From an uncultured Cellvibrionales bacterium (GTDB lineage: Bacteria > Pseudomonadota > Gammaproteobacteria > Pseudomonadales > GM7GCV1), in contig CAJXYP010000012.1 of the NCBI GenBank assembly GCA_913063225.1, positions 1 through 64,000 of the forward strand: a stretch of DNA of 64,000 nt, written 5' to 3'. The notes under the pieces were generated by a model. The model was not told where the DNA came from. It was given only the letters and a program-made list of their open reading frames with translations, and searched no databases. The number at the start of each line of letters is the position of its first letter. Position 1 is the stretch's first letter. Shown here one piece after another: positions 1-64,000 of this stretch. Position numbers and translations under genes: made by a program.

Positions 1-75
1 TTTTTTTTTCAAGCAGAAGACGGCATACGAGCTCTAGTACGGTCTCGTGGGCTCGGAGATGTGTATAAGAGACAG
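1..75. other. Illumina Nextera P7 adapter (sequencing artefact)
   Basis: After a short T run, bases 10-31 match the P7 flow-cell sequence. Bases 34-41 (CTAGTACG) match the Nextera i7 index N702 as I remember it, and 42-75 match the Nextera read-2/transposon mosaic end finishing in TATAAGAGACAG. There is one mismatch to the canonical P7 near base 32. The antisense translation gives the tail YTSPSPRDRTRARMPSSA, which is often seen as an artefact in metagenome proteins. This stretch is not part of the organism; genomic sequence starts at about 76. Confidence 0.97.
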
Positions 76-617
76 GGGTTGTTGGGAGCAATGACATCAA
101 GCTCTTCACGGGTAAATTCACTTTGATCATCAGTGAACTGCACTGGGTTCCAACCACCAAGGGCAAATACAATATGCGCAGCATCACTGCCCGGTCCAAT
201 TGCTTCGGCCTTGGCGGCAATTGCTTCTAATGCAGCAGCTCGAGTTCTAACCTGCCCCAAACGCACTCCATTCGGCCAAGTTGGCGAGTTATAAATAAGA
301 TGATTGTGGTTGTCGATTAATCCCGGAATCATCGTCTTGCCCTGCAGGTCAATGACTTGAGTATTGGAACCAATAAGCGCGTTGATATCTGCTGTGGTGC
401 CCACCGCAGATATCTGATTACCGGTTACAGCTACCGCTTGGACCTCGTTGAAATTCTGGTCGACCGTCAGAACTTTACCGTTAATAAATACAGTATCAGC
501 GCCTGATACGACTTCTGCCGCAGGAGCCGAATCTGCCTGTTCGGTGCAGGCTTGGATAATTACCAAACAGCTAACACCCAAGACCAGATTTCTGAACTTA
601 CCTAGAATAGGTTTCAC
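76..617 (-). CDS. Lipoprotein amidohydrolase family 3, N-terminal part (truncated by contig end)
   Basis: This is the first ~180 residues of a metal-dependent hydrolase of the amidohydrolase_3 (YtcJ-like) group; the rest is missing because the contig runs into adapter. A hydrophobic leader ends at Cys24 (IIQAC), a probable lipobox, so the enzyme is likely anchored outside the inner membrane. The mature part opens with the typical D-T-V-F-I-N-G-K strand. It reaches the metal-binding H-x-H in GLIDNHNH (His104, His106) and then the conserved GGWNPVQF and FTREELD segments. It is clearly similar to the complete genes at 27539-29188 and 34671-36311. Its substrate cannot be told from sequence. The residues after about 181 are adapter translation and must be ignored. 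Confidence 0.9.
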
Positions 618-783
618 TTAAATACCCCCAATCAATAAACTAAATACAACAACTCCGACCGCACATATAACTCCATATTAGGTGCGCATTTCGTTAAGAT
701 TTAATAAGGATCGTCACCGTCTAACACTCTGTTAGTCTTAATCTAACAAGATTCTGTGAGCCCAAGATACACAAACGAACAAA
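618..783. promoter_or_regulatory. Divergent intergenic region with overlapping short palindromes
   Basis: This gap lies between the minus-strand amidohydrolase and a possible plus-strand small gene, so promoters for both should be here. Bases 721-747 hold two overlapping inverted repeats, CTAAC-N5-GTTAG (721-735) and GTTAG-N7-CTAAC (731-747). They resemble a small operator. No clear -35/-10 pair was found, so the regulatory role is an inference. Confidence 0.3.
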
Positions 784-1047
784 GTGAAAAGTCTGATATC
801 TATAATTTTTGCCTGCACCACTGCCTATATAGCCCAGGCATCTGGATTGTGGATCGATTTAGGCGCTCACCCGGACTGGTCTCAAACCGCCACCATAATC
901 GGAGCTGTAGTTGGCGCTATTCTATTTATGGGTATTCGCTTTACCGAAATCAAAATATCTTCTCAGGCCATACCTATTCTCATTGCTCTAATCGCATCTT
1001 TGGCAGTAGCCGCCGAGAAAGTACTAGGCAAATACTGGACAAAATAA
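784..1047 (+). CDS. Small putative membrane protein of unknown function
   Basis: I do not recognise this 87-residue protein. It starts at GTG and has three hydrophobic stretches: an N-terminal one that could be a signal anchor (residues 3-20), one around 37-52 (TIIGAVVGAILFMG) and one around 62-77 (IPILIALIASLAVAAEK). It ends with a short basic tail. The hydrophobic pattern is coherent, unlike the overlapping frame from 756, which reads as Ser/Arg-rich noise. No good ribosome-binding site is visible before the GTG. It is convergent with the DUF6152 gene at 1095-2120. Confidence 0.45.
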   Translation: MKSLISIIFACTTAYIAQASGLWIDLGAHPDWSQTATIIGAVVGAILFMGIRFTEIKISSQAIPILIALIASLAVAAEKVLGKYWTK

Positions 1048-1064
1048 AAGGAGCCTAAGCTCCT
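1040..1064 (-). terminator. Rho-independent terminator for the minus-strand DUF6152 gene
   Basis: A perfect 6-bp stem AGGAGC (1049-1054) pairs with GCTCCT (1059-1064) around a 4-nt loop. On the minus strand it is followed by TTTTATTTT (complement of 1040-1048), as expected just downstream of the stop at 1095. On the plus strand the hairpin follows the small gene ending at 1047 but has only a weak U tract. Confidence 0.75.
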
Positions 1065-1094
1065 ACTATTTGAATCTATTTACATCTATATGGA

Positions 1095-2120
1095 CTAAAA
1101 GAGCGTGCAGTCCAGCACAATAAACTCTTCGCCCAAAGCAACAAAGAGTCTTTCGTTATAGGCCGTATCAGTAAGTGCCAACGAATCGTTTATCTCAATA
1201 CGATAGGCAAGTTCAGTCTGATCTTGATTCAACCGGAAATATTCCGTTGTAGTCAAATCATCGCCCTGTAAAGCACCTGATGAACTGTAATAGGGATAGT
1301 TTATACGGCTAGTTTCTACCACAAAGGTAAGATCGTCCTGCCAATGTCCTCTCGAATACCCCAAATGACTGGCGGCTTGAGTTTCCGGTGCAGGTAAATT
1401 GTCACCCACATGGATAGTCCGCTCGACCCCAAAATACTCAGTAGTCAGATGAACCGTATCGCCACCATCCTCTATTACAAATGAAAGCGGTTGGGTCATG
1501 GGTATAGGCATACCCGGAGTCTCACATTGGGCGACCGGTGCGGTTACTGGGTCCCATACGGCCATGGCGGCTCGCGAAGTATCTGAGTAGGGAGTGTAGC
1601 GCGCTGTACCAACGGCTCTGCCAGCAATACTCCATACCCGAAATATTTTTTTGTTCTCACTCGCCGCATCAACCATACGACTTAGATCAACAACTGATTG
1701 ATCGGAACCACCAACATGATCTTGCGACCATCTAGGCTCATTGGTAGCTGTCAAAACCGCCTCTGAACCGTTCTCAAACAGCGCGTTCAATCCCAAGAAA
1801 TATTGAGGGCGCTTTTCAGAAACACTTCCCGCAACCTTAATTTTCTGCCCAATATTAAAATGCTCTTCCTTAACCCCCATCCTGCTGAACAGGTTTGGAC
1901 TGGCGAATGTTTCTACACGCCAAATTTCATCGACGCCAGCATCATTGGTAACCAATATTTGCAGCCCGGCGTGTGGATTGCGCCAGAGCACATCTATTAG
2001 CTCGCCTTCAATTTCGATAACTTCGCTGGCGAACTCTGAACGCGAATGGTGTGCAGAAAGCGTTAGTGGCATTGAAGCCAGTAATACCAGTGTGATTAGT
2101 TTAATTTGAGTGAATAACAT
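1095..2120 (-). CDS. DUF6152 family exported protein (copy 1 of 7)
   Basis: This is a 341-residue exported protein of the DUF6152 family, whose function is unknown. A signal peptide of about 23 residues ends in LTLSA, so the mature protein should begin His24-His25-Ser. The second conserved histidine is in WRNPH (His50), at mature position 27. The N-terminal ~110 residues form the DUF6152 core (IEGELIDVLWRNPH, then an F-x-I-G-x-K-I-K-V-A-G strand). The C-terminal half has the shared features of the longer versions: RTIHVGDN and GHWQDDLTFVVET. It stands alone between convergent and upstream neighbours and has its own terminator. Predicted location is periplasm or outside. Confidence 0.85.
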   Translation of the reverse strand: MLFTQIKLITLVLLASMPLTLSAHHSRSEFASEVIEIEGELIDVLWRNPHAGLQILVTNDAGVDEIWRVETFASPNLFSRMGVKEEHFNIGQKIKVAGSVSEKRPQYFLGLNALFENGSEAVLTATNEPRWSQDHVGGSDQSVVDLSRMVDAASENKKIFRVWSIAGRAVGTARYTPYSDTSRAAMAVWDPVTAPVAQCETPGMPIPMTQPLSFVIEDGGDTVHLTTEYFGVERTIHVGDNLPAPETQAASHLGYSRGHWQDDLTFVVETSRINYPYYSSSGALQGDDLTTTEYFRLNQDQTELAYRIEINDSLALTDTAYNERLFVALGEEFIVLDCTLF

Positions 2121-2237
2121 GTTGCCGCCCCCAGCGAATTGTTTCCAGCGCTTTGAAAGTATAGATCGAAACGAACGGCTTCCAACACCGATTTAAGGAA
2201 ATTAAAGATTGCCTCAAAACCAAACTTTGCGCACAAC

Positions 2238-2903
2238 CTAGATCGCTATTGGTTGATCTATCGGCTGCGGCAGCTCTTTTACCCGTGAATTATTGATATT
2301 TTTAGAAACAGGTGTTGCGACAAGTGTTTTTCCATAAGGAACAAGCATTTCTCGCACATCCGGTATTGGCGTTTTCTCATCCAACCAAGATTCAAAGTTT
2401 TGCTCCTCCAAAATAACCGGCATTCGTGAATGAATGGAGCGGAAAGATTTGGACGCCTCGGTAGTAATAATTGAGCAAGAAAGTACTTCCTGCGTTCCGT
2501 CTGACCAATAATCCCAAATACCTGCAAATGCCAACGCCTTGCCCTTGGCTTCAATCATCACTGGTTGCTTTCCATCCTCATTTTTCTGCCATTCCACAAA
2601 TGAGGAAGCGGGAATAATTGCTCGTCGATACTTAAAGGGCCCCTGATAAGCGCGACTCTTTTCGATATTTTCAGATCTTGCATTGAACATAGCGTAGTCC
2701 TGAGAAGGACCGCTGGACCAATGAGGGACCAACCACCAGCGCATCTCCGAAAGCTGGTGCCGACCTTCATGTATATGAACGACAGGAACGCTTTCTGTTG
2801 GCGCAATATTTAACCGCGTTGGAAGTGGTCCGATATCTATGCCCAATATATCCAGTAATACATGGATAGCCGGATCGTCGATGATGTTGTATCTGCCGCA
2901 CAT
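2238..2903 (-). CDS. yedK: SRAP-domain protein, abasic-site shielding (YedK/HMCES type)
   Basis: SRAP proteins bind abasic sites in single-stranded DNA and form a stable DNA-protein crosslink through the N-terminal Cys2, protecting replication forks. The sequence starts MCGRY, so Cys2 becomes the N terminus once Met is removed. The other active-site residues known from E. coli YedK are present: Asn74 in FNARSE, Glu104 in SSFVEW and His158 in SIHSRMP. At 221 residues it is the normal length (222 in E. coli). The start is fixed by the need for Cys at position 2. It sits alone between a DUF6152 gene and a decayed SnoaL-like gene; the context adds nothing. Confidence 0.95.
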   Translation of the reverse strand: MCGRYNIIDDPAIHVLLDILGIDIGPLPTRLNIAPTESVPVVHIHEGRHQLSEMRWWLVPHWSSGPSQDYAMFNARSENIEKSRAYQGPFKYRRAIIPASSFVEWQKNEDGKQPVMIEAKGKALAFAGIWDYWSDGTQEVLSCSIITTEASKSFRSIHSRMPVILEEQNFESWLDEKTPIPDVREMLVPYGKTLVATPVSKNINNSRVKELPQPIDQPIAI

Positions 2904-2984
2904 TGCGCTATCTTAGCGGCTTAGGCCTATAACAGGTAACAAGCGATATTAAGATTCTGCGCAGGTATTTAAGGGGCTATAGAA

Positions 2985-3364
2985 ATGAACCAAGGTTTTG
3001 AATCAAACAAGCAATACGCGATTGAGTTTTACCGGACCGCTTATTTAGGTGAGCCAGCCAAAGCCGTGGAACTTTATGTTGGTGGCGAATACATTCAACA
3101 CAATCCCTTAGTCGGAGACGGAAAACAGCCTTTTATCGAATACTTTGAAGAAATGGCAAAAGACTACCCTGGCAAAAGCATCCGCTTTATACGTGCAGTT
3201 GCTGAGGACGATTTGCGCTACATACCCTGCAAACCTAGCCCGGAAACGATCAGTACGTGACTATGAATTTCTTCCGCTTCGACGATTCGGGGAAAATCGT
3301 AGAGCATTGTGACGCAATCCAAGACGTGCCCAGCTCCACAAAAAGCGGAAATACTATTTACTGA
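2985..3364 (+). pseudogene. SnoaL-like (NTF2 fold) protein, frameshifted and interrupted
   Basis: The first frame gives about 78 normal residues of a SnoaL-like protein (FYRTAYLGEPAKAVELY, EYIQHNPLVGDGKQPFIEYF, YPGKSIRFIRAVAEDDL). It then loses sense near 3212. The family's C-terminal part continues in another frame as PGNDQYVTMNFFRFDDSG followed by KIVEHCDAIQDVP, stopping at 3362-3364. In that second frame a TAG at 3236-3238 stands where the family normally has Trp of the W-P-G motif, and a Cys stands where EHW-D is usual. One indel plus loss of two Trp codons indicates real decay rather than a single read error. The intact protein would have been about 126 residues. Confidence 0.75.
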
Positions 3365-3375
3365 TCTAACCCGCA

Positions 3376-3903
3376 TTAACTACCGCTCTTTACAACCCAC
3401 TGCTTAAGGGCGGCATCGGTTGATGCGCAAGATGCGAGTTCTAAAGCTCGGGACATAAATGGCCCTGCTGACTGGCTTCCTGCACCCGCCACAATACAAA
3501 GACTTAGATCTGCAGAAGGCATAAATTCCATGTTATCTGCGTCGTAGGCAAATTTTTGCTGCGCTGAATCCGAGCAATCAAGCAAATCGAAAGAAACACC
3601 AGCGGCAGCGGGTTGATTTAGTACTGCGCACTTACCGGCATATTCCACAGACCTAATTTGATGTGTCTCTTGGTCATAGGAGAATTGCACATCTCCACCC
3701 TGAGGTTTGCAGGAATGGGTTTGTAATTGCTCCGAAAAACCTCTACCCAGGGTGTCTATGCACCAACCCAGGTTATCTTTCTCGTCCAGATTGTCTGCCA
3801 AGTAGATTACCGGTGATGGTGTCTGTAGCTCCGGTGGCGCCGCGTTAACCGAAGCAGAAGCGAAGCCCAAAACCAACAAAGTGGCCAATACAATGTATTT
3901 CAT
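3376..3903 (-). CDS. Exported ricin-like (beta-trefoil) protein (copy 1 of 3)
   Basis: A 175-residue protein with a 21-residue signal peptide ending SVNA. The mature part has three weak repeats with the spacing of a ricin-type beta-trefoil: GWCIDTLG with HSCKP, then KCAVLNQP with LLDCS and QKFAYD, then LCIVAG with LASC and KQW near the end. Six cysteines are spread so that they could pair within repeats. It resembles the proteins at 29263-29886 and 43367-43921. Such folds often bind carbohydrate, but the residues here are too diverged to claim that. The start ATG at 3903 follows GGGGATAAAAA. It is convergent with the SnoaL pseudogene. Confidence 0.65.
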   Translation of the reverse strand: MKYIVLATLLVLGFASASVNAAPPELQTPSPVIYLADNLDEKDNLGWCIDTLGRGFSEQLQTHSCKPQGGDVQFSYDQETHQIRSVEYAGKCAVLNQPAAAGVSFDLLDCSDSAQQKFAYDADNMEFMPSADLSLCIVAGAGSQSAGPFMSRALELASCASTDAALKQWVVKSGS

Positions 3904-4079
3904 TTTTTATCCCCAAAGAAATTTGTTTAACAATTTCCGCCAGATTATCAATTCGATTCCGGGTTGTCGCTTACCAATAGGTTAAGAAATATAAGGGAAG
4001 GAGTTTTGGCGGATCAGATACAACAAAGCTCCCTGACCCTCGAGGCTTGGTGCAAATTAATGGTGCCAAGGGGCGGATC

Positions 4080-4119
4080 AGTCGCTTGCGACTAAGACTG
4101 CCGAAGGCAGCCCGAAGGG
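4080..4119. repeat. Cluster of short perfect hairpins
   Basis: Three small palindromes stand side by side: AGTCGC-TT-GCGACT (4080-4093), CTGCC-GAA-GGCAG (4098-4110) and CCC-GAA-GGG (4111-4119). They lie between the two tandem att-like units. No gene explains them. They could be remnants of an element end or structured RNA; the function is not known to me. Confidence 0.4.
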
Positions 4120-4220
4120 TGCGCGCAGCGAATCCATTTAACCAACGAATAAAGAGCGGTTCGATTCCCGACACCCAGATACAACAAAGCCCCGAGCAGT
4201 CGAGGCTTTGTACCATTTTA

Positions 4221-4239
4221 AATGGTGCCCAGGGGCGGA
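4221..4239. repeat. Distal attachment site of the tRNA-Phe island (direct repeat)
   Basis: AATGGTGCCCAGGGGCGGA is identical over 19 bp to 11425-11443, which is the 3' end of the intact tRNA-Phe gene including its CCA. Direct repeats of a tRNA 3' end flanking foreign genes are the classic trace of site-specific integration by a tyrosine recombinase. This copy is followed by the element-specific flank described separately. Confidence 0.8.
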
Positions 4240-4328
4240 CTTGACACCATTTCACTATAACCTGTTGATTCAATAACTTATTTTCTTAGCGTTAATAATA
4301 CTAACGGGTAAACTAATGGGTAGTAAAG
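4225..4328. repeat. Element-end repeat A with integrase arm-like sites
   Basis: This 104-bp stretch is repeated at 10721-10825 with scattered mismatches. The shared part includes CTATAACCT, TTGATTCAAT, ACTTATTT and the block TACTAACGGGTAAACTAATG followed by GGTAGTAAAG. Inside that block ACTAACGGGTAA and ACTAATGGGTAG are near-identical 12-bp direct repeats, which is how integrase arm-binding sites look. A related pair (ACTAACG, CTAATGGGT) occurs at about 11343-11366 next to the tRNA. The arm-site role is inferred. Confidence 0.65.
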
Positions 4329-4567
4329 GCTCGCAGCAAGACATTTCTCAGATCTGAGAAGAAGTGCCTTCTAAATCTAGCAAGCGACCACGGTATAGTG
4401 TCGATGTGGTTTTTTTCATGGTTCAAAATAGTCAACTTGTCAGTACCTTTACGGGGTTTTATGTATCGAATCTCACATATTTGGTCACTGGAGATAAGCG
4501 CACCACTAAAACATCGGGCTTGCAATACGGGACTTCAAGTTGCTGTTAGCAATCAGATAAGAAGTAA

Positions 4568-5206
4568 CTAATCCCGCGACCGAAACAAGTTTGTAAAAAA
4601 GTTACCGTTTTCAAAGTCAGCTTCTACGGCAGCTTCATAGCCGGTTTTAAGCCTATCGTATTCCTCAAATTTTTCGCGATATTCTTGATTTTCCACTAGC
4701 AGATCACTAACTTTTTGAACAAGATCTTCGTTGTGCTCTACGTTACTTTCTACATAATATTCGGTATCGACTGTCGCACCCACGTCATTCATACCGTCAC
4801 CCTCATCATTCAACGCTGCGTGAACATATTCTGCGTAATCTTTCTGTTCTTGCTTATACAGACTATGAGCAAGTCTGCTTCGGCAAGTTCGCACTGCCCA
4901 GGAGGTGGTGTTGACCGAGTTAAATGTTTCTTTAATTGGTCTCTCCCTAATACAGGTGATTTCATAGTCTGTATCAGCGTAGATCTCATTAAAAAAGTCA
5001 TATATTTCGTTCTCTGCAGCTTCTACTTCCAATCGCAGCGATCGTAGAGAGCGCTGACCTGTAACAACAATTTCGTCCACATCAGCATCTTCTCCCGCAC
5101 CCTGTGCGACTGAGTTCTGAAAACTGATCAGCATCGAAAACAAACAAAACAGACGGAGCAGAATCGCTATATGTGCAGTGACATTTTTTTGAATAACCAC
5201 AGACAT
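4568..5206 (-). CDS. Exported protein of unknown function with IVVTGQR segment
   Basis: A 212-residue protein with a signal peptide (about residues 1-35, ending NSVAQG), then a short acidic linker, then DEIVVTGQRSLRSLRLEVEA and AENEIYDFFNEIY. The I-V-V-T-G-Q-R stretch looks like the TonB-box region of TonB-dependent receptors, but there is no barrel. Similar short proteins occur in other proteobacteria with unknown role. Two cysteines (TCIRE, RTCRS) could form a disulfide. The C-terminal third is a predicted coiled coil (LLVENQEYREKFEEYDRL). I chose the ATG at 5206 because GAGGGATCAAATC precedes it; the TTG at 5221 would lie inside that ribosome-binding site. It is probably island cargo. Confidence 0.7.
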   Translation of the reverse strand: MSVVIQKNVTAHIAILLRLFCLFSMLISFQNSVAQGAGEDADVDEIVVTGQRSLRSLRLEVEAAENEIYDFFNEIYADTDYEITCIRERPIKETFNSVNTTSWAVRTCRSRLAHSLYKQEQKDYAEYVHAALNDEGDGMNDVGATVDTEYYVESNVEHNEDLVQKVSDLLVENQEYREKFEEYDRLKTGYEAAVEADFENGNFFTNLFRSRD

Positions 5207-5720
5207 GATTTGATCCCTCAACCTAACAAGGCTCCTAGTGCTGAAATAATATTGTCACACTTAAACAGGTAGGGGAAGTTTTACTAAATCTAATCGCTGG
5301 ATTGCTTGACAAAATATTTCTTTATGGAAGGGTCGCGTATTGATTGTGCACTAATTGTGCAGTCGGGATCGCGCCGAGCATCATCGGATTGAGTTAGAAA
5401 TATTGTTCTAATGGCGTGAGTACTAGGGTGACAGGGGCAGCTATCTTGTTTTCATTGATCTTATTAAAATTATTAGCATGCGGTTTAGACCGTGTCTTTG
5501 TTGTGTCTGCGATTTTAATAATCAGAAAAAGAAAGGGTAGGCAGTCGATCTAAATGCCTCTTTCCGCAATCAAACTGAAGCTATCGCCCCCGACACTCTC
5601 GGGGCGTGCTGCTAATTGTTGGGAAGCTCTTATGTCATCCCAGAATTATTACGACCAACCTTCTGTTTTTTTGCTACCTAGTTTATCTATTGCCTTAGTT
5701 TTTCAGGGGAACTCTCTCTT
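5207..5720. other. 514-bp intergenic region in the island
   Basis: It lies between divergent genes at 5206 (minus) and 5721 (plus), so promoters are expected. It contains ATTGATTGTGCACTAATTGTGCA, a repeated ATTGTGCA pair around 5340-5362, and an imperfect GC-rich hairpin CGCCCC...GGGGCG at about 5583-5604 with no U tract. A TTGACA at 5308 has no acceptable -10 partner. I see no gene here. Confidence 0.4.
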
Positions 5721-6962
5721 ATGCGCCTACTAAATCCATTAAGCTTGCTGCTTCTCATTTATTCTGTTTCAGCAAGTTCGCTTACCGTCACTGAAGAGCT
5801 GATAGCCGTTCAGGTGGACTCTCTACGAACCACTTTTTCACTAGCTGACCTAAATGGTGATGGCGCGTTGGCTGGTCGAGAGATCGACGAGATGGCGACA
5901 CTACTGCAGGCCGACCCCATTATTCGGGGTGGTCTAGCGGGGCCGGTGCGACGAGCCGGTACGCGTACCGTGGACGATATCCTATTTTTCGACACCGATG
6001 GCGATGGAGCTGTCCCTCTTGCGGATGTAGACCTAGGTAAAGATTGGGCCGAAAGTCTAATACCTTGGGACGCTAACTCTAACGGCATTCTGGATGTGGA
6101 TGAACTCGCCCAGCTCGATGGCTTGGTCCAGTTCCAAGGGTTTACCAATGGGGCAGGAGGATCATCTCAAGGGTTGGATGCAGCATTAGATGTATTAGAG
6201 AATATGTATCTCGATGCAGCAAGCAGATCAAGCCTTTTAGAAGCCGTGGAAGCCGAGTCGAAGCGTATCGATACCTTCCAGCTAGAGGTGCACCGACTCT
6301 TTATGGCGGAAGTGAATATCATGTTAGGCCCTGAATACTACTCCACTTTTGTGGATCTATTCTCCGAAACACTGATTACTCGGCCTGCGACACTAAACCC
6401 ATTGGCGTTAGCCAATACACTGAGAAAATTCAGATCCCACCTGATGGGCTACGACACTAATGGCGATAGCCAAGTGAGCGGGTCGGAGGTTGAGACCCTG
6501 CTAACCGACCTTGCTGTTATCCGTATTGAATTGGCCCCAGTAGAAGGGGGTTTTGTATTCTGGCAACGCAACCTTAATTGGTTGGACTACGACGGCGATC
6601 ACCAACTAGTTCCCTCGGACATCCCCTTTATGGCAGAGGAAGTCTTTAGACGCTTCGACCGCAACGCAGACGAGCTAATTGACACCGAAGAGTTCATTGC
6701 CATGCGTAACGATCGCTTCGAGCAATACATGCGACGGGAAGTGCCTTTTTTACGCTACGGCTATCACACAATGGTTCCGGTGTTAGAGCAGATGGGGGTG
6801 TGGGAGGACTACGAAGACGAGTGGAACCAGATGTTGGTTGCTCACGAACAGCGCTTCACCTCAGCCCGATCGAAGTCTCGCCAAATATTGGTGAGTGAGA
6901 TGGAAGGGGTGCTAGAGGCAGGCGGATTACAGGACTTTAGGGAGGGTTTTGGAATCCACTGA
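5721..6962 (+). CDS. Exported protein with six EF-hand calcium-binding loops
   Basis: A 413-residue protein with a signal peptide of about 19 residues (LLLLIYSVSAS). It has six canonical 12-residue EF-hand loops at residues 43-54 (DLNGDGALAGRE), 91-102 (DTDGDGAVPLAD), 117-128 (DANSNGILDVDE), 245-256 (DTNGDSQVSGSE), 289-300 (DYDGDHQLVPSD) and 313-324 (DRNADELIDTEE). Loops 1, 3, 4 and 6 end in Glu as strong calcium binders do; loops 2 and 5 end in Asp. It is probably a calcium-binding extracellular or periplasmic protein; its partner is unknown. The ATG follows CAGGGGAACTCTCTCTT. It is cargo of the tRNA-Phe island and is followed by another exported gene. Confidence 0.8.
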   Translation: MRLLNPLSLLLLIYSVSASSLTVTEELIAVQVDSLRTTFSLADLNGDGALAGREIDEMATLLQADPIIRGGLAGPVRRAGTRTVDDILFFDTDGDGAVPLADVDLGKDWAESLIPWDANSNGILDVDELAQLDGLVQFQGFTNGAGGSSQGLDAALDVLENMYLDAASRSSLLEAVEAESKRIDTFQLEVHRLFMAEVNIMLGPEYYSTFVDLFSETLITRPATLNPLALANTLRKFRSHLMGYDTNGDSQVSGSEVETLLTDLAVIRIELAPVEGGFVFWQRNLNWLDYDGDHQLVPSDIPFMAEEVFRRFDRNADELIDTEEFIAMRNDRFEQYMRREVPFLRYGYHTMVPVLEQMGVWEDYEDEWNQMLVAHEQRFTSARSKSRQILVSEMEGVLEAGGLQDFREGFGIH

Positions 6963-7058
6963 TCCAAAGCCGCCAAACACAAATGAATAAGCGACCCATC
7001 TATTGACGGGTACAACGGTTACAAACAGTACAAAGAATAAAGGCACAAGGAGAACTCT

Positions 7059-8759
7059 ATGTTGGCATTAAGTGAAATTCGTGGAAGCAGCAAGATAATA
7101 CGGTCTATGGTATTTGTATTGGCCTTGTACGCGGCTGAGGTCATTGCTTGTGTACCGCCACCGCCAGCGCCTGGAACCCCATCCTCAATCTCAGTACCTT
7201 CGAGTAATACGGGCAGTACAGTAACTATATCCTGGGGCGCTTCTTCAGGTACAGTAACTAAATACCATCTCCAGCGTCGGAAAGATGCTGGTTTTTGGTC
7301 TACGATATACAGCGGATCAAATACAACCTTTGACGATTATGGCCTGACCGCCGCCGATTATCATTACCGAGTATATGCTTGCAGAACCACTAGTACTGGC
7401 ACTTCCTGTTCCGGCGCACGAACTAGTTCAGAAATGCAAAATAGCACTCCGCTTCCCACTCCACATGTGCCCTCCGACTACAATGCATTGCGAAAAAACA
7501 CAGATGGAACAACGATTGTATTAACTGAGAATACAAACGGCACTCCTTCAATAGGTGATATAGAGCTTGTATGGAATGGTGGTTCAGGTACCTATACCGC
7601 GCAAATTCTTACGACTACCGCAGGCTCTTGGCAGTCTATCGCTGCGGATATTGTGCAGCGTGACTTTAATGTCGATGGTGCTATCGATGTTTTACTAAAG
7701 GATATTGATCCTCTTATCCCCGCAATACCATCCCTTTTAGATCAGGTTGTGTTTGTAAACCCTTACCCTGCACAGGATCCATTGGCAGTAACTGCAGTAG
7801 ACGATGATTTCCAAAAATTCTTTACTCAGATTAGCAGTTGGATTTTAGATCCAGATTGGTTTTTTCAATTTATTAGTTACAACAATTTCGTAGGTACAGA
7901 ATGGGTGGAAGAGTGCTGGTTTGGTTGGGAGGCAGGCCTCTACCAAGAGGAGATCGGCAGTTTCTGGGGTTGGGGTTGGCATTGCGATTGGGTTCAATAC
8001 GCTTACAACTATACTGTGCCAATTTTTGATGCCAGTCTATCTTTGGAGGCTCTGGAGTTTTCGGTTAGGGTTAAGAATTTGTTTCATCCGGAAGGCGATC
8101 TCCCCTCTGATGTAGATACTATAGCCGCTGTAGATATTTTGGAGGGTATCCTAGGTGTTGAAACGGGAAGCAATGTCTTTGCTATTACAGGTACTACGAA
8201 TCCAGTGTGGATACCTGAGAGCCGCAGAGAGATCATACTAGGCCGTTTAGTTTTGGGCGGCATATTGAGATACCCAGGTATTTTAGTCTTTCTTCCCCAG
8301 TCAACCGTTACCGAAGATGAAGAGGCAGAGGCAGAGGCAGGTGAGTTTGGAGAACAAGTCGCTATCACCCAGATAGATCTGGCAGCTCAATATAATAATT
8401 GGCCCCCGCGTGCCCTGATAGGTGAAGGTGAAGGGGCAGGAAACGCTTATTTAAGGGTGCCGAGAGAGGCGCTCTTGGTAGGGGCATACTTCTATCCTAA
8501 TCTTACTGACCCAAGTTGGGGCGCGCCATTTGATATTAATGACACCGCGGAACTTATCGCTGCAAATGCAGCATGGATTCGAACACTAATGTATTTCGAA
8601 AGCGATATATACGATATCGGCTGTTATACCCTTCACGCTTCGAGAGGAATTGCCTATTTGGCAGAGCGCAGCGCGATGGGCCTGTACCCTGCAAGGATTC
8701 CTAGAAGAGCATCAGATACGCTTGTGACCAGTTCTCCTCCGCAGTGCGCGGGATTCTAA
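7059..8759 (+). CDS. Large exported protein with an N-terminal fibronectin type III domain
   Basis: A 566-residue protein. The start is supported by AAGGAGAACTCT before the ATG. The leader has a long N-region and a hydrophobic core (residues 17-30) ending VIAC, so Cys31 may be lipid-modified. A proline-rich stretch leads to a fibronectin type III domain at about 40-130 (TVTISWGASSGTVTKYHLQR, then DYHYRVYACR). The region after that (NTDGTTIVLTENTNGTPS, then DFNVDGAIDVLLKDI) resembles fragments seen in large secreted repeat proteins. The remainder is Trp- and Tyr-rich and unrecognised. The following gene starts one base after this stop, so the two are translated together. Function unknown; a secreted effector with a small partner is possible. 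Confidence 0.65.
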   Translation: MLALSEIRGSSKIIRSMVFVLALYAAEVIACVPPPPAPGTPSSISVPSSNTGSTVTISWGASSGTVTKYHLQRRKDAGFWSTIYSGSNTTFDDYGLTAADYHYRVYACRTTSTGTSCSGARTSSEMQNSTPLPTPHVPSDYNALRKNTDGTTIVLTENTNGTPSIGDIELVWNGGSGTYTAQILTTTAGSWQSIAADIVQRDFNVDGAIDVLLKDIDPLIPAIPSLLDQVVFVNPYPAQDPLAVTAVDDDFQKFFTQISSWILDPDWFFQFISYNNFVGTEWVEECWFGWEAGLYQEEIGSFWGWGWHCDWVQYAYNYTVPIFDASLSLEALEFSVRVKNLFHPEGDLPSDVDTIAAVDILEGILGVETGSNVFAITGTTNPVWIPESRREIILGRLVLGGILRYPGILVFLPQSTVTEDEEAEAEAGEFGEQVAITQIDLAAQYNNWPPRALIGEGEGAGNAYLRVPREALLVGAYFYPNLTDPSWGAPFDINDTAELIAANAAWIRTLMYFESDIYDIGCYTLHASRGIAYLAERSAMGLYPARIPRRASDTLVTSSPPQCAGF

Positions 8760-8760
8760 T

Positions 8761-9246
8761 GTGACTAAACAGCACCCCGCAGTGCAGTTTGACCAGAAAT
8801 ATAGACAGAGCTTGAATGATCTAGGGTTGGTATTTGTTCGTTCTTATTCTTACAACGCAGATGGTTTTGTGGAATATCGGGTCGGGGACTATTTTCTTCG
8901 GGTAGGGATTGGCACCCTTGATGAAACCGCATTGATATTCTTTGGGCGCATGTGGGCGGAACTTGGTAGGGAAACTTTGTCGAATAACTATCAGGCTTTT
9001 TTGGATTTTTTTGAACTGAAGAGATCTTCTGAGTTCTGTCTAAATTCTAGAAGGATGGACGAGTATTTCAAAGACATTAATGAGCTTATTCATACGACTT
9101 TGCCGAGAATTTTGGAATCTTTAAATGAAACTAATCTCGTGGAAATAGAAGCTATGCCAGGAGGTGTTGAATTTGGTTATAGAAAACTATTAGTCCACAG
9201 AAAAAACTTAGAGCCGCCGGTGCTGCTGTCGGGCCCGAAAAAATAG
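8761..9246 (+). CDS. Small cytoplasmic partner protein of unknown function
   Basis: A 161-residue protein starting at GTG one base after the stop of the fibronectin-III gene, so probably translationally coupled. It has no signal peptide or membrane segment. It begins with a mixed alpha/beta region (DGFVEYRVGDYFLRVGIGTL) and continues with helices (NNYQAFLDFFELKRSS, DINELIHTTLPRILESL). I do not recognise the family. A small soluble protein encoded directly behind a large exported one is the arrangement of effector-immunity or substrate-chaperone pairs, but nothing in the sequence proves either. Confidence 0.6.
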   Translation: MTKQHPAVQFDQKYRQSLNDLGLVFVRSYSYNADGFVEYRVGDYFLRVGIGTLDETALIFFGRMWAELGRETLSNNYQAFLDFFELKRSSEFCLNSRRMDEYFKDINELIHTTLPRILESLNETNLVEIEAMPGGVEFGYRKLLVHRKNLEPPVLLSGPKK

Positions 9247-9549
9247 AGAAAAATTGGGGGCGTAGTGAACCTGCCATAACTTAACGGACACTCTTATTAA
9301 GCGCCTGATTTGTACGTATTAATAACATAAGTTTTTAGTACTCGATGACTGAGATTGAATCGGCAGTAAAGCCAGACGGCATAGCGGATAACTTCAGGGG
9401 AAATCGGTAGTGTTTGTAAGTATTCATGACAAAAATATCTAATATCACAGGTTTACTTGTCAGTACCCTTTCGGCTGCATTCCACGCTTGCTTGCGGTAC
9501 GATCCGAGAATAATGAGTAATTGGGTTTAACAAAAAAGAGGGGGCGGAG
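9247..9549. other. 303-bp intergenic region in the island
   Basis: Between the small partner gene and the lipoprotein gene at 9550. It is A/T-rich with no ORF of note, no perfect hairpin with a U tract and no recognisable repeat. A promoter for the downstream lipoprotein is expected but I could not place one. Confidence 0.35.
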
Positions 9550-10407
9550 ATGCGAAAACCTAAACTCTTACTTTTAGCGGTGCTTCTTGTAGTCGGCTGC
9601 ACGGACTCTTCACCTCCAACAATCGACACTTCCTCTGAAGAAAGCATGCAAGAATCGATTGCAAACGTTCGACAGTCACTCCCCGAATCAGACCGAGCTG
9701 CATTTGACGCGGCACTTTTGCAGCTCAAAATAGGTCATTTTGATTTTGAAGAACTCATAACGCTTGGGACTTCTGGAGATACTGGCAAAGCGGCGCTAGA
9801 AAATCGATTTAATGCAACTCTTGAAGACAAGACTGGAGCAGAGGTACTTGCAGCAGCGGAAGCACTGCAAGTGGAATCCGAGAAGAGACGGCTGGAGCAA
9901 GAGGCGCAACGACGGGAGCAGAATCTAGCGGAAATTGATGAGTTGGAGTCTAGGCTAGCTGCGGGGACTCTAGCATTAGTAGAACTGGAAAAATTTGAGG
10001 TCGTACGGTCTCGATTTTTTCAAGAGGAAGAACAGTTTTTTGGAACCCGCTCTGTTATTGAGCTGACCGTTCGCAATGGCACTAATCAACCCGTTTCCAG
10101 AGCCTATTTCGAGGGCATTGTTGCCTCCCCAGAAAGAGCGGTTCCATGGATTACTGAAACCTTCAACTATCAAATTGCTGGAGGCTTAGAATCAGGAGAA
10201 GAGGCAAGCTGGAGACTCTCTCCAAACAGTTTTTCGGATTGGGGTACCGTTGATGTCCCCGACGACGCCATATTGACAGTGACCGCTTTCCGTCTAGATG
10301 GTGCAGATGGCGAACCGGTATTCAATGCGCGCTCGTTGTCTGATCGGGAGCTGCAACGACTCGACACCCTGAGAACGACTCGACGCCTTGAGAACCAATT
10401 CCAATAA
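9550..10407 (+). CDS. DUF6694-type lipoprotein
   Basis: A 285-residue lipoprotein: a short leader ends LLVVGC with the lipobox Cys17. The next ~85 residues (IDTSSEESMQESIANVRQSL, then PESDRAAFDAALLQL) match the DUF6694 group of small proteobacterial lipoproteins of unknown role. A long charged coiled coil follows (residues about 95-145), then a beta-rich C-terminal domain (ELTVRNGTNQPVSRAYFEG, then WITETFNYQIAGGLESGEEA). That domain looks like the immunoglobulin-like part seen in cell-envelope proteins that discuss 'extra-cytoplasmic' additions to a base lipoprotein. The ATG at 9550 follows GGGGGCGGAG. It is the last clear cargo gene before the internal element-end repeat. Confidence 0.75.
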   Translation: MRKPKLLLLAVLLVVGCTDSSPPTIDTSSEESMQESIANVRQSLPESDRAAFDAALLQLKIGHFDFEELITLGTSGDTGKAALENRFNATLEDKTGAEVLAAAEALQVESEKRRLEQEAQRREQNLAEIDELESRLAAGTLALVELEKFEVVRSRFFQEEEQFFGTRSVIELTVRNGTNQPVSRAYFEGIVASPERAVPWITETFNYQIAGGLESGEEASWRLSPNSFSDWGTVDVPDDAILTVTAFRLDGADGEPVFNARSLSDRELQRLDTLRTTRRLENQFQ

Positions 10408-11117
10408 CGATTAGATTGAATACTGAAACCGCCTTAGGTGATTTGTGTTGGGCACCCAGAGGTACTGACAACTCAACTCTATTGCCCCAATAGGCCCAAC
10501 CGCATTGTCACTATACCGTGGCCTCTTACCAGACTTCGAGCGCATTTCTCCTCTGCACTGCACGTACAAAAATTGTAACTAATAGTTCAACTTTCGTTAC
10601 ACATTTCAATGCAGGTGTGTGAGTGGCAGCGCAATATCTAACGACCAATCTAATGTGCAACCGCTAAGGTCGTTTGCGACTAGTTTAAGTTCTTGTTTTC
10701 AGTCGGAAGTTTTAAAAGCTGGTGCCCACGTCCGGACTTGGCACTGTTTTCCTATAACCTATTGATTCAATGACTTATTTGAAGCCCTAAAACAATACTA
10801 ACGGGTAAACTAATGGGTAGTAAAGCGGCAATCCAATCAATGTTATCCTGAATCCAAATCGCTAGAAACGAAACTGATTCCGCTATTCAGCAAAGAGCCT
10901 ATGCCCAGCCTGATGTCGATCCGACGGAAAACTTTGCATTTCGGCCGGTGTCAATTGAATAGAAGACGCACCGCGTCGTATATACGCCTCTTTTCTTTCT
11001 AGCAAATAATTAAGTCCACTCGCCCTCTCTACGCTTACGACAAGAAGCAAAAGTTCATTGTGCTCAACTATGCTTGTTTTGAAACACTGGTTCTTGCATA
11101 GCGATTCCTTCAACCGA
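10408..11117. other. Degenerate island segment without a convincing gene
   Basis: This stretch contains the element-end repeat at 10721-10825 and no convincing coding region. A 76-codon open frame on the minus strand (10883-11113, TTG start) has a plausible amphipathic part (NYLLERKEAYIRRGASS) but no family match that I know. It could be a remnant of the integrase interrupted upstream. Confidence 0.4.
10721..10825. repeat. Element-end repeat B, second copy with degenerate att core
   Basis: This is the second copy of the 104-bp repeat at 4225-4328. The att core here is damaged (GGTGCCCACGTCCGGA against GGTGCCCAGGGGCGGA), while the arm-like block TACTAACGGGTAAACTAATG is identical in both copies. 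It divides the island into a cargo part (4329-10720) and a short part next to the tRNA (10826-11426), as two elements inserted one after the other would. Confidence 0.65.
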
Positions 11118-11159
11118 TTAGCGACAGCTTGGCGGTAAAGGAATCGCTATGCAAGAACC
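11089..11159. repeat. 22-bp perfect inverted repeat with 27-bp spacer
   Basis: Bases 11089-11110 and 11138-11159 are exact reverse complements over 22 bp; the arms begin GGTTCTTGCATAGCG. The repeat ends the open frame of the integrase remnant, whose last residues are encoded by one arm. It may be a recombination scar, a hairpin that stopped the gene, or an inversion junction. Confidence 0.7.
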
Positions 11160-11339
11160 CACGGTAATAGCTAGCGCGCGCCTAAGTGCTTCACGCTTCC
11201 TCTTTGTTCTCAATGAGACCCTGATCACTTTTTTCAAGGGTTTTGCCTCACTTTTTTGCAGTCGCTTGGGAATCCACCTCTGGTAATACCAGACGCCATC
11301 CACTGACCTAGTCAGGTAAATCGAAGATCCGTTCGCCAT
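11118..11339 (-). pseudogene. Integrase (tyrosine recombinase) N-terminal remnant, DUF6538-like
   Basis: The 73 residues look like the N-terminal DUF6538 domain of phage-type integrases: YLTRSVDGVWYYQRWIPKRL, then a basic stretch, then IRVSLRTKRKREALRRALAI. The match stops at about residue 52. The rest (TVGSCIAIPLPPSCR) is encoded by an arm of the 22-bp inverted repeat and its spacer. The catalytic domain with the R-H-R-Y residues is absent from the window. It starts 87 bp from the 3' end of the tRNA-Phe gene and runs away from it, the usual place for the integrase of a tRNA-targeting element. It is almost certainly not functional. Confidence 0.65.
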
Positions 11340-11426
11340 AAACTAACGTCCAACCTAATGGGTTGCGAATCAAATGGCTTTATGTAAAATTTAACCCGTT
11401 GAATTTAAAGGGTTTATTTTGAGGAA

Positions 11427-11502
11427 TGGTGCCCAGGGGCGGAATCGAACCACCGACACGAGGATTTTCAATCCTCTGCTCTACCGACTGAGCTACCTGG
11501 GC
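11427..11502 (-). tRNA. tRNA-Phe (GAA)
   Basis: A 76-nt cloverleaf read on the minus strand: acceptor GCCCAGG pairs with CCTGGGC, the D-arm is GCTCAGTCGGTAGAGC, the anticodon stem-loop AGGATTGAAAATCCT gives anticodon GAA, and the T-arm is GGCGGTTCGATTCCGCC-like (here GGTGGTTCGATTCCGCC). It ends ACCA, so the CCA is encoded. Its 3' end is the integration site of the island on the left. Confidence 0.97.
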
Positions 11503-11562
11503 AAATACTGTTTTTGCCACTCACTACAAATTGAATTTTGCAGGGTGGAAAAAGAGGCGCGT

Positions 11563-11591
11563 ATTAAAGCGATTGGGCCATGCGGAGTCAA
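11563..11591 (-). promoter_or_regulatory. Sigma-70 promoter for tRNA-Phe
   Basis: On the minus strand TTGACT (11586-11591) is followed after exactly 17 bp by TTTAAT (11563-11568). A G/C-rich discriminator (ACGCGCC) comes next, typical of stable-RNA promoters under stringent control. The start of transcription would lie about 55 nt upstream of the tRNA. Confidence 0.7.
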
Positions 11592-11637
11592 GGGTCTGGT
11601 CGCCTTATGGCCTCTTATATTTGAGGCTACTCTTCGA

Positions 11638-11913
11638 CTATTGGTCTTCCGGCGGAATGTAGCCGTCGGCTTGGTCTACCTCGCCACCCTCAAAGAATTT
11701 GTCACGCTGCTCGTCAAGATATGCGCGGTCCGTTAGATCCATCATGTTCAGGCGTTTTTCGTTGATCAGGGTAGTCTGATGTGCCATCCAATCTTGCCAT
11801 GCTTGTTTGGATACATTTTCAAATATATTCAGCCCCTTGGGTCCGGGGAAAGGTGCGAAATCTAAGCCGTCCAATTCCTTTTTTAGTTTTTGGCACATTA
11901 CCTTTCTAGACAT
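11638..11913 (-). CDS. yggX: YggX, probable Fe(2+)-trafficking / oxidative-damage protection protein
   Basis: A 91-residue protein matching YggX over its whole length (91 in E. coli). The features are [10 protein letters not shown] with the conserved Cys7, the [10 protein letters not shown] turn, and the near-invariant core [20 protein letters not shown]. YggX protects iron-sulfur enzymes from oxidation. Its gene follows mutY (38 bp apart on the same strand), the same pairing as in E. coli and many relatives. This makes sense because MutY carries a 4Fe-4S cluster and repairs oxidative damage. Confidence 0.96.
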
Positions 11914-11951
11914 ATTCGTTCTCTACTCTTGTTTACAGCTATGGGTTAAAA

Positions 11952-12992
11952 TTAAAGATTTATAAGTTCTCTAAATAATTTACTAATCGGCGCTGGCAAA
12001 CCACCCGGCGCTGGCGTATTGAGGTTATACCAGAGGCCCGAATCAGAATCCAAGATTCTGTCGGATTCCTCATCAGAAAGCCCGCTAAACCGAGTCAAAA
12101 CCGGTACAAAGTCAAGATGAAAGTGACTAAAGGTATGACGACGCTGGGGCATAAAATCGCCGCCTTTACTCAACCCTAGCTCCAGACTGTCTTCTGTAAG
12201 GTAGACGAATGGAGGACAAAGCATTCCGCCCCAGATACCGGAAGGCGGCCTTTTCTCCAAATAAATCTCACCAGTCTCATTTTGTAAAATATGCATATGA
12301 GCCAAACGTATTGGTTTAGCCGCTTTCTTAGCGGGCCGAACCGGCAACTCTTCCTGACGATTATCAGCGAAGGCAATGCAGCTGCCTTGTAGCGGGCAGG
12401 TATCACATTTGGCTCGCCTGGCACAAAGCGTTGCCCCCAGATCCATAATGGCCTGAGCGTAATCCGCATGTTGTTCGTCAGGCGTATGGGAATTAGCTAG
12501 AGCCCATAGCTGGGTTTGAGTCACGGCATTTGTTGGTAATGTTCCTATACCGTGATACCGACACAGCACTCGCCGAACATTGGCGTCCAGAATAATGCCT
12601 TTTTGAGAAAATGCTTGAGCACGAATAGCGCCAGCGGTGGACTGCCCTATACCCGGTAGGCCTTCTAACGCTTCCTGACTAGATGGGAATATTCCCTTGT
12701 GCTCGTCTCGAATTTGAATAGCCGCAGCGTGCAAATTACGGGCCCGTGCGTAATATCCCAGACCAGCCCAAAGGCTTAATACCTGGTCCAATTCTGCATC
12801 GGCCAGTGAAAGCACTGTCGGAAATTGATCGAGGAATTTCTCAAAATAAGGAATAACTGTAGTGACCTGAGTTTGCTGCAGCATAATCTCAGAAAGCCAC
12901 ACTCGATAAGGCTCCCTAGGGTGCTGCCAGGGAAGGTCCTTACGGCCTGATACCTGGTACCAGTCTAATAATTTTTGCGCAAAACTATCCAA
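11952..12992 (-). CDS. mutY: MutY, A/G-specific adenine DNA glycosylase
   Basis: It removes adenine mispaired with 8-oxoguanine. The 346 residues contain the catalytic Glu35 (WLSEIMLQQTQV), the helix-hairpin-helix LPGIGQSTAGAI (residues 112-123), the catalytic Asp136 (LDANVRRVLC), a four-cysteine cluster motif (Cys190, 196, 199, 205) and a C-terminal NUDIX-like domain that reads 8-oxoG. One oddity: the first cluster spacing is five residues (CARRAKC), whereas E. coli MutY has six. The bases read clearly as GCCAGGCGAGCCAAA between the two Cys codons. The gene is upstream of yggX, likely in the same transcript, and divergent from hisB. Confidence 0.95.
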   Translation of the reverse strand: MDSFAQKLLDWYQVSGRKDLPWQHPREPYRVWLSEIMLQQTQVTTVIPYFEKFLDQFPTVLSLADAELDQVLSLWAGLGYYARARNLHAAAIQIRDEHKGIFPSSQEALEGLPGIGQSTAGAIRAQAFSQKGIILDANVRRVLCRYHGIGTLPTNAVTQTQLWALANSHTPDEQHADYAQAIMDLGATLCARRAKCDTCPLQGSCIAFADNRQEELPVRPAKKAAKPIRLAHMHILQNETGEIYLEKRPPSGIWGGMLCPPFVYLTEDSLELGLSKGGDFMPQRRHTFSHFHLDFVPVLTRFSGLSDEESDRILDSDSGLWYNLNTPAPGGLPAPISKLFRELINL

Positions 12993-13135
12993 GTGCTGTG
13001 CATTCCCGTTTTTAACTGAATGTTTGAATGAAACTAGCTAAGTATAAATGCCCAGGCCCTTAAAGCCCTCTGCCAACATTCTCGCGACAATAGCCACTGA
13101 GCACACTATAATCCCGCTTTTGCCCGGAGCCTTCA

Positions 13136-13729
13136 ATGACAGAGCGAAAAGCTTCCGTCACCCGCGACACGTTAGAGACCCAAATTACAGTAGATGTGAA
13201 TTTGGACGGCACTGGTGTGAGTGAGTTTAATACTGGTATTCCCTTTCTTGAGCACATGCTCGATCAAGTTGCCCGTCACGGTTTAGTTGATTTAAAAATT
13301 GAAGCCAAAGGCGACTTACACATCGATGCCCACCACACGGTGGAAGACATCGGTATTACGCTGGGCCAAGCATTCGCCCAGGCGGTAGGTAGCAAAGCCG
13401 GTATTACCCGTTATGGCCACGCTTACGTGCCATTAGACGAAGCATTGTCTCGGGTGGTTATTGATTTTTCCGGGCGTCCTGGCCTGGAAATGAATGTTGA
13501 ATTTGTTCGTGCTCGCATTGGCGAATTCGATGCAGATCTGTTCTATGAATTTTTTCAGGGCTTTGTAAATCACGCTCAGGTCACTTTGCACCTGGATAAT
13601 TTGCGCGGCAGCAATGCTCACCACCAAGCTGAAACCTTGTTTAAGGCTTTTGGCCGAGCGGTGCGTATGGCATTGACCCCTGATCCACGCATGGGCGATA
13701 TCACGCCATCTACCAAAGGCGTACTTTAG
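13136..13729 (+). CDS. hisB: HisB, imidazoleglycerol-phosphate dehydratase
   Basis: It catalyses dehydration of imidazole glycerol phosphate to imidazole acetol phosphate in histidine biosynthesis. It is monofunctional: 197 residues, without the HisB-N phosphatase domain of enterobacteria. The metal-binding motifs are present: [23 protein letters not shown] and [17 protein letters not shown]. It begins a hisB-hisH-hisA run on the plus strand; hisH starts 34 bp downstream. It is divergent from mutY with about 140 bp between them for promoters. Confidence 0.96.
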
Positions 13730-13763
13730 GCCCTATCTCTGGGTCCAAAGGTCAAAGATACAA

Positions 13764-14411
13764 ATGTCTAAACAACTTGTAGCCATTCTCGACTACGGCA
13801 TGGGAAATCTGCACTCTGCTCGCAGCGCGCTTGAGCACGTGGGTGACAACCTAGACGTTCGAGTTACTTCCGACGCAGAGGTTATTCGTAGCGCCGACCG
13901 CCTGGTATTCCCGGGCGTTGGCGCAATGCGTGATTGCATAGCGGAAATTTGTCGACTCGGGTTCGACCAGCTAATACTGGAACAAATCGAACAGAAACCG
14001 GTTCTCGCTATCTGTGTAGGTATGCAGGCATTACTTCGCCACAGTACGGAGAATGGCGGTGTCGAATGTATCGGCAAGTTCAAAGGTGACGTTGTGCAGT
14101 TTGACAATCAGGCACGCGATTTGCATGGAAATAGGCTTAAAGTGCCGCACATGGGTTGGAACCAGGTAAATCAGGTCGATCACCCCATGTGGCACCAAAT
14201 TGATGCAGGTGAACGCTTTTATTTTGTGCATAGCTATTACACAAAACCGCTACAATCCGCGCAAATTTATGGCACCACAAATTACGGTATTGAATTTGCC
14301 TCTGCGCTTGCTCTGCAAAATTTATTCGCCGTTCAATTTCACCCTGAAAAAAGCCAACACGCTGGATTACAGCTGCTACGCAACTTTCTTGAATGGAAAG
14401 GTGAATTCTAA
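13764..14411 (+). CDS. hisH: HisH, glutamine amidotransferase subunit of IGP synthase
   Basis: It supplies ammonia from glutamine to HisF. This 215-residue class I amidotransferase has the catalytic triad Cys84 (AICVGMQAL), His193 and Glu195 (QFHPEKSQ), and starts with the typical [13 protein letters not shown]. It forms a heterodimer with HisF, which here is encoded on the opposite strand at 15428-16198. It lies between hisB and hisA. Confidence 0.96.
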
Positions 14412-14502
14412 GTTCTTTTACTTGTCCAATCCAAACTCTGGACAAATAACCCAATAAATACTTTTGATCTGATACCGATAGGTATTGATCTATGGAGAAC
14501 AA

Positions 14503-15231
14503 ATGCTAGTTATCCCGGCCATCGATCTTAAAGACGGACAATGTGTTCGTCTTAAGCAAGGCCTTATGGAAGAAACCACTGTCTTTTCGGAAGACCCGGT
14601 CAATATGGCGAGTAACTGGGCCCAAGAAGGTGCTCGGCGATTACACGTGGTCGATTTAAACGGAGCATTTGCGGGAACGCCGGTCAATAGAAATGTAGTA
14701 CACGAAATCACCGCCAACTACCCAGGACTTCCGGTTCAAATCGGTGGCGGCATACGCAATATCGAAACTATTGAAAGCTACATAATCGCCGGCGTTAGCT
14801 GGGTAATTATTGGTACCAGCGCCGTTGAAACACCTGAAATGGTTGCAGAAGCTTGCCGTGAATTTCCAGGAAAAATTATAGTTGGCTTAGATGCCAGGAA
14901 TGGCTTGGTCGCGACGGACGGATGGGCCAAGGTAACGGACATCAAAGCAACTGAGCTAGCTAAGCGCTTTGAACAAGATGGCGTTGAATCTATTGTCTAC
15001 ACGGATATTGCCAGAGACGGCATGATGCAGGGCGTAAATGTCGAAGCAACGCTGGAAATGGCCCACGCATCAACCATCCCTATTATTGCTTCCGGCGGCA
15101 TAACCAATATGGATGATATTAAGGCCCTTAAAAAGGTTTCTGACCAGGGCATTATGGCGGCGATTACTGGTCGCGCTATATATGAAGGAACTCTTGATCT
15201 AGCGGAGGCTCAAGCCCACTGTGATGACTAG
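14503..15231 (+). CDS. hisA: HisA, phosphoribosyl-formimino-AICAR ribotide isomerase
   Basis: This (beta/alpha)8 barrel isomerase catalyses the Amadori step of histidine biosynthesis. The start is the ATG at 14503 ([17 protein letters not shown]) because TATGGAGAACAA precedes it and it puts the catalytic Asp at residue 8. An upstream TTG in frame would only add six residues. The second catalytic Asp is in VGLDARNG, and the phosphate-binding loops are QIGGGIRN and IASGGITN. It is 242 residues long, close to the usual 245. It is the last gene of the plus-strand his run. Confidence 0.96.
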
Positions 15232-15427
15232 GGACCTCGTCCCCTTTGGTCGATTGTCACCATCCCTAGCTCCAAGTCGCGATTAGTCGCTGCGCTCCAA
15301 AAACCAAAATAAAAAACAATAGGCCAATTCGGCGCCCCTGTGGCAGCGGAAATAGTTAATTCGCGTGAATTACCCGCAGCAAACACAGAAACAAAAAGAG
15401 GGTTCGGGGGAAACCCCCAAAATAGAA
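15232..15427. other. Convergent intergenic region between hisA and hisF
   Basis: About 195 bp between two convergent stops. A small hairpin GGGAC-CTC-GTCCC (15231-15243) overlaps the hisA stop and is followed only by CCTTTGG, so it is at best a weak terminator. Nothing else is recognisable. Confidence 0.35.
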
Positions 15428-16198
15428 TTACCGGACTTCAATACCTCTTTCTTTCATCACGGCTTTGGCCTCACCAACCGTATGCTCACCATAGTGAAAA
15501 ATACTGGCTGCCAACACTGCATCAGCACCGCCTTCAGTAATACCCTCAGCCAAGTGCTCTAAAGTACCCACTCCACCGGATGCAATCACCGGAATAGTTA
15601 CGGCGTCACTTACGGCTCGAGTTAGCGCCAAGTCAAAACCGATACGAGTGCCATCTCGGTCCATACTGGTTAATAGTATTTCCCCAGCACCTAGCGCACA
15701 CATCTTAGCCGCCCACTCGACAGCATCGATACCAGTCGAACGGCGTCCACCGTGAGTAAATATCTCCCACTTATGTCCGGTGATTGCCTCATCAACCTGT
15801 TTGGCGTCGATGCCTACCACTATGCACTGGCTACCAAATCTATCCGCCGCTTTCGCGACAAATTCGGGACGCTTTACCGCAGATGAGTTGATGCTAACTT
15901 TGTCGGCGCCGGCATTAAGTAAATTGCGAATATGGCTTAGTTCACTGATGCCACCACCCACGGTAAGGGGAATAAAAACCTCAGAAGCGATTTGTTCGAC
16001 CGTGTGAATAGTGGTATCGCGACCTTCGTGGCTAGCGGTAATATCTAAAAACGTAATCTCGTCCGCACCCTGTTGATTATAACGCGCAGCAATCTCAACC
16101 GGATCACCAGCATCACGTATATCAACAAAATTGACGCCTTTGACCACACGACCTTGGTCAACATCTAGGCAGGGAATAATTCGCTTCGCTAAGGACAA
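15428..16198 (-). CDS. hisF: HisF, cyclase subunit of IGP synthase
   Basis: It uses ammonia from HisH to make imidazole glycerol phosphate and AICAR. This 256-residue (beta/alpha)8 barrel has catalytic Asp12 ([15 protein letters not shown]) and the second Asp in VVGIDAKQ, plus VGGGIS and IASGGVG phosphate loops. It is unusual that hisF is on the opposite strand, tail to tail with hisA; in most proteobacteria it follows hisA directly. The gene itself looks intact. It is divergent from the DUF523-DUF1722 gene. Confidence 0.96.
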
Positions 16199-16279
16199 TT
16201 TTTTGGACTCAAATCGGATTTAACGAAATTGTAGCATTGCATAGAACCCAGAAGGCGTCGTCTGACCTATACTTGAACA

Positions 16280-17254
16280 ATGCCTAAGCCGATTCCCAAA
16301 AAATTACTTCCGAACCTGATACAGGTTGGCATTAGTCGCTGCCTACTCGGTGAAGAAGTCCGCTACAACGGAGGCCACAAGCTTTCGCGATATTGTAGAG
16401 ATGTTTTATCCCACTGGTTCGAATTTGTTGATACCTGCCCTGAAGTTGAAATTGGACTACCCGTCCCTAGGGATGCCATGCGGATAGTGGATACCGACAA
16501 AGGTATTCGAATACTGGAAATCAAGAGCCCAGAAAATGATCACACGGATGCGTTATCGAGCTTAGCGGGAAAAAAGAAAGCCGAATTAGACCCCCTATGC
16601 GGCTTTATTTTTATGCAGAATTCACCCAGCTGCGGTGCCTTTCGAGTAAAGATATATCACCCCAATGGCCAATCATTAAACACCTTGGGCAAAGGAGCTT
16701 TCGCCAGACAGGTACAGAGGCTCTATCCAAACCTACCCGTTGAGGAAGCCGGTCGGTTAATGGATTCAAAGCTACGAGAAAACTTTGTGACTCGGGTTTT
16801 TCTGTACCAAGAATGGCGGCAATTGAAGGACGCAGATCCGAGCCGAGCCGAGATAATTGCCTTTCATAGCAGTCAAAAGTATTTGTTAATGGCCAAGTCC
16901 CAGCGGCACTATAAATTAGCGGGAAAGCTTTTAGCTCGTGCGGGTAAATATTCCATATCTACCCTAGCCATCCGCTACGAATTTATTCTGATGGATGGAA
17001 TGAAACGCATTGGCGGCCGCAAAGGCAATACCAATGCACTTCAGCATATGCAGGGATACCTGAAAAAAATACTCAATGGAGATCAGAAGGCGGAACTAAC
17101 CAGTCTAATAGAATCCTACCGGGTTGGAGAAGTACCTCTGATAGCTCCGCTTATATTGCTGAGGCACTATTCAGGCGGCGCTTCAGACTACTATCAGGAT
17201 CAGAGTTTTTTAGAACCCCACCCAAAATCTCTTGGACTCCTTAACGATATCTAG
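16280..17254 (+). CDS. DUF523-DUF1722 fusion protein (YbgA-like)
   Basis: A 324-residue fusion. The N-terminal DUF523 part (about 12-155) has the cysteines expected of this iron-sulfur fold: Cys21 in GISRCLLGEEVRYNGG, Cys53 in DTCPEVEIGLPVPR and Cys118 in MQNSPSCGAF. One DUF523 protein, TudS, is a 4Fe-4S thiouracil desulfidase. The C-terminal DUF1722 part (about 195-315, FHSSQKYLLMAKSQRHYKLA) matches E. coli YbgA. Thus it may bind an iron-sulfur cluster and act on a thio-nucleobase or similar compound, but the real substrate is unknown. It is a single gene, convergent with acs. Confidence 0.88.
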   Translation: MPKPIPKKLLPNLIQVGISRCLLGEEVRYNGGHKLSRYCRDVLSHWFEFVDTCPEVEIGLPVPRDAMRIVDTDKGIRILEIKSPENDHTDALSSLAGKKKAELDPLCGFIFMQNSPSCGAFRVKIYHPNGQSLNTLGKGAFARQVQRLYPNLPVEEAGRLMDSKLRENFVTRVFLYQEWRQLKDADPSRAEIIAFHSSQKYLLMAKSQRHYKLAGKLLARAGKYSISTLAIRYEFILMDGMKRIGGRKGNTNALQHMQGYLKKILNGDQKAELTSLIESYRVGEVPLIAPLILLRHYSGGASDYYQDQSFLEPHPKSLGLLNDI

Positions 17255-17276
17255 CGCGCTAAACCCGAACTAAAAG

Positions 17277-19217
17277 CTATCGGTTCGCGCGATTCTCGAT
17301 CAAGTCATCTACTACACTAGGGTCCGCCAAGGTGCTTGTATCGCCAAGGCTATCCAATTCGTTGCAGGCAATTTTGCGAAGGATGCGACGCATAATTTTT
17401 CCGGAACGGGTTTTGGGCAAGCCCGGTGCCAACTGAATGATATCTGGCTTGGCTATAGCGCCAATTCCCTGGACACACATACCAACAAGCTCTTTCTGCA
17501 ATTCATCGCTGTACTTCGATCCCACCATAAGGGTTACGTAGGCATATATGCCCTGCCCTTTAATATCATGGGGATATCCGACAACAGCAGCCTCACTCAC
17601 ATCCGGGTGCAGTACCAAAGCACTTTCTATCTCCGCAGTACCCAATCTATGCCCGCTACAATTAAGCACATCATCTACCCGACCGGTTATCCAATAAAAC
17701 CCGTCCGCATCCCGTCGAGCCCCGTCACCGGTAAAGTAATATCCGGGATAGGTGGAAAAGTAGGTATCGATCATGCGCTGATGGTCACCATATATCGAAC
17801 GAATCTGACTCGGCCAAGAGGCCTTAATACATAGGTTACCGGCAGCTTCACCTTCTAGCTCATTGCCCTGTTCATCTAGTATTACCGGCTGCACTCCAAA
17901 GAATGGACGAGTCGCAGATCCGGGCTTCATAACCGTAGCGCCCGGCAGCGGCGTGATCATGTGCGCGCCCGTTTCGGTTTGCCACCAAGTATCAACAATG
18001 GGGCAGCGACCATCGCCAACCACATTGAAATACCATTCCCAGGCTTCCGGGTTAATAGGCTCGCCCACGGTGCCTAGAAGCTTAAGACTGGATCGGGACG
18101 TGCTTGTAACAAAGTCATTACCAACGCCCATTAAAGCGCGGATGGCCGTGGGTGCAGTGTAAAACTGATTGACCTGATGCTTGTCGCAGACCTGCCAGCA
18201 TCGTGAAGCATCTGGATAAGTTGGCACACCTTCGAACATCAAGGTAGTTGCGCCGTTGGCCAAGGGACCATAGACAATATAGGTGTGACCCGTAATCCAA
18301 CCCACATCCGCGGTGCACCAATAGATGTCGCCCTGCTGATAATCAAAGGCATATTTAAAGGTCATTGCAGCCATCAGTAGGTAGCCACCGGTGGTATGCA
18401 TTACGCCTTTTGGCTTACCTGTCGAGCCGGAGGTATACAGAATAAATAGCGGTGTTTCCGCATCTACGGACTCTGGAGGGCAATCCGCTGAAACCGAAGC
18501 AGCGGCTTCGTGATACCAAACATCTCTGCCGCGCTGCATATCAATCTCTGCACCCGTACGTTTAACAACGATGCAGGTGTTTAGCCCGGGGCACTGTGCC
18601 ATGGCCTGGTCTGCATTCAGCTTCAAAGGCACCTTTTTGCCACCGCGAACGCCTTCGTCAGAGGTAATCAGGGTCGAACAGTCACTATCGATAATACGGT
18701 CTTTCAAGGCCTCTGGTGAGAAGCCACCAAATACGACGGAATGAATCGCACCGATACGAGCGCAAGCCAACATGGCGTAACTGGCTTCTAGAATCATAGG
18801 CATATAGATGCAAACTCTATCGCCCTTGTTAACGCCTTGCTGTTTTAGGATATTGGCGAAGCGGCACACTTTTTCGTGCAGTTCCGAGTAAGTTACCTTG
18901 GCACTATCATCGGGATTGTCACCTTCCCAAATAATCGCGGTTTGATCTGCGCGTTCTGGTAAGTGCCGATCAATACAGTTGACCGTTACGTTTAACTCAC
19001 CACCACTAAACCAAGAAGTCCGTCCGGTTTTAAAATCACTATCCGTGACCTGATCCCATTCGCGATCCCAGGTTAGAAATTTCTTCGCCTGCTCAGCCCA
19101 AAAAACATCGGGATCTTCGATGGACTGACGATACATAGTTTCGTAGTCCTGCTCGCTAATAAGGGAGTTGTCCAGAAAGGACTGGGGAATTTGATGTTCT
19201 AAGTTTTGGCTAGACAT
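17277..19217 (-). CDS. acs: Acs, acetyl-CoA synthetase (AMP-forming)
   Basis: It converts acetate, ATP and CoA to acetyl-CoA through acetyl-AMP. The 646-residue protein has the ACS N-terminal domain and all ANL-superfamily motifs: the P-loop [34 protein letters not shown], the hinge region [20 protein letters not shown], and the C-terminal [11 protein letters not shown]. The Lys of that last motif is the residue acetylated by Pat-type regulators in other bacteria. The length is normal (652 in E. coli). It stands alone on the minus strand, downstream of panD with about 140 bp between. Confidence 0.96.
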
Positions 19218-19355
19218 AGCTGTTACTGATCCGCACTTAATAGAAGTTTATTAAATCCTGAGCAAGTTAACCTACTACAAGCGATCTAAAGTTGCACCTG
19301 TGATTACTAATAGCCTAGTGAAAATAATCAGCAGATAAGCCTGTATTACCTCGGA

Positions 19356-19736
19356 CTAAACCACCTGTATAGGAATTCCCTGATTGGTGCGTGATTTATT
19401 GTTATCACCGTCAAAGTAAACCAGTTTAGGGATGTGTTTGGCTGCTTCCTCTTCGGAGTAGTGTCCGTAGGCCGCAATAATTACGCGATCACCCACTTGT
19501 ACTTTGCGAGCCGCAGCTCCGTTCATGGAGATCATGCCGGAACCACGCTCACCCAAAATAATGTAGGTAGAAAAGCGTTCTCCGTTATTAACGTTATAGA
19601 CGTCTATTGCTTCAAATTCGCGAAGGCCAGCCTGGTCGAGCAAGTTTTCGTCGATGGCGCAGGAACCGTCATACTCAAGCTCAGCGTTAGTAACGCTAAC
19701 TAGGTGCAATTTCGCTTTAAGCATCTTTAGGTTCAT
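19356..19736 (-). CDS. panD: PanD, aspartate 1-decarboxylase (pro-enzyme)
   Basis: It makes beta-alanine for pantothenate. The 126-residue precursor self-cleaves between Gly24 and Ser25 (YDGSCAID) to form the pyruvoyl cofactor. With this start, Ser25 falls at the same number as in E. coli, which supports the chosen ATG. Lys9, Tyr58-type and Arg residues of the active site appear in MLKAKLH and [15 protein letters not shown]. It follows panC after 25 bp on the same strand, so panC-panD form an operon. Confidence 0.96.
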
Positions 19737-19761
19737 ATCTCAGTCTCTCTAAGTTCCTGAA

Positions 19762-20619
19762 TCAGTCTATGCTGAGAGTCAGGTTGTCTATCAGGCGCGC
19801 CTGCGCCGTAAAAAGGGCGCCAAGTATAGCCAATTCTTTGTCGTCGTCCACTGCGAGATCCAAGGTCCCCGCATTGCATATAGAAAAATAGTCCAGTCTA
19901 AAGCCAGCAGTTTCGATCTGTATTTTGGCTTCGGATTCCAACGCTCTAAAATCCCGCTGCCCCCGCTCAATTTGCTCGGTAACCCAACGCAAGGATTGAT
20001 ACAGTTGATTGGCCTTAGGTCGCTCCTCTTCGGTTATAAAAGTATTACGTGAACTAAGCGCTAAGCCATCAGGATCTCTCGCGACCGGCGCTCCAATAAT
20101 ATCTATGCCGATGCATAGGTCAGCAGCCATGCGTTTAACAATGGCTAGCTGTTGGAAATCTTTTAGACCAAACACCGCAACATCTGGTTCAACAATATGG
20201 AATAGCTTGGTAACGACCGTAGTCACCCCTTCAAAGTGGCCCGGGCGCGAAGCACCGCAAAGCACATCCGTCATAGTCGGAGATACCACTCTGGTTTGCC
20301 CCTCCATGCCGTTGGGGTACATCTCGGTTTCGTCGGGCGAAAACAGATAGTCACATGATTCAGCGTCTAGCTTTTCACAATCAGACTCAAAGGTCCGTGG
20401 GTATTGATCCCAATCTTCGTTTAGACCAAATTGCAGGCGATTTACAAATATGGTGGCGACCACGATATCTGCCTTTTCTCTGGCTAATCTAATTAGCTGC
20501 AAGTGGCCCGCATGCAGATTGCCCATGGTCGGCACGCAGGCAATAGTTTTACCTTCCCTTCTCTGGGAATTGAGCTCAGATCGCAGTTCAGCGACATGTC
20601 GAAAGACGCGCATATTCAT
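19762..20619 (-). CDS. panC: PanC, pantothenate synthetase
   Basis: It joins pantoate and beta-alanine using ATP. The 285-residue protein has the HIGH-type nucleotide motif in [33 protein letters not shown], and the KMSKS-like SSRNTF region. The length is normal (283 in E. coli). It precedes panD in an operon and lies 26 bp downstream of dnaB on the same strand. panB is not in the window. Confidence 0.96.
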
Positions 20620-20645
20620 AAGGTAATTTGTGGGTCAGAACCTAG

Positions 20646-22052
20646 CTAGTCGCCAAATTGATCGGTGCCGGCAAAGTAATCTCGAGCGAGATTGTTGAAG
20701 CGGGTGTACTGCCCCTCAAACTGTAATTTGCAGGTTCCTATTTCGCCGTTCCTTTGCTTGCCAATAATAATTTCGGCAATACCTTTGTCCTGAGTATCTT
20801 CGTTGTAGTACTCATCGCGGTATATAAAAAGAATCACATCGGCATCCTGCTCGATGGCACCAGATTCCCGAAGATCAGAGTTCATTGGTCGTTTATTTGG
20901 TCGCTGTTCAACACCGCGATTTAGCTGTGATAGCGCAATCATTGGACAATCAAACTCCCGAGCAACCTGCTTTAGAGAACGAGATATTTCCGATATTTCC
21001 TGAACCCGATTATCGCCAGCCCCCACTACACGCATGAGCTGCAGGTAATCCAGCATGATCATCGCCGGATTGCCATGCTCTCGGGCCAGACGTCTAGTCC
21101 GGGCACGCACTTCAGTGGGTGTTAAACCAGGTGTGTCATCAATGAATAGTTTTTTGCCCTTAATCCGGGTAGCCGCACGCGAGAGCTGATCCCATTCATC
21201 ACCGCTTAGTTTACCGTCACGAATTTTCTTCAGTTCAATGCGTCCAACGGATGCAAGCAGGCGCATCATCAATGATTGCGCTGGCATCTCCAGGCTGAAT
21301 ACCAATACCGGCTGATCCGTATTAAATATCGCGTGCTCAACCATATTAAGCGCAAAAGCAGTTTTGCCCATGGAAGGCCGTGCGGCAACAATTACCAGAT
21401 CAGATTTCTGCCAACCGGACGTCTTTTCATCCAGATCCGTAAATCCAGTACTAACTCCCGTGATATCACTGTCGGATTCATAGAGCTCATTAATACGCTC
21501 GATGGCACCCTTCAATAGGGTGTCCGCGTCTTTCATGGCGTCGTCTTTGGGACCGCTTTCTGCGATATCTATAAGACGCTTTTCTGCCTCGGAAAGTAGA
21601 TCTCGCGACTCTAAACCTTCCGGGTTGTAGCTGCGGTCTTTTAGCGCATCCGCTGCTTCAATTAGTTGCCTAAGCGTCGCGCGCTCACGAACAATTCGGG
21701 CATAAGCCTCAACATTTGCGGCACTTGGTGTACTAGTAGCCAAATCAGCTATATAGGTGGAACCGCCCGCCTTATCTAATTCTTTACGGCCACCGAGGTC
21801 GTCGCAAATAGTGATGGGATCAAAGGGTTCTTTGACTTCAGCGAGGCGACCGAGCGCACCAAATATAAGTCGATGCTCAGCCCGGTAAAAATCATCTTCG
21901 CGAACCAAGCTGGCGATTTGGTCAAATATTTTGTCCCCGGCCAGCATCAATCCGCCGATAACTGCTTGTTCGGCTTCTAAAGAGTGAGGTAGTACTACCT
22001 CTTGGTGTTCCGGGTAACCACCGGCAAAGTCAGTGGCCGTCATATCAGTCAT
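20646..22052 (-). CDS. dnaB: DnaB, replicative DNA helicase
   Basis: The hexameric helicase that unwinds DNA ahead of the replisome. The 468 residues comprise the N-terminal dimerisation domain (about 18-120, PHSLEAEQAVIGGLMLAG), a linker, and the RecA-like motor with Walker A ARPSMGKTAF and Walker B MIMLDYLQLM, then LSQLNRGVEQRPNKRP. There is no intein. The start overlaps the 3' end of the ParA-like gene by 8 bp, so translation is probably coupled. A second ATG three codons later would also fit. The usual upstream neighbour in gammaproteobacteria is rplI; here the ParA-like gene stands between them. Confidence 0.96.
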   Translation of the reverse strand: MTDMTATDFAGGYPEHQEVVLPHSLEAEQAVIGGLMLAGDKIFDQIASLVREDDFYRAEHRLIFGALGRLAEVKEPFDPITICDDLGGRKELDKAGGSTYIADLATSTPSAANVEAYARIVRERATLRQLIEAADALKDRSYNPEGLESRDLLSEAEKRLIDIAESGPKDDAMKDADTLLKGAIERINELYESDSDITGVSTGFTDLDEKTSGWQKSDLVIVAARPSMGKTAFALNMVEHAIFNTDQPVLVFSLEMPAQSLMMRLLASVGRIELKKIRDGKLSGDEWDQLSRAATRIKGKKLFIDDTPGLTPTEVRARTRRLAREHGNPAMIMLDYLQLMRVVGAGDNRVQEISEISRSLKQVAREFDCPMIALSQLNRGVEQRPNKRPMNSDLRESGAIEQDADVILFIYRDEYYNEDTQDKGIAEIIIGKQRNGEIGTCKLQFEGQYTRFNNLARDYFAGTDQFGD

Positions 22053-22752
22053 TCAAGGCTGCCTCTACCGTCTCGACTAGATTTTCTACCGCTTGCTGTT
22101 CGCGACGAATTCGGGAGTTGGGATCTAGATCAACCACACCCAAGCCTTCATCGGCACAACGCAAAAACACATAGGAATCTGGGAGATGGATTATCTCTGA
22201 AATTTTTGATGCACGTAAGAATCGATTCAACTGATGAAAGTATTTATTACGTCGATGTACTCGAATGCCAACAACAAATATCTTCTTGTCGGTATTTCTA
22301 TAAGCGCCACTTAGAAATATATTTTTTATGAATTCTGTAGTCGCGTGAATATCGATCGTTGATGGCAGTAAGGGAACCAAAATTAGATCCACCTTATCAA
22401 TCATACTCGCAAGTCGAGCCACATCAATGCCACCAGGGCTATCTATTACCAACCGCTCGGTCGTGCGCGGAACCCTAAGGAACCAGTCCAGCGTTGTCCG
22501 TGAAGGCTGCGGCGCGCCAGACATACCATGGATAATAGGTTGTTTACCGCTGCGCTGATTTAACCAAAAAAGCGAGGTTTCCTGAGGATCACAATCCACT
22601 AGCGTAGTCTCATATTCTCGGCGTGCAAAAGCAGCTGCGAGGTTAGTCGCCACGGTACTTTTACCACTTCCACCTTTGGAATTAGCAATCAAAACCCGCT
22701 TGCAGGGTTTTGAGACTTCTTCGCGCTGATAGATTCGAACTTCTGAGGTCAT
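22045..22752 (-). CDS. ParA/MinD-family ATPase upstream of dnaB
   Basis: A 235-residue ATPase with the deviant Walker A of ParA/MinD/Soj proteins (SKGGSGKSTVATNL, signature Lys26 and Lys31), a Walker A' region VDCDPQETSLFW and Walker B-like LVIDSPGGID. Such proteins position DNA, chemosensory arrays or other cargo on the nucleoid or membrane. No ParB-like partner is nearby and it lies far from any origin-type par locus. It overlaps dnaB by 8 bp, suggesting an orphan ParA produced together with DnaB. No good ribosome-binding site precedes the ATG (CCTCCACA), so initiation may be weak or the start may differ. Confidence 0.85.
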   Translation of the reverse strand: MTSEVRIYQREEVSKPCKRVLIANSKGGSGKSTVATNLAAAFARREYETTLVDCDPQETSLFWLNQRSGKQPIIHGMSGAPQPSRTTLDWFLRVPRTTERLVIDSPGGIDVARLASMIDKVDLILVPLLPSTIDIHATTEFIKNIFLSGAYRNTDKKIFVVGIRVHRRNKYFHQLNRFLRASKISEIIHLPDSYVFLRCADEGLGVVDLDPNSRIRREQQAVENLVETVEAALND

Positions 22753-22852
22753 TGTGGAGGAATATTTTCAAGCAAAATTTTTTGGACAGGTATTGTAGTC
22801 TGCTTTGACCCTCGCCAGCTATTTTTGAATATTTAGATTATAAAATCACCGG

Positions 22853-22921
22853 ACCGTACATCCTGTACATCGCCTCCCTTATGCATCCATGCTCCCGCGC
22901 CATACCGTACATCCTGTACAT
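22853..22921. repeat. Two direct copies of an 18-bp palindromic repeat
   Basis: ACCGTACATCCTGTACAT occurs at 22853-22870 and again at 22904-22921. Each copy contains the inverted repeat GTACA-TCC-TGTAC. They lie between rplI and the ParA-like gene, directly after the rplI terminator. Similar short palindromes are common intergenic repeats in gammaproteobacteria; a regulatory role is not shown. Confidence 0.7.
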
Positions 22922-22955
22922 AAAAATGGCCGGGAGATTGCTCTGCCGGCCATTT
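22919..22955 (-). terminator. Terminator of the rpsF-rpsR-rplI operon
   Basis: A perfect 10-bp stem AAATGGCCGG (22924-22933) pairs with CCGGCCATTT (22946-22955). On the minus strand it is followed by a T-rich run (complement of ATAAAAA at 22919-22926). It stands 21 bp after the rplI stop. Confidence 0.85.
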
Positions 22956-22975
22956 CGGTTTTCGTCTGGAAAAGA

Positions 22976-23425
22976 CTATTCCGGAGCTACAACCAATTTA
23001 AGAACTATAGAAACGTCAGAGTGCAATTGCAGGTCAATATCGTACTCGCCGATATCTCGAAGCGCGCCTTCCGGCAACAACACTTCGCTTTTGCCTATTT
23101 CTTCGCCAGCCGCAGTAACTGCTTCAGCGATTTCACGTGTGCCAACTGAACCAAATAGACGACCTTCGTCACTGGCTAGCTGCGTGATAGTGATTTGACC
23201 CAAAGCTTCAAGCAGCTTGGCTCGACCCTTTGATGAAGTTAGCTTATCTGCAGCTGCTTTTTCAAGCTCAGCGCGACGCCCTTCAAATTTCTCAATGTTA
23301 TCAGCAGTTGCACGAACAGCCTTTCCCTGAGGAATAAGGTAGTTACGTCCAAATCCAGCTTTAACATCAACCTGATCACCGATGTCGCCAATACGGCCAA
23401 CTTTTTCAAGAAGAATAATGTTCAT
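22976..23425 (-). CDS. rplI: RplI, 50S ribosomal protein L9
   Basis: L9 binds 23S rRNA near the base of the L1 stalk and helps keep frame. I use the ATG at 23425 (MNIILLEKVGRIG), because AAGGGG lies 8 nt before it and the product is then 149 residues, as in E. coli. The ATG two codons upstream overlaps the rpsR stop (TAATG) with hardly any spacer. The N-terminal globular domain (ILLEKVGRIGDIGDQVDVKA, GFGRNYLIPQGKA), long helix and C-terminal domain are all present. It is last in rpsF-rpsR-rplI. Confidence 0.96.
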   Translation of the reverse strand: MNIILLEKVGRIGDIGDQVDVKAGFGRNYLIPQGKAVRATADNIEKFEGRRAELEKAAADKLTSSKGRAKLLEALGQITITQLASDEGRLFGSVGTREIAEAVTAAGEEIGKSEVLLPEGALRDIGEYDIDLQLHSDVSIVLKLVVAPE

Positions 23426-23430
23426 TGCCA

Positions 23431-23661
23431 TTACCCCTTGTGGTTATCAGTGTATGGAATCAAAGCCAAGTAACGCGCGCGTTTTATGGCGGTTGTAAGT
23501 TGGCGCTGATAGCGGGCTTTTGTACCAGTTATGCGGCTTGGAATGACTTTACCGTTCTCGGAAACATACTCTTTCAAAGTATCGAGATCTTTATAGTCAA
23601 TATGCTCAACGCCTTCGGCGGTGAATTTACAAAACTTACGTCGTCTTGAGAATCGTGCCAT
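23431..23661 (-). CDS. rpsR: RpsR, 30S ribosomal protein S18
   Basis: A 76-residue basic protein that pairs with S6 on the 30S platform. It begins [16 protein letters not shown] with the conserved Cys11 region and continues [19 protein letters not shown] and [15 protein letters not shown], which are diagnostic of S18. It sits between rpsF (2 bp upstream) and rplI (5 bp downstream), the standard order. Confidence 0.97.
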
Positions 23662-23663
23662 CT

Positions 23664-24308
23664 CTATTTCTCCTCAGTCTTTTCGTCAGAAACTTCAGCG
23701 GCTTCTTCAGCTTCTGGCTTGGCTTTAGCTTTCGGCTTGGCTTTAGCTTTCGGCTTGGCTTTAACTTCTGGCTCTGCCGCTATTTCAGGCTTGGCTTTAA
23801 CTTCTGGCTCTGCCGCTATTTCAGGCTCGGCTTCTGGCTCTGCCGCTACTTCAGGCTCGGCTTCTGGTTTAGCTTCTACCTTCGGAGCTTCTGCCGCTTT
23901 TTTGGCTTCAAGCTCGCGTTCGGCCGCACGTTCAGCTGCGCGACGGCGTTCGTCAGCTTCTTTAGTCGCATCTCGCTCTTTTTCTTCACGTTCTTGCTTC
24001 ATGATGGATGTTTCATCAGTCACAGGGCCATCGCGGCGCACGATTAAGTTGCGCAGCACAGCATCGTTATAACGGAAGTTAGTAGTTAGTTCTTCAAGGG
24101 CTTCACCAGTACATTCAACATTCATCAAAATGTAGTGCGCTTTGTGAATTTTTTGAATGTGGTAGGCGAGCTGGCGTCGTCCCCAATCTTCTAGCCTGTG
24201 CACTGTGCCGCCACTACCTTCGATAGCTTTGGTATAGCGCTCAACCATACTGGGTACTTGTTCGCTCTGATCCGGATGGACCATAAAAACGATTTCGTAA
24301 TGTCTCAT
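23664..24308 (-). CDS. rpsF: RpsF, 30S ribosomal protein S6 with a long low-complexity tail
   Basis: Residues 1-100 are an ordinary S6 ([53 protein letters not shown]). The tail from about 100 to 214 is unusual: first a charged helix ([17 protein letters not shown]), then repeats of [10 protein letters not shown] / [11 protein letters not shown] / [11 protein letters not shown]. coli S6 has 131-135 residues, so this tail is some 80 longer. In DNA the repeats cover about 23713-23870. E. coli S6 is extended by glutamates by RimK, so an encoded acidic tail is interesting. Expansion by slippage is likely. The ATG follows AAGGAGAAACA. Confidence 0.95.
23713..23870. repeat. In-frame tandem repeats inside rpsF
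   Basis: Units such as GGCTTTAGCTTTC and GGCTTTAACTTCTGGCTCTG occur two to three times each, in frame. They encode alternating Ala-Lys-Pro and Ala-Glu-Pro-Glu blocks in the S6 tail. Copy number could vary between strains by slipped-strand pairing, and short-read assembly could also have collapsed it. Confidence 0.75.
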
Positions 24309-24494
24309 TGTTTCTCCTTACGGTTTTGGTAGCTTCCCGCAAAACTAAAAACAGTCATGGGTGAAGCAAGGAGCCCAAACAGCCTTGCGAGACACAGGGT
24401 CATTTGGGAGGCGCGCGATTTTAGGGGTTCAACCCCCTGAATGCAAGAGAATATGGCCTATTCTTAAGGGATTAAAAGAGAGAGAAGAATCTGC
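24309..24494. promoter_or_regulatory. Leader of rpsF and end of the rnr-rlmB transcript
   Basis: About 185 bp between the rlmB stop and the rpsF start. A short hairpin AGGGGTT-AACCCCCT (about 24432-24447) is followed on the minus strand by CTAAAAT, at best a weak terminator after rlmB. The S6 ribosome-binding site AAGGAG is clear. I found no confident S6:S18-binding leader structure. Confidence 0.35.
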
Positions 24495-25274
24495 TTATGA
24501 TTTCGAGCTGCTTCCCATTGTGGAACCACCGAGAGTGCGTTGACGAATCGCTTCGTACAGAACCACACCTGTGGCAACGGATACATTTAGACTAGCGACA
24601 GAGCCCACCATAGGAATATTGGCCAGATAATCACAGCACTCACGGGTTAAGCGACGTAACCCGCGGTCTTCCGAGCCCATTACCACTGCCGTAGGCACGG
24701 TAAAATCTATTTCGCTGACACCCTGCTCAGCTTCCCCGGCGGCACCGACAATCCAAACTCCTGAATCACGTAATTTTTCCATGGTCCGGGCCAAATTGGT
24801 CACTAACACAAAGGGCACGGTATCTGCGCCACCGGAAGCAACCTTGCGAACAACCGGGGTTAGGCCACAAGAATTATCCCGGGGGACAATTACCGCATCT
24901 ACGCCCGCGGCATCTGCACTGCGCAAGCACGCGCCCAAATTGTGGGGATCAGTGATGCCGTCCAGGATAAGTATTAGGGGTTTGTGTTCGAGCATTTCTA
25001 GATACTCAAACATCCAGCGCTCGTCGTAAACCTTGCCCTTGTCGGCGTAGAGCACAACGCCCTGATGACGGGTGCTATCGACTAACTTGTCTAACTCCTC
25101 GCTTGCAACTTTTTTAACTTCGACCCCGGCTTTCTCAGCCATGGCGATAGTTTTTAGCAAACGTTGATCACGGCGACCACGCAAAACCAACATAGAATTG
25201 GCGCGATCAGGCGTTGTTTTCAATAGGGATTGAACGGCATGAAAGCCAACAATCAAATCAGAACGATGGGTCAT
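24495..25274 (-). CDS. rlmB: RlmB, 23S rRNA (Gm2251) 2'-O-methyltransferase
   Basis: It methylates the ribose of G2251 in the P loop of 23S rRNA. The 259-residue SPOUT protein has an N-terminal substrate-binding domain (GFHAVQSLLKT) and the knot motifs ILDGITDPHNLGACLRSADA, VMGSEDRGLRRL and MVGSVASLNVSVATGVVLYE. It overlaps rnr by 4 bp (ATGA), the same rnr-rlmB pairing as in E. coli, so the two are translationally coupled. Confidence 0.96.
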   Translation of the reverse strand: MTHRSDLIVGFHAVQSLLKTTPDRANSMLVLRGRRDQRLLKTIAMAEKAGVEVKKVASEELDKLVDSTRHQGVVLYADKGKVYDERWMFEYLEMLEHKPLILILDGITDPHNLGACLRSADAAGVDAVIVPRDNSCGLTPVVRKVASGGADTVPFVLVTNLARTMEKLRDSGVWIVGAAGEAEQGVSEIDFTVPTAVVMGSEDRGLRRLTRECCDYLANIPMVGSVASLNVSVATGVVLYEAIRQRTLGGSTMGSSSKS

Positions 25275-27439
25275 TTTTTGTTTCGTTTATGCTTTGGAGT
25301 CGTACGCTTTTTACCGGACTTCTTCCCTTTGGGTTTAGCATTATCTCGCGAATTGGCCCAAGGGTCCGCCGGTAAATTATCTCTGCGACTACCTCGGCGA
25401 GACTTAGGAACTGATTCAGATTCTGAATCAGCGGTTGAGTCTGCGAGCACTAGATCAATTTTGCGTTCTTCTAGATTTACCCGGGCAATTTGTACCAGCG
25501 CCCGGTCACCAAGCGAGAAGATACGCTGAGTGGAGCGTCCAATCAACTGCATACTGGCCGGATCAAACTCATAATAATCTTTTGGCAAGGCCGTAATATG
25601 GATCAAGCCTTCGATATAGAGGTCTTGCAGCTCCACAAATAATCCGAAACCAGTAACTGCGCTGACAATAGCCATGTGCTTTTCACCGACTCTCTCCAGC
25701 AGGTATTCGCACTTTAGCCACTGCATTACATCTCGGGTAGCCTCGTCGGCCCTGCGCTCGTTTTGTGAGCACTGCTCACCCAAGCCAGCGAGAATCGCAG
25801 TATCGTATGGATAGATATCTGCTTTCTTAAGGTTTAAAGCGCCCCTCACCCTAATAACCTTATCCGACTTTTGACGGCTTCGAATAACGGAACGGATGGC
25901 TCTGTGCACTAGCAAATCAGGATAGCGTCGAATAGGCGAGGTAAAGTGCGCATAGCCCTCATAGGCCAATCCAAAATGTCCAAGATTTTCCGGTTGGTAT
26001 ACCGCTTGCTGCATAGATCTCAGCATCTGGGTTTGCACCACTGAAAAGTCCGGTCGATCAGTGACCTGATCCGCAAGCTGTTTAAAATCTGCTGGTGTTG
26101 GCTTTTCGCCACCACCCAAATATAAACCTAGCTGACTAAGGTAGTCATGCAGAGAGCTCAGTCGATCCGCAACTGGCGGCTCGTGCACCCGAAACAAGCC
26201 GGGCACTTTCTGTGATTCCAAAAAGCTTGCAGCACTGACATTAGCGCAAAGCATGCACTCTTCAATAATGCGGTGGGCCTGATTCCGATGAACCGGATCA
26301 ATGCGCTCAATCTTTCTATTTCGGTCAAAAATAATACGGGTTTCAACGGTCTCGAATTCCATTGCACCGCGCTTTTGACGGGCCGCGAATAGAACATCAA
26401 AGAGGGCTGCCAAGTCATCGATACGTTGACTTATTCCCGCCAACTCATCACGCACTGGCTGCTCACTCTGACCGGCTTCCTCCAAAGCTTGAAATACTCG
26501 CGTATAGGTCAACCGCGCATGTGACCGAATCACAGCTTCGGCAAAGCGATATCCCGTTACCTTACCGGCAGCGTCGATATCCATTTCGCAAACCATGGCA
26601 AGCCGATCAACATGTGGGTTCAGCGAACAAAGGCCGTTAGACAGCGCTTCGGGTAGCATGGGAACTACGTGATCAGGGAAATATACTGAGGTGCCTCTAT
26701 TGACCGCCTCTTTATCAAGATCGGACCCAGGCGTTACATATTCCGATACATCGGCAATGGCGACCCAAAGCTTCCAGCCTTTCTTGAAAGGTTTGCAAAG
26801 AACGGCATCATCGAAGTCGCGAGCATCTTCGCCATCAATAGTAACAAAGGGCTCGTCGCGAAGATCTAACCGGTGTTTTGTATGTGCTGCATCGACACTA
26901 CTGCCAAAATTTTGCGCAGCCTCTTCAACACCCTTTGGCCATTCATGGGGAATACCAAACCGACGAATTGCCACCTGTATCTCAACGCCGGCATCCATCT
27001 TGTCACCTAAAACTTCAATCACCTTTCCGTGAGCGGGAGCATAGGCTGTGGGGTATTCGGTAATGGCGACAGATATCATCTGCCCATGGCTAGCGCCGCC
27101 GGAATTTTCTGGAAGAATATGAATATCAGTCGACGAGCCACCTTCCGGGCGAAGGTAACCAAAGTCCCGATCAACCAAGTACTGACCGACCATGATATTA
27201 GCGCCGCGTTCCAGTACTTCCAAAATAACACCATCGCGGCGGCCGCGGTTATCGGTTCGACCCAACTTCACAGCAACCAAGTCGCCATTAAAGACCTGAC
27301 GCATCTCCTGCTTGTTGAGGTAAATGTCATCTGGATCGGCTTTTACAAAACCAAAGCCATCGCGATGGGCGATTACTCGCCCTTCGATAATTTGTGATTG
27401 AGATGAATTGGCTTTGTTGACGGGGCCTTTCTTAAGCAA
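25271..27439 (-). CDS. rnr: RNase R, 3'-5' exoribonuclease
   Basis: A processive exonuclease for structured RNA, also active in trans-translation. The 722 residues comprise a cold-shock OB fold (about 18-60, GRVIAHRDGFGFVK), a second OB domain, the RNB catalytic domain with the acidic cluster TIDGEDARDFDDAV (Asp202, 208, 210, 211), and an S1 domain (about 595-675, MAIVSAVTGFGLFVELQDL). It ends with a lysine-rich tail (KGKKSGKKRTTPKHKRNKK) that helps unwind duplexes. It lacks the N-terminal helix-turn-helix extension of the 813-residue E. coli enzyme. It is the first gene of the rnr-rlmB pair. Confidence 0.96.
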   Translation of the reverse strand: MLKKGPVNKANSSQSQIIEGRVIAHRDGFGFVKADPDDIYLNKQEMRQVFNGDLVAVKLGRTDNRGRRDGVILEVLERGANIMVGQYLVDRDFGYLRPEGGSSTDIHILPENSGGASHGQMISVAITEYPTAYAPAHGKVIEVLGDKMDAGVEIQVAIRRFGIPHEWPKGVEEAAQNFGSSVDAAHTKHRLDLRDEPFVTIDGEDARDFDDAVLCKPFKKGWKLWVAIADVSEYVTPGSDLDKEAVNRGTSVYFPDHVVPMLPEALSNGLCSLNPHVDRLAMVCEMDIDAAGKVTGYRFAEAVIRSHARLTYTRVFQALEEAGQSEQPVRDELAGISQRIDDLAALFDVLFAARQKRGAMEFETVETRIIFDRNRKIERIDPVHRNQAHRIIEECMLCANVSAASFLESQKVPGLFRVHEPPVADRLSSLHDYLSQLGLYLGGGEKPTPADFKQLADQVTDRPDFSVVQTQMLRSMQQAVYQPENLGHFGLAYEGYAHFTSPIRRYPDLLVHRAIRSVIRSRQKSDKVIRVRGALNLKKADIYPYDTAILAGLGEQCSQNERRADEATRDVMQWLKCEYLLERVGEKHMAIVSAVTGFGLFVELQDLYIEGLIHITALPKDYYEFDPASMQLIGRSTQRIFSLGDRALVQIARVNLEERKIDLVLADSTADSESESVPKSRRGSRRDNLPADPWANSRDNAKPKGKKSGKKRTTPKHKRNKK

Positions 27440-27538
27440 AAGTGCGGCCTGAATAGAATAATAGGCGCCTATTGTACGCCTGTACCGATGTTATCCCAGT
27501 TATTCTTACAATCGGAACCCCTGCCTAGAGCAGGCCGC

Positions 27539-29188
27539 CTAGAATCCTGAATCTTGAAACACCACCTCTCCACCAACCATGGTTAGCAGGGGTTTTATAT
27601 TACGAATATCGTCTACTGGAATCTCTAGATAGTCGCGGTCCAGAACTACCAAATCAGCGTACTTACCGGCTTCTAGCGTGCCCAGTTCGTCTTCCATAAA
27701 GAAAAGGTAGGCATTTGATCTAGTATGCGCAATTAGCGCTTCTTGCGGTGTAATCACTTCGTCCGCTTGGTACTTCACAATATTAGGAAACACCTTACCG
27801 GCGGTATATTCCCAAATGGTATGAAAAGGATTATAGGTTGCGACAATAGTGCCGTCGGAACCCAAGCCCCAAAGTATTCCGCTGTCTTGGATCTGGCGGA
27901 TTGGCGGCGAGGCAATTCCCTCAATTCGCGGTTTAACCGTATGGTTGGCAATAGTGATATTCCAACCCAGATCTTTGGCCCGATGAATAGTCTCAGGCTT
28001 AATCAAATCAACATGACCAAGGGTCCAACGCAAATCCGCTATAGGATATTGCTCAGCCAATCGCTCGGATACATCCAGCATGCCCACGGAGGTTCCGTCT
28101 TGCATTGCGTGCTCATTTAACTGCCAGCCGTTGCGCGCGGCAGACTCTGCAATCAATGTCCATTGATCCCAAATATCGTCAGAGAATGGATTTGCCGAAC
28201 CGGTTGTATCGTGCAAAAAGCCATGAACATGTTCTCCTATGCCAAACATGCCGAATTTATCATCACGCTGAAAAGGCGCTTCACGGTCGAGAAGTTCTGC
28301 CGCAGCAATTGAAGTCCGTGATGTTTCCGCCCAATAGCGTTGCGCGTAGAACACCCGTAAATCAAGATCATCTTCGGCAGCCAGTTCGATTACCGGGTCG
28401 TAGGAACCATCCAGATATCCCGCATCCCATGTTGCGGTTATTCCCATGCTAGTTAGATAGCGGTTAAAGGCTCTAACCTCTTCTTTTCGCTCTTGCATAT
28501 TGATAGCAAAAGGAAAGTACTCCAGCGCCGCGTACATCACCGCTCTGCCGTCAGCACTGCTAGTTCGCACTACTGAATCACCTGTATAAAAATCGCCCAG
28601 CGCGGGCGCCAAAATTGCTTCTGACAGGCTGTTCATAAAAAAGGCGACATAAGTTTTTTGGATAAATACCGGATTGTTTGGAGCCGCTTGATCAAGCTCT
28701 TCACGGGTAAAGCCTCCGGGCTGATCTTCAAACTGCTGTTCGTTCCAGGCACCTAGAATAAAAATCCACTGATCAGGGCCAAGTTCTTCCGCACGCTGGC
28801 TAATGCGCCTGAGAACTTCCGCTCGCGACGTAACCCCGTGAATACGAAGTTCGTAGGCCGCAAAGTTGGTCCCGCGCAAGTAGTGCAGATGGTTATCAAT
28901 AAGACCGGGGATTACCGTCCTGCCTTGCAGGTCGACGATTTGAGTATTGGGGCCTGCCAGAGAGCTGATCTCTTGCGTTCCGCCCACGGCATCAATGCGC
29001 TCACCAGATACAGCTAAGGCACTGGCAATACTAAAGTCCGCATCAACTGTAAGGATTTTGCCATTCACAAAGATGGTATCTGGGGCTGGAGCACCGTTCT
29101 CGGCCTCAACCACTTCGTCAGTTTGACTATTGCAGCCGGACGCAAATACCGCGGCTAATAGCCAGCTAAGATGTAATTTACGATTCAT
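27539..29188 (-). CDS. Lipoprotein amidohydrolase family 3 (complete copy)
   Basis: A 549-residue metal-dependent hydrolase of the amidohydrolase_3 (YtcJ-like) group. I start at the ATG at 29188 (MNRKLHLSWLLAAVFASGC) because GGGGAAAA precedes it and the lipobox Cys19 then sits normally; an upstream ATG would give an improbable 15-residue addition. Metal-site motifs are IDNHLHY, FGIGEHVHGF, LNEHAMQDG, WTLGHVDL and WGLGSDGTI. It ends with the family's GKYADLVVLDRDYLEIP strand. Being a lipoprotein is unusual for this group. It is last in a minus-strand run of exported enzymes (36311 to 27539) and is similar to the genes at 76-617 and 34671-36311. The substrate, possibly an amide or cyclic imide, is unknown. 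Confidence 0.85.
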   Translation of the reverse strand: MNRKLHLSWLLAAVFASGCNSQTDEVVEAENGAPAPDTIFVNGKILTVDADFSIASALAVSGERIDAVGGTQEISSLAGPNTQIVDLQGRTVIPGLIDNHLHYLRGTNFAAYELRIHGVTSRAEVLRRISQRAEELGPDQWIFILGAWNEQQFEDQPGGFTREELDQAAPNNPVFIQKTYVAFFMNSLSEAILAPALGDFYTGDSVVRTSSADGRAVMYAALEYFPFAINMQERKEEVRAFNRYLTSMGITATWDAGYLDGSYDPVIELAAEDDLDLRVFYAQRYWAETSRTSIAAAELLDREAPFQRDDKFGMFGIGEHVHGFLHDTTGSANPFSDDIWDQWTLIAESAARNGWQLNEHAMQDGTSVGMLDVSERLAEQYPIADLRWTLGHVDLIKPETIHRAKDLGWNITIANHTVKPRIEGIASPPIRQIQDSGILWGLGSDGTIVATYNPFHTIWEYTAGKVFPNIVKYQADEVITPQEALIAHTRSNAYLFFMEDELGTLEAGKYADLVVLDRDYLEIPVDDIRNIKPLLTMVGGEVVFQDSGF

Positions 29189-29262
29189 TTTTCCCCAAAA
29201 AAGATCGGCAACAGCGTTAGCGTTGTCGGTCATTTACATTACTACCTTTATGACTATAGGTA

Positions 29263-29886
29263 TTAGTCTGCCAGCTGGAATCGGTGCGGCATTGTTAGCT
29301 CTTCGGGAGTGTATTCACCCTTGCGAAGCGTCCATGTTTGCAGCACAGCGATCGCTGCATCGACTGAACAGTCGTCAAAAGTCATGCGCCGGATCAGCGG
29401 AATAGTGGAGTTATCTGCAGGTGGCCGAGCGCCAACTGCAGCCAACCGACCACCTCCGGGTATGCTGATCGTGCCAATAGTCAGACACAGATCCGGCGCC
29501 ATATCTGGTGTTATTGTGCCGTCGTCGTGCATGGTAATTTGTTGCGCAATCTCGCCATTACAGGGCTCTGCTGCCACATAAGAATGGTGCTTCGGCTCTT
29601 GTAATGTCATACATACATCCCAGTGGGGAAGTACAAATTCACCTTCGGCAATAGATGCCTCATCAAAGCCTTGGTCTATCTGAACGCCGCCCATATACAA
29701 AAAACAATCGTGGCCCTGAAAACCACCAATTGGCATAGCGCCGGCTAGGTGCGCAAAAAGATCAACGCACCAACCGCGTGTTTCATCCTGAGTATCCACC
29801 AATTTAATTTCAACCATGTCAGCATTTGCCGCTGACACTTGGAAGATCGCCAATAGAGTAGTAATTACTAGTATATTAATTTTCAT
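29263..29886 (-). CDS. Exported ricin-like (beta-trefoil) protein (copy 2 of 3)
   Basis: A 207-residue protein with a signal peptide of 22 residues ending SAANA. The mature part has the same three-repeat layout as the copies at 3376-3903 and 43367-43921: RGWCVDLFAH with GHDCFLYMGG, then WDVCMTLQEP with AAEPCNGEIAQQI, then DLCLTIG with FDDCS and LQTWTL. The final Q-T-W is the Q-x-W-type motif of ricin-like domains. It starts 11 bp after the cytochrome c gene and precedes the amidohydrolase, so it belongs to the exported-enzyme run. Carbohydrate binding is possible, not shown. Confidence 0.65.
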   Translation of the reverse strand: MKINILVITTLLAIFQVSAANADMVEIKLVDTQDETRGWCVDLFAHLAGAMPIGGFQGHDCFLYMGGVQIDQGFDEASIAEGEFVLPHWDVCMTLQEPKHHSYVAAEPCNGEIAQQITMHDDGTITPDMAPDLCLTIGTISIPGGGRLAAVGARPPADNSTIPLIRRMTFDDCSVDAAIAVLQTWTLRKGEYTPEELTMPHRFQLAD

Positions 29887-29897
29887 TTGGCTCTCCT

Positions 29898-30638
29898 TTA
29901 TAAAGTCATTATGTAGGCAACAACATCAGCAATTGCTTGCTCGTCTGCCAAGGTTTTTGCAAAAAGTGCCATTTGCGGACCATACACATCGCTTGGATCC
30001 GCCCCTCTGATTCCATCTCTGAAGTACTGCAGCTGTCTTTCCATATACCAGTCGGTTTGATTAACCAGCTTGGGAGAACCCAGCAGCACGTTGCCGTTGC
30101 CGTTTATGCCATGACAAGCAATACAGGCACTAACGTATATTTCTTCGCCTTTAGCCACATCAGGCTCGCTTGGATGCTGTAGAGCGGCGTATTTTGAGCG
30201 CCAAATAAATGGTCTATCAGTGCCAGCCACCTCACCGCGGGCCAATTCTGGCGGCGCACCGGGCTCCATATCTTCTATGTATTCCGCAATATTTTTAATA
30301 GTGGCGTCGTTTCTGACCATGCCGGAAACAATAGACATCTGAACACCGGGCACATCATCGTAGTGCGTGCCGCGAATACGGTTTCTAAAATTATGCAGCT
30401 GTCTTTCAACATACCAGGCTTCCATACCGGCTAGCGCTGGCGCATCCAAAGCAGGCCCACCTTGACCCTGAGTACCGTGACAAAAGGCGCAGGTAGGAAA
30501 TAGTTCTTCTCCAGACATACCCTGCCGCGAATCCATCGGATACATTTGCGCAGTGGCGCCCTGCATCATCGCTAGACCAAACAGAACCAAACCGGCAAAA
30601 ATTCCACGCCGATATCCAAATATATTTGTTTTTATCAT
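29898..30638 (-). CDS. Exported dihaem cytochrome c (c4-like)
   Basis: A 246-residue protein with a signal peptide (ending GATAQ) and two c-type haem sites: CAFCH (Cys50-His54, with GTQGQGG after it) and CIACH (Cys172-His176, with GINGNGN). Each half has the class I pattern, with candidate distal Met ligands in GVQMSIVSGM and PQMALFAKTL. Two-domain proteins of this kind (cytochrome c4/c553) carry electrons in the periplasm. Its place between two sulfatases and a ricin-like gene is odd, since none of those enzymes is known to need electrons. It may accept electrons from an unknown oxidoreductase that works on the same substrate. Confidence 0.9.
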   Translation of the reverse strand: MIKTNIFGYRRGIFAGLVLFGLAMMQGATAQMYPMDSRQGMSGEELFPTCAFCHGTQGQGGPALDAPALAGMEAWYVERQLHNFRNRIRGTHYDDVPGVQMSIVSGMVRNDATIKNIAEYIEDMEPGAPPELARGEVAGTDRPFIWRSKYAALQHPSEPDVAKGEEIYVSACIACHGINGNGNVLLGSPKLVNQTDWYMERQLQYFRDGIRGADPSDVYGPQMALFAKTLADEQAIADVVAYIMTL

Positions 30639-30731
30639 CTAAAAGATCCCCTCTTGTCTAATCTTTAACTGGGCAACAGCACCTAGTTATCAATAGGACT
30701 ACCAACCCAGGATTACCCTACCTATAAAAAT

Positions 30732-32195
30732 CTAATTACTTCCTCGAACAGCAGTTTCGGCCCAAGGCTCATCAACTTCTGGCAAGCGAATATCATAGTT
30801 CCAGCCATCCCCGTCTGTATTACCAAAATACTCTCCAGGTCTTTTCCCACCCGGCAGAACTCCCTTAGAGGGAACACTGGGAATCGCTTCAATTAGTGCT
30901 AATAATTCCGCTAGTTTCTCGGGATTACTCTCTGACAAATCATTGGTTTCAGTGGGATCATCCAATACGTTGAAAAGTCCAATCTGTTGCAAATCACCTT
31001 GACCATGTCGCACCACTTTTAGAGGCCAATCAAAAGAGGCTCTAGAATTGCCGACCCCGATAGTAGTAAGCGCTCGATCAATTTGCTCGCCTCGAGCAAT
31101 TGCTCCCCACATGCTTTGCCCATAAGGGTCAATAGCATCCGCCGGATCTCCACCTGCGGCTTCAAGTAAGGTTGGTAACCAGTCATGCACAGCGATGGGC
31201 TGCTCAAGAATTCCGCCTTCAACCTGACCAGGCCACCAAATGGACCCTGGTACTCGCATGCCGCCCTCGTAGGATTGGCCTTTGCCCATGCGCAAATCGC
31301 CATTACTGGCACCCTGATCCAAGGCTCCGCCATTATCACTGGAAAATACAATAATGGTGTCTTGCAAAATACCTTCTGCATCGAGGGAAGCGATTACTTC
31401 ACCGATAGCCGCATCTACCTGAGTTACCATTTCTGCATACACCCTCCGATCGCCTGCCTCTACATCAGAATTCAAACCACTATTTACTGGCGTAAATTGC
31501 AGTGGCGAATGCGGCGCGTTGTAAGTGAGGTACATAAAAAAGGGACTTTCTGAATCGCGACCTGCAATCACACGAATGGCATCCTCGGTAAGCAAGTCAG
31601 TCGCATGGCCTTCTTCGCGCAGCGTTTGACCATTGCGCTGCCAATCAAGCGCCTGATGATAGACATGGGTGTAAAAATCGATCCAGCCTCCAAGAAATCC
31701 ATAGTGGTAATCAAAACCACGGGAGGTAGGCCAAAAATCCGTATTGCCAATGCCCAGATGCCACTTGCCGACCATATACGTCTGATAGCCCATATCTTTG
31801 AAATACTCCGGCATCAGCTTCAATTCCAATGGCACTCCGGTGTGATCACCCATTGGCCCATCAACGCCATAATCCAAAGGATTGTGTCCGGTCAGAAGCG
31901 CTGTACGAGTTGGACTGCAAATCGGATATACGTAGTTGCGGTCCAGCTGAACACCTGTGGCAGCAAGCTCATCCAAATTTGGTGTGGCAATTTCACTACC
32001 GTTGTAGCCAACATCGTTAAAGCCCATATCATCCACTAGGATAAATAGGACGTTTGGCTGAGAATTAGAAGGGCTAGCGGACAGATTTGAGGAATCAGGC
32101 ATCGCAGCTTGATCAGGGACAACCTCTGTCGAATCTGAGCAGGCCACCACCATAAAGGCGGCCGTTATCAATATGACAAAATTAAAGCTCTTCAT
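30732..32195 (-). CDS. Lipoprotein sulfatase, Cys-type (tandem copy A)
   Basis: A 487-residue sulfatase. The lipobox is AFMVVAC (Cys19). The N-terminal metal site is ILVDDMGFNDVGYNG (Asp55, Asp56) and the modification site is CSPTR (Cys93 to Arg97). The Cys must be oxidised to formylglycine for activity. Further family motifs are VGKWHLG and FSSDNGG. It overlaps the neighbouring sulfatase by 14 bp and is clearly a paralogue of it, so they come from a duplication and are probably translationally coupled. It likely removes sulfate from polysaccharide or small sulfate esters at the cell surface. The C-terminal end (NLSESNPEKLAELLALI) is the usual S1-type ending. Confidence 0.93.
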   Translation of the reverse strand: MKSFNFVILITAAFMVVACSDSTEVVPDQAAMPDSSNLSASPSNSQPNVLFILVDDMGFNDVGYNGSEIATPNLDELAATGVQLDRNYVYPICSPTRTALLTGHNPLDYGVDGPMGDHTGVPLELKLMPEYFKDMGYQTYMVGKWHLGIGNTDFWPTSRGFDYHYGFLGGWIDFYTHVYHQALDWQRNGQTLREEGHATDLLTEDAIRVIAGRDSESPFFMYLTYNAPHSPLQFTPVNSGLNSDVEAGDRRVYAEMVTQVDAAIGEVIASLDAEGILQDTIIVFSSDNGGALDQGASNGDLRMGKGQSYEGGMRVPGSIWWPGQVEGGILEQPIAVHDWLPTLLEAAGGDPADAIDPYGQSMWGAIARGEQIDRALTTIGVGNSRASFDWPLKVVRHGQGDLQQIGLFNVLDDPTETNDLSESNPEKLAELLALIEAIPSVPSKGVLPGGKRPGEYFGNTDGDGWNYDIRLPEVDEPWAETAVRGSN

Positions 32196-33642
32196 AATAT
32201 TCCGGTAATGTTCCGTTGGTTACCGCTTCGGCCCATGGCTCCTTAATACCGATGTGACGCGCGTCGTAAGTCGGCACATCGGCTGGGTAGTAGCGTGGAG
32301 AGTTATTGAACACAGGTTCAAGCCTATTTACTTCTGGCACTGGCATAGCCGCTATTTCGGCTATCAATCGTGCTGCTATCTCGGGATTAATCGCGGCTAA
32401 ATCATTCTGCTCACTAGGGTCATCAACCACATTGAATAGGCTATAACTTTGCTCACCGGTTTCGGCATTCTCAATGGCCACAAGCTTCAACGGCCATTCA
32501 AAAACACCCAGGCTGCCTGTTGCACCCATAACAACGGTATTCCGTTCTATCTCTACTCCATCGGTAATAGCTGCCCACATACTCTGGCCGTAGGCATCAA
32601 CTACGACTTCAGAATCACCGCCAACTGCGTCCAATAGCGTCGGTAACCAATCATGTACCGCAATAGGCTGCTCTAAAAGACCGCCTGAATCGATGGTTCC
32701 AACCCAGCTTATTAACCCGGGAACCCGCATTCCACCCTCTAAAGCATCACGCTTTGCGCCGCGTAAAATACCGTTGCTGGCACCGAGGCCAGGAACACCA
32801 CCGTTGTCGCTGGAGAAAATCACTATGGTCTCTTCCAGAATGCCCTGCGCTTCCAGGGTATCCAATACTCGACCAATACCGCCATCTAAATGGGTAACCA
32901 TCTCTGCGTAAACGCTGCGGTCGCTGATCTCAGGGTAATTATTCAGATCAGAGTAAGTTGGTGGATGCTGCAAAGGACTATGGGGCGCGTTGTAAGCAAG
33001 CCACATCAGAAATGGCTGTCCCTCGTTTCGACCTTCAATAATACTGACGGCCTCGTCTGTCATCAGGTCTGTTGCGTGACCTTCTTCGTGAACCGAAACG
33101 CCGTCGCGCTGCCAATCCAGCCTTTCAGCAAATACATGGGTATAAAAATCTACCCAACCACCGAGAAGTCCGTAGTAACTGTCAAAACCTTTGGCCGATG
33201 GCCAAGCGCTGGTTTCAGAAAGCCCTAAATGCCACTTACCAATCATATGGGTCTGATAACCCAGATCTTTGAAGTACTCAGGCATTATTTTTAGGTCAGC
33301 AGGCAAGCTGGCGTAGTCGTCGATAGGTCCGGTAATGCCCATATCTAATGGGCTTTTACCTGATAGCAGCGCAGCTCTGGTGGGGCTGCATACAGGGTAA
33401 ACGTAATTACGGTCGAGCTGCATGCCATCTAGGGCTAGCTGATCCAGGTTGGGCGTGGCAATTTCACTGCCGAGGTAACCGACATCACCAAAACCCATAT
33501 CATCAACCATTATAAAAATTACATTTGGCTGCGAAGGAGCCGCTGCAGAAACTTGCGGCATGCTGCTTGCCATATCTTCAGTGGATTCGGAGCACGCCGC
33601 TAGTAACAATATGCTCAATAAAATCAGGCTACTTCTAATCAA
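32182..33642 (-). CDS. Lipoprotein sulfatase, Cys-type (tandem copy B)
   Basis: A 486-residue paralogue of the preceding sulfatase. I use the TTG at 33642, just after GGGGAAAGAAAG, because it gives a normal lipoprotein leader ending LLLAAC (Cys17). The ATG upstream at 33711 would overlap the esterase gene and add a non-signal stretch. The active-site motif is CSPTR again (Cys85), with metal site IMVDDMGFGDVGY and IGKWHLG. Both sulfatases need a formylglycine-generating enzyme; the only SUMF1-domain protein in this window (52406-53254) lacks the catalytic cysteines. The target sulfate ester is unknown. Confidence 0.92.
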   Translation of the reverse strand: MIRSSLILLSILLLAACSESTEDMASSMPQVSAAAPSQPNVIFIMVDDMGFGDVGYLGSEIATPNLDQLALDGMQLDRNYVYPVCSPTRAALLSGKSPLDMGITGPIDDYASLPADLKIMPEYFKDLGYQTHMIGKWHLGLSETSAWPSAKGFDSYYGLLGGWVDFYTHVFAERLDWQRDGVSVHEEGHATDLMTDEAVSIIEGRNEGQPFLMWLAYNAPHSPLQHPPTYSDLNNYPEISDRSVYAEMVTHLDGGIGRVLDTLEAQGILEETIVIFSSDNGGVPGLGASNGILRGAKRDALEGGMRVPGLISWVGTIDSGGLLEQPIAVHDWLPTLLDAVGGDSEVVVDAYGQSMWAAITDGVEIERNTVVMGATGSLGVFEWPLKLVAIENAETGEQSYSLFNVVDDPSEQNDLAAINPEIAARLIAEIAAMPVPEVNRLEPVFNNSPRYYPADVPTYDARHIGIKEPWAEAVTNGTLPEYYEEL

Positions 33643-33694
33643 CTTTCTTTCCCCATTTGTCCAAATTTTTCTGAATCTCTGTGCCGCAGCCCAT

Positions 33695-34630
33695 CTATTC
33701 AATTGATGCATATCCCAATGAAACCAGATAATTACTTATCAGAGTGAATACTTGACTTCGATGTTCCGGTCTGCGGAAAAAATGATCCGCACCTGATATG
33801 AGATGAAACTTGGTTTGATTTCCCGCCTCACCATACTGTTGATGGAATGCCATTGCAGGCTCAAAGGCAACTGTTGTATCGGCGTTGCCATGAATAAATA
33901 GTGCAGGCGGCATGTCAGCAGCAACGTAATTCGCTGGAACAAAGTCATCCATGCTATAGCCTTCGGGCACCATTGAATTTTCTGAATTGTCCGTGCGAGA
34001 AACCGGCACAGACCAAAGAATCATGTGGTTCGGAACCGAACTAACCTCAAGATTCTCTGTGATCTCATCAAACTCATCAATAACGCCAGTGGTGAGCGCG
34101 AGATAGGCGCCTGCAGAATGGCCGGACATAACAATACGATCTGGATCTATTCCTAAGTCGCTGGCGTTTTCTCGTAACCAACGAACCGAAGATTTAGCGT
34201 CTGAAATTATTTCATCGAGCGTACGGTCTGGCGTATCCAATAGACGATATGCAATCGAGACTACGGCAATACCCTCGGGAATAAGCCGCGCAGCTAGGTC
34301 ATAACCCTGCTGAGGACTACCCTGTCGCAAGCCACCACCGTGCATAAAAATTAGTGCGGCTATTTTGTCGCTAGTGCTATGGCCATCTGGAGTGAATATG
34401 TGTGCACTAAGCTCAGAATCACCGACAGTTTTATAGCTTTGTATCGAGCTGGGTTCTATTAGGGAACGACCATCGCCGGGAGGTGGTGGCGGCCGAACGG
34501 GTGCTTGTGCGGCATTTTCCAATGCAATTTCTATGGCCGCGTCCATTTCGGCATTTTCAGGCGCCAAACTGTCACAGGCGGACAGAAAAACTGCCACCAC
34601 CACTGCAATAGAAATCAAATATCTAGTCAT
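33695..34630 (-). CDS. Lipoprotein alpha/beta-hydrolase (esterase/lipase)
   Basis: A 311-residue esterase of the alpha/beta-hydrolase fold. The ATG at 34630 is preferred because GGGGGTGCG precedes it and the leader then ends VFLSAC (lipobox). The oxyanion-hole HGGG is in IFMHGGGLRQGS, the nucleophile in MSGHSAGAYLAL (G-x-S-x-G), and the catalytic His in LISGADHFF; the Asp is probably in FIHGNADTTVAF. It resembles the carbohydrate-esterase-like BD-FAE group. It lies between an amidohydrolase and two sulfatases on the same strand, so it may remove acyl groups from the same substrate. Confidence 0.88.
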   Translation of the reverse strand: MTRYLISIAVVVAVFLSACDSLAPENAEMDAAIEIALENAAQAPVRPPPPPGDGRSLIEPSSIQSYKTVGDSELSAHIFTPDGHSTSDKIAALIFMHGGGLRQGSPQQGYDLAARLIPEGIAVVSIAYRLLDTPDRTLDEIISDAKSSVRWLRENASDLGIDPDRIVMSGHSAGAYLALTTGVIDEFDEITENLEVSSVPNHMILWSVPVSRTDNSENSMVPEGYSMDDFVPANYVAADMPPALFIHGNADTTVAFEPAMAFHQQYGEAGNQTKFHLISGADHFFRRPEHRSQVFTLISNYLVSLGYASIE

Positions 34631-34670
34631 CAGACGCACCCCCGAGAATCTAAAACGACACCCAAATAAA

Positions 34671-36311
34671 CTAAGGCACCATCTCTGACGAAGCATCATA
34701 AACTACGCGCCCGCCAACCATCGTTATCACCGGTTGAATATCAAAGATCTGGTCTACCGGAATATTCATATAATCTCGGTCAAGCACAACCAAATCTGCC
34801 AACTTGCCAACTTCTAAACTGCCAAGGTCATCTTCTTTGTGCAGCAAAAAAGCGTTGCTTCGCGTGTGAGCAATCAAAGCCTCTTCACGAGTCACCGGTT
34901 CTTCATTAATGGTTTGGCCGTTGATGGACTTACCTGTTGTTACCCAGCCTAGAGTAATAAAAGGCTGATAAGCAGAGACAACGCTGGCGTCTGTACCTAA
35001 ACCCCAAACAATACCGCTGTCTTGCATGGCACGAATATTAGGCTGTAAGAAGGGAGGCATATTCATAGCCACCTGATGCACCGCCAAGGTGACGCCTAGA
35101 TCTTTGGCGCGCTCAATACTTGCTTCCGAGATGGTTAAAACATGCTCCAGACTCCAACGCAATGGGGCCAAAGGAGTTACCGCATCTACCTGCTCCCATG
35201 CATCTAGAATGCTGTTGATAGTGACATCCATCATTGAATGCTCATTGATGCGAAAGCCGCCAGATGCCGCAGCCTGAGAAATCTGCCGGAACTCTTCCAC
35301 AACCTCATCGGAATATGGCTCGGTAACATTTGGCAGGTCAAACATGGGAAGGTACACATGCTCACCAATACCCAAAAGACCAAGATAGTCATCTGTGCTG
35401 TTCGCGATATTGTTATTGATTAGCTCTACCGTGGCAGGAATATCCGCTGCACCGTAGGCCTGATATTTAAGTGTGTGCCAAACACGCAGATCAAGCGGGC
35501 CATTTTCAGACATGCGATCAAGAAGGCTTATATCTCCTTCCGGCGGGCGGCCAACATCATAGACACTGGTTAGACCGGCCTTATTTAGCGCCGCAATAAC
35601 ATCCAGGACGTTTTGCTCTAGCTGCGCTGCGCTTACAGGAGGCATTTGCTCATTGAGTAAGCCGTAAGGTGGCTCAGCAACGATGTAGGGAGTACCCAGT
35701 TTTGATCCGTCAGCGGGGTTGGCGCCAACTGCCTCTATAGCGAGAGTATTTGCATAAGCGTGGGTATAAAGAATTTGTAGGAACAAGGGATTATTTGGTG
35801 CTGCTGCATCCAGCTCTTCCAAGGTAAAACCACCGGCTTGATCTGCAAACTGACCTTCACTCCAGCCACCCTGAACCATTATCCATTCACCCGGCTCCAT
35901 GCTGGCTGCTTTTTCAGTTATTACATCCAAAGCGGCTTGCCGGGTATTTTTCCCGTCGATACGCGCCTGTAAATTCCAGCGCTGGGGCATGCGAATAAAA
36001 TGCATATGATTATCGATCAAACCGGGAATTACCGTTTTGCCTTCAAGGTCAATAACCACCGTGGAATCGTCAGCCAATTCGCTAATTGAAATGCTGTCAC
36101 CGACAGAAACAATGCGATCGTCCTTGATAGCTAAGGCACCAGCAACACTAAATTCGTCATCGACGGTAAGCACTTTGCCATTAATAAGAATGGTGTCGGG
36201 AGCATTGGATGCCATTACTTCAGGCATCGCCTCAGTAGTGGAGCGGCCCTCGCAGGCAGACAAAACAAATGTGGCTGCCATTAGGGCTGCCGTTAAGATT
36301 CTATAATTCAT
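34671..36311 (-). CDS. Lipoprotein amidohydrolase family 3 (complete copy)
   Basis: A 546-residue paralogue of the genes at 76-617 and 27539-29188. The lipobox is TFVLSAC (Cys20). Metal-site motifs are GLIDNHMHFIR, GIGEHVYLP, RINEHSMMDV, RWSLEHVLTI and WGLGTDASV. It ends with EVGKLADLVVLDRDYMNI and a metal-binding strand end VVYDASSEMVP. It is 41 bp upstream of the esterase in the same transcript and opens the block of exported enzymes. The permease gene 36377-37699 lies just upstream on the same strand and could be part of the same unit. Confidence 0.87.
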   Translation of the reverse strand: MNYRILTAALMAATFVLSACEGRSTTEAMPEVMASNAPDTILINGKVLTVDDEFSVAGALAIKDDRIVSVGDSISISELADDSTVVIDLEGKTVIPGLIDNHMHFIRMPQRWNLQARIDGKNTRQAALDVITEKAASMEPGEWIMVQGGWSEGQFADQAGGFTLEELDAAAPNNPLFLQILYTHAYANTLAIEAVGANPADGSKLGTPYIVAEPPYGLLNEQMPPVSAAQLEQNVLDVIAALNKAGLTSVYDVGRPPEGDISLLDRMSENGPLDLRVWHTLKYQAYGAADIPATVELINNNIANSTDDYLGLLGIGEHVYLPMFDLPNVTEPYSDEVVEEFRQISQAAASGGFRINEHSMMDVTINSILDAWEQVDAVTPLAPLRWSLEHVLTISEASIERAKDLGVTLAVHQVAMNMPPFLQPNIRAMQDSGIVWGLGTDASVVSAYQPFITLGWVTTGKSINGQTINEEPVTREEALIAHTRSNAFLLHKEDDLGSLEVGKLADLVVLDRDYMNIPVDQIFDIQPVITMVGGRVVYDASSEMVP

Positions 36312-36376
36312 TACTCCCCCGAATTATTTACTTACTTCTTTAACTAACGCTATCTAACTTAACTCTCTTGCGAACC

Positions 36377-37699
36377 TTAGCCTTGATCGGCTTCAGCTTC
36401 GGCTGTTTCTTTACCTTCATAGTTGCGGCCAAGCTTAATACCTACCCAGCCCCAAAGAGCGGAAATAACCGCGCCAACAAGAGCAACTGCGGCAAGACCA
36501 AGACCAATACCGTCTGTCAACAAGGCAAATAGGCTACCACTAAGGGCATCACCACCGCGATAAACCACAACATCGACAACGGGCTTCGCCTTAAAGCGTT
36601 CTTCCTTGGTCACATGAGTGAAGAGCATTTCCCGCGCCGGTCGAGTAATAGCGTAGTTACCCGATCGTCGAGCAACCTGGAGCGCCAATAGCACAACCAA
36701 AACCGGCGCAAAGGCCAATACAATTAAACCGACACAGACTGCAAAGGGCAGCAACGCCAAAGCAAAGGGCATGCCCAGCTTGGTAACTATTCTTCCGGTA
36801 AGGAAAAATGCCATCCCAAAGGTAAGTAAATTAGTGATTAGATCGATACTGCCGAGAATTTGAGTGCGCTCTTCACGGCTATATATTTCCAGTAGATTTT
36901 TCTGCTCGAAGTACACAAATGACCCGATAAATACGTAGAGCAAAATAAAGGCGCCGATACCCATCAAAAAGGGATTGGTAGCGAAAGTAGAAAATCCAGC
37001 CCACCATTTTCCACCCATTTTCTGAGCACTCAAATCCGCACTCACATCGGTATTACCCAGTTCAGTTGCTTTCAAATGATAGATATATATCGCCAGCGGA
37101 ATAACCAGAAGCAGGCCTACAGAAGCAATAAGCATTAAAGTATCTGTGCCCAGAACGCCGGCAAACAATGCGGGAATCGCTGGGCCGACCAATGCACCGG
37201 CGCTAGCACCCGTGGCGATAACGGCAAACAACCGTTTCGCTTGTTCCTTATTAAAGGTATCCGCCATAAAGGTCCAAAATACCGACACATTGAACAGCGC
37301 AAATACACTTACCCAAAGGTAAAAGGCTTTATCGACCAGTACGCCCTCACCCACCATGCCAGCGACTATATAGAAGGCAACGAAGGTTGCGGCGAACATC
37401 GCGTATACAATCGGAACTACGCGCTTTAACTGAACTCGGGAAATAATAAAACCGTAGAGGGCTACAATACCGGCACTAACCAGGAAGTTGATATTCCACA
37501 AAAAGGCTACTTCAGTATCACTCCAGTCACTAGCCATTGCATCGCGCACTGGCCGCAGAATGTAATAAGAAGCCATCAATATAAAAACGAAAAGCATAGA
37601 CGCAAAAGTCGCCTTAATTTCGTTTTGCTCGATTACGGCAAGCTTCTGTAAAGCCTTCGCAAAAATTCCCTGATTCTGTGAATCCACTACTTCCCCCAA
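36377..37699 (-). CDS. Npt/MFS-type permease
   Basis: A 440-residue polytopic inner-membrane protein with about twelve hydrophobic segments. The opening FILMASYYILRPVRDAMASD and the core TFNKEQAKRLFAVIATGASA match the group annotated as Npt1/Npt2 nucleotide-transporter-like in free-living gammaproteobacteria. That name comes from ATP/ADP carriers of rickettsiae and plastids, but in free-living bacteria the substrate is not established. A charged C-terminal tail (EGKETAEAEADQG) faces the cytoplasm. It may feed products of the exported enzymes downstream, though the context alone does not prove it. Confidence 0.8.
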   Translation of the reverse strand: MGEVVDSQNQGIFAKALQKLAVIEQNEIKATFASMLFVFILMASYYILRPVRDAMASDWSDTEVAFLWNINFLVSAGIVALYGFIISRVQLKRVVPIVYAMFAATFVAFYIVAGMVGEGVLVDKAFYLWVSVFALFNVSVFWTFMADTFNKEQAKRLFAVIATGASAGALVGPAIPALFAGVLGTDTLMLIASVGLLLVIPLAIYIYHLKATELGNTDVSADLSAQKMGGKWWAGFSTFATNPFLMGIGAFILLYVFIGSFVYFEQKNLLEIYSREERTQILGSIDLITNLLTFGMAFFLTGRIVTKLGMPFALALLPFAVCVGLIVLAFAPVLVVLLALQVARRSGNYAITRPAREMLFTHVTKEERFKAKPVVDVVVYRGGDALSGSLFALLTDGIGLGLAAVALVGAVISALWGWVGIKLGRNYEGKETAEAEADQG

Positions 37700-37892
37700 A
37701 ACAAAAAATTGAAACTCTAGATAGAGACCAGATTGAAAACCAAATCCCTATAGAGTTTTTAGTCAGGGCTTCGTTAAATGAAACAAAACCGCTGAACCTA
37801 ACCAAAAGCATCTTAACTTAAAGTTAACAAATGAAGTGTTAACAAACGAAAAGCCAAAGCCGCTTTTTCAACCAGAATGTAAGGGGGATTCA

Positions 37893-37921
37893 TTGACAAC
37901 AAAAATGCTGCTGCGTACAGT
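37893..37921 (+). promoter_or_regulatory. Sigma-70 promoter for tRNA-Leu
   Basis: TTGACA (37893-37898), a spacer of exactly 17 bp, and TACAGT (37916-37921), followed by a G/C-rich discriminator (TCGCGTCC). This is the layout of a stable-RNA promoter, with the tRNA starting about 50 nt further on. Confidence 0.7.
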
Positions 37922-37977
37922 TCGCGTCCAATTTTTGGCCCCCTTTTATTTATAGAAACGGGCGCTGAAAACACCTT

Positions 37978-38064
37978 GCCCAGGTGGCGGAATTGTTAGA
38001 CGCGCTAGCTTCAGGTGCTAGTGACCTTATGGTCGTGGAGGTTCAAGTCCTCTTCTTGGCACCG
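37978..38064 (+). tRNA. tRNA-Leu (CAG)
   Basis: The anticodon stem-loop GCTAGCTTCAGGTGCTAGT gives anticodon CAG. A long variable arm GACC-TTAT-GGTC and the T-arm GGAGGTTCAAGTCCTCT are present, as in class II tRNA-Leu. The acceptor stem pairs GCCCAGG with TCTTGGC, leaving one C-U mismatch at the fourth pair and one G-U. The 3' end is A-CCG, so no CCA is encoded. The gene is otherwise sound. Confidence 0.9.
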
Positions 38065-38140
38065 AATCGAAGTATTTTTTGAATATCCAGTTAATTGAAA
38101 CAATATATATTCTTTAAAATTCAAGGATTTACAGCCCTTA

Positions 38141-39699
38141 TCAAAGGGCATCACGCTCACTTAGCTTTTCAATAACATCAAAGTAGTAGGTCTGATTATC
38201 TAACTCGCAATGCCCGAGATAGGGAGCCCAGGTAAAGCTCGCATCTGAAATCGGGTTGATTTGCCCGGAAAGACTTTGCTCGAGAATCCTTAGCCCGGCA
38301 GTTAGATAGAAGTTATCCATATCTCCCATCCAGAAGTGTAGTTTTCCTTCTAGCTTTGGCCCAAGCACTTCCCAATTCTCGACCATGTGTTTGTCTATAT
38401 CCCATTTACTCCAGGATTCAACCACCTGCTTGTCGATCTCACCCGTTGCCTGATTCCATACCGGTATTGGATTGCCTTCTGTATCAAGCTGGCCATAGAG
38501 AGCATTCCAGGTAGCCCACTGCTGTCGAGAATTTAGGAAGTTATCCTGAATACCCATGGCTGATTCAACCTGAACTTCATCGCCAACACCAAACATTGGC
38601 TCTCCGTCAGTAGCACGCATACTAGGCCTCGCTATCCCATGCTCATTTACAAAGGCGTTGTCATCTTCATATAAATCCACTAACTGGAATGCCTTAAAAC
38701 TAGGGGAGTCCGGGCTGAATGAATAGGCACCATTGAAGTAATCGGGGTAAAAGACCTGTAGCGCCATAGATACCCAGCCGCCCGTCGAACAGCCGCTTAC
38801 AAAGCGCGAGTCGGCTTGATCCGCAATAGGGAAGTTTTGCTGAAGGTGCACAAATAGTTCTTCGAAGTTTGCGTCCGCATAGGGCCCGCTGATATCACTG
38901 TTCACCTGATAGGAATCACCCCAGGGTGATTCCCCATCGAGAAATACCATTACCACCGCCGGAGTTGCTTCATGCATCCAATAAGCGGCGAAGTCTTCTT
39001 CCTCCAGTAAGCCAATACTGCGGGTATATCGGTCGCTCAGACCTCCCACATGATACAAAACCGGATATCGAATATTTGCGCCCTCTTCATAACCTGCAGG
39101 CAACAATACCGAGGCGCGTAGATACATATCTTGGGCGTAGAAATCAGAAAGTAATTGAGACCGAATTCGAACAAACTTGAGCAGTTCTGTATCTGCAGGC
39201 AGCGATTCAGGATCGATGGCCTCAGTCAGCTCCAGCTGAATATCGATAGTCTCATCGGAAATTTCAATCTGCTTGTCGACCGAATAGAGATTCCCGGGTG
39301 AGTTCACATCCGCGAGAACCGAATTGCTATCCAATAGAGCCTGCACATTCCAAACACCAGGGGTCAGTTCGGAGATACTAGCTAACGGATAGGACCCAGT
39401 GGCGTTAAATTGCATTGCTTCACCATTCCAGTTTTCCACATCCATTGCGAAAAATGGTGCAGCGGTTGATCTGGTAATGGGCCAACCGATTTGAAATCGG
39501 GGCTGATCGTTGTCACTTCTCGAGAAAATAACCTCACCTTTTTTTCATCCGCTTTGGAAAATACAACAAAGAGTCGACCACTTTGTGCAGCGTCGATACC
39601 TGGCGCAACGACACTGATACTGACGCTAGAGGCACAGGCCGCTGCAGCCATTATAGAAATACAAACAAAAAACCAACGAAAGTGAAGTGTACGAATCAT
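38141..39699 (-). pseudogene. Exported putative esterase (PF00756-like), frameshifted near the N terminus
   Basis: The N-terminal frame (ATG at 39699, lipobox-like MAAAAC) runs through GRLFVVFSKADEKK. Adding one A in the A7 run at 39539-39545 (T7 on the plus strand) restores GEVIFSRSDNDQPRFQIGWP and joins it to the long frame that ends at 38141. The long part contains the esterase signature SGCSTGGWVS (G-x-S-x-G) and late His residues (YLGHCELD). It reads coherently to the end, so either the base is missing from the assembly, or the gene is phase-variable or freshly broken. The joined protein would have about 519 residues and probably be a lipoprotein or periplasmic. Confidence 0.8.
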
Positions 39700-39790
39700 G
39701 TCGATTCTCCGGCAGCTAATCTGCACTGGGAATGATTTTCCCAGTCTACCGGATTGCGCATGAGAGTGAGAAGGGGATAGAGAGTATTTG

Positions 39791-40198
39791 CTAACGCCCG
39801 TAAGGACCCATGGGCGGTGGAATTTTTTTGAGGACCGCAGGGCCGACCTGCTCCCAATCTACATAGGGGCGACGACCCCTTTCAGGGGGCTCGATCAAAG
39901 GACAACCAAAACCAGCGTCGTCAATATAGATATTCGCATAAGCCTTATTGCTATCGCTCCACTTCTCCGGGCTTTGATTTACAAAATGAAACTTGAGCCC
40001 ATTTTCTTCGCAGTAGTTTTTGGCCTGGGTTAATACATCACCGTACCTTTCGCCATCGCTTCGCACCGTCCATAAGATCAAAATAGCACCCGCTTCTTTG
40101 ATTTTTTTTATCCACTCAATTGCACCGGGAACTGGCTCGCCAATTTCAGGAAAGCGGTGCTCAACGATGGTGCCGTCGAAATCGATAGCGATATACAT
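39791..40198 (-). CDS. Small HAD-superfamily phosphatase
   Basis: A 135-residue minimal haloacid-dehalogenase fold. Motif I is IAIDFDGTIV (Asp6 nucleophile, Asp8), motif II is LILWTVRSDGE and motif IV is IYIDDAGFG. It has no cap domain and no signal peptide, so it should act in the cytoplasm, probably on a large substrate or a small phosphorylated compound. It lies 80 bp downstream of the dienelactone hydrolase terminator and is read in the same direction. Confidence 0.85.
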   Translation of the reverse strand: MYIAIDFDGTIVEHRFPEIGEPVPGAIEWIKKIKEAGAILILWTVRSDGERYGDVLTQAKNYCEENGLKFHFVNQSPEKWSDSNKAYANIYIDDAGFGCPLIEPPERGRRPYVDWEQVGPAVLKKIPPPMGPYGR

Positions 40199-40226
40199 GG
40201 GGTCTCCGGAACAGTAAGTAGTTATT

Positions 40227-40260
40227 CAAAAAATTGCCCCCAGCCCAAAGGACTGGAGGC
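40227..40260 (-). terminator. Terminator after the dienelactone hydrolase gene
   Basis: On the minus strand GCCTCCAG pairs with CTGGGGGC (one G-U pair) around a 9-nt loop, followed by AATTTTTTG. It begins 21 bp after the stop at 40281 and separates this gene from the HAD gene. Confidence 0.75.
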
Positions 40261-40280
40261 GAAGCCTTATACCTAATCCT

Positions 40281-41162
40281 TTAATCTAAATAGTGATTAA
40301 AGAATTCAATCATTCGGCTCCAGGCCTGATTCGCTGCTGCCTCATCGTAGCGTGGTGTCGAATTGTTATGGAAGCCATGGTTTGCACCGGGATAGATGTG
40401 CCGCTCATAGGTAACATTAGCAGCCTGAAGCGCTGCTTCAAATTCCGGCCAAGCCGCATTGATGCGATCATCATTCTCAGGCGATTGAATCATCATCGCT
40501 GCCTTAATATTAGTTGCCGCTTCGGCTGATACACCGCTGCCGTAGAAAGGCACCGCTGCTCGAACATGGTCGCCCAGTTCGGCTACCAAGAAGTTTGTTG
40601 CCGCACCGCCCCAGCAAAAGCCGGTCACACCTAGTTCGTCACCAGCTAAATCATGGGCTCGCAAGAACTCCGCACTGTTAACCATATCTTGCAAAAGTTC
40701 TTGCGGATTCAAACTGGCTTGCAGTGAACGACCGTCGTCGTCATTCCCCGGGTATCCGCCAACAGGCGACAAACCATCCGGAGCCAGGGCAAGAAATCCT
40801 TCGGCTGCAAAGCGTCGGGCAACATCTTTAACATAGGGATTCAAACCACGATTTTCGTGGATTACCAATACCGGCGGGAAAGGGCCCTCACCTGCTGGCT
40901 GAACCAAGTAGCCACGCATTTGACCGGAAGTACCACCCGGCGACTCGTAGTCCACGTAAGTGGCCTTAATACGCTCATCGGTAAATGAGATAGTCTGTGC
41001 TTCGGCATACCTTGGCAGCAAGGCGGTTGCCATACTTAGCGCACTCACTCCGCCAATGGTAAGAACAGTCGCTCGACGCATAAATTCTCTGCGATCAATA
41101 ACACCATGACAGTAGTCGTCATAAAGGCTGATTACCTGCGGATCAATTTTTTCCTGGATCAT
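40281..41162 (-). CDS. Tat-exported dienelactone hydrolase family protein
   Basis: A 293-residue alpha/beta-hydrolase of the dienelactone hydrolase group, which normally opens lactones in chlorocatechol breakdown. A twin-arginine signal (RREFMRRATVL, then a hydrophobic stretch ending RYAEAQ) indicates folded export. The nucleophile is the Cys of GFCWGG, as expected for this family; the His is in GANHGFHNN. The Asp/Glu member is probably in SPENDDRINA. Typical dienelactone hydrolases are cytoplasmic and ~235 residues. The exported version with the extra N terminus is common in this kind of genome. It comes after two DUF6152 genes in the same direction. Confidence 0.88.
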   Translation of the reverse strand: MIQEKIDPQVISLYDDYCHGVIDRREFMRRATVLTIGGVSALSMATALLPRYAEAQTISFTDERIKATYVDYESPGGTSGQMRGYLVQPAGEGPFPPVLVIHENRGLNPYVKDVARRFAAEGFLALAPDGLSPVGGYPGNDDDGRSLQASLNPQELLQDMVNSAEFLRAHDLAGDELGVTGFCWGGAATNFLVAELGDHVRAAVPFYGSGVSAEAATNIKAAMMIQSPENDDRINAAWPEFEAALQAANVTYERHIYPGANHGFHNNSTPRYDEAAANQAWSRMIEFFNHYLD

Positions 41163-41181
41163 ATGCTGTTTCCCCTAAAAA

Positions 41182-42249
41182 TTAGTCTTGCCTAATATTG
41201 CTGATACCACCCAACTCAACACAGTTGTATGCAGATACCGGAATATCGCTTCTAGTCCAACTGCTATTGCCCGTATAGGCCTTTGTAAAATACTTCGAAT
41301 CTGTCACTTCGTAGGCTCGAAGCAGTAGGTTGCCATTTTCAGCCAGAGTTAACCTCTCTATTACCTTCATTTCATCACTGTGAACTAGCCCTGGATGCGG
41401 CACCAATACGCCGGCTTCAAAGCCGACTGTCTCGACAACCAAGGTGTCGCCCTCAAACCAGCCAACCGAGTGTCCAGTAAGGCTAGGTTGGATAATTGAG
41501 GGGTGCTCTCTCGTGGTTAGGTCAATAGTACGCAGCATATCCATATATTCGTGCCGGATTACGATTTGATCTTCTGTCTGGGTAAATTCAGATGGGCCAC
41601 CGGGCTCTGACCAGCCGCGGGTAATACTTGACGGACTGCATACCAAAGCCGGATCGTCAAAACGCTGATCATAGGCAAGAAGTGCCGTCATACCAGCTTC
41701 TGTTACTTGGTCGGCATATCGAACTGCCGGATCACCGCTTTGCGGGGCGCCACCGCCACCGCCACGTCTCCGTGGAGTAGAAATCCAAGTGCCGACCATA
41801 GAGGTTAAATCTACAGATTCGATTAAGTCTATAGCCACTGATGCACTCAAAACATCTTCGCCATTGGTTATCTGTCCGCCACGGGCGACAATTGTTCCAT
41901 CAGCCAAGGTGCCCGATTGATACGAACAACCTAGAGGGTCGCGTCGAGCCGCAATTCCGTCGATTTTTAGTGCAGAACCAACGGCAAATAGATCATCCGT
42001 CCATCCCTGTCGCCTATAGCCGGAAGCAGCGCTAAGTTCACAGTTCCAGTTTTCGACCTGACCATCTGCACTGATCACATCCAGGTATACCCAGGCATGA
42101 GGATTAACAAACTGAAACTCCGTAACCACGCCCTCAATAGAAATAGGCTTTGTAGAATCAAAGTGTGGAGCGTTTGAATGGTGCGCCGCGACCGGTAAAG
42201 AAAATGCCGCTACTAGAACTGCTAAACAACTAAGACTTACATTTTTCAA
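41182..42249 (-). CDS. DUF6152 family exported protein (copy 2 of 7)
   Basis: A 355-residue protein. I start at the TTG at 42249, directly after GGAGGAATCT; this gives a signal peptide of 22 residues ending LPVAA and avoids overlap with the upstream gene. The mature N terminus is then His23-His24-Ser, and the second conserved histidine is His51 in FVNPH (mature position 29). Its long C-terminal half has DPALVCSPSS, RTIDLTTREHP and HSVGWFEGDTLVVETVGF. It is most similar to the copy at 57556-58683. It is next to the copy at 42293-43321, probably in one transcript. Confidence 0.83.
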   Translation of the reverse strand: MKNVSLSCLAVLVAAFSLPVAAHHSNAPHFDSTKPISIEGVVTEFQFVNPHAWVYLDVISADGQVENWNCELSAASGYRRQGWTDDLFAVGSALKIDGIAARRDPLGCSYQSGTLADGTIVARGGQITNGEDVLSASVAIDLIESVDLTSMVGTWISTPRRRGGGGGAPQSGDPAVRYADQVTEAGMTALLAYDQRFDDPALVCSPSSITRGWSEPGGPSEFTQTEDQIVIRHEYMDMLRTIDLTTREHPSIIQPSLTGHSVGWFEGDTLVVETVGFEAGVLVPHPGLVHSDEMKVIERLTLAENGNLLLRAYEVTDSKYFTKAYTGNSSWTRSDIPVSAYNCVELGGISNIRQD

Positions 42250-42292
42250 AGATTCCTCCAAGGAATATAGTCTTTTGTATTGAGCGTTTCTG

Positions 42293-43321
42293 TCAATCAG
42301 AAACGCAGTTAAATGGTTCCACTTTTTCACCGGGTACCCACAGCCAGTATTTTGTAAACTCTTGCGGCGAATTAAAGGTGTTTGGATCAGTAATGGTTAA
42401 AAGGTAATCGAGGCGCTGACCACTTTCGCTGGGCATAAACCGTTCAACAAAAACGGCGTCTGGCGTGCTCGGCACTCCGGTTACATCGATAAGTGGCCAG
42501 CTGCTATTGATAGTGGTAACTACTAGTGTTTCGCCTTCCCAATGCCCCACGGAATACCCAAGTGGTATCGGCTCTTTGTCAGAGTAATCTGCGTCGGACG
42601 ACATATCGAATACGCGAAGCATGTCGCCCTCTTCCATATGCATAAGAATTGCATTTTCGCTTTTGGCGAATTGCATGGGGTAAGGCTGCTCCATTAAAAA
42701 TGGCATGCCCTTTTTCTCACAGGTATTAAGCGTCACGTTGTCAAAGATGTCGTATTCGGCGCGCGCCTTCTCTGCTTGTTCGGTCAGATCAAAGTCGTAC
42801 CGATCAAAAATTAGCACCTCACTTGGATCGCTCAGGCTGGTGGCCCAAACGTGGAATATTCCCTCAGCGTCGCTGTCATTCTCTCCCAAGGTCTCTTCCG
42901 TCACTAACCAGCGAGAAGAATCGCCTTCTACTCGCTCAGACCAGAGTGCCGGTACACCAGGAAACATAACGACTTCCGTACCGTCAGACTTAAGCAGATT
43001 AGTAATAAAGATCTCATCAACACCTCTCACCGAAGGCCAACCAGCAACTTCTACTCTGTTGCCAGAGGCAAAGACACTCTTATCGATGCCCATGCGCTGC
43101 AAAATACTCACTGAGTTTGCTTCGACGTTATAGGACTTGCCTTCATCCGTATCTAAGGTGATATATACGTGTGGATTTCTCCATCGCAAATTAGAAATTT
43201 CACCTTCAAGGAAGACCGTCTCCGCGGGATTGAAGTATAAAAAGGGCGAGTGATGTGCAACTGCCGGTGATGAACCAACAAGCGCAAGACCAATAAGCAT
43301 TGAGGCTAAACTGAATTTCAT
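42293..43321 (-). CDS. DUF6152 family exported protein (copy 3 of 7)
   Basis: A 342-residue protein with a 22-residue signal peptide ending SPAVA. The mature part starts His23-His24-Ser. The second conserved histidine is His51 in WRNPH (mature position 29). The N-terminal DUF6152 core (FLEGEISNLRWRNPHVYITL) is followed by the C-terminal half containing GYSVGHWEGETLVVTTI. It resembles copies at 1095-2120 and 58881-59948 (SERVEGDS, TLNTCEKKGMPFLMEQPYPM). It sits between the ricin-like gene and the next DUF6152 copy, all on one strand. Confidence 0.84.
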   Translation of the reverse strand: MKFSLASMLIGLALVGSSPAVAHHSPFLYFNPAETVFLEGEISNLRWRNPHVYITLDTDEGKSYNVEANSVSILQRMGIDKSVFASGNRVEVAGWPSVRGVDEIFITNLLKSDGTEVVMFPGVPALWSERVEGDSSRWLVTEETLGENDSDAEGIFHVWATSLSDPSEVLIFDRYDFDLTEQAEKARAEYDIFDNVTLNTCEKKGMPFLMEQPYPMQFAKSENAILMHMEEGDMLRVFDMSSDADYSDKEPIPLGYSVGHWEGETLVVTTINSSWPLIDVTGVPSTPDAVFVERFMPSESGQRLDYLLTITDPNTFNSPQEFTKYWLWVPGEKVEPFNCVSD

Positions 43322-43366
43322 ATCAAGATTCTCGCTAAAAGTATCGGCTCTCAGAGACAGCCCGGC

Positions 43367-43921
43367 CTAAAAACTCCAGTGTTTTAAGTCATCCGCAACA
43401 TCGTCGCAGGGCGCAAGCGACATAGCTTTAGCGGCAAAGGTAACCCCTGGCTCTGGAACTACTCCAGCGAGTACCGCCGGGTGCCAAGGTGAAGGAGAAA
43501 CCGTAACGCATAGATCTGATCCCATTGGCTTAAGTTCGCCATTAGCTGCGCGGTCGAATTTCTGAGTTACCGAACCTGTGCAGGGGCGCATGTAAACCGA
43601 TCCACGCTCTAAAGACTCAACGGTGTCGAGGCAGACCTCGTATTCGGTGTTATAGATATTTCCAACGGCTGGGTAATCTAGCCGAAAGATCATATCTTCA
43701 CGCGCATCGGCGTTTGGCTTACAAGTATGGGCAACGAGGGGAATATTTAAATCTATGGTTGCGCGGTAGCCGGGGATATCGAAACATACGCCTCGAGACT
43801 CACCAAGCTCGCTTTGCAGCATAAATAGCTTATCTACATCGGTGTCTGCGCTCGACAGGTTTGCCGTAACAAAGAACGCCGAAAGTAGAATTACCTTAAA
43901 AAACAAGTATTTATTTAACAT
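43367..43921 (-). CDS. Exported ricin-like (beta-trefoil) protein (copy 3 of 3)
   Basis: A 184-residue protein with a signal peptide of about 25 residues (ending LSSAD). Repeats: RGVCFDIPGYRATIDL with AHTCKP, then YEVCLDTVES with MRPCTGSVTQKF, then DLCVTVSP with LAPCDD and a final KHWSF. It follows the layout of the copies at 3376-3903 and 29263-29886. It precedes two DUF6152 genes and the dienelactone hydrolase on the same strand, and is divergent from the DUF6152-lectin fusion at 44099. Carbohydrate binding is possible, unproven. Confidence 0.65.
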   Translation of the reverse strand: MLNKYLFFKVILLSAFFVTANLSSADTDVDKLFMLQSELGESRGVCFDIPGYRATIDLNIPLVAHTCKPNADAREDMIFRLDYPAVGNIYNTEYEVCLDTVESLERGSVYMRPCTGSVTQKFDRAANGELKPMGSDLCVTVSPSPWHPAVLAGVVPEPGVTFAAKAMSLAPCDDVADDLKHWSF

Positions 43922-44098
43922 TTTGGATTTTCCCCAAGATCGTTTAGATTCGTATAGTAAGACTATCGACTATAACTATTTAGTAAATAAATTCGCGCAT
44001 ATGATATTAACAAAGTGTAACCTACAGTGAATGGCTCTATCGCAGGCCAATATTTATTAAATTTAAATCAAATAACCGCTCATATTACAGGGACCAAA
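43922..44098. promoter_or_regulatory. Divergent promoter region
   Basis: 177 bp between the ricin-like gene (minus) and the DUF6152 fusion gene (plus). It is A/T-rich (TTATTAAATTTAAATCAAATAACC) and should hold two promoters, but I could not assign -35/-10 pairs with confidence. AGGGACC before the ATG at 44099 is the ribosome-binding site. Confidence 0.35.
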
Positions 44099-45745
44099 AT
44101 GAAAGGTGTATTTTTTAGCGTTATTGTTTTGGGGCTGACTCTGGCTAGTCCCCACTCCTTTTCGCATCACGCATTCGCGGCGACTTTTACAAGCGATGCG
44201 CCCATTACTGTTGAAGGGGAAGTAACCAGGTTTAGCTTTAGAAACCCTCATGTTCTAGTCGTTTTTGAAGTTACCAATGACGACGGTTCGAAGACCGAGT
44301 GGGTAGGCGAAGGTTATTCCGCTACGACATTGCGACGACAAGGTTGGAGCAATGATACATTCTCGATCGGCGACCGGATTCGTATTGGCGGCGATTCAAC
44401 TCATGATGGCTCACCGATGGTGGCAATTGTTACCGCGGATCTATTGGACCCGAATAGTCAATCGGTGCTGAGTAGTCTTGCCGGCGTGGAAGTAGAGATC
44501 GCTGAACCAACCGCATTCGTGCCACGTGACCGACAATCACTACTTTCCGACGGACGTCCGAATTTGTCAGGTCTATGGCATGGAGAAGGCTCTCCCTACG
44601 CATCACCTCGAGACCCTTTTGTTCCATTCAATGCGGCTGGATTGGCTCATCAAGCGGCTTATCAGCCCGCCAATGATCCTCAGGTTTTCTGTGATAATCC
44701 TGGGCTAATAAGACAGGCCGGTATGTCTCACTATGGTGTGAGAGTTGCACAGTATGACGACCGCGTAGTGTTTGATTACGAAGAATACGGTGGTCACCGA
44801 GTAGTCTATTTCGACGACCGGGCTGCTCTGGGAATCCATAGCCACCTTGGCGATGCTATAGCCCGTTATGAAAACGGAGCTTTAGTGGTAGAGATCACAA
44901 ACCTGTTGCCCAACTTAGCGACACCAGAAGGCAATCGCCTAAGCGATCAGGCAACCATAGTTCAAACCTACCAGAGAGTGGATGAGCCCGGATATGGCGC
45001 AATGCTCTCGGTAGAAACTGCCACAACAGACCCCGTCTATCTCGCTGAACCCTTTATTATGACCAATATTAAGGTCGCCGTTGAGGATGAAGTCTTTATT
45101 GAAAATAGTTGCTCTCCGCCTCTTCGTGATCGCCCGGAAGTACACCCTTTCATGAGTTTCTTTCTTACCAGTGAAGGTCCGGGTGATGGCGCTAATCTAG
45201 GCGGCCTTGAGGGCGCTGATGCTCACTGCTCCGCTCTGGCCTCTGAAGTCGGCCAAGGTGACAAGATTTGGCAAGCCTATCTTAGCACCACCGCCAGCAC
45301 TAATGGTGAGAACGGTGTGAACGCGCGCGATAGAATCGGAACAGGCCCTTGGTACAACGCTAAGGGCGAGCTGGTAGCAATGGATATTAATAACCTTCAC
45401 TCCGACCAAAATTCGCTAACCAAGACGACCGCAGTGGATCAACGTGGGCGAGAATTTCACCAAATTGTATCTACTGTGCAGGATGACGGAATAAACAGTC
45501 GCCACGATATTCTTACGGGCAGCGAACTCGATGGCATAGCCTCTAATGCAGAGGGCGACACTACTTGTAGTAATTGGACCAGCAATGGCGAAGGTAGTGC
45601 TCTAATTGGCCATGGTGATCGACGAGGAGGAGGTGTAAACCCGACTTCTTGGAACTACGCACATGCCACCAGAGGTTGTAGCCCGGAGCTATTAGCTTCC
45701 AGCGATGGCGACGGATTTTTCTACTGCTTTGCCACAGACGAGTAG
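44099..45745 (+). CDS. DUF6152 protein fused to an extracellular lectin-like domain (copy 4 of 7)
   Basis: A 548-residue fusion. The ATG at 44099 follows AGGGACCAAA; the leader has 22 residues ending HSFS, and the mature part begins His23-His24-Ala. The second histidine is His51 in FRNPH (mature position 29). The DUF6152 core runs to about 120, the usual C-terminal half to about 350 (HRVVYFDDR, RYENGALVVEI). After CSPPLRDRPEVHPFMS comes an extra ~185-residue domain (FFLTSEGPGDGANLGGLEGA, RDRIGTGPWYNAKGELVA, ending GFFYCFATDE). I have seen such C-terminal domains in secreted proteins of other bacteria, with a collagen-XV/C-type-lectin-like fold suspected. Confidence 0.78.
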   Translation: MKGVFFSVIVLGLTLASPHSFSHHAFAATFTSDAPITVEGEVTRFSFRNPHVLVVFEVTNDDGSKTEWVGEGYSATTLRRQGWSNDTFSIGDRIRIGGDSTHDGSPMVAIVTADLLDPNSQSVLSSLAGVEVEIAEPTAFVPRDRQSLLSDGRPNLSGLWHGEGSPYASPRDPFVPFNAAGLAHQAAYQPANDPQVFCDNPGLIRQAGMSHYGVRVAQYDDRVVFDYEEYGGHRVVYFDDRAALGIHSHLGDAIARYENGALVVEITNLLPNLATPEGNRLSDQATIVQTYQRVDEPGYGAMLSVETATTDPVYLAEPFIMTNIKVAVEDEVFIENSCSPPLRDRPEVHPFMSFFLTSEGPGDGANLGGLEGADAHCSALASEVGQGDKIWQAYLSTTASTNGENGVNARDRIGTGPWYNAKGELVAMDINNLHSDQNSLTKTTAVDQRGREFHQIVSTVQDDGINSRHDILTGSELDGIASNAEGDTTCSNWTSNGEGSALIGHGDRRGGGVNPTSWNYAHATRGCSPELLASSDGDGFFYCFATDE

Positions 45746-45773
45746 TATCTCAATTTACGAATAGGGGGAAGTT

Positions 45774-46808
45774 ATGAAGTTTGTTCTGCTCACGATAGTT
45801 TTAAACATTCTGAGTTTTTCACAGACGTCTTTTGCACACCATAGTGATGCCGGAATGGATGAGAGTTCTGTCGTAACACTCGAAGGAAAAGTAACTGAAT
45901 TTGTCTGGCGACAACCACACGTCTATCTCGTGGTTGAAGTAATGGAAAACGGAGAACCCGTCGTTTGGGATGTCCAATTCGCCGGGATAAATTCGCTGAC
46001 TAGAAACAGCGGTTGGAACTCTGAGACTTTTAGGCCAGGTGACGAAGTATTTGTAAGAGTTAACCCGGCGATAAATGGTAAGCCCTATGGAAAAATATCT
46101 ACAATCGAACGGCTTGACGGTACTCCGGTAGCCATTGCGCCGGGAGAAACCACGAGCAGCAGAGTGCCCGCGGATTCATTCGACGGCAATTGGATCGCCG
46201 ATCGAACCAGAGTAGGCCCCTCATACCCGGGTGGATTTGACGGTTTTTTCCATGCCCAGCTTGTACTCACTGAAGCCGGCATAGCAGCTAGAGATGCCTA
46301 TGATCCGCTTTCTGCGGAAAACCCGGAATCAAGCTGTCTGGGCCGACCTACCCCTTCTGCCTTTGTATCTACCACAGGCTATCTTATGCAGTTCGATCTA
46401 AGCGATGCGGAAGACAGCATTATAATTAACAGCGAGTGGTATAACGAGCAGCGCACTGTATATATGGATGGTAGAGAACATCCTGATTCATCCATAACCT
46501 TCGTCACCGGACACTCAATCGGACACTGGGACCAAGGCACTTTGGTCATCGATACTAGAAACTTCGATGACCATCGCTCTCCCTATCAAATAGGGGTGCC
46601 CTCGAGCTCACAAAAGCACGTCGTAGAAAGATACCAGTTGATTGAAGATGATACGGCTATGTCGGCAGAGTTTATTCTGGAAGACCCGGAGTTTCTTGCT
46701 GAACCGATGCACCACTCTAGAGTGCTTCTGCATTCTCCGCATATGAATATGCTGGGTACCGATTGCGACCTTGAAAGTACCACCCGCCTTCTGAATTTGG
46801 GTAGCTAA
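45774..46808 (+). CDS. DUF6152 family exported protein (copy 5 of 7)
   Basis: A 344-residue protein. The signal peptide ends TSFA and the mature protein starts His22-His23-Ser. The second conserved histidine is His49 in WRQPH (mature position 28); here Gln replaces the usual Asn. The C-terminal half includes RTVYMDGREHP and HSIGHWDQGTLVIDTRNF. The ATG follows AGGGGGAAGTT. It lies 28 bp downstream of the DUF6152 fusion gene on the same strand, so the two are likely co-transcribed. It is convergent with the permease at 46822, with only 13 bp between stops. Confidence 0.83.
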   Translation: MKFVLLTIVLNILSFSQTSFAHHSDAGMDESSVVTLEGKVTEFVWRQPHVYLVVEVMENGEPVVWDVQFAGINSLTRNSGWNSETFRPGDEVFVRVNPAINGKPYGKISTIERLDGTPVAIAPGETTSSRVPADSFDGNWIADRTRVGPSYPGGFDGFFHAQLVLTEAGIAARDAYDPLSAENPESSCLGRPTPSAFVSTTGYLMQFDLSDAEDSIIINSEWYNEQRTVYMDGREHPDSSITFVTGHSIGHWDQGTLVIDTRNFDDHRSPYQIGVPSSSQKHVVERYQLIEDDTAMSAEFILEDPEFLAEPMHHSRVLLHSPHMNMLGTDCDLESTTRLLNLGS

Positions 46809-46821
46809 AAAAACAGTTTAG

Positions 46822-47577
46822 CTAAGACTGGTTCGGGCCTAGCACCTGCCAAAACAGCATTAGGCCAACCAAGAAAATTACCGAGTAAATGATCTTGTAA
46901 AAAATATCATTGGATAACTTCTTGTTGGCCCAAACGCCCAATTTGACACCCACTACTGCAAGTGGAATTAACATCAATGACGTCATCAAATTGCCCGGTG
47001 CCAACATGCCTAAAAAACTGTAGGGAACCAGTTTCACAAAATTAACTACCGCAAAGAAAATAACCGCGGTGCCCGCATAGAGCCGTCGATCCATTTTCTG
47101 CGGCAACATATAGAGCTGAAAAGTAGGCGCGCCAGCGTGAGCAAGAAAGCTGGTAAACCCACTGCTGGTGCCCAGCAATACCCCAAGAGGCGCACTTGGG
47201 TTCTTCACAGCAGTCGCGAAGCGACCCTTAAAGAAAAAGTGCACGGTAAAAAGTATTGCGATGGTGCCCACGAAAAGACGAATCATGTCGTCATTTATGA
47301 ATTGGGCGCTCAACCCGCCTATCAGAATACCCAGCATCGCACCGGGAAGAAGAATCATTAAATTGCGTTTGTCATAGGTACCGCGATATTCCCATACGCT
47401 TTGCGCATCCATCGCCAGCAATATGGGCAGCATGATGCCAGCGGCCTGAATAGGCGAAATAACCAATGCCATAAGTGGCACAGCGAGCAAAGCAATACCG
47501 CCAAAACCGCCTTTGGACATGCCCGTAATTAACACGGCGGGCAGTGCTACCGCGTAAAACCATGGATCGGCAATCAT
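46822..47577 (-). CDS. TauE/SafE family permease
   Basis: A 251-residue inner-membrane protein with about eight hydrophobic segments. The signature SKGGFGGIALLAVPLMAL near the N terminus and the internal repeat GTSSGFTSFLAHAGAPTFQL are typical of the TSUP (TauE/SafE) group. Members export sulfite or sulfoacetate or take up organic anions. It is the last gene of the nine-gene minus-strand operon starting at 57202. With two sulfatases elsewhere in the window, sulfite or sulfonate export is an attractive idea, but there is no direct link. Confidence 0.9.
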   Translation of the reverse strand: MIADPWFYAVALPAVLITGMSKGGFGGIALLAVPLMALVISPIQAAGIMLPILLAMDAQSVWEYRGTYDKRNLMILLPGAMLGILIGGLSAQFINDDMIRLFVGTIAILFTVHFFFKGRFATAVKNPSAPLGVLLGTSSGFTSFLAHAGAPTFQLYMLPQKMDRRLYAGTAVIFFAVVNFVKLVPYSFLGMLAPGNLMTSLMLIPLAVVGVKLGVWANKKLSNDIFYKIIYSVIFLVGLMLFWQVLGPNQS

Positions 47578-47633
47578 TGAATTATTCTTCCTACCTTACT
47601 GTCTATTTAAATTTTTATCGAAAGAACTGCAGC

Positions 47634-48962
47634 TTATCGATAGTCGACGGCGGGGGGAAGTACCGTGCCGGTGACCTCGCCAAAACCAATTTTTGGATAG
47701 CCATCTTTCTTACTGGCGCCTTTGAAAGTTACCTTATCGCCAATTTGCAGGAAGCTGCGTAACTCACCCGTAGGCAGTTGTCTGGTTATGGAGCCAGCTT
47801 CAGATAGTTCCATCAGGCAGGCAGAAGCACTAGGTGCTTCACCAGATACCGTGCCGCTACCAATCAAGTCACCCGAACGAAGGTTGCAGCCGTTGCTCGT
47901 ATGCTGGGTAATTATCTGCCCAATGGTCCAGGACGCATCCAAAGTCGTATTGCTGCTATTAACAACCGGATCCATGCCTTGTTGACGCATTTTTTTGGTC
48001 GAAACAAAAACATCGAAATCTACATCGATAGCGCCAGAGGCGCGATTCTGCTCGGAGTCTAAATAGGGCAGCGGTGCAGGCCAACCTTCTTCAGGAACGG
48101 CTTGCTGAGGGGCTCTAAAAGGCGCCATGGCTTCCATGGTTATTACCCATGGAGATACGGAGGTTGCGTGGTTTTTACCTAAAAATGGGCCTAGTGGCAG
48201 TCGTTCCCACTTTTGTATGTCCCGGGCGGACCAATCGTTAACAATACAGAACCCAAATATATGATCTTCGGCATCCTCGATTAAAATCGGATGGCCTCGT
48301 TCGTTGCCGGTACCCACAATAATTCCGAGCTCAAGCTCGTAATCAAAATTTACACAGGGCTTAACCTCCGGAGTTTCGTTTTCGGCCTCTATTTGTCCAA
48401 TAGGCAGGTAAATGGGTGAGCCGGAAACCACCACTGAGGACGACCGACCGTGATACGCACGAGGAAGGTAGTAGCCATTTGGCAAAGGCTTGGTGGCGCC
48501 GGACATTAACTTGCGCATGCGCTTGGCGTGGTGGTGTGAGCATTCGTAGTCAGTGAAGTCACCAATATTCATGGATAGAGCCAACTGAGCATCTGACTGC
48601 GCGAGCATAATATTTTTGGATAATGCTTTGGCTTTGTCCGCCAACTCGCCGTTGTTCAACAGTATGGAAAATATTTGGTTGCGCGCGGCGCTCCAATCTT
48701 CCTTTCCAAGCGCCATAAAGTCGTTAAGTCCAGCTTTTTGTAGGGCGGCTATTGCTTCCTCAGACAAGGCTGACAGCAGACCAGCTCTCGCACAAGCACT
48801 AAGGTCCAGTATCTGATCGCCAATACCAACACCTAAGCGCTGGCCAGCAGCTTCTGTAGTAAAAGCACAGAAGGGTAAATTCTGAATGGGAAAATCAACA
48901 TCAATAATGTTGGCAGATTCGACCCAACTCTGTGCGTCCGCTGCGTGTGTTCTATCTAGCAT
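47634..48962 (-). CDS. fahA: FahA, fumarylacetoacetase
   Basis: It splits fumarylacetoacetate to fumarate and acetoacetate in the last step of homogentisate (tyrosine, phenylacetate-type) breakdown. I use the ATG at 48962 (MLDRTHAADAQSW), 442 residues, since AAAGG precedes it; the longer frame adds an unlikely 25 residues. Motifs: SMNIGDFTDYECSHHHAKRM with the catalytic His, PNGYYLPRAYHGRSSSVVVS, the metal-binding FDYELELGIIVG, and IVNDWSARDIQKWE. Full length matches the family (about 420). It lies downstream of the SnoaL lipoproteins; homogentisate dioxygenase is not in the window. Confidence 0.93.
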   Translation of the reverse strand: MLDRTHAADAQSWVESANIIDVDFPIQNLPFCAFTTEAAGQRLGVGIGDQILDLSACARAGLLSALSEEAIAALQKAGLNDFMALGKEDWSAARNQIFSILLNNGELADKAKALSKNIMLAQSDAQLALSMNIGDFTDYECSHHHAKRMRKLMSGATKPLPNGYYLPRAYHGRSSSVVVSGSPIYLPIGQIEAENETPEVKPCVNFDYELELGIIVGTGNERGHPILIEDAEDHIFGFCIVNDWSARDIQKWERLPLGPFLGKNHATSVSPWVITMEAMAPFRAPQQAVPEEGWPAPLPYLDSEQNRASGAIDVDFDVFVSTKKMRQQGMDPVVNSSNTTLDASWTIGQIITQHTSNGCNLRSGDLIGSGTVSGEAPSASACLMELSEAGSITRQLPTGELRSFLQIGDKVTFKGASKKDGYPKIGFGEVTGTVLPPAVDYR

Positions 48963-48993
48963 CAAAAAACTACCTTTTATAAATGTAAAAAAA

Positions 48994-50106
48994 TTATTCG
49001 GATTCAGTTTGAAACCAATGATCTTGTGGGCCACCAATTTGCAGAAGCATTCCTAGATCGTCGCCAAACCACATATTGAATTTCCACACCTCACCGTCGA
49101 ACTCATGAAAGCCGAATTCGTATGCGGCGATCGGACGATCCTGTGCTGGCAGACCTACCAAACTTACGGAATTTGTAGCCGTTAAACGGAACAGAATTGC
49201 CGCTCTTTTTCCATCTGAGGCAAGCATTGCAATGTGATCAACGCGACCTGGAAAGGCCGGCCCAAAGGGGTATTCAGTTCTTAGATCGAGAGGAGCCCGA
49301 GCGACTATATTCAAAAATCCACTACGCAGGCCTGTGCGTTGTGATTGATCCGCGAGCAGAACCTGCTCTTTGTATGCTGGAGATTTCCAAGCATTTACCT
49401 GAAGCTTATTCAGATATTCTTGTGAATCTATTGGATTGGCCAAGGCTGCTTCCATAATCTCGTCGCCGGTTTGAGTCGGCAATACGAATGGCCAAGCTTC
49501 CCAACGACCGTCAGCACGAGCCGGTAGCTGCTCACCAACCTGAATGAGGAATCCAGCTTCGTCAGCCATATGCCAACTTTTGGTGATCTTGCCATCTTCA
49601 AGCCAGAACATTGCTCCAGCCAAAACATCAACCTCTGTGCCGGTGCCGGGAATACCGTAGAAGTTTCCAGCGTGAGTTCCTCTAATCTGATATCTGACTA
49701 CGACCATATCGCCGTCAGCAATATACATATCAACCAGGTCTCGACGGTTGGCGATGGCTTCATTCATTGGATCTGCCATATCTGCCAGCTGAGAACCTGC
49801 GGCGTGATAGTCCATATTGGCAAATTCGGCACGTATCAGTTCGTAATCCGGAGACAGAAGTTCCACTGAAACTTCAGGTAACAATGAGGTGCTATATGCC
49901 TCCATATATTCCATTACTACAAGCTTGTTGTAGTCTTCCTCTGATACTGGGTAATGGGTTCCCATCGTCGCCGACATTTCTTCATGCATGGCATCATTTA
50001 CTGCATGCTGGTCGCCGCTCTCGCCGCAACCAACTATGAAAAGCCCAAAGCCAAGAAGCATCAGAACCAAATATGGTTTTTTCGAATCAATAAATTTCAT
50101 ACTCAA
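48994..50106 (-). CDS. Lipoprotein with two SnoaL-like domains (tandem copy A)
   Basis: A 370-residue protein with a lipobox GLFIVGC (Cys27). It carries two NTF2/SnoaL-like halves: the first at about 60-195 (VVMEYMEAYSTSLLP, VVVRYQIRGTHAGNFYGIPG) and the second at about 215-360 (LRSGFLNIVARAP, AAILFRLTATNSVSLVGLPA, DGEVWKFNMWFGDDLGML). The repeated R-x-x-(G/A)-T-x-x-(G/S)-x-x-x-G-(I/L)-P element is the family strand. Most SnoaL-like proteins are single-domain, soluble and cytoplasmic. It is a paralogue of the next gene (50145-51230) and lies upstream of fahA in the operon. Some relatives are cyclases or hydrolases, some only bind. Confidence 0.85.
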   Translation of the reverse strand: MSMKFIDSKKPYLVLMLLGFGLFIVGCGESGDQHAVNDAMHEEMSATMGTHYPVSEEDYNKLVVMEYMEAYSTSLLPEVSVELLSPDYELIRAEFANMDYHAAGSQLADMADPMNEAIANRRDLVDMYIADGDMVVVRYQIRGTHAGNFYGIPGTGTEVDVLAGAMFWLEDGKITKSWHMADEAGFLIQVGEQLPARADGRWEAWPFVLPTQTGDEIMEAALANPIDSQEYLNKLQVNAWKSPAYKEQVLLADQSQRTGLRSGFLNIVARAPLDLRTEYPFGPAFPGRVDHIAMLASDGKRAAILFRLTATNSVSLVGLPAQDRPIAAYEFGFHEFDGEVWKFNMWFGDDLGMLLQIGGPQDHWFQTESE

Positions 50107-50144
50107 TTACTTCCCAAAATATTCATAAAATTATTTTTGTGAAT

Positions 50145-51230
50145 TTAGCGCTGCTCTGGAAACCAAAAGCTCTGAGGCCAGCCTAGCTGCATTAACATGG
50201 ATTGGTCATCGCCAAACCACCAAGCATCTCGCCAATATCCATCGACAAACGTCATAAAGGCGAACTCCCATGCATCCATGGGTGCGTTCGATATTGGCAG
50301 CCCATACAAACTAGCGGTGTTGGTTCCGGTCAGACGGAAGCGAATCATGATGGTATCTCCATCAATCAAAAAATAGTCCATTTTGTCTATGCGGTCTGGA
50401 AAACCTCCCCCGAAACCCTGTTCAGCATCACCATATTCGCTTCCAATTCCGGTTATATGCTTGAATCCAGGACGCAGGAAATTATCGTAGGGGCGCGCGC
50501 CATTTTCTTCATTTATGATCCCAGGAGGTGGGTTGTTTGCCTTACGTGCAGCGATTATTAGCTTGTTGTGGTACTCGATAGTACCCGCCGGGTTAGCCAG
50601 CATAAATTGCAGAATGTCATCCGAGGCAATCGCGTGTTCGCCACCGGTTGGTGGAATATTATATCGACCGTCTTCGCGGGCTGGCATCGGAGCGCCCAGC
50701 TGTAGTAAAAGTTCGATTTCATCGCTCATAAACCAAGCTTCGGTGATCTTGCCGTCGGTCAATTCAAAAACTGCGACCGAGTAGATCTCAAAATCCTTTC
50801 CGGTTGCTGGGATACCATAGAGATTGCCTGAATGCGTTCCTTGAATAAGATAGCGGACCGCAACACTGCTTCCCTCGCCCATTACTAGATCAAGAGTATC
50901 TTTACGGTTTGAGATTGCCTGATCAAGGGAATCAGCCTGCTCGGCCAATATTGAGCCCTGAACGTTGTAGGCTAGGTTTTCAAACTCATTGCGAACTTCC
51001 TGATAGTTCCCAGCCATAAATTCATCAGAAAGCTCGGCTGGGCTTAGATCCAAACGGCTTTCCATAAAGCGGGTGACAACCGCCTTATTGATTTCTCTTT
51101 CAGAGAGCCCCGCACTGTCAGCGGATGGCATAGAACCACAAGCAACCAAGCCCAACAGTAGCGCAACCAAAACCCCAGTCTTTAAAACCCAAACCTCTTT
51201 CAACTTTGATTTCAAATCTGAAATAGACAT
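50145..51230 (-). CDS. Lipoprotein with two SnoaL-like domains (tandem copy B)
   Basis: A 361-residue paralogue of 48994-50106. The lipobox is LLGLVAC (Cys32). First SnoaL-like half: VVTRFMESRLDLSPAEL, SVAVRYLIQGTHSGNLYGIP. Second half: LRPGFKHITGIG, IMIRFRLTGTNTASLYGLPI, DGYWRDAWWFGDDQSMLM. Each half keeps the pair of strands with an R-F/Y-x-(L/I)-x-G-T-x-(T/S) core, so the fold should be intact. It lies between the TctC-like binding protein and copy A, with gaps of only 8 and 38 bp. Position in a transport operon suggests it handles the transported compound outside the inner membrane. Confidence 0.85.
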   Translation of the reverse strand: MSISDLKSKLKEVWVLKTGVLVALLLGLVACGSMPSADSAGLSEREINKAVVTRFMESRLDLSPAELSDEFMAGNYQEVRNEFENLAYNVQGSILAEQADSLDQAISNRKDTLDLVMGEGSSVAVRYLIQGTHSGNLYGIPATGKDFEIYSVAVFELTDGKITEAWFMSDEIELLLQLGAPMPAREDGRYNIPPTGGEHAIASDDILQFMLANPAGTIEYHNKLIIAARKANNPPPGIINEENGARPYDNFLRPGFKHITGIGSEYGDAEQGFGGGFPDRIDKMDYFLIDGDTIMIRFRLTGTNTASLYGLPISNAPMDAWEFAFMTFVDGYWRDAWWFGDDQSMLMQLGWPQSFWFPEQR

Positions 51231-51238
51231 CTCATCTC

Positions 51239-52381
51239 CTATTCTTCAACAATGTATTGTTTAATAAATTCAACGGAAGCCATATCAACATTGGCGGTTT
51301 CAGTAAATCGTTGCTGAATATAGTCATTGGGGACCACCTCATAAAAGTAACCTAGCACCTTGGTTACTTCGGCAATCATTTCCGGATCGACCACGGCCTT
51401 GGCAAAGCCCTCTCGTAACATGGCCAAAGCTTCGGGATCTGTTCCGGGCGGGGCCAATAGCATATTGTCGGCAACGCTTCGCAGATCCAGCGCGAGCTTT
51501 AGCGCTTCCCAATATTCACCGGAAGGTGGCTCACCTTTTATCGACTCATATACTTCCATATAAGTTGGAATATCTGGGGCGAAACTTGCGCGGGGATAGT
51601 CCCCATCTGCATTGCGGTAAGGAAAGTGCCACAAGGGAGCAACAAATCCCGGCTCAATCAGCGTAGATACCACCGCAGACCGATATCCGGAAAAAGTACC
51701 GCCAAAACTGTTGATCTCGCTAGTTTGAATGGCGTTTCGCACGGTATTTTCACTTGAGTAACCCGTCACGTATCTATAGTCCAATCCGAGACTATCCAGC
51801 GCCAAACGTGGCATTAAATCAAGACTAGAACTAGTGCGGATACCGCCAAGAACAATATTGTCAGCTCTGGAAATATCTTCCGAAGAATTGAATTCTCCGG
51901 CAACGGCATCCAGGCGTGCAAACTGCATAATCGGCCCACTGCGCAAACCACCGACTACATCAAATTTGTCCAACTCATAGCGGATACCGGGCTCACCCAA
52001 TAATGGCACCAGCAGGCTAATGGGAGCAAATAGCACCGTTTCACCATCTGTCCGAGCAACTTCATAGGCATAGTTGAGCGCGCGAATGCCGGCAGCACCG
52101 GACATATTCTGAACAATAACGTTGGGGTTGCCTGGAATATGCTTACTAAGGTATTTGTTGAGCAACCTGGCACTGGTATCTGTACCGCCGCCGGGGTTAA
52201 AGCCTACAACTATAGTGAGAGTTTTACCGCTAAAATCTGCGCCACCCTCTTGGCTTCCCTGGTTCGAACCCTCGACAGCAGCAGTATCCGTCTCACCCGA
52301 ATCTGAACAACCGAGCAGAACGAGAGCCGCGATGCTAACCAACAGTATCGATCTAAGTTTAAGACTAATTTTGTTCACCAT
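51239..52381 (-). CDS. TctC-like solute-binding lipoprotein of a tripartite tricarboxylate transporter
   Basis: A 380-residue binding protein of the Bug/TctC group. I use the ATG at 52381 after GGAGAGAA; a GTG seven codons upstream is also possible. The lipobox is ALVLLGC. Family motifs: TLTIVVGFNPGGGTDTSARL, VIVQNMSGAAGIRALNY and a C-terminal LAMLREGFAKAVVDPE. Binding proteins of this group deliver carboxylates to TctAB. It is separated from the TctAB gene by a SUMF1-like lipoprotein. It is a lipoprotein rather than the usual free periplasmic protein. The ligand is probably an organic acid, perhaps aromatic given the FAH-type enzymes nearby. Confidence 0.88.
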   Translation of the reverse strand: MVNKISLKLRSILLVSIAALVLLGCSDSGETDTAAVEGSNQGSQEGGADFSGKTLTIVVGFNPGGGTDTSARLLNKYLSKHIPGNPNVIVQNMSGAAGIRALNYAYEVARTDGETVLFAPISLLVPLLGEPGIRYELDKFDVVGGLRSGPIMQFARLDAVAGEFNSSEDISRADNIVLGGIRTSSSLDLMPRLALDSLGLDYRYVTGYSSENTVRNAIQTSEINSFGGTFSGYRSAVVSTLIEPGFVAPLWHFPYRNADGDYPRASFAPDIPTYMEVYESIKGEPPSGEYWEALKLALDLRSVADNMLLAPPGTDPEALAMLREGFAKAVVDPEMIAEVTKVLGYFYEVVPNDYIQQRFTETANVDMASVEFIKQYIVEE

Positions 52382-52405
52382 TTCTCTCCGTGCATTAGAC
52401 ACTCT

Positions 52406-53254
52406 CTAGATATCTTCAGCTAAACGAATACCGTAACCGTTTCCGGCGCTGGTTCTATCGTTATCGTTTCTATTCGCGGCACGAATATTTCGTGAATAAT
52501 GCGTCCAGGAACCTCCTCGCAGAGGGCTTCTCGCACAATCACCTTCGTCCCAAGAATTGCCATTTGTAGGAGCGCCTTCATAGCTGTCGTTCCAGCAATC
52601 TGAAACCCATTCCCATACGTTGCCTGCAGTGTCATACAAACCCCAAGGACTGGGTTCGAAGGAACCAACAGGGGCAGTATATTCCCACTCATCTCGTCCA
52701 AAAATACCGGTTCCCTTGCCGCAGCAATCGTTGGGCCCGTAGTTGGCGTATTCGCGGGAAATATTGCTTCCCCAAGGGTAGGGAGCGTCGGTCCCAGCAC
52801 GGCCCATATACTCCCACTCAGCTTCTGTCGGCAACCGAAAAGAACGTCCAGTCCGTTCGGACAACCAGGCCGCCAAGGCATTGCCGTCATGCCAACTGAC
52901 ATTGGTTACGGGTCGGGTCTCTCGCCCCCAGCCTTCATCACCCGGCAGATCGCGGCCAGTGGATTCAGCAAAAAAATCATAGAGATCAAAAGTAACTTCG
53001 TGGCTGGCAATAGCGAAAGTCTGCACACTAACCTCGTGCACTGGCAGTTCATTGGCGTCACCCTCTTCCACCATATCGCCCATACTGAAAGTGCCACCCT
53101 CAATATGAACCATTGCCGGCATGAGCTCTTGCAGGCGCTCCTGCCGCGCATCAGATTGTGAGCAGGCAGAGACTGCAGTCAGCAATAATGCCACTATCAT
53201 CAGTGAAGAAGCTGTCCTCCAAATACTCATAAAAGTGCTCGTAAAAGAATTCAT
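52406..53254 (-). CDS. SUMF1-like lipoprotein lacking FGE catalytic cysteines
   Basis: A 282-residue lipoprotein of the formylglycine-generating-enzyme (PF03781) fold. I use the ATG at 53254 after AGGGAAAAATGAA; the lipobox then is LLTAVSAC. Family motifs: VHIEGGTFSMGDMVEEG, RPVTNVSWHDGNALAAWLSE, FRLPTEAEWEYMGRAG, GLYDTAGNVWEWVSDCW and LRGGSWTHYSRNIRAANRND. True aerobic FGEs carry two catalytic Cys in the segment after R-G-G-S (x-C-x4-C); here the segment is WTHYSRNIR with none. Thus it should not convert sulfatase Cys to formylglycine by that chemistry. It is inserted between TctAB and TctC and abuts TctAB (stop to frame start 0 bp). A binding or assembly role is more likely. Confidence 0.85.
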   Translation of the reverse strand: MNSFTSTFMSIWRTASSLMIVALLLTAVSACSQSDARQERLQELMPAMVHIEGGTFSMGDMVEEGDANELPVHEVSVQTFAIASHEVTFDLYDFFAESTGRDLPGDEGWGRETRPVTNVSWHDGNALAAWLSERTGRSFRLPTEAEWEYMGRAGTDAPYPWGSNISREYANYGPNDCCGKGTGIFGRDEWEYTAPVGSFEPSPWGLYDTAGNVWEWVSDCWNDSYEGAPTNGNSWDEGDCARSPLRGGSWTHYSRNIRAANRNDNDRTSAGNGYGIRLAEDI

Positions 53255-53281
53255 TTCATTTTTCCCTAATTTTTTAATCAA

Positions 53282-55309
53282 CTAAACAAATAACCAAGAA
53301 GGTATCCAGCCAGGCAATAAGGCCGGCAACTGACTTTCCAGCCAAGCGGGATACCAAAACAGATGCATTACGCGGTCATAAAAACCGATCATAAATGCCC
53401 AAGCGCAAAGGCTGTAGATTAAGCAGGTGCGTAGTCTGTAGCCGCCCCAGAACTTCAAATAGAACCCAATAAATAGCGGCAGCGCAAGCTTTTGACCAAT
53501 AATCAGCATTACCAAGACCATCAATATCAGAGACCCCATAAATAGGGACGCTTTACCAAATACCGCATCCTTACTGGCGCGAGTTACTGCGTTCCGAAAC
53601 CCGGCTTCGGTAGCTAGTGTTTTGCGAAAGGTGAATCCATCATTAACTACCGCGAAGAAGGTAAAAATCGCACCGCAGATGCCTAGTAAAACTGGGAACT
53701 GCTTGACGGAATTTGGCCAGTCCGTTGCAAGAACCGTAGCCGATGAAAAAATCACTAAGAACAGTATGGACAAGGGTAGTGAGAAAACGGGACTACCAGA
53801 TACACCCTCACCCTGAGTAATGTTGGCACCATCGCGTTTTTGTCTGAGGATGCCTCTAATAACCACAAAGAGCGTCACCGCAATAACCAGAGAAATAACA
53901 ACAACGATGGGACGCTGAAGCCATTCAAAACCATCGTAAACACGACCGGTAAGCAGATAGGCATTTTCCATAATACTGCCCAATACCAAAGCCAGTACTA
54001 AGGGAGGTCGTGGCCAAGCTCCGCGCTTCATAAAGAAGCCAACTACTCCCATCGTTAAGCAAACCACCCAATCGCCGATATCCCCGCCACCTAACCAAGC
54101 ACCCATAAAGACAAACATAATGATCGCCGGAACGATCATATGTCCGGGTAAAAATGCCAGCTTAGCCACATGTCTGGCAGTAAGCAGAAGCAACATAGTA
54201 GCCAACATATTGGCGATGGCGATGGACCAGACCATACTAAAGGTCGTGGTAATTTCTGTGGTGAGCATCTCCGGGCCAGGTTTCAGGCCAACGATTAGTA
54301 ATGCCCCAAGCAGTATCGCAGCACCCAAACTACCAGGCACCCCAAAAGCAACGGTAGGTATTAGGGAACCACCACGGGTAGCATTATTTGCCGCTTCAGG
54401 TGCGATTACTCCACGAATATCGCCCTTGCCAAATTGTGATTTATCTTTGGCGGATTGCACGGCGTGACCATAGGCCAGCCAGTCAACGATGGATGCGCCC
54501 AAACCCGGCAACATGCCTATATAGGTTCCAATAGTTGCGCAACGCACGGCGAGCCACCAATGGCGGGCTGCGTCCTTAACGCCATCCAAAATACCTCCGC
54601 CCTCGACTTCCGCACTATCAGTACGGGAAATAGATCGGTTTCGGATGGCCAATTCCATAAGCTCTGGCAGTGCAAACAAGCCAAGAACTACAGGAATCAT
54701 TGGCAAGCCGTCTATTAAATAGCCAACACCAAAATAATAACGAGGTATGGCGCCGGAATCAGAGTAACCGACCGTAGACATCAGCAAACCCAATGCGGCC
54801 ACCGCCAGACCCTTGGACAATGATCCTCCGCTTAGCGAACCGACCATAGTCAGACCAAGTACGCCCAGCATAAATATCTCAGGCGAGCTAAATGATTGAA
54901 TAACCGGGCGAATCAGCGGCAGAGATAGGGCCAATACTAAAGCCCCGAAGACACCACCAAAGGCAGAAGTTGTGAAGGCAGCGCCAAGCGCTCGCGCCGC
55001 ATGACCCTTTTGCGCGAGCGGGTAACCGTCGAGAATTGTCGCTTGGGAGGCAGATGTGCCGGGCACACCGAGCATTACGGAGGAAATGGTATCGCTGGTT
55101 GAGGTAACGGCATACATGCCCAGTAACAGCGCAAAGGCAGAGACCGGGTCCATACCAAAGGTGAACGGCAGAAGCACAACCATGCCAATAATGACGCCCA
55201 GCCCAGGAATTATGCCGAGGAAAATCCCGAATAGAACGCCCAAAAACAAGAAGCCTATTGTTGGCCACTGTAATACCAGTAGCAAACCAGTTAACAGGTC
55301 ACTGAACAT
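53282..55309 (-). CDS. TctA-TctB fusion permease of a tripartite tricarboxylate transporter
   Basis: A 675-residue membrane protein. Residues 1-500 are the large permease TctA: GLGVIIGMVVLLPFTFGMDP, GVPGTSASQATILDGYPLAQ, GMLPGLGASIVDWLAYGHAV and AALGLLMSTVGYSDSGAIPR. From about 520 on, a second block of four hydrophobic segments (LPLSILFLVIFSSATVLATD, FPVLLGICGAIFTFF, LMVLVMLIIGQKLALPLFIG) matches the small subunit TctB. The two are usually separate genes, so this is a fusion. It pairs with the TctC-like lipoprotein at 51239-52381. Transport is driven by ion gradients. Confidence 0.9.
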   Translation of the reverse strand: MFSDLLTGLLLVLQWPTIGFLFLGVLFGIFLGIIPGLGVIIGMVVLLPFTFGMDPVSAFALLLGMYAVTSTSDTISSVMLGVPGTSASQATILDGYPLAQKGHAARALGAAFTTSAFGGVFGALVLALSLPLIRPVIQSFSSPEIFMLGVLGLTMVGSLSGGSLSKGLAVAALGLLMSTVGYSDSGAIPRYYFGVGYLIDGLPMIPVVLGLFALPELMELAIRNRSISRTDSAEVEGGGILDGVKDAARHWWLAVRCATIGTYIGMLPGLGASIVDWLAYGHAVQSAKDKSQFGKGDIRGVIAPEAANNATRGGSLIPTVAFGVPGSLGAAILLGALLIVGLKPGPEMLTTEITTTFSMVWSIAIANMLATMLLLLTARHVAKLAFLPGHMIVPAIIMFVFMGAWLGGGDIGDWVVCLTMGVVGFFMKRGAWPRPPLVLALVLGSIMENAYLLTGRVYDGFEWLQRPIVVVISLVIAVTLFVVIRGILRQKRDGANITQGEGVSGSPVFSLPLSILFLVIFSSATVLATDWPNSVKQFPVLLGICGAIFTFFAVVNDGFTFRKTLATEAGFRNAVTRASKDAVFGKASLFMGSLILMVLVMLIIGQKLALPLFIGFYLKFWGGYRLRTCLIYSLCAWAFMIGFYDRVMHLFWYPAWLESQLPALLPGWIPSWLFV

Positions 55310-55349
55310 TCATTCTCCCCCGAGAAACTAGCTTGGGTATCTATTTGTT

Positions 55350-56198
55350 TTACTCTTCATCCTTGATGGGATTACTCAGCACACCGATCGAAGATATCTC
55401 AACCTCGATGGTATCCCCGTCTTTCATCCAAACAAACGGATCACGACCAAAGCCCACCCCACCAGGAGTTCCCGTGACTATTACATCGCCCGGACAAAGC
55501 GGACCAATAGTTGATAGATACTCGATAAGGTAAGGAATATCGAAACACAGATCGCTAAGTTCAGCGCTTTGCATCACCTCGCCATTCAATCGTGTTTCCA
55601 AACTTAGCTGTGTGGGATCAGGTATCTCATCAGCGGTTACTAGCCATGGACCAAAGCTGCCGCTTTTGTAGAAGTTTTTACCTGCTGTAAAAAGCTGCGA
55701 ATGCCTTTGGAAGTCTCGAATTGACCCGTCGTTGTAGCAGCTGTAACCAGCAATATAGGAGAGTGCGTCTTCGCGCTTAATATGATGGCCAGTCTTGCCG
55801 ATTATCACCGCTAGCTCACCTTCAAAATCAAATCTTTCAGAAACCTTTGGTCGCAACATATTCTGTCCATGCCCAACCTGACACTGAGGATGGCGGATAA
55901 ATACCCAGGGATATTCTGGTTTTTCGCGCTTCATCTCTTTGATATGCGTCATATAGTTAATACCGATGCAAAAAGTTTTCTGCGGCTCAGGTATAACCGG
56001 TAAATATTCTATTTCATCAATGGAAAAGTCAGCATTGCGCGTTGCGAGACCTTGAAGCTCCGCAAGAGCGTCTGCTTCGAGCACCTGCCGTAAGTCCGCA
56101 TATTTGTCTCCCAGAATTGCTCCAGCATCGACTATTCCGCCCTCAACCACCAACCCGTAACTGGCTTTGCCTTCTCTCGTAAAGCTGACTAACTTCAT
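55350..56198 (-). CDS. Fumarylacetoacetate hydrolase family protein
   Basis: A 282-residue enzyme of the FAH superfamily C-terminal domain group (hydratases, decarboxylases and acylpyruvate hydrolases that act on ring-cleavage products). Motifs: FCIGINYMTHIKEMKREKP, the metal-binding FDFEGELAVIIGKTG (two Glu), IAGYSCYNDGSIRDFQR and VTGTPGGVGFGRDP. It is distinct from the full fumarylacetoacetase at 47634. It lies 8 bp from the amidohydrolase stop upstream and 40 bp from TctAB downstream, so it is inside the operon. The substrate is probably a 2,4-diketo acid, not determined. Confidence 0.9.
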   Translation of the reverse strand: MKLVSFTREGKASYGLVVEGGIVDAGAILGDKYADLRQVLEADALAELQGLATRNADFSIDEIEYLPVIPEPQKTFCIGINYMTHIKEMKREKPEYPWVFIRHPQCQVGHGQNMLRPKVSERFDFEGELAVIIGKTGHHIKREDALSYIAGYSCYNDGSIRDFQRHSQLFTAGKNFYKSGSFGPWLVTADEIPDPTQLSLETRLNGEVMQSAELSDLCFDIPYLIEYLSTIGPLCPGDVIVTGTPGGVGFGRDPFVWMKDGDTIEVEISSIGVLSNPIKDEE

Positions 56199-56206
56199 TT
56201 TGTATC

Positions 56207-57202
56207 CTATGAATTCCTGGAAATTATCTTGGATGCATTCTTATGCAGAATCGCTTCTTTGTCTGAATCTGAAATTTTCGCCTCGGCAATGGCATTTTGG
56301 GACCAAGAAGCACCAAATTTTGTACCATCGGTGCCCAACATAATTCGATGGGCACCATATGCCTCTACTGCGCGCTCGATACTACGCGCGCCCATAGAGT
56401 TACAGTCGACCATAACCTTGGACTTAAGAATCTTAGAGGATGGCGTTTCCTGACTTGAATCACGATCCAAACTTATATGATCAAGGCGATCAAGTTCAAA
56501 AGGGATATTTCCGCCGAGATTGTGGCACTGCACCGTCACGTCCGGATAGTCTTCAAGAAAATCCGTCATACATAGCGTAACCATGTTGGAAGATATACGT
56601 GACTGCATATCCAGAGTAACACGCCGAGCGCGGGCGTTATCTACTTCATCACCGGGCGGGTAGGAGGTGTCATTCGGCAACATGCCCGTGTGAACCAATA
56701 TATGTGCGCCGTGCTTTTGCGCTACGTCAAATATCGGCCTAAAGGGTTGTGCGCTTTCAAGAGTCAAAAAGGCGTTTCCCGGTATAAGCGCACCGACAAT
56801 GCCAGGCAAGGCTAGTGCGCGATCAAATTCTTCAGCAGCGATCTCAATATCAGCCAAAGGCAGAGTTGCGAGACCAAAGATACGGTTGGGGTGCTCCTCA
56901 TGCAGTGAAGAAACTGCATCGGAATATAGACGGGAAATAGCTAGCGCTTCTTGCACCGGCAATCGCTCAACGCCAAATACCGCGGAAATCGAAAATACGC
57001 CTGTATCAATATTATTGGCGTCCATCGCCTCGAGGCGCTTCGGCAAGCTGCCGTAGTCGCTCGGAAGTGGGAAAGCACCACGAGGCTGATGAATAAAATC
57101 TCGTCCGTTTTCATCCGCTTCGATTTTTGGCGCTGTATCGCGTTTTCGCATTTCATCCACAAGCTCGGATGGTATCCAATGCGAATGCATATCAATTGTC
57201 AT
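56207..57202 (-). CDS. Amidohydrolase family 2 (ACMSD-like) enzyme
   Basis: A 331-residue TIM-barrel metal enzyme of the PF04909 group, which contains ACMSD and other nonhydrolytic decarboxylases of aromatic acids. The N-terminal metal site is MTIDMHSHWIP (H-x-H). Further ligands are in HILVHTG, VQCHNLGGNIPFELDRLDH and IMLGTDGTKFG (Asp). There is no signal peptide. It is the first gene of the nine-gene operon; the operator-like palindrome lies right upstream. A decarboxylation or hydrolysis step on a ring-derived acid fits the FAH-type enzymes that follow. Confidence 0.9.
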   Translation of the reverse strand: MTIDMHSHWIPSELVDEMRKRDTAPKIEADENGRDFIHQPRGAFPLPSDYGSLPKRLEAMDANNIDTGVFSISAVFGVERLPVQEALAISRLYSDAVSSLHEEHPNRIFGLATLPLADIEIAAEEFDRALALPGIVGALIPGNAFLTLESAQPFRPIFDVAQKHGAHILVHTGMLPNDTSYPPGDEVDNARARRVTLDMQSRISSNMVTLCMTDFLEDYPDVTVQCHNLGGNIPFELDRLDHISLDRDSSQETPSSKILKSKVMVDCNSMGARSIERAVEAYGAHRIMLGTDGTKFGASWSQNAIAEAKISDSDKEAILHKNASKIISRNS

Positions 57203-57555
57203 ATTTAACCTAAACTAGTCCGCGTGGATCACCATGGTGAGGCATACCTGATCCACAGGCATTATTTAATTCTGGTATCCATACACCAGAGTTTTTCAAT
57301 CTTGCATGATGACAATTAGTAAATCAAATTAATTTATTTTGCTTATTAATATATTATTTTTATGAAAATAAGGGTTAAACCTCTGCTCGCATTTTCTGCC
57401 GTAGCGAGAGCTACTCAGGGATCCGGATCATCTATATTGTTTTGTATGTCTCAACACGCGCTGAGCATTCGAAACAACTGAAGAGTAGAAGATCGGCAGG
57501 TGTGGCCACCATCCACTTCATCGAGACAGTCGCCCAACTCAGAGATATCAGGTTT
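57203..57555. promoter_or_regulatory. Upstream region of the nine-gene operon with palindromic operator
   Basis: The 353-bp gap lies upstream of the operon and downstream of a DUF6152 gene on the same strand. At 57224-57256 GTGGATCA and TGATCCAC form an inverted repeat with a 17-bp spacer, and inside it TCACCATGGTGA (57229-57240) is a perfect 12-bp palindrome. It sits 22-54 bp before the first ATG, a place where a repressor would block expression. Further out the sequence is very A/T-rich (57310-57375). No regulator gene is adjacent. Confidence 0.5.
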
Positions 57556-58683
57556 TTAGCGCCGAGCGTTATTTTCTCCACTCAACTCAACACAATCGAA
57601 AGCTTGCAGCGGTCTATCGCTGCGATTCCATATGGATTGACCCGGTATAGGCTTACTAAAATTGAGAGGATCTGTTGCTTCATATTCACGAATCAACTGA
57701 CCGCCGTCATCGGAAAGTCTTATTCGTTCCCGCACGCTCATTAGATTGCTGTGCAAAATGCCCGGATGAGGGAATAGCACACCGGCCTCAAAGCCGATCG
57801 TGTCGACAATCAACTCCTCATCCTCAAACCATCCCACTGAATGACCAACCAAACTCTCTGTAACATTCTCAGGATGTTCAGGCGTATCCATATGAACCGT
57901 ACGAACCACATCCATATATTGGTGCTTTATGAATATGCGATCACCCTCCTGACTAATTTCAGATATACCATTGGGCTCGTGCGCTGCCCTCATAATACTT
58001 GCACCACTGCAAACCAAAGCAGGATCATCAAAGATACGATCGAAATCTTCCGACGCCGCTTGTCCTGCCTCGGTTAAATAGGCTGCGTAAATCCCCAAAG
58101 GGTTCTCTTCCGTACCCACTTCCTCTTCACTTGGTTGCTCTCTATCAAAGGGAAAGGCGATTAGGTCACCGCCAAGGTCACCGTTCGGTCGATAGTGATT
58201 CGCGGTTCTCCAGCTTCCAAAGATGGTGCCGGAGGAATCAACTATGGGCACATTCGCGGACCCGGTCGATTGAGTCTCGGTGCCGGTTGAGCTGACAATA
58301 ACGCCGCTACGCCCTACTTGGGTGCCGTCCTCAAGAGTCGCGCCGCCAAAGGCACAGCCATAGGGGTCGCGTCGTGCTGCGCTTCCGTTAACGGCAATCC
58401 TGTCTCCGGCTGCAAATAGTTCGTCGCTCCAGCCGGAATGACGAAGTATCACCGCTGCCTGCATTTCACAGTTGTAGTTGTTGGTATCGCCATCTGCGCC
58501 TTCAACATCGACGTAAATGTAGGAGTGCGGATTTACAAATCTAAATTCCGTAACTACCCCACTAAAGCTTATCGGTTTGGTAGTGTCATAGTGAGGCGAA
58601 ATGGAGTGGTGTGCCGTTGCTGATGACGCAAAAAAAACTAATAGCATCACGCTAAGTAGTTCTACAAATGCGAAGTACTTCAT
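57556..58683 (-). CDS. DUF6152 family exported protein (copy 6 of 7)
   Basis: A 375-residue protein with a signal peptide of 24 residues ending SSATA. The mature part starts His25-His26-Ser; the second conserved histidine is His53 in FVNPH (mature position 29). It is the nearest relative of the copy at 41182-42249: SPHYDTTKPISFSGVVTEFR, the SGWSDELFAAGDRIAVNGSA block, RTVHMDTPEHP and HSVGWFEDEELIVDTIGF. Compared with that copy it carries an extra ~20-residue insert rich in Glu/Pro (REQPSEEEVGTEENPLG). It is divergent from the next copy (58881). Confidence 0.84.
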   Translation of the reverse strand: MKYFAFVELLSVMLLVFFASSATAHHSISPHYDTTKPISFSGVVTEFRFVNPHSYIYVDVEGADGDTNNYNCEMQAAVILRHSGWSDELFAAGDRIAVNGSAARRDPYGCAFGGATLEDGTQVGRSGVIVSSTGTETQSTGSANVPIVDSSGTIFGSWRTANHYRPNGDLGGDLIAFPFDREQPSEEEVGTEENPLGIYAAYLTEAGQAASEDFDRIFDDPALVCSGASIMRAAHEPNGISEISQEGDRIFIKHQYMDVVRTVHMDTPEHPENVTESLVGHSVGWFEDEELIVDTIGFEAGVLFPHPGILHSNLMSVRERIRLSDDGGQLIREYEATDPLNFSKPIPGQSIWNRSDRPLQAFDCVELSGENNARR

Positions 58684-58880
58684 ACTCTCGGCCCCACCTT
58701 GTTCGTAAAATGACTGTGTTTATATGACGGCTTCTGCGCTAGCAGACCCTATTTTCATCGATAATAATATATAACCGTTAAACTTCTCGATAGGCTAGAC
58801 GCGTAAATTATTCGTCTAACTATCTGTCCATCTATATTTAATCTAGATAATTCGCTATGACTTTAAATCGGGGGATCAAA
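58684..58880. promoter_or_regulatory. Divergent promoter region between two DUF6152 genes
   Basis: 197 bp between the DUF6152 genes at 57556-58683 (minus) and 58881-59948 (plus). It is A/T-rich around 58755-58860 (ATAATATATAACCG, TAATCTAGATAATTC). GGGGGATCAAA is the ribosome-binding site for the right gene. The shared region suggests joint control; no operator was identified. Confidence 0.35.
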
Positions 58881-59948
58881 ATGATCAAAGCTTTAACCAC
58901 ACTAGCTCTAGCCGCACTTGTTTCAGTACCAGCCTCTGCCCACCATAGTTGGGCCGTCGACTATGACACTGACAGCTTTGTAGAGATCGAAGGCGTTGTG
59001 TCTTCTATTAGATGGGTCAATCCTCATGTCAGCTTTAAGGTAGTGGTTAATGCCGACACAGCGTCGGAACAGATATGGGATATTGCAGGCACCTCGGTCA
59101 GTAACTTGGCGCGTATGGATGTAACTAAAAATATCTTAGCCGTAGGGGACAATGTGCTTATGGCTGGCCACGCAGCTAAACGCTCGGATCATGGTATGTA
59201 CATGGTCAATCTTTTACTGCCCGACGGCAGAGAAGCCATTTTTTCAGGCAGTGCAGAACCGCGCTGGTCAGGTGATCGCGTCGGAAATTCCGCTAGTCTT
59301 CGCGGCGAAGTGACCGAACAAGATATTTCAAAAAGGCCTGACTCAATATTTTCAGTATGGACCACGCTTACGGGTGTTCCCGAAAGCCGAACACTGCATC
59401 CAAGAGCCACTGCCGACTACCCTCTAAGTGAAGCAGCTCGTCAAAAAATTGCCGGCTACAACCCGGAAACGGATGACCCCTTTGGTAGCTGCTCACCCAA
59501 AGGAGGCTCCTTAGTGATGGATGCCCCATATCCAGTTGAATTTATAGATCAGGGCGACACCATCTTATTTAAATTGGAAGAATACGATCTGGTTCGGACT
59601 ATTCATCTGACGGATATTCATGATGACCGCAATATCGAGCCAAGCCTGCTGGGTTATTCAACTGCTCGCTGGCAAGACGACATACTATTAGTCACCACAA
59701 CCAAGATTGATTACGCCTATCTTAATGTTGGATCCATTCCGAACTACATCCCGCAAAGCCAGCACGCGCAGTTCCAAGAGACTCTCAGGCTCGGTTCCGA
59801 GCACGACCGTTTGCACTATACCCTAACGGTCACCGACACAGAGATGCTGACCGAACCGTTAGTTATGAGAAAATATTATCAGTGGCGCCCGGGAGAGTCG
59901 GTGCAGCCTTATAGCTGCGATGAAGAGGGCTTGTTCCCTGCTGACTAG
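58881..59948 (+). CDS. DUF6152 family exported protein (copy 7 of 7)
   Basis: A 355-residue protein. The ATG at 58881 follows GGGGGATCAAA; the upstream ATG at 58857 lies before that site. The signal peptide of 20 residues ends VPASA, so the mature protein begins His21-His22-Ser-Trp. The second conserved histidine is His49 in WVNPH (mature position 29). It shares EPRWSGDRVG and a RTIHLTDIHDD/TARWQDDILLVTTT C-terminal half with copies 1 and 3. The end (QPYSCDEEGLFPAD) carries a late Cys present in several copies. Confidence 0.84.
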   Translation: MIKALTTLALAALVSVPASAHHSWAVDYDTDSFVEIEGVVSSIRWVNPHVSFKVVVNADTASEQIWDIAGTSVSNLARMDVTKNILAVGDNVLMAGHAAKRSDHGMYMVNLLLPDGREAIFSGSAEPRWSGDRVGNSASLRGEVTEQDISKRPDSIFSVWTTLTGVPESRTLHPRATADYPLSEAARQKIAGYNPETDDPFGSCSPKGGSLVMDAPYPVEFIDQGDTILFKLEEYDLVRTIHLTDIHDDRNIEPSLLGYSTARWQDDILLVTTTKIDYAYLNVGSIPNYIPQSQHAQFQETLRLGSEHDRLHYTLTVTDTEMLTEPLVMRKYYQWRPGESVQPYSCDEEGLFPAD

Positions 59949-59982
59949 GGGAAGCGGCTGCTATTTCGCAGAACCGCGAAAG

Positions 59983-60480
59983 CTAAATTTGATCAGCAAA
60001 GAATTCAGTGCGTTTAACTTGGGCCCCGCTGACGCTTTCTTGCCACAGAATCTTACCTTTGCCTTGCGCGACTTCGTCAGCCTCAATGCACAATAAGCTG
60101 CCGTTCGGAATAAGGATGTCTTCACCGGTTATTAGCAGTACCAGAATACTGGTGCAGGACTGATGACTACTTATCATTATGTCTCCGTCCGCAGGATCAG
60201 TACTGGCCATAAACGTATTGAGCTCTGACAACCGGCAACCGGTCGTCAGATTTTGGTCAACCACTCTCTCGCCCTCAAACTTCATGAGGTTGGTAGCTAT
60301 ATCGAGAGTATCGGTGACGCGCTTCATGGGACTTGAATAGATATGCTTTACGCCGGTGAGCTCATCGAGCTTAAGGCGCACGATCTTTACGACTTCTTCA
60401 CGGCCTTTCGATGTCAAAGCGCGCTCTGCGTCTGTAGAAGCATCGCCGGTTATGCCGTGGCGCAAAATAAATATCTTCAG
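59983..60480 (-). CDS. sixA: SixA-type phosphohistidine phosphatase, probable CTG start
   Basis: A small histidine phosphatase. Counting from the CTG at 60478-60480 the protein is 165 residues and begins MKIFILRHG, with the essential R-H-G motif intact. The ribosome-binding site TTGGAG lies 7 nt before that CTG, and no ATG, GTG or TTG is available at the right place. The in-frame TTG at 60465 would cut off the first beta strand. Other motifs: HIYSSPMKRVTDTLD and ISSHQSCTSILVLLI (second His). SixA removes phosphate from HPr/NPr-type phosphohistidines. Either this gene uses a rare CTG start or its ATG was mutated or misread. Confidence 0.85.
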   Translation of the reverse strand: MKIFILRHGITGDASTDAERALTSKGREEVVKIVRLKLDELTGVKHIYSSPMKRVTDTLDIATNLMKFEGERVVDQNLTTGCRLSELNTFMASTDPADGDIMISSHQSCTSILVLLITGEDILIPNGSLLCIEADEVAQGKGKILWQESVSGAQVKRTEFFADQI

Positions 60481-60510
60481 GTCGTTACTCCAAATATCAT
60501 TGTTAGTGGC

Positions 60511-60543
60511 TTAAAAATAAAAAGGGAGCAAAAAGCTCCCTTT
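60511..60543 (-). terminator. Terminator downstream position between sixA and the MBL gene
   Basis: A perfect 9-bp stem AAAGGGAGC (60521-60529) pairs with GCTCCCTTT (60535-60543) around an A5 loop. On the minus strand it is followed by TTATTTTTAA, so it ends transcription of the MBL-fold gene at 60577. Its plus-strand U tract is weak. Confidence 0.85.
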
Positions 60544-60576
60544 CTATATTACTTAATTGAAGCGGCTGGGTCTGTA

Positions 60577-61542
60577 CTAAGGCATCCGCGAATAGGCAGT
60601 AACGCTATCATCGATTATAAAGGTCATTAAATCTTCACCGACGATTAGCGGTCCATCATAGTTAACGCGAGTTCGCGTCAATAGACTAGCTAGAGGCGCT
60701 TCAGGGAACTCAGGAGGATTACTCAACAGTACCAAATGGGTATAAACCGCTAACTTTGGCCCTATTCTATCAAAGACTATGCCCGCCTCTTCCGGCAGTG
60801 TGTGATGAGCAACGATGCGGCGAATTTGTTCAGACGAGGCTAGTAGCTCATCGGATACCAAGGCCACTTCATGAATAACCAAATCAGCGCCTTCAGCAGC
60901 CGCAATAAGGTTTTCATCAAAGGTAGTGTCACCGGAAATAACTACTGACCTACCATCGTAATCAACACGATAGCCATATGAGGGTTTGATTAACTCACCA
61001 TGCTCTACCGCAAAGGCAGTTACGACAACGCCATCTTTTTCGAAAACCACACCATCCTCATCGAATTCGTGAGCAAGCGTATCAATGCCTTCTGGCGGCA
61101 ATAGCTCGTCTGGAATTCGGACTCTGGTATTCTCCGAAAAAGCTATCTCCATATGGTCGAGCATAGCCTTGGTACCCACTGGGCCCCAAACTTCGAAAGG
61201 CTCTGAGCGACGACCAAACCAGGGTGGTATCCAGCCTGTCATCCACAGATCTGCAAGGCCATTGACATGATCGGAATGGAAGTGTGTAAGAAAGACTCCG
61301 TCTACGTCGCGCAACGGAATATTCAGCTGAACCAAGCGCTGCGTCGCGCCTCTGCCTACATCAAAAAGCAGTTTTTGATTGTTGACCTCAACTAGGGTCG
61401 CGGGACCAAAGCGATCAACCCTAGGAATAGGGTCGCCCGTGCCAAGCAAAGTGACCTGGAAGTCACCTTGCGCGACGACTGAAGTCGAAAAAAACGCTGC
61501 AGATAAAGCGCTAAGAATTAGGAACTTACTGATACTACTCAT
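60577..61542 (-). CDS. Exported metallo-beta-lactamase-fold hydrolase
   Basis: A 321-residue protein with a signal peptide (FFSTSVVAQ). The metal motif THFHSDHVNGL gives His87, His89, Asp91 and His92; the later HEVALV, ISGDTTFDE and VAHHTLPEE segments add the remaining ligands. The arrangement resembles the RNase Z/arylsulfatase-like branch, but an exported tRNase Z is unlikely, so a secreted esterase, phosphodiesterase or sulfatase is more probable. It is on the minus strand upstream of sixA, with a terminator between. Confidence 0.87.
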   Translation of the reverse strand: MSSISKFLILSALSAAFFSTSVVAQGDFQVTLLGTGDPIPRVDRFGPATLVEVNNQKLLFDVGRGATQRLVQLNIPLRDVDGVFLTHFHSDHVNGLADLWMTGWIPPWFGRRSEPFEVWGPVGTKAMLDHMEIAFSENTRVRIPDELLPPEGIDTLAHEFDEDGVVFEKDGVVVTAFAVEHGELIKPSYGYRVDYDGRSVVISGDTTFDENLIAAAEGADLVIHEVALVSDELLASSEQIRRIVAHHTLPEEAGIVFDRIGPKLAVYTHLVLLSNPPEFPEAPLASLLTRTRVNYDGPLIVGEDLMTFIIDDSVTAYSRMP

Positions 61543-61594
61543 TGAGGCTCTTCTCTAGGATGAATTCTAACTAGGATGAATTCTAAGCGATTGC

Positions 61595-62080
61595 TTAGTC
61601 TTCGGTATTAACCCAAACCATAATTAACATAGCGGTGGCAAAGGTTCTAAAGGCTTCTTGCAAAGTATTTACGTTGGGATTTTGCCAAAGCATAAACCAC
61701 TCCTGACATATCACTCCAAAAGCAATTAGATAGAAACAGGCGACAATGCTTAGACCCGTAACGGCGGTAGATTTTGCCGCGTTGAAATCTGAGGCGGAAG
61801 ATCTAGCCGACCAGAGCTTGAATGCTCCTAGTAGTAGAACAACGCCAGAGGTCAACTCTGTCAATATAATCGCGATAGCACCCAGCCAGATAATCATCGG
61901 GCTTTCGATAGCACGCCAGCTCTGCATAGGGTCACCAAATGTGTCCTGCATACCGACCGCCATCGCAACGGGAGCAAAAGTGCCCTGCGGGCTAAGCGCG
62001 TTATTCATTCCAGCTAGTAGCATTAACAAACCCAAACCAGCTACCAAAGCCACCTTACCTATTTTGTTATTCACTTTCAT
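61595..62080 (-). CDS. DUF2165 family membrane protein
   Basis: A 161-residue inner-membrane protein with four hydrophobic segments. The ATG at 62080 follows GGGAGTAGAT. DUF2165 signatures: GMQDTFGDPMQSWRAIESP, IILTELTSGVVLLLGAFKLW and FGVICQEWFMLWQNPNVNT. No function is known. It lies 47 bp downstream of the YciI-like gene, on the same strand. Confidence 0.85.
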   Translation of the reverse strand: MKVNNKIGKVALVAGLGLLMLLAGMNNALSPQGTFAPVAMAVGMQDTFGDPMQSWRAIESPMIIWLGAIAIILTELTSGVVLLLGAFKLWSARSSASDFNAAKSTAVTGLSIVACFYLIAFGVICQEWFMLWQNPNVNTLQEAFRTFATAMLIMVWVNTED

Positions 62081-62127
62081 ATCTACTCCCAATTGATTGA
62101 AAAATCCCAACAATAAATCTCGGCTTA

Positions 62128-62526
62128 CTAGATTACTTCTCTGGCGCCGTTTGAATATGTAACTTTTAGCGTGATGGAACCTTCGTTTAGCAACCACGGC
62201 CGTACGCGGAATTTTCGCGCGCCGCTTTTATGCATGGGATCATCAGAAGCTATTTGGTGCGCATGCTCTAGGGAGTCAGCACGAATAATGACCATTCCCT
62301 CGCCTTCCCACTCCTTGCAAGCATCGTCGGCCAAAGGCCCGGCAGCGAACATAACGCCGGTGCGCTCGAGCTCTAGTTGATAGGCAAGATGTTGTTTAAA
62401 GTTTGCAAAAATCGCATCCATACCGCCGACAGGCTCGGTCTGGATTACGTAAAGCTGTTTAGCAAGCAGGCCCTTCTCTGTGACCTCGTCAATGTGCTGC
62501 TGCCAAGATGATTTTTCTTCGGCCAT
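62128..62526 (-). CDS. YciI-like (YCII domain) protein
   Basis: A 132-residue protein. The core, a ferredoxin-like YCII domain at about 24-112, has HLAYQLELERTGVMFAAGPL, DACKEWEGEGMVIIRADSLE and the Asp/His pair ASDDPMHKSGARKFRVRPW. Related proteins act as muconolactone isomerase-like enzymes or have unknown roles. It may be linked to the DUF2165 gene downstream. It has no signal peptide. Confidence 0.85.
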   Translation of the reverse strand: MAEEKSSWQQHIDEVTEKGLLAKQLYVIQTEPVGGMDAIFANFKQHLAYQLELERTGVMFAAGPLADDACKEWEGEGMVIIRADSLEHAHQIASDDPMHKSGARKFRVRPWLLNEGSITLKVTYSNGAREVI

Positions 62527-62570
62527 CTGGCGCTCCCCCGACTAATGAGTCGTAATTTTAGCTATGAATA

Positions 62571-63893
62571 TTAGACCTGTTTAGTCCAATCAGTTTGCTC
62601 AAGTATTTCTTTAATTCGTTTCATAAATGCAGCGGAATAAGCTCCGTCAAAGGCTCTGTGGTCAAAAGACTGGGCCAATATTCCGACGGGACGAATGGCA
62701 ATAGAATCACCCTCCGCACTTTCAATTACTACCGGACGTTTTTTGATGCCATCAGTAGACATTATGGCTACTTGCGGCTGACTAATAACCGGAGCGGTAA
62801 TCAGAGTGCCGAAAGGACCCGAGTTAGACAGCGTATAGGTTGCGCCAGACATATCGTCAGGGCTGAGCTTGCCATCGCGAGCCTTAGTGCTCAGCTCTTT
62901 AATGGCTGCTGCAATCTGACCAACTGACTTATTTGCGCAATCTTTAACAACCGGTACAACCAGTCCGTCGAAGTTCAGGTCAACTGCGATACCGAGGTTA
63001 ATCAAACTGTGAAGACGGATGCCGTCTCCCTCTACGCTTGAATTTACCTTAGGAAACTCTGAAAGAGCCAAGGTGATAGCGCGGGAAATAAAGGGCAGAT
63101 ACGTTAAGGAATAGCCTTTGTCGGCTTTCCAAGCTGCGCCAACTTTCTTACGCGCAGCATCCACAGCGGTGTATTCAACTTCTACCGCTTGCAATACATG
63201 TGGGCTTGTCGCTTTTGACATGACCATATGGTCGCCAGTCATTTTGCGAATGCGATTGAACGGAATGTAGCTTCGGCTATCGCCAGCAATTGCCGCTGGA
63301 GCTGCAACCGGTGCAGGTACTGAAGCAGCAACCGGTGCCGGTGCGGCAACAGGTGCGGCTGCTCCGCCATTATCAATGAATTCAATCACATCATTTCTGG
63401 TAATCCGACCACCCTTGCCCGTACCGGTGACTGAAGATAGATCTAGACCATGCTCTGCCACCAAACGGCGTACCGCTGGAGAAAGCATTGCCGAAGGCTG
63501 TGCAGCCAAAGGATTATCAGATTGTGATGCGCTGGTAGCAGAACTCGCTGGCCCTTGGGCAGGTGCAGGCTCTGGAGCGGGTGCGGGTGCGGGTGCGGCG
63601 ACAGCGGCTGGCGCTGCAGGAGCTTCAGCTTTAGCAGCTGGAGCCGCTTGCGCTTCTTCACCATCAACGGCAATAACGCATATAACTACGCCTACGTCGC
63701 CTACGTCGCCCTCTTTAATGTTAATTGCAGTAATAACTCCATCTGCTGGAGCCGGAACCTCAATAGCGGCTTTATCGGTTTCGACATCGAGAAGAGTCTC
63801 GTTTTTCTTAACCGCATCACCAACTTTTTTGTACCAAGCAGCGACCGTACCTTCGTTAACGGATTCGCCCATTTGGGGCATGATTACGTCCAC
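62571..63893 (-). CDS. Dihydrolipoyllysine-residue acyltransferase (E2 of a 2-oxo acid dehydrogenase complex)
   Basis: A 440-residue E2. The lipoyl domain (1-80) carries the lipoyl-lysine in VETDKAAIEVPAP (Lys41). It is followed by an Ala/Pro-rich linker (~80-130), a peripheral-subunit-binding domain (about 130-170, SPAVRRLVAEHGLDLSSVTG) and a second linker. The catalytic domain ends with DHRAFDGAYSAAFMKR (H-R-x-x-D-G). The genes are in the order E1-beta then E2, with the E1-beta end at 63938. A pyruvate, branched-chain or acetoin-type complex is possible; the choice needs the E1 sequence. The lipoyl domain has GDVGDVGVVI where GD(T/S)VPVG(T/E)VI is usual. Confidence 0.92.
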   Translation of the reverse strand: MDVIMPQMGESVNEGTVAAWYKKVGDAVKKNETLLDVETDKAAIEVPAPADGVITAINIKEGDVGDVGVVICVIAVDGEEAQAAPAAKAEAPAAPAAVAAPAPAPAPEPAPAQGPASSATSASQSDNPLAAQPSAMLSPAVRRLVAEHGLDLSSVTGTGKGGRITRNDVIEFIDNGGAAAPVAAPAPVAASVPAPVAAPAAIAGDSRSYIPFNRIRKMTGDHMVMSKATSPHVLQAVEVEYTAVDAARKKVGAAWKADKGYSLTYLPFISRAITLALSEFPKVNSSVEGDGIRLHSLINLGIAVDLNFDGLVVPVVKDCANKSVGQIAAAIKELSTKARDGKLSPDDMSGATYTLSNSGPFGTLITAPVISQPQVAIMSTDGIKKRPVVIESAEGDSIAIRPVGILAQSFDHRAFDGAYSAAFMKRIKEILEQTDWTKQV

Positions 63894-63937
63894 ATTAAAC
63901 CTCTTTGTATAAGTGTAAAAATTGCATATAGACGCAA

Positions 63938-64000
63938 TTAATCCATTTGGCTTATGGTTTCTACAATACGATCAACACTCGGGATCATTATGTCTTCGAG
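63938..64000 (-). CDS. E1-beta subunit of the 2-oxo acid dehydrogenase complex, C-terminal end
   Basis: Only the last 20 residues lie in the window: LEDIMIPSVDRIVETISQMD. They match the end of E1-beta (transketolase C-terminal) subunits, which typically finish L-E-D-x-x-(I/L)-P-(S/T)-V-x-x-I-V. The stop is at 63938-63940, 45 bp before the E2 start, on the same strand. The rest of the gene lies beyond the right edge. Confidence 0.8.
   Translation of the reverse strand, partial: LEDIMIPSVDRIVETISQMD

Follow-up and report, generated by a model that had tools for sequence, protein, structure and literature searches.

A tripartite tricarboxylate transporter operon with an altered fumarylacetoacetase-like enzyme in an uncultured marine gammaproteobacterium

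We analyzed a window of 64,000 nucleotides (contig CAJXYP010000012.1, positions 1 to 64,000) from the genome of an uncultured, marine gammaproteobacterium (assembly of 2.26 Mb, 97% complete). Nine open reading frames, all on the minus strand, extend from position 57202 down to 46822. In order of transcription, they encode an Amidohydro_2 enzyme of the ACMSD superfamily, a first enzyme of the FAH superfamily (FAH1), a fused TctA-TctB permease, a SUMF1/PvdO-like exported protein, a TctC/Bug-type solute-binding protein, two exported SnoaL proteins (SnoaL1 and SnoaL2), a fumarylacetoacetase-like C-C hydrolase (FAH-like) and a TauE/SafE-family anion permease. Using the most likely starts, the successive gaps are of 8, 40, 27, 3, 8, 44, 31 and 56 bp. 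The nine same-strand genes, their order and their small gaps (3–56 bp) are thus as described in the original prediction. The layout suggests that the nine genes are co-transcribed, and by this measure an importer of the tripartite tricarboxylate transporter (TTT) type does share an operon with enzymes acting on C-C bonds and with exported proteins, as had also been proposed.

Matches above the Pfam or NCBIfam cut-off were obtained for Amidohydro_2, FAA_hydrolase, TctA, FGE-sulfatase, SnoaL (two proteins), fumarylacetoacetase and TauE; among the operon proteins, only the FAH-like protein passed the cut-off of an NCBIfam equivalog. The nine genes include neither a regulator nor a ring-cleavage enzyme. 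The promoter scan was uninformative (six sites versus about 16 in shuffles), terminator-like sites (20 versus 12) were scattered within genes, and the Rfam search of the window returned two tRNAs only, with no riboswitch near the operon. Elsewhere in the window, a minus-strand open reading frame (9–617) ends in CLLYTSPSPRDRTRARMPSSA, which we take to be the familiar translation of sequencing-adapter read-through; the start of the contig probably carries adapter sequence. A same-strand run of exported proteins, as read from the sequence, occupies positions 27539–36311. Four of them are lipoproteins, of which two are amidohydrolase-3-like and two are sulfatase-like and contain a C-S-P-T-R motif; the run also includes an alpha/beta-hydrolase and a protein in which two CxxCH haem motifs occur.

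The permease (53282–55309) contains a TctA domain (PF01970, 418 bits). Its TctB part has no Pfam TctB match and is assigned from its length and from hydrophobic helices past residue ~440, with hydrophobic segments at 468, 508, 537 and 587. The solute-binding protein (51239–52402), a predicted lipoprotein (LLGC), has no Pfam match at 1e-3, but its profile matches the solved structures of TctC (6hke) and BugD (2f5x), with a best E of 2e-11, and its orthologues in two genomes are 74–78% identical. The TauE/SafE permease (46822–47577; PF01925, 109.5 bits) is encoded at the end of the operon.

The gene between those of the permease and the binding protein (52406–53254, with ATG start at 53254) encodes the SUMF1/PvdO-like protein (PF03781), whose closest solved structure is PvdO (5hha, E 7e-39). 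Both C-terminal active-site cysteines of FGE (LC..YC) are replaced in this protein and likewise in its two orthologues; an FGE role, activating the two nearby sulfatases, was rejected because both cysteines are missing. The protein resembles PvdO in being exported and in lacking the FGE cysteines, but it lies far below the cut-off of the PvdO equivalog (NF051459; 152.5 bits for a cut-off of 500) and no pyoverdine genes are found nearby. PvdO is a periplasmic pyoverdine-maturation protein needed for the last pyoverdine oxidation, and the purified protein is inactive (PMC6206403). Therefore, no chemistry can be transferred from PvdO to the SUMF1 protein.

SnoaL1 (50145–51230) and SnoaL2 (48994–50100, with ATG start at 50100) both match PF07366 and are paralogues that are 39% identical. 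The AlphaFold2 model of SnoaL1 (pLDDT 86.8) presents two SnoaL/NTF2-like domains. The first domain matches polyketide cyclases (Foldseek E 4e-8; VIA-align Z 11.1, rmsd 2.0 over 119 residues), and the VIA-align matches cover mainly this domain. The fold of the first domain is thus like that of the SnoaL/AknH cyclases (Z about 10–11), but the operon proteins differ from these cyclases in being exported and in having two tandem domains. The SnoaL proteins may act as isomerases, cyclases or carriers. Two further SnoaL di-domain paralogues are encoded in the same genome outside the operon (L059, G000:C12, 84.3–85.2 kb; L060, G000:C17, 40–40.9 kb).

The original prediction considered four of the exported products as a set of lipoproteins. 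Lipoboxes are indeed found in the window for TctC, the SUMF1 protein (SAC), SnoaL1 (VAC) and SnoaL2 (VGC). The set does not hold as a conserved property: in a genome of another family (G422, described below), the TctC and SUMF1 orthologues have no lipobox and present ordinary AxA-type sites of the signal peptidase I type, and about half of the SnoaL homologues, read by eye, lack a lipobox. Judging from these predicted signals, export is conserved and lipid anchoring is not.

The FAH-like protein (47634–48962, with ATG start at 48962) scores 426 bits against TIGR01266, for a cut-off of 375, with both the N- and C-domains matched, and is homologous over its whole length to the fumarylacetoacetases of mouse (FAH, 1hyo) and bacteria (4qku and 5ti1). 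Residues D126, H133, E199, E201, D233, K253 and T257, which we take to be the catalytic and metal residues of FAH, are all kept in the alignment to 1hyo (residue numbers are those of mouse, from which the numbering of the 1hyo chain is offset by 2). Positions 128, 142, 240, 244 and 350 are presumably the substrate contacts of FAH, and three of these five contact residues are lost. The positions of Y128, R142, Q240, Y244 and T350 are occupied by E, S, Q, R and T, respectively, in all three operon enzymes, such that Tyr128 becomes Glu, Arg142 becomes Ser and Tyr244 becomes Arg relative to 1hyo, 4qku and 5ti1; the segment TDFYSSRQHATNVGIMFR of mouse FAH reads TDYECSHHHAKRMRKLMS in the window. Across the class, positions 128 and 142 are Tyr and Arg in all 14 homologues and position 244 is Tyr in 13 of the 14, against Arg in the operon enzymes. 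Homogentisate dioxygenase (PF04209) was not detected in the host genome or in four relatives of the family, while a control genome was positive. Because the contact residues are changed and no homogentisate dioxygenase was detected, the substrate is probably other than fumarylacetoacetate, despite the name initially given to this enzyme; a C-C hydrolase acting on another diketo acid is the probable identity of the protein.

The two genes at the start of the operon encode further enzymes. The amidohydrolase (56207–57202; PF04909, 65 bits) has ACMSD and gamma-resorcylate decarboxylase among its best solved relatives and contains HxH, His, His and Asp motifs, presumably the metal ligands; it is a probable non-oxidative decarboxylase or hydrolase. 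FAH1 (55350–56198; PF01557, 218 bits) groups by its solved relatives with enzymes of the FAHD1/HpcE/diketo-deoxyrhamnonate hydrolase type, and its matches to NCBIfam subfamilies are all below cut-off.

We then compared the operon with other genomes. A congeneric genome (G002) contains the nine genes in the same order with a third SnoaL gene added, on a contig that ends inside TauE. The proteins are 63–88% identical (88% for the N-terminal part of TauE) and most changes are synonymous, with 0.08–0.26 non-synonymous differences per site; dN/dS was not computable due to the saturation of synonymous sites. The shared order, the protein identity and the predominance of synonymous changes indicate that the genes are real and that all nine are coding genes under constraint. 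The genes flanking the operon are also syntenic in G002. Moreover, this TctC is rare, with close copies in only 3 of the 391 sampled genomes of the order (profile search), and the third congeneric genome (G001) yielded no TctC or TctAB matches. These results suggest that the order common to the two congeneric species is partly due to shared ancestry, and that the system is rare.

A further genome with a close TctC copy belongs to another family of the same order (G422; CALBVI, "uncultured Spongiibacteraceae"; a MAG 64% complete). There, residues 1–488 of TctAB (84% identity) end one contig and residues 504–675 begin another, which continues in this order with SUMF1 (56%), TctC (74%) and FAH-like (67%), the next gene being one for DUF6152. 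We infer that the two contig ends are joined in a single locus. No SnoaL gene lies at this core locus, and neither amidohydrolase, FAH1 nor TauE was seen there; homologues of SnoaL1, SnoaL2 and SnoaL3 are found elsewhere in the assembly, on different contigs, and one of these genes is divergently oriented to a DUF6152 gene whose product is 67% identical to the protein of positions 58857–59948 of the window. TctAB-SUMF1-TctC-FAH-like is therefore a conserved core in three genomes, represented outside the genus by a single MAG of 64% completeness in which the permease lies on two contigs. The neighborhood search that had been suggested as a check thus supports the recurrence of this core in a congeneric genome and in another family, but SnoaL genes accompany the transporter only in the genus.

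The distribution of the SnoaL genes differs from that of the core. When 369 genomes of the class were searched with a profile of the SnoaL di-domain, only 2 contained relatives, one of them being the genome of the window itself. Two degenerate peptide patterns revealed 17 SnoaL loci across 84,980 species genomes. Leaving the congeneric locus out, 13 of the 16 loci contain a DUF6152 gene, often adjoining, and none contains TctABC, although close TctAB copies are present in several of the genomes that hold these loci. Outside the genus, SnoaL genes are thus found with DUF6152 genes instead of with the transporter. The operon looks like two modules that were joined in the genus: the core, and SnoaL genes that accompany DUF6152 elsewhere.

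DUF6152 proteins also flank the operon: one gene (57556–58683, minus strand; PF19649) lies upstream, and a second one (58857–59948, plus strand) has a 67% orthologue beside the SnoaL2 orthologue in another genome (L046). The family is hugely expanded in the host genome, with 59 domain hits in 2.26 Mb (including some at 41–60 kb of the window). We counted 58 hits in G002, 21 in G001, 1–2 in the sister genus and none in 14 control genomes. Of 26 distinct N-termini, 25 have His-His directly after the AxA signal peptidase site, an NPH motif is kept, and H25, H26, P52 and H53 are invariant (A5). The mature N-terminal His together with the internal His could form a putative metal site of the histidine-brace type. 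The C-terminal part (151–356) of the protein of positions 57556–58683 resembles fatty-acid-binding/calycin barrels (model m8889e3f6fd82), with a middling match (Foldseek E 2e-4; VIA Z 9.2, rmsd 3.5, 117 residues), and the model suggests a putative pocket for a hydrophobic ligand. We found no mention of DUF6152 in the literature searched.

From the gene content and layout, the family identities, the four-gene core found in three genomes and the altered pocket residues, we infer a catabolic uptake operon for a putative di- or polycarboxylic 1,3-diketo acid, or for a masked oxo acid. The best-supported reading, to which we assign a probability of about 0.55, is that an oxo acid is taken up by TctC-TctAB and cleaved at a C-C bond by the FAH-type enzymes. 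TctC would capture the acid in the periplasm and pass it to the fused TctAB symporter, while the exported PvdO-like and SnoaL proteins might prepare the compound or accompany it on the outer side of the inner membrane. Once in the cytoplasm, the acid would be split and decarboxylated by FAH1, the ACMSD-type enzyme and the FAH-type hydrolase whose pocket is altered, and TauE may export an anionic by-product or balance charge. The original prediction pointed to an aromatic or diketo acid; a 1,3-diketo-type acid remains reasonable, but the aromatic part is unsupported, as the operon contains no ring-cleavage enzyme.

Other explanations account for parts of these data. It is possible, if somewhat unlikely, that the SnoaL proteins work with DUF6152 in an envelope system of their own and are co-transcribed by chance, the functional unit being TctABC, the PvdO-like protein and the FAH-like enzyme only. 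The company of DUF6152 and the absence of TctABC in the SnoaL loci outside the congeneric one, as well as the core without SnoaL in G422, are in favor of this separation. Proximity to DUF6152 is nevertheless partly expected given how abundant this family is in these genomes, and in both congeneric species the operon has retained SnoaL genes (two or three), which have gaps below 50 bp and evolve under purifying constraint. An ordinary peripheral tyrosine/homogentisate route, with a true fumarylacetoacetase and incidental neighbors, appears improbable. Although the enzyme exceeds the curated cut-off of TIGR01266 and keeps all catalytic and metal residues, we rejected this pathway as the main reading on the basis of the undetected PF04209, positive in the control genome, and of the three changed contacts.

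Still less probable, in our view, is a system for an organosulfonate or another sulfur-containing acid, in which TauE would export the released sulfite as in SlcHFG, whose substrate is sulfolactate. Such a system would be consistent with the TauE/SafE gene at the end of the operon, with two sulfatase-like lipoproteins 13 kb away and with the precedent of SlcHFG, a TTT system of Roseovarius and Chromohalobacter (PMC5812351). However, the operon has no C-S-cleaving enzyme and TauE is missing from the core locus of G422. TauE/SafE permeases also carry varied anions. Uptake and C-C cleavage of an oxo acid remains our preferred reading. A bolder version, which we regard as tentative and rather unlikely, would see TctAB-PvdO-like-TctC-FAH-like as a conserved system of a new type based on a TTT: the periplasmic PvdO-like protein would chemically modify the acid once captured and prior to its uptake, and the re-specialized fumarylacetoacetase would cleave it, an undescribed route.

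The component families are all known and it is their combination that is rare. We found no described equivalent of the operon in the literature searched, in line with the original prediction, and no description there of a SUMF1-TctC-FAH-like core with a re-specialized pocket. Ligands are known for a minority of TTT systems. Here, three genomes show a genetic linkage between TctC, the permease and the enzyme whose pocket is changed, such that the substrate can be approached from two independent sides: the ligand of TctC and the substrate of the FAH-like enzyme. PvdO-like proteins are, in addition, placed in a genomic context by this operon.

The location of TTT genes beside catabolic genes is a known arrangement and fused TctAB proteins are rare according to a review of TTT systems (PMC5812351). 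The operon shares with the TctCBA, Bug, SlcHFG and TphC systems a TctA permease, a TctC-type binding protein and catabolic neighbors. It differs from them by the SUMF1/PvdO-like gene that separates the genes of the permease and the binding protein, by a binding protein that is a predicted lipoprotein (in the genus) and by its FAH-like, SnoaL and TauE neighbors. In eight gammaproteobacterial genomes, the genes closest in sequence to TctAB have no SUMF1, SnoaL or FAH gene adjoining. In the TctC-TctAB systems of other gammaproteobacteria that hold the nearest permeases and include a PrpF-type isomerase (named by eye from sequence), fused TctAB is 38–48% identical with TctC adjoining, but the enzyme partner is different, SUMF1 and SnoaL are absent and the signal peptide of TctC is, with few exceptions, of the ordinary kind. 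Finally, the same genome encodes a second lipoprotein TTT system at C6:81–85 kb (L031, G000:C6:72500-92400; also L035 and L144), with TctAB 54% and the TctC lipoprotein 30–31% identical to those of the operon and with DUF6152 nearby. Its TctC/TctAB relatives, 56–79% identical, are found in five other DUF6152-bearing MAGs, and its partners, unlike those of the operon, are an IclR regulator, a nitroreductase, an arylsulfotransferase-like protein and a GST.
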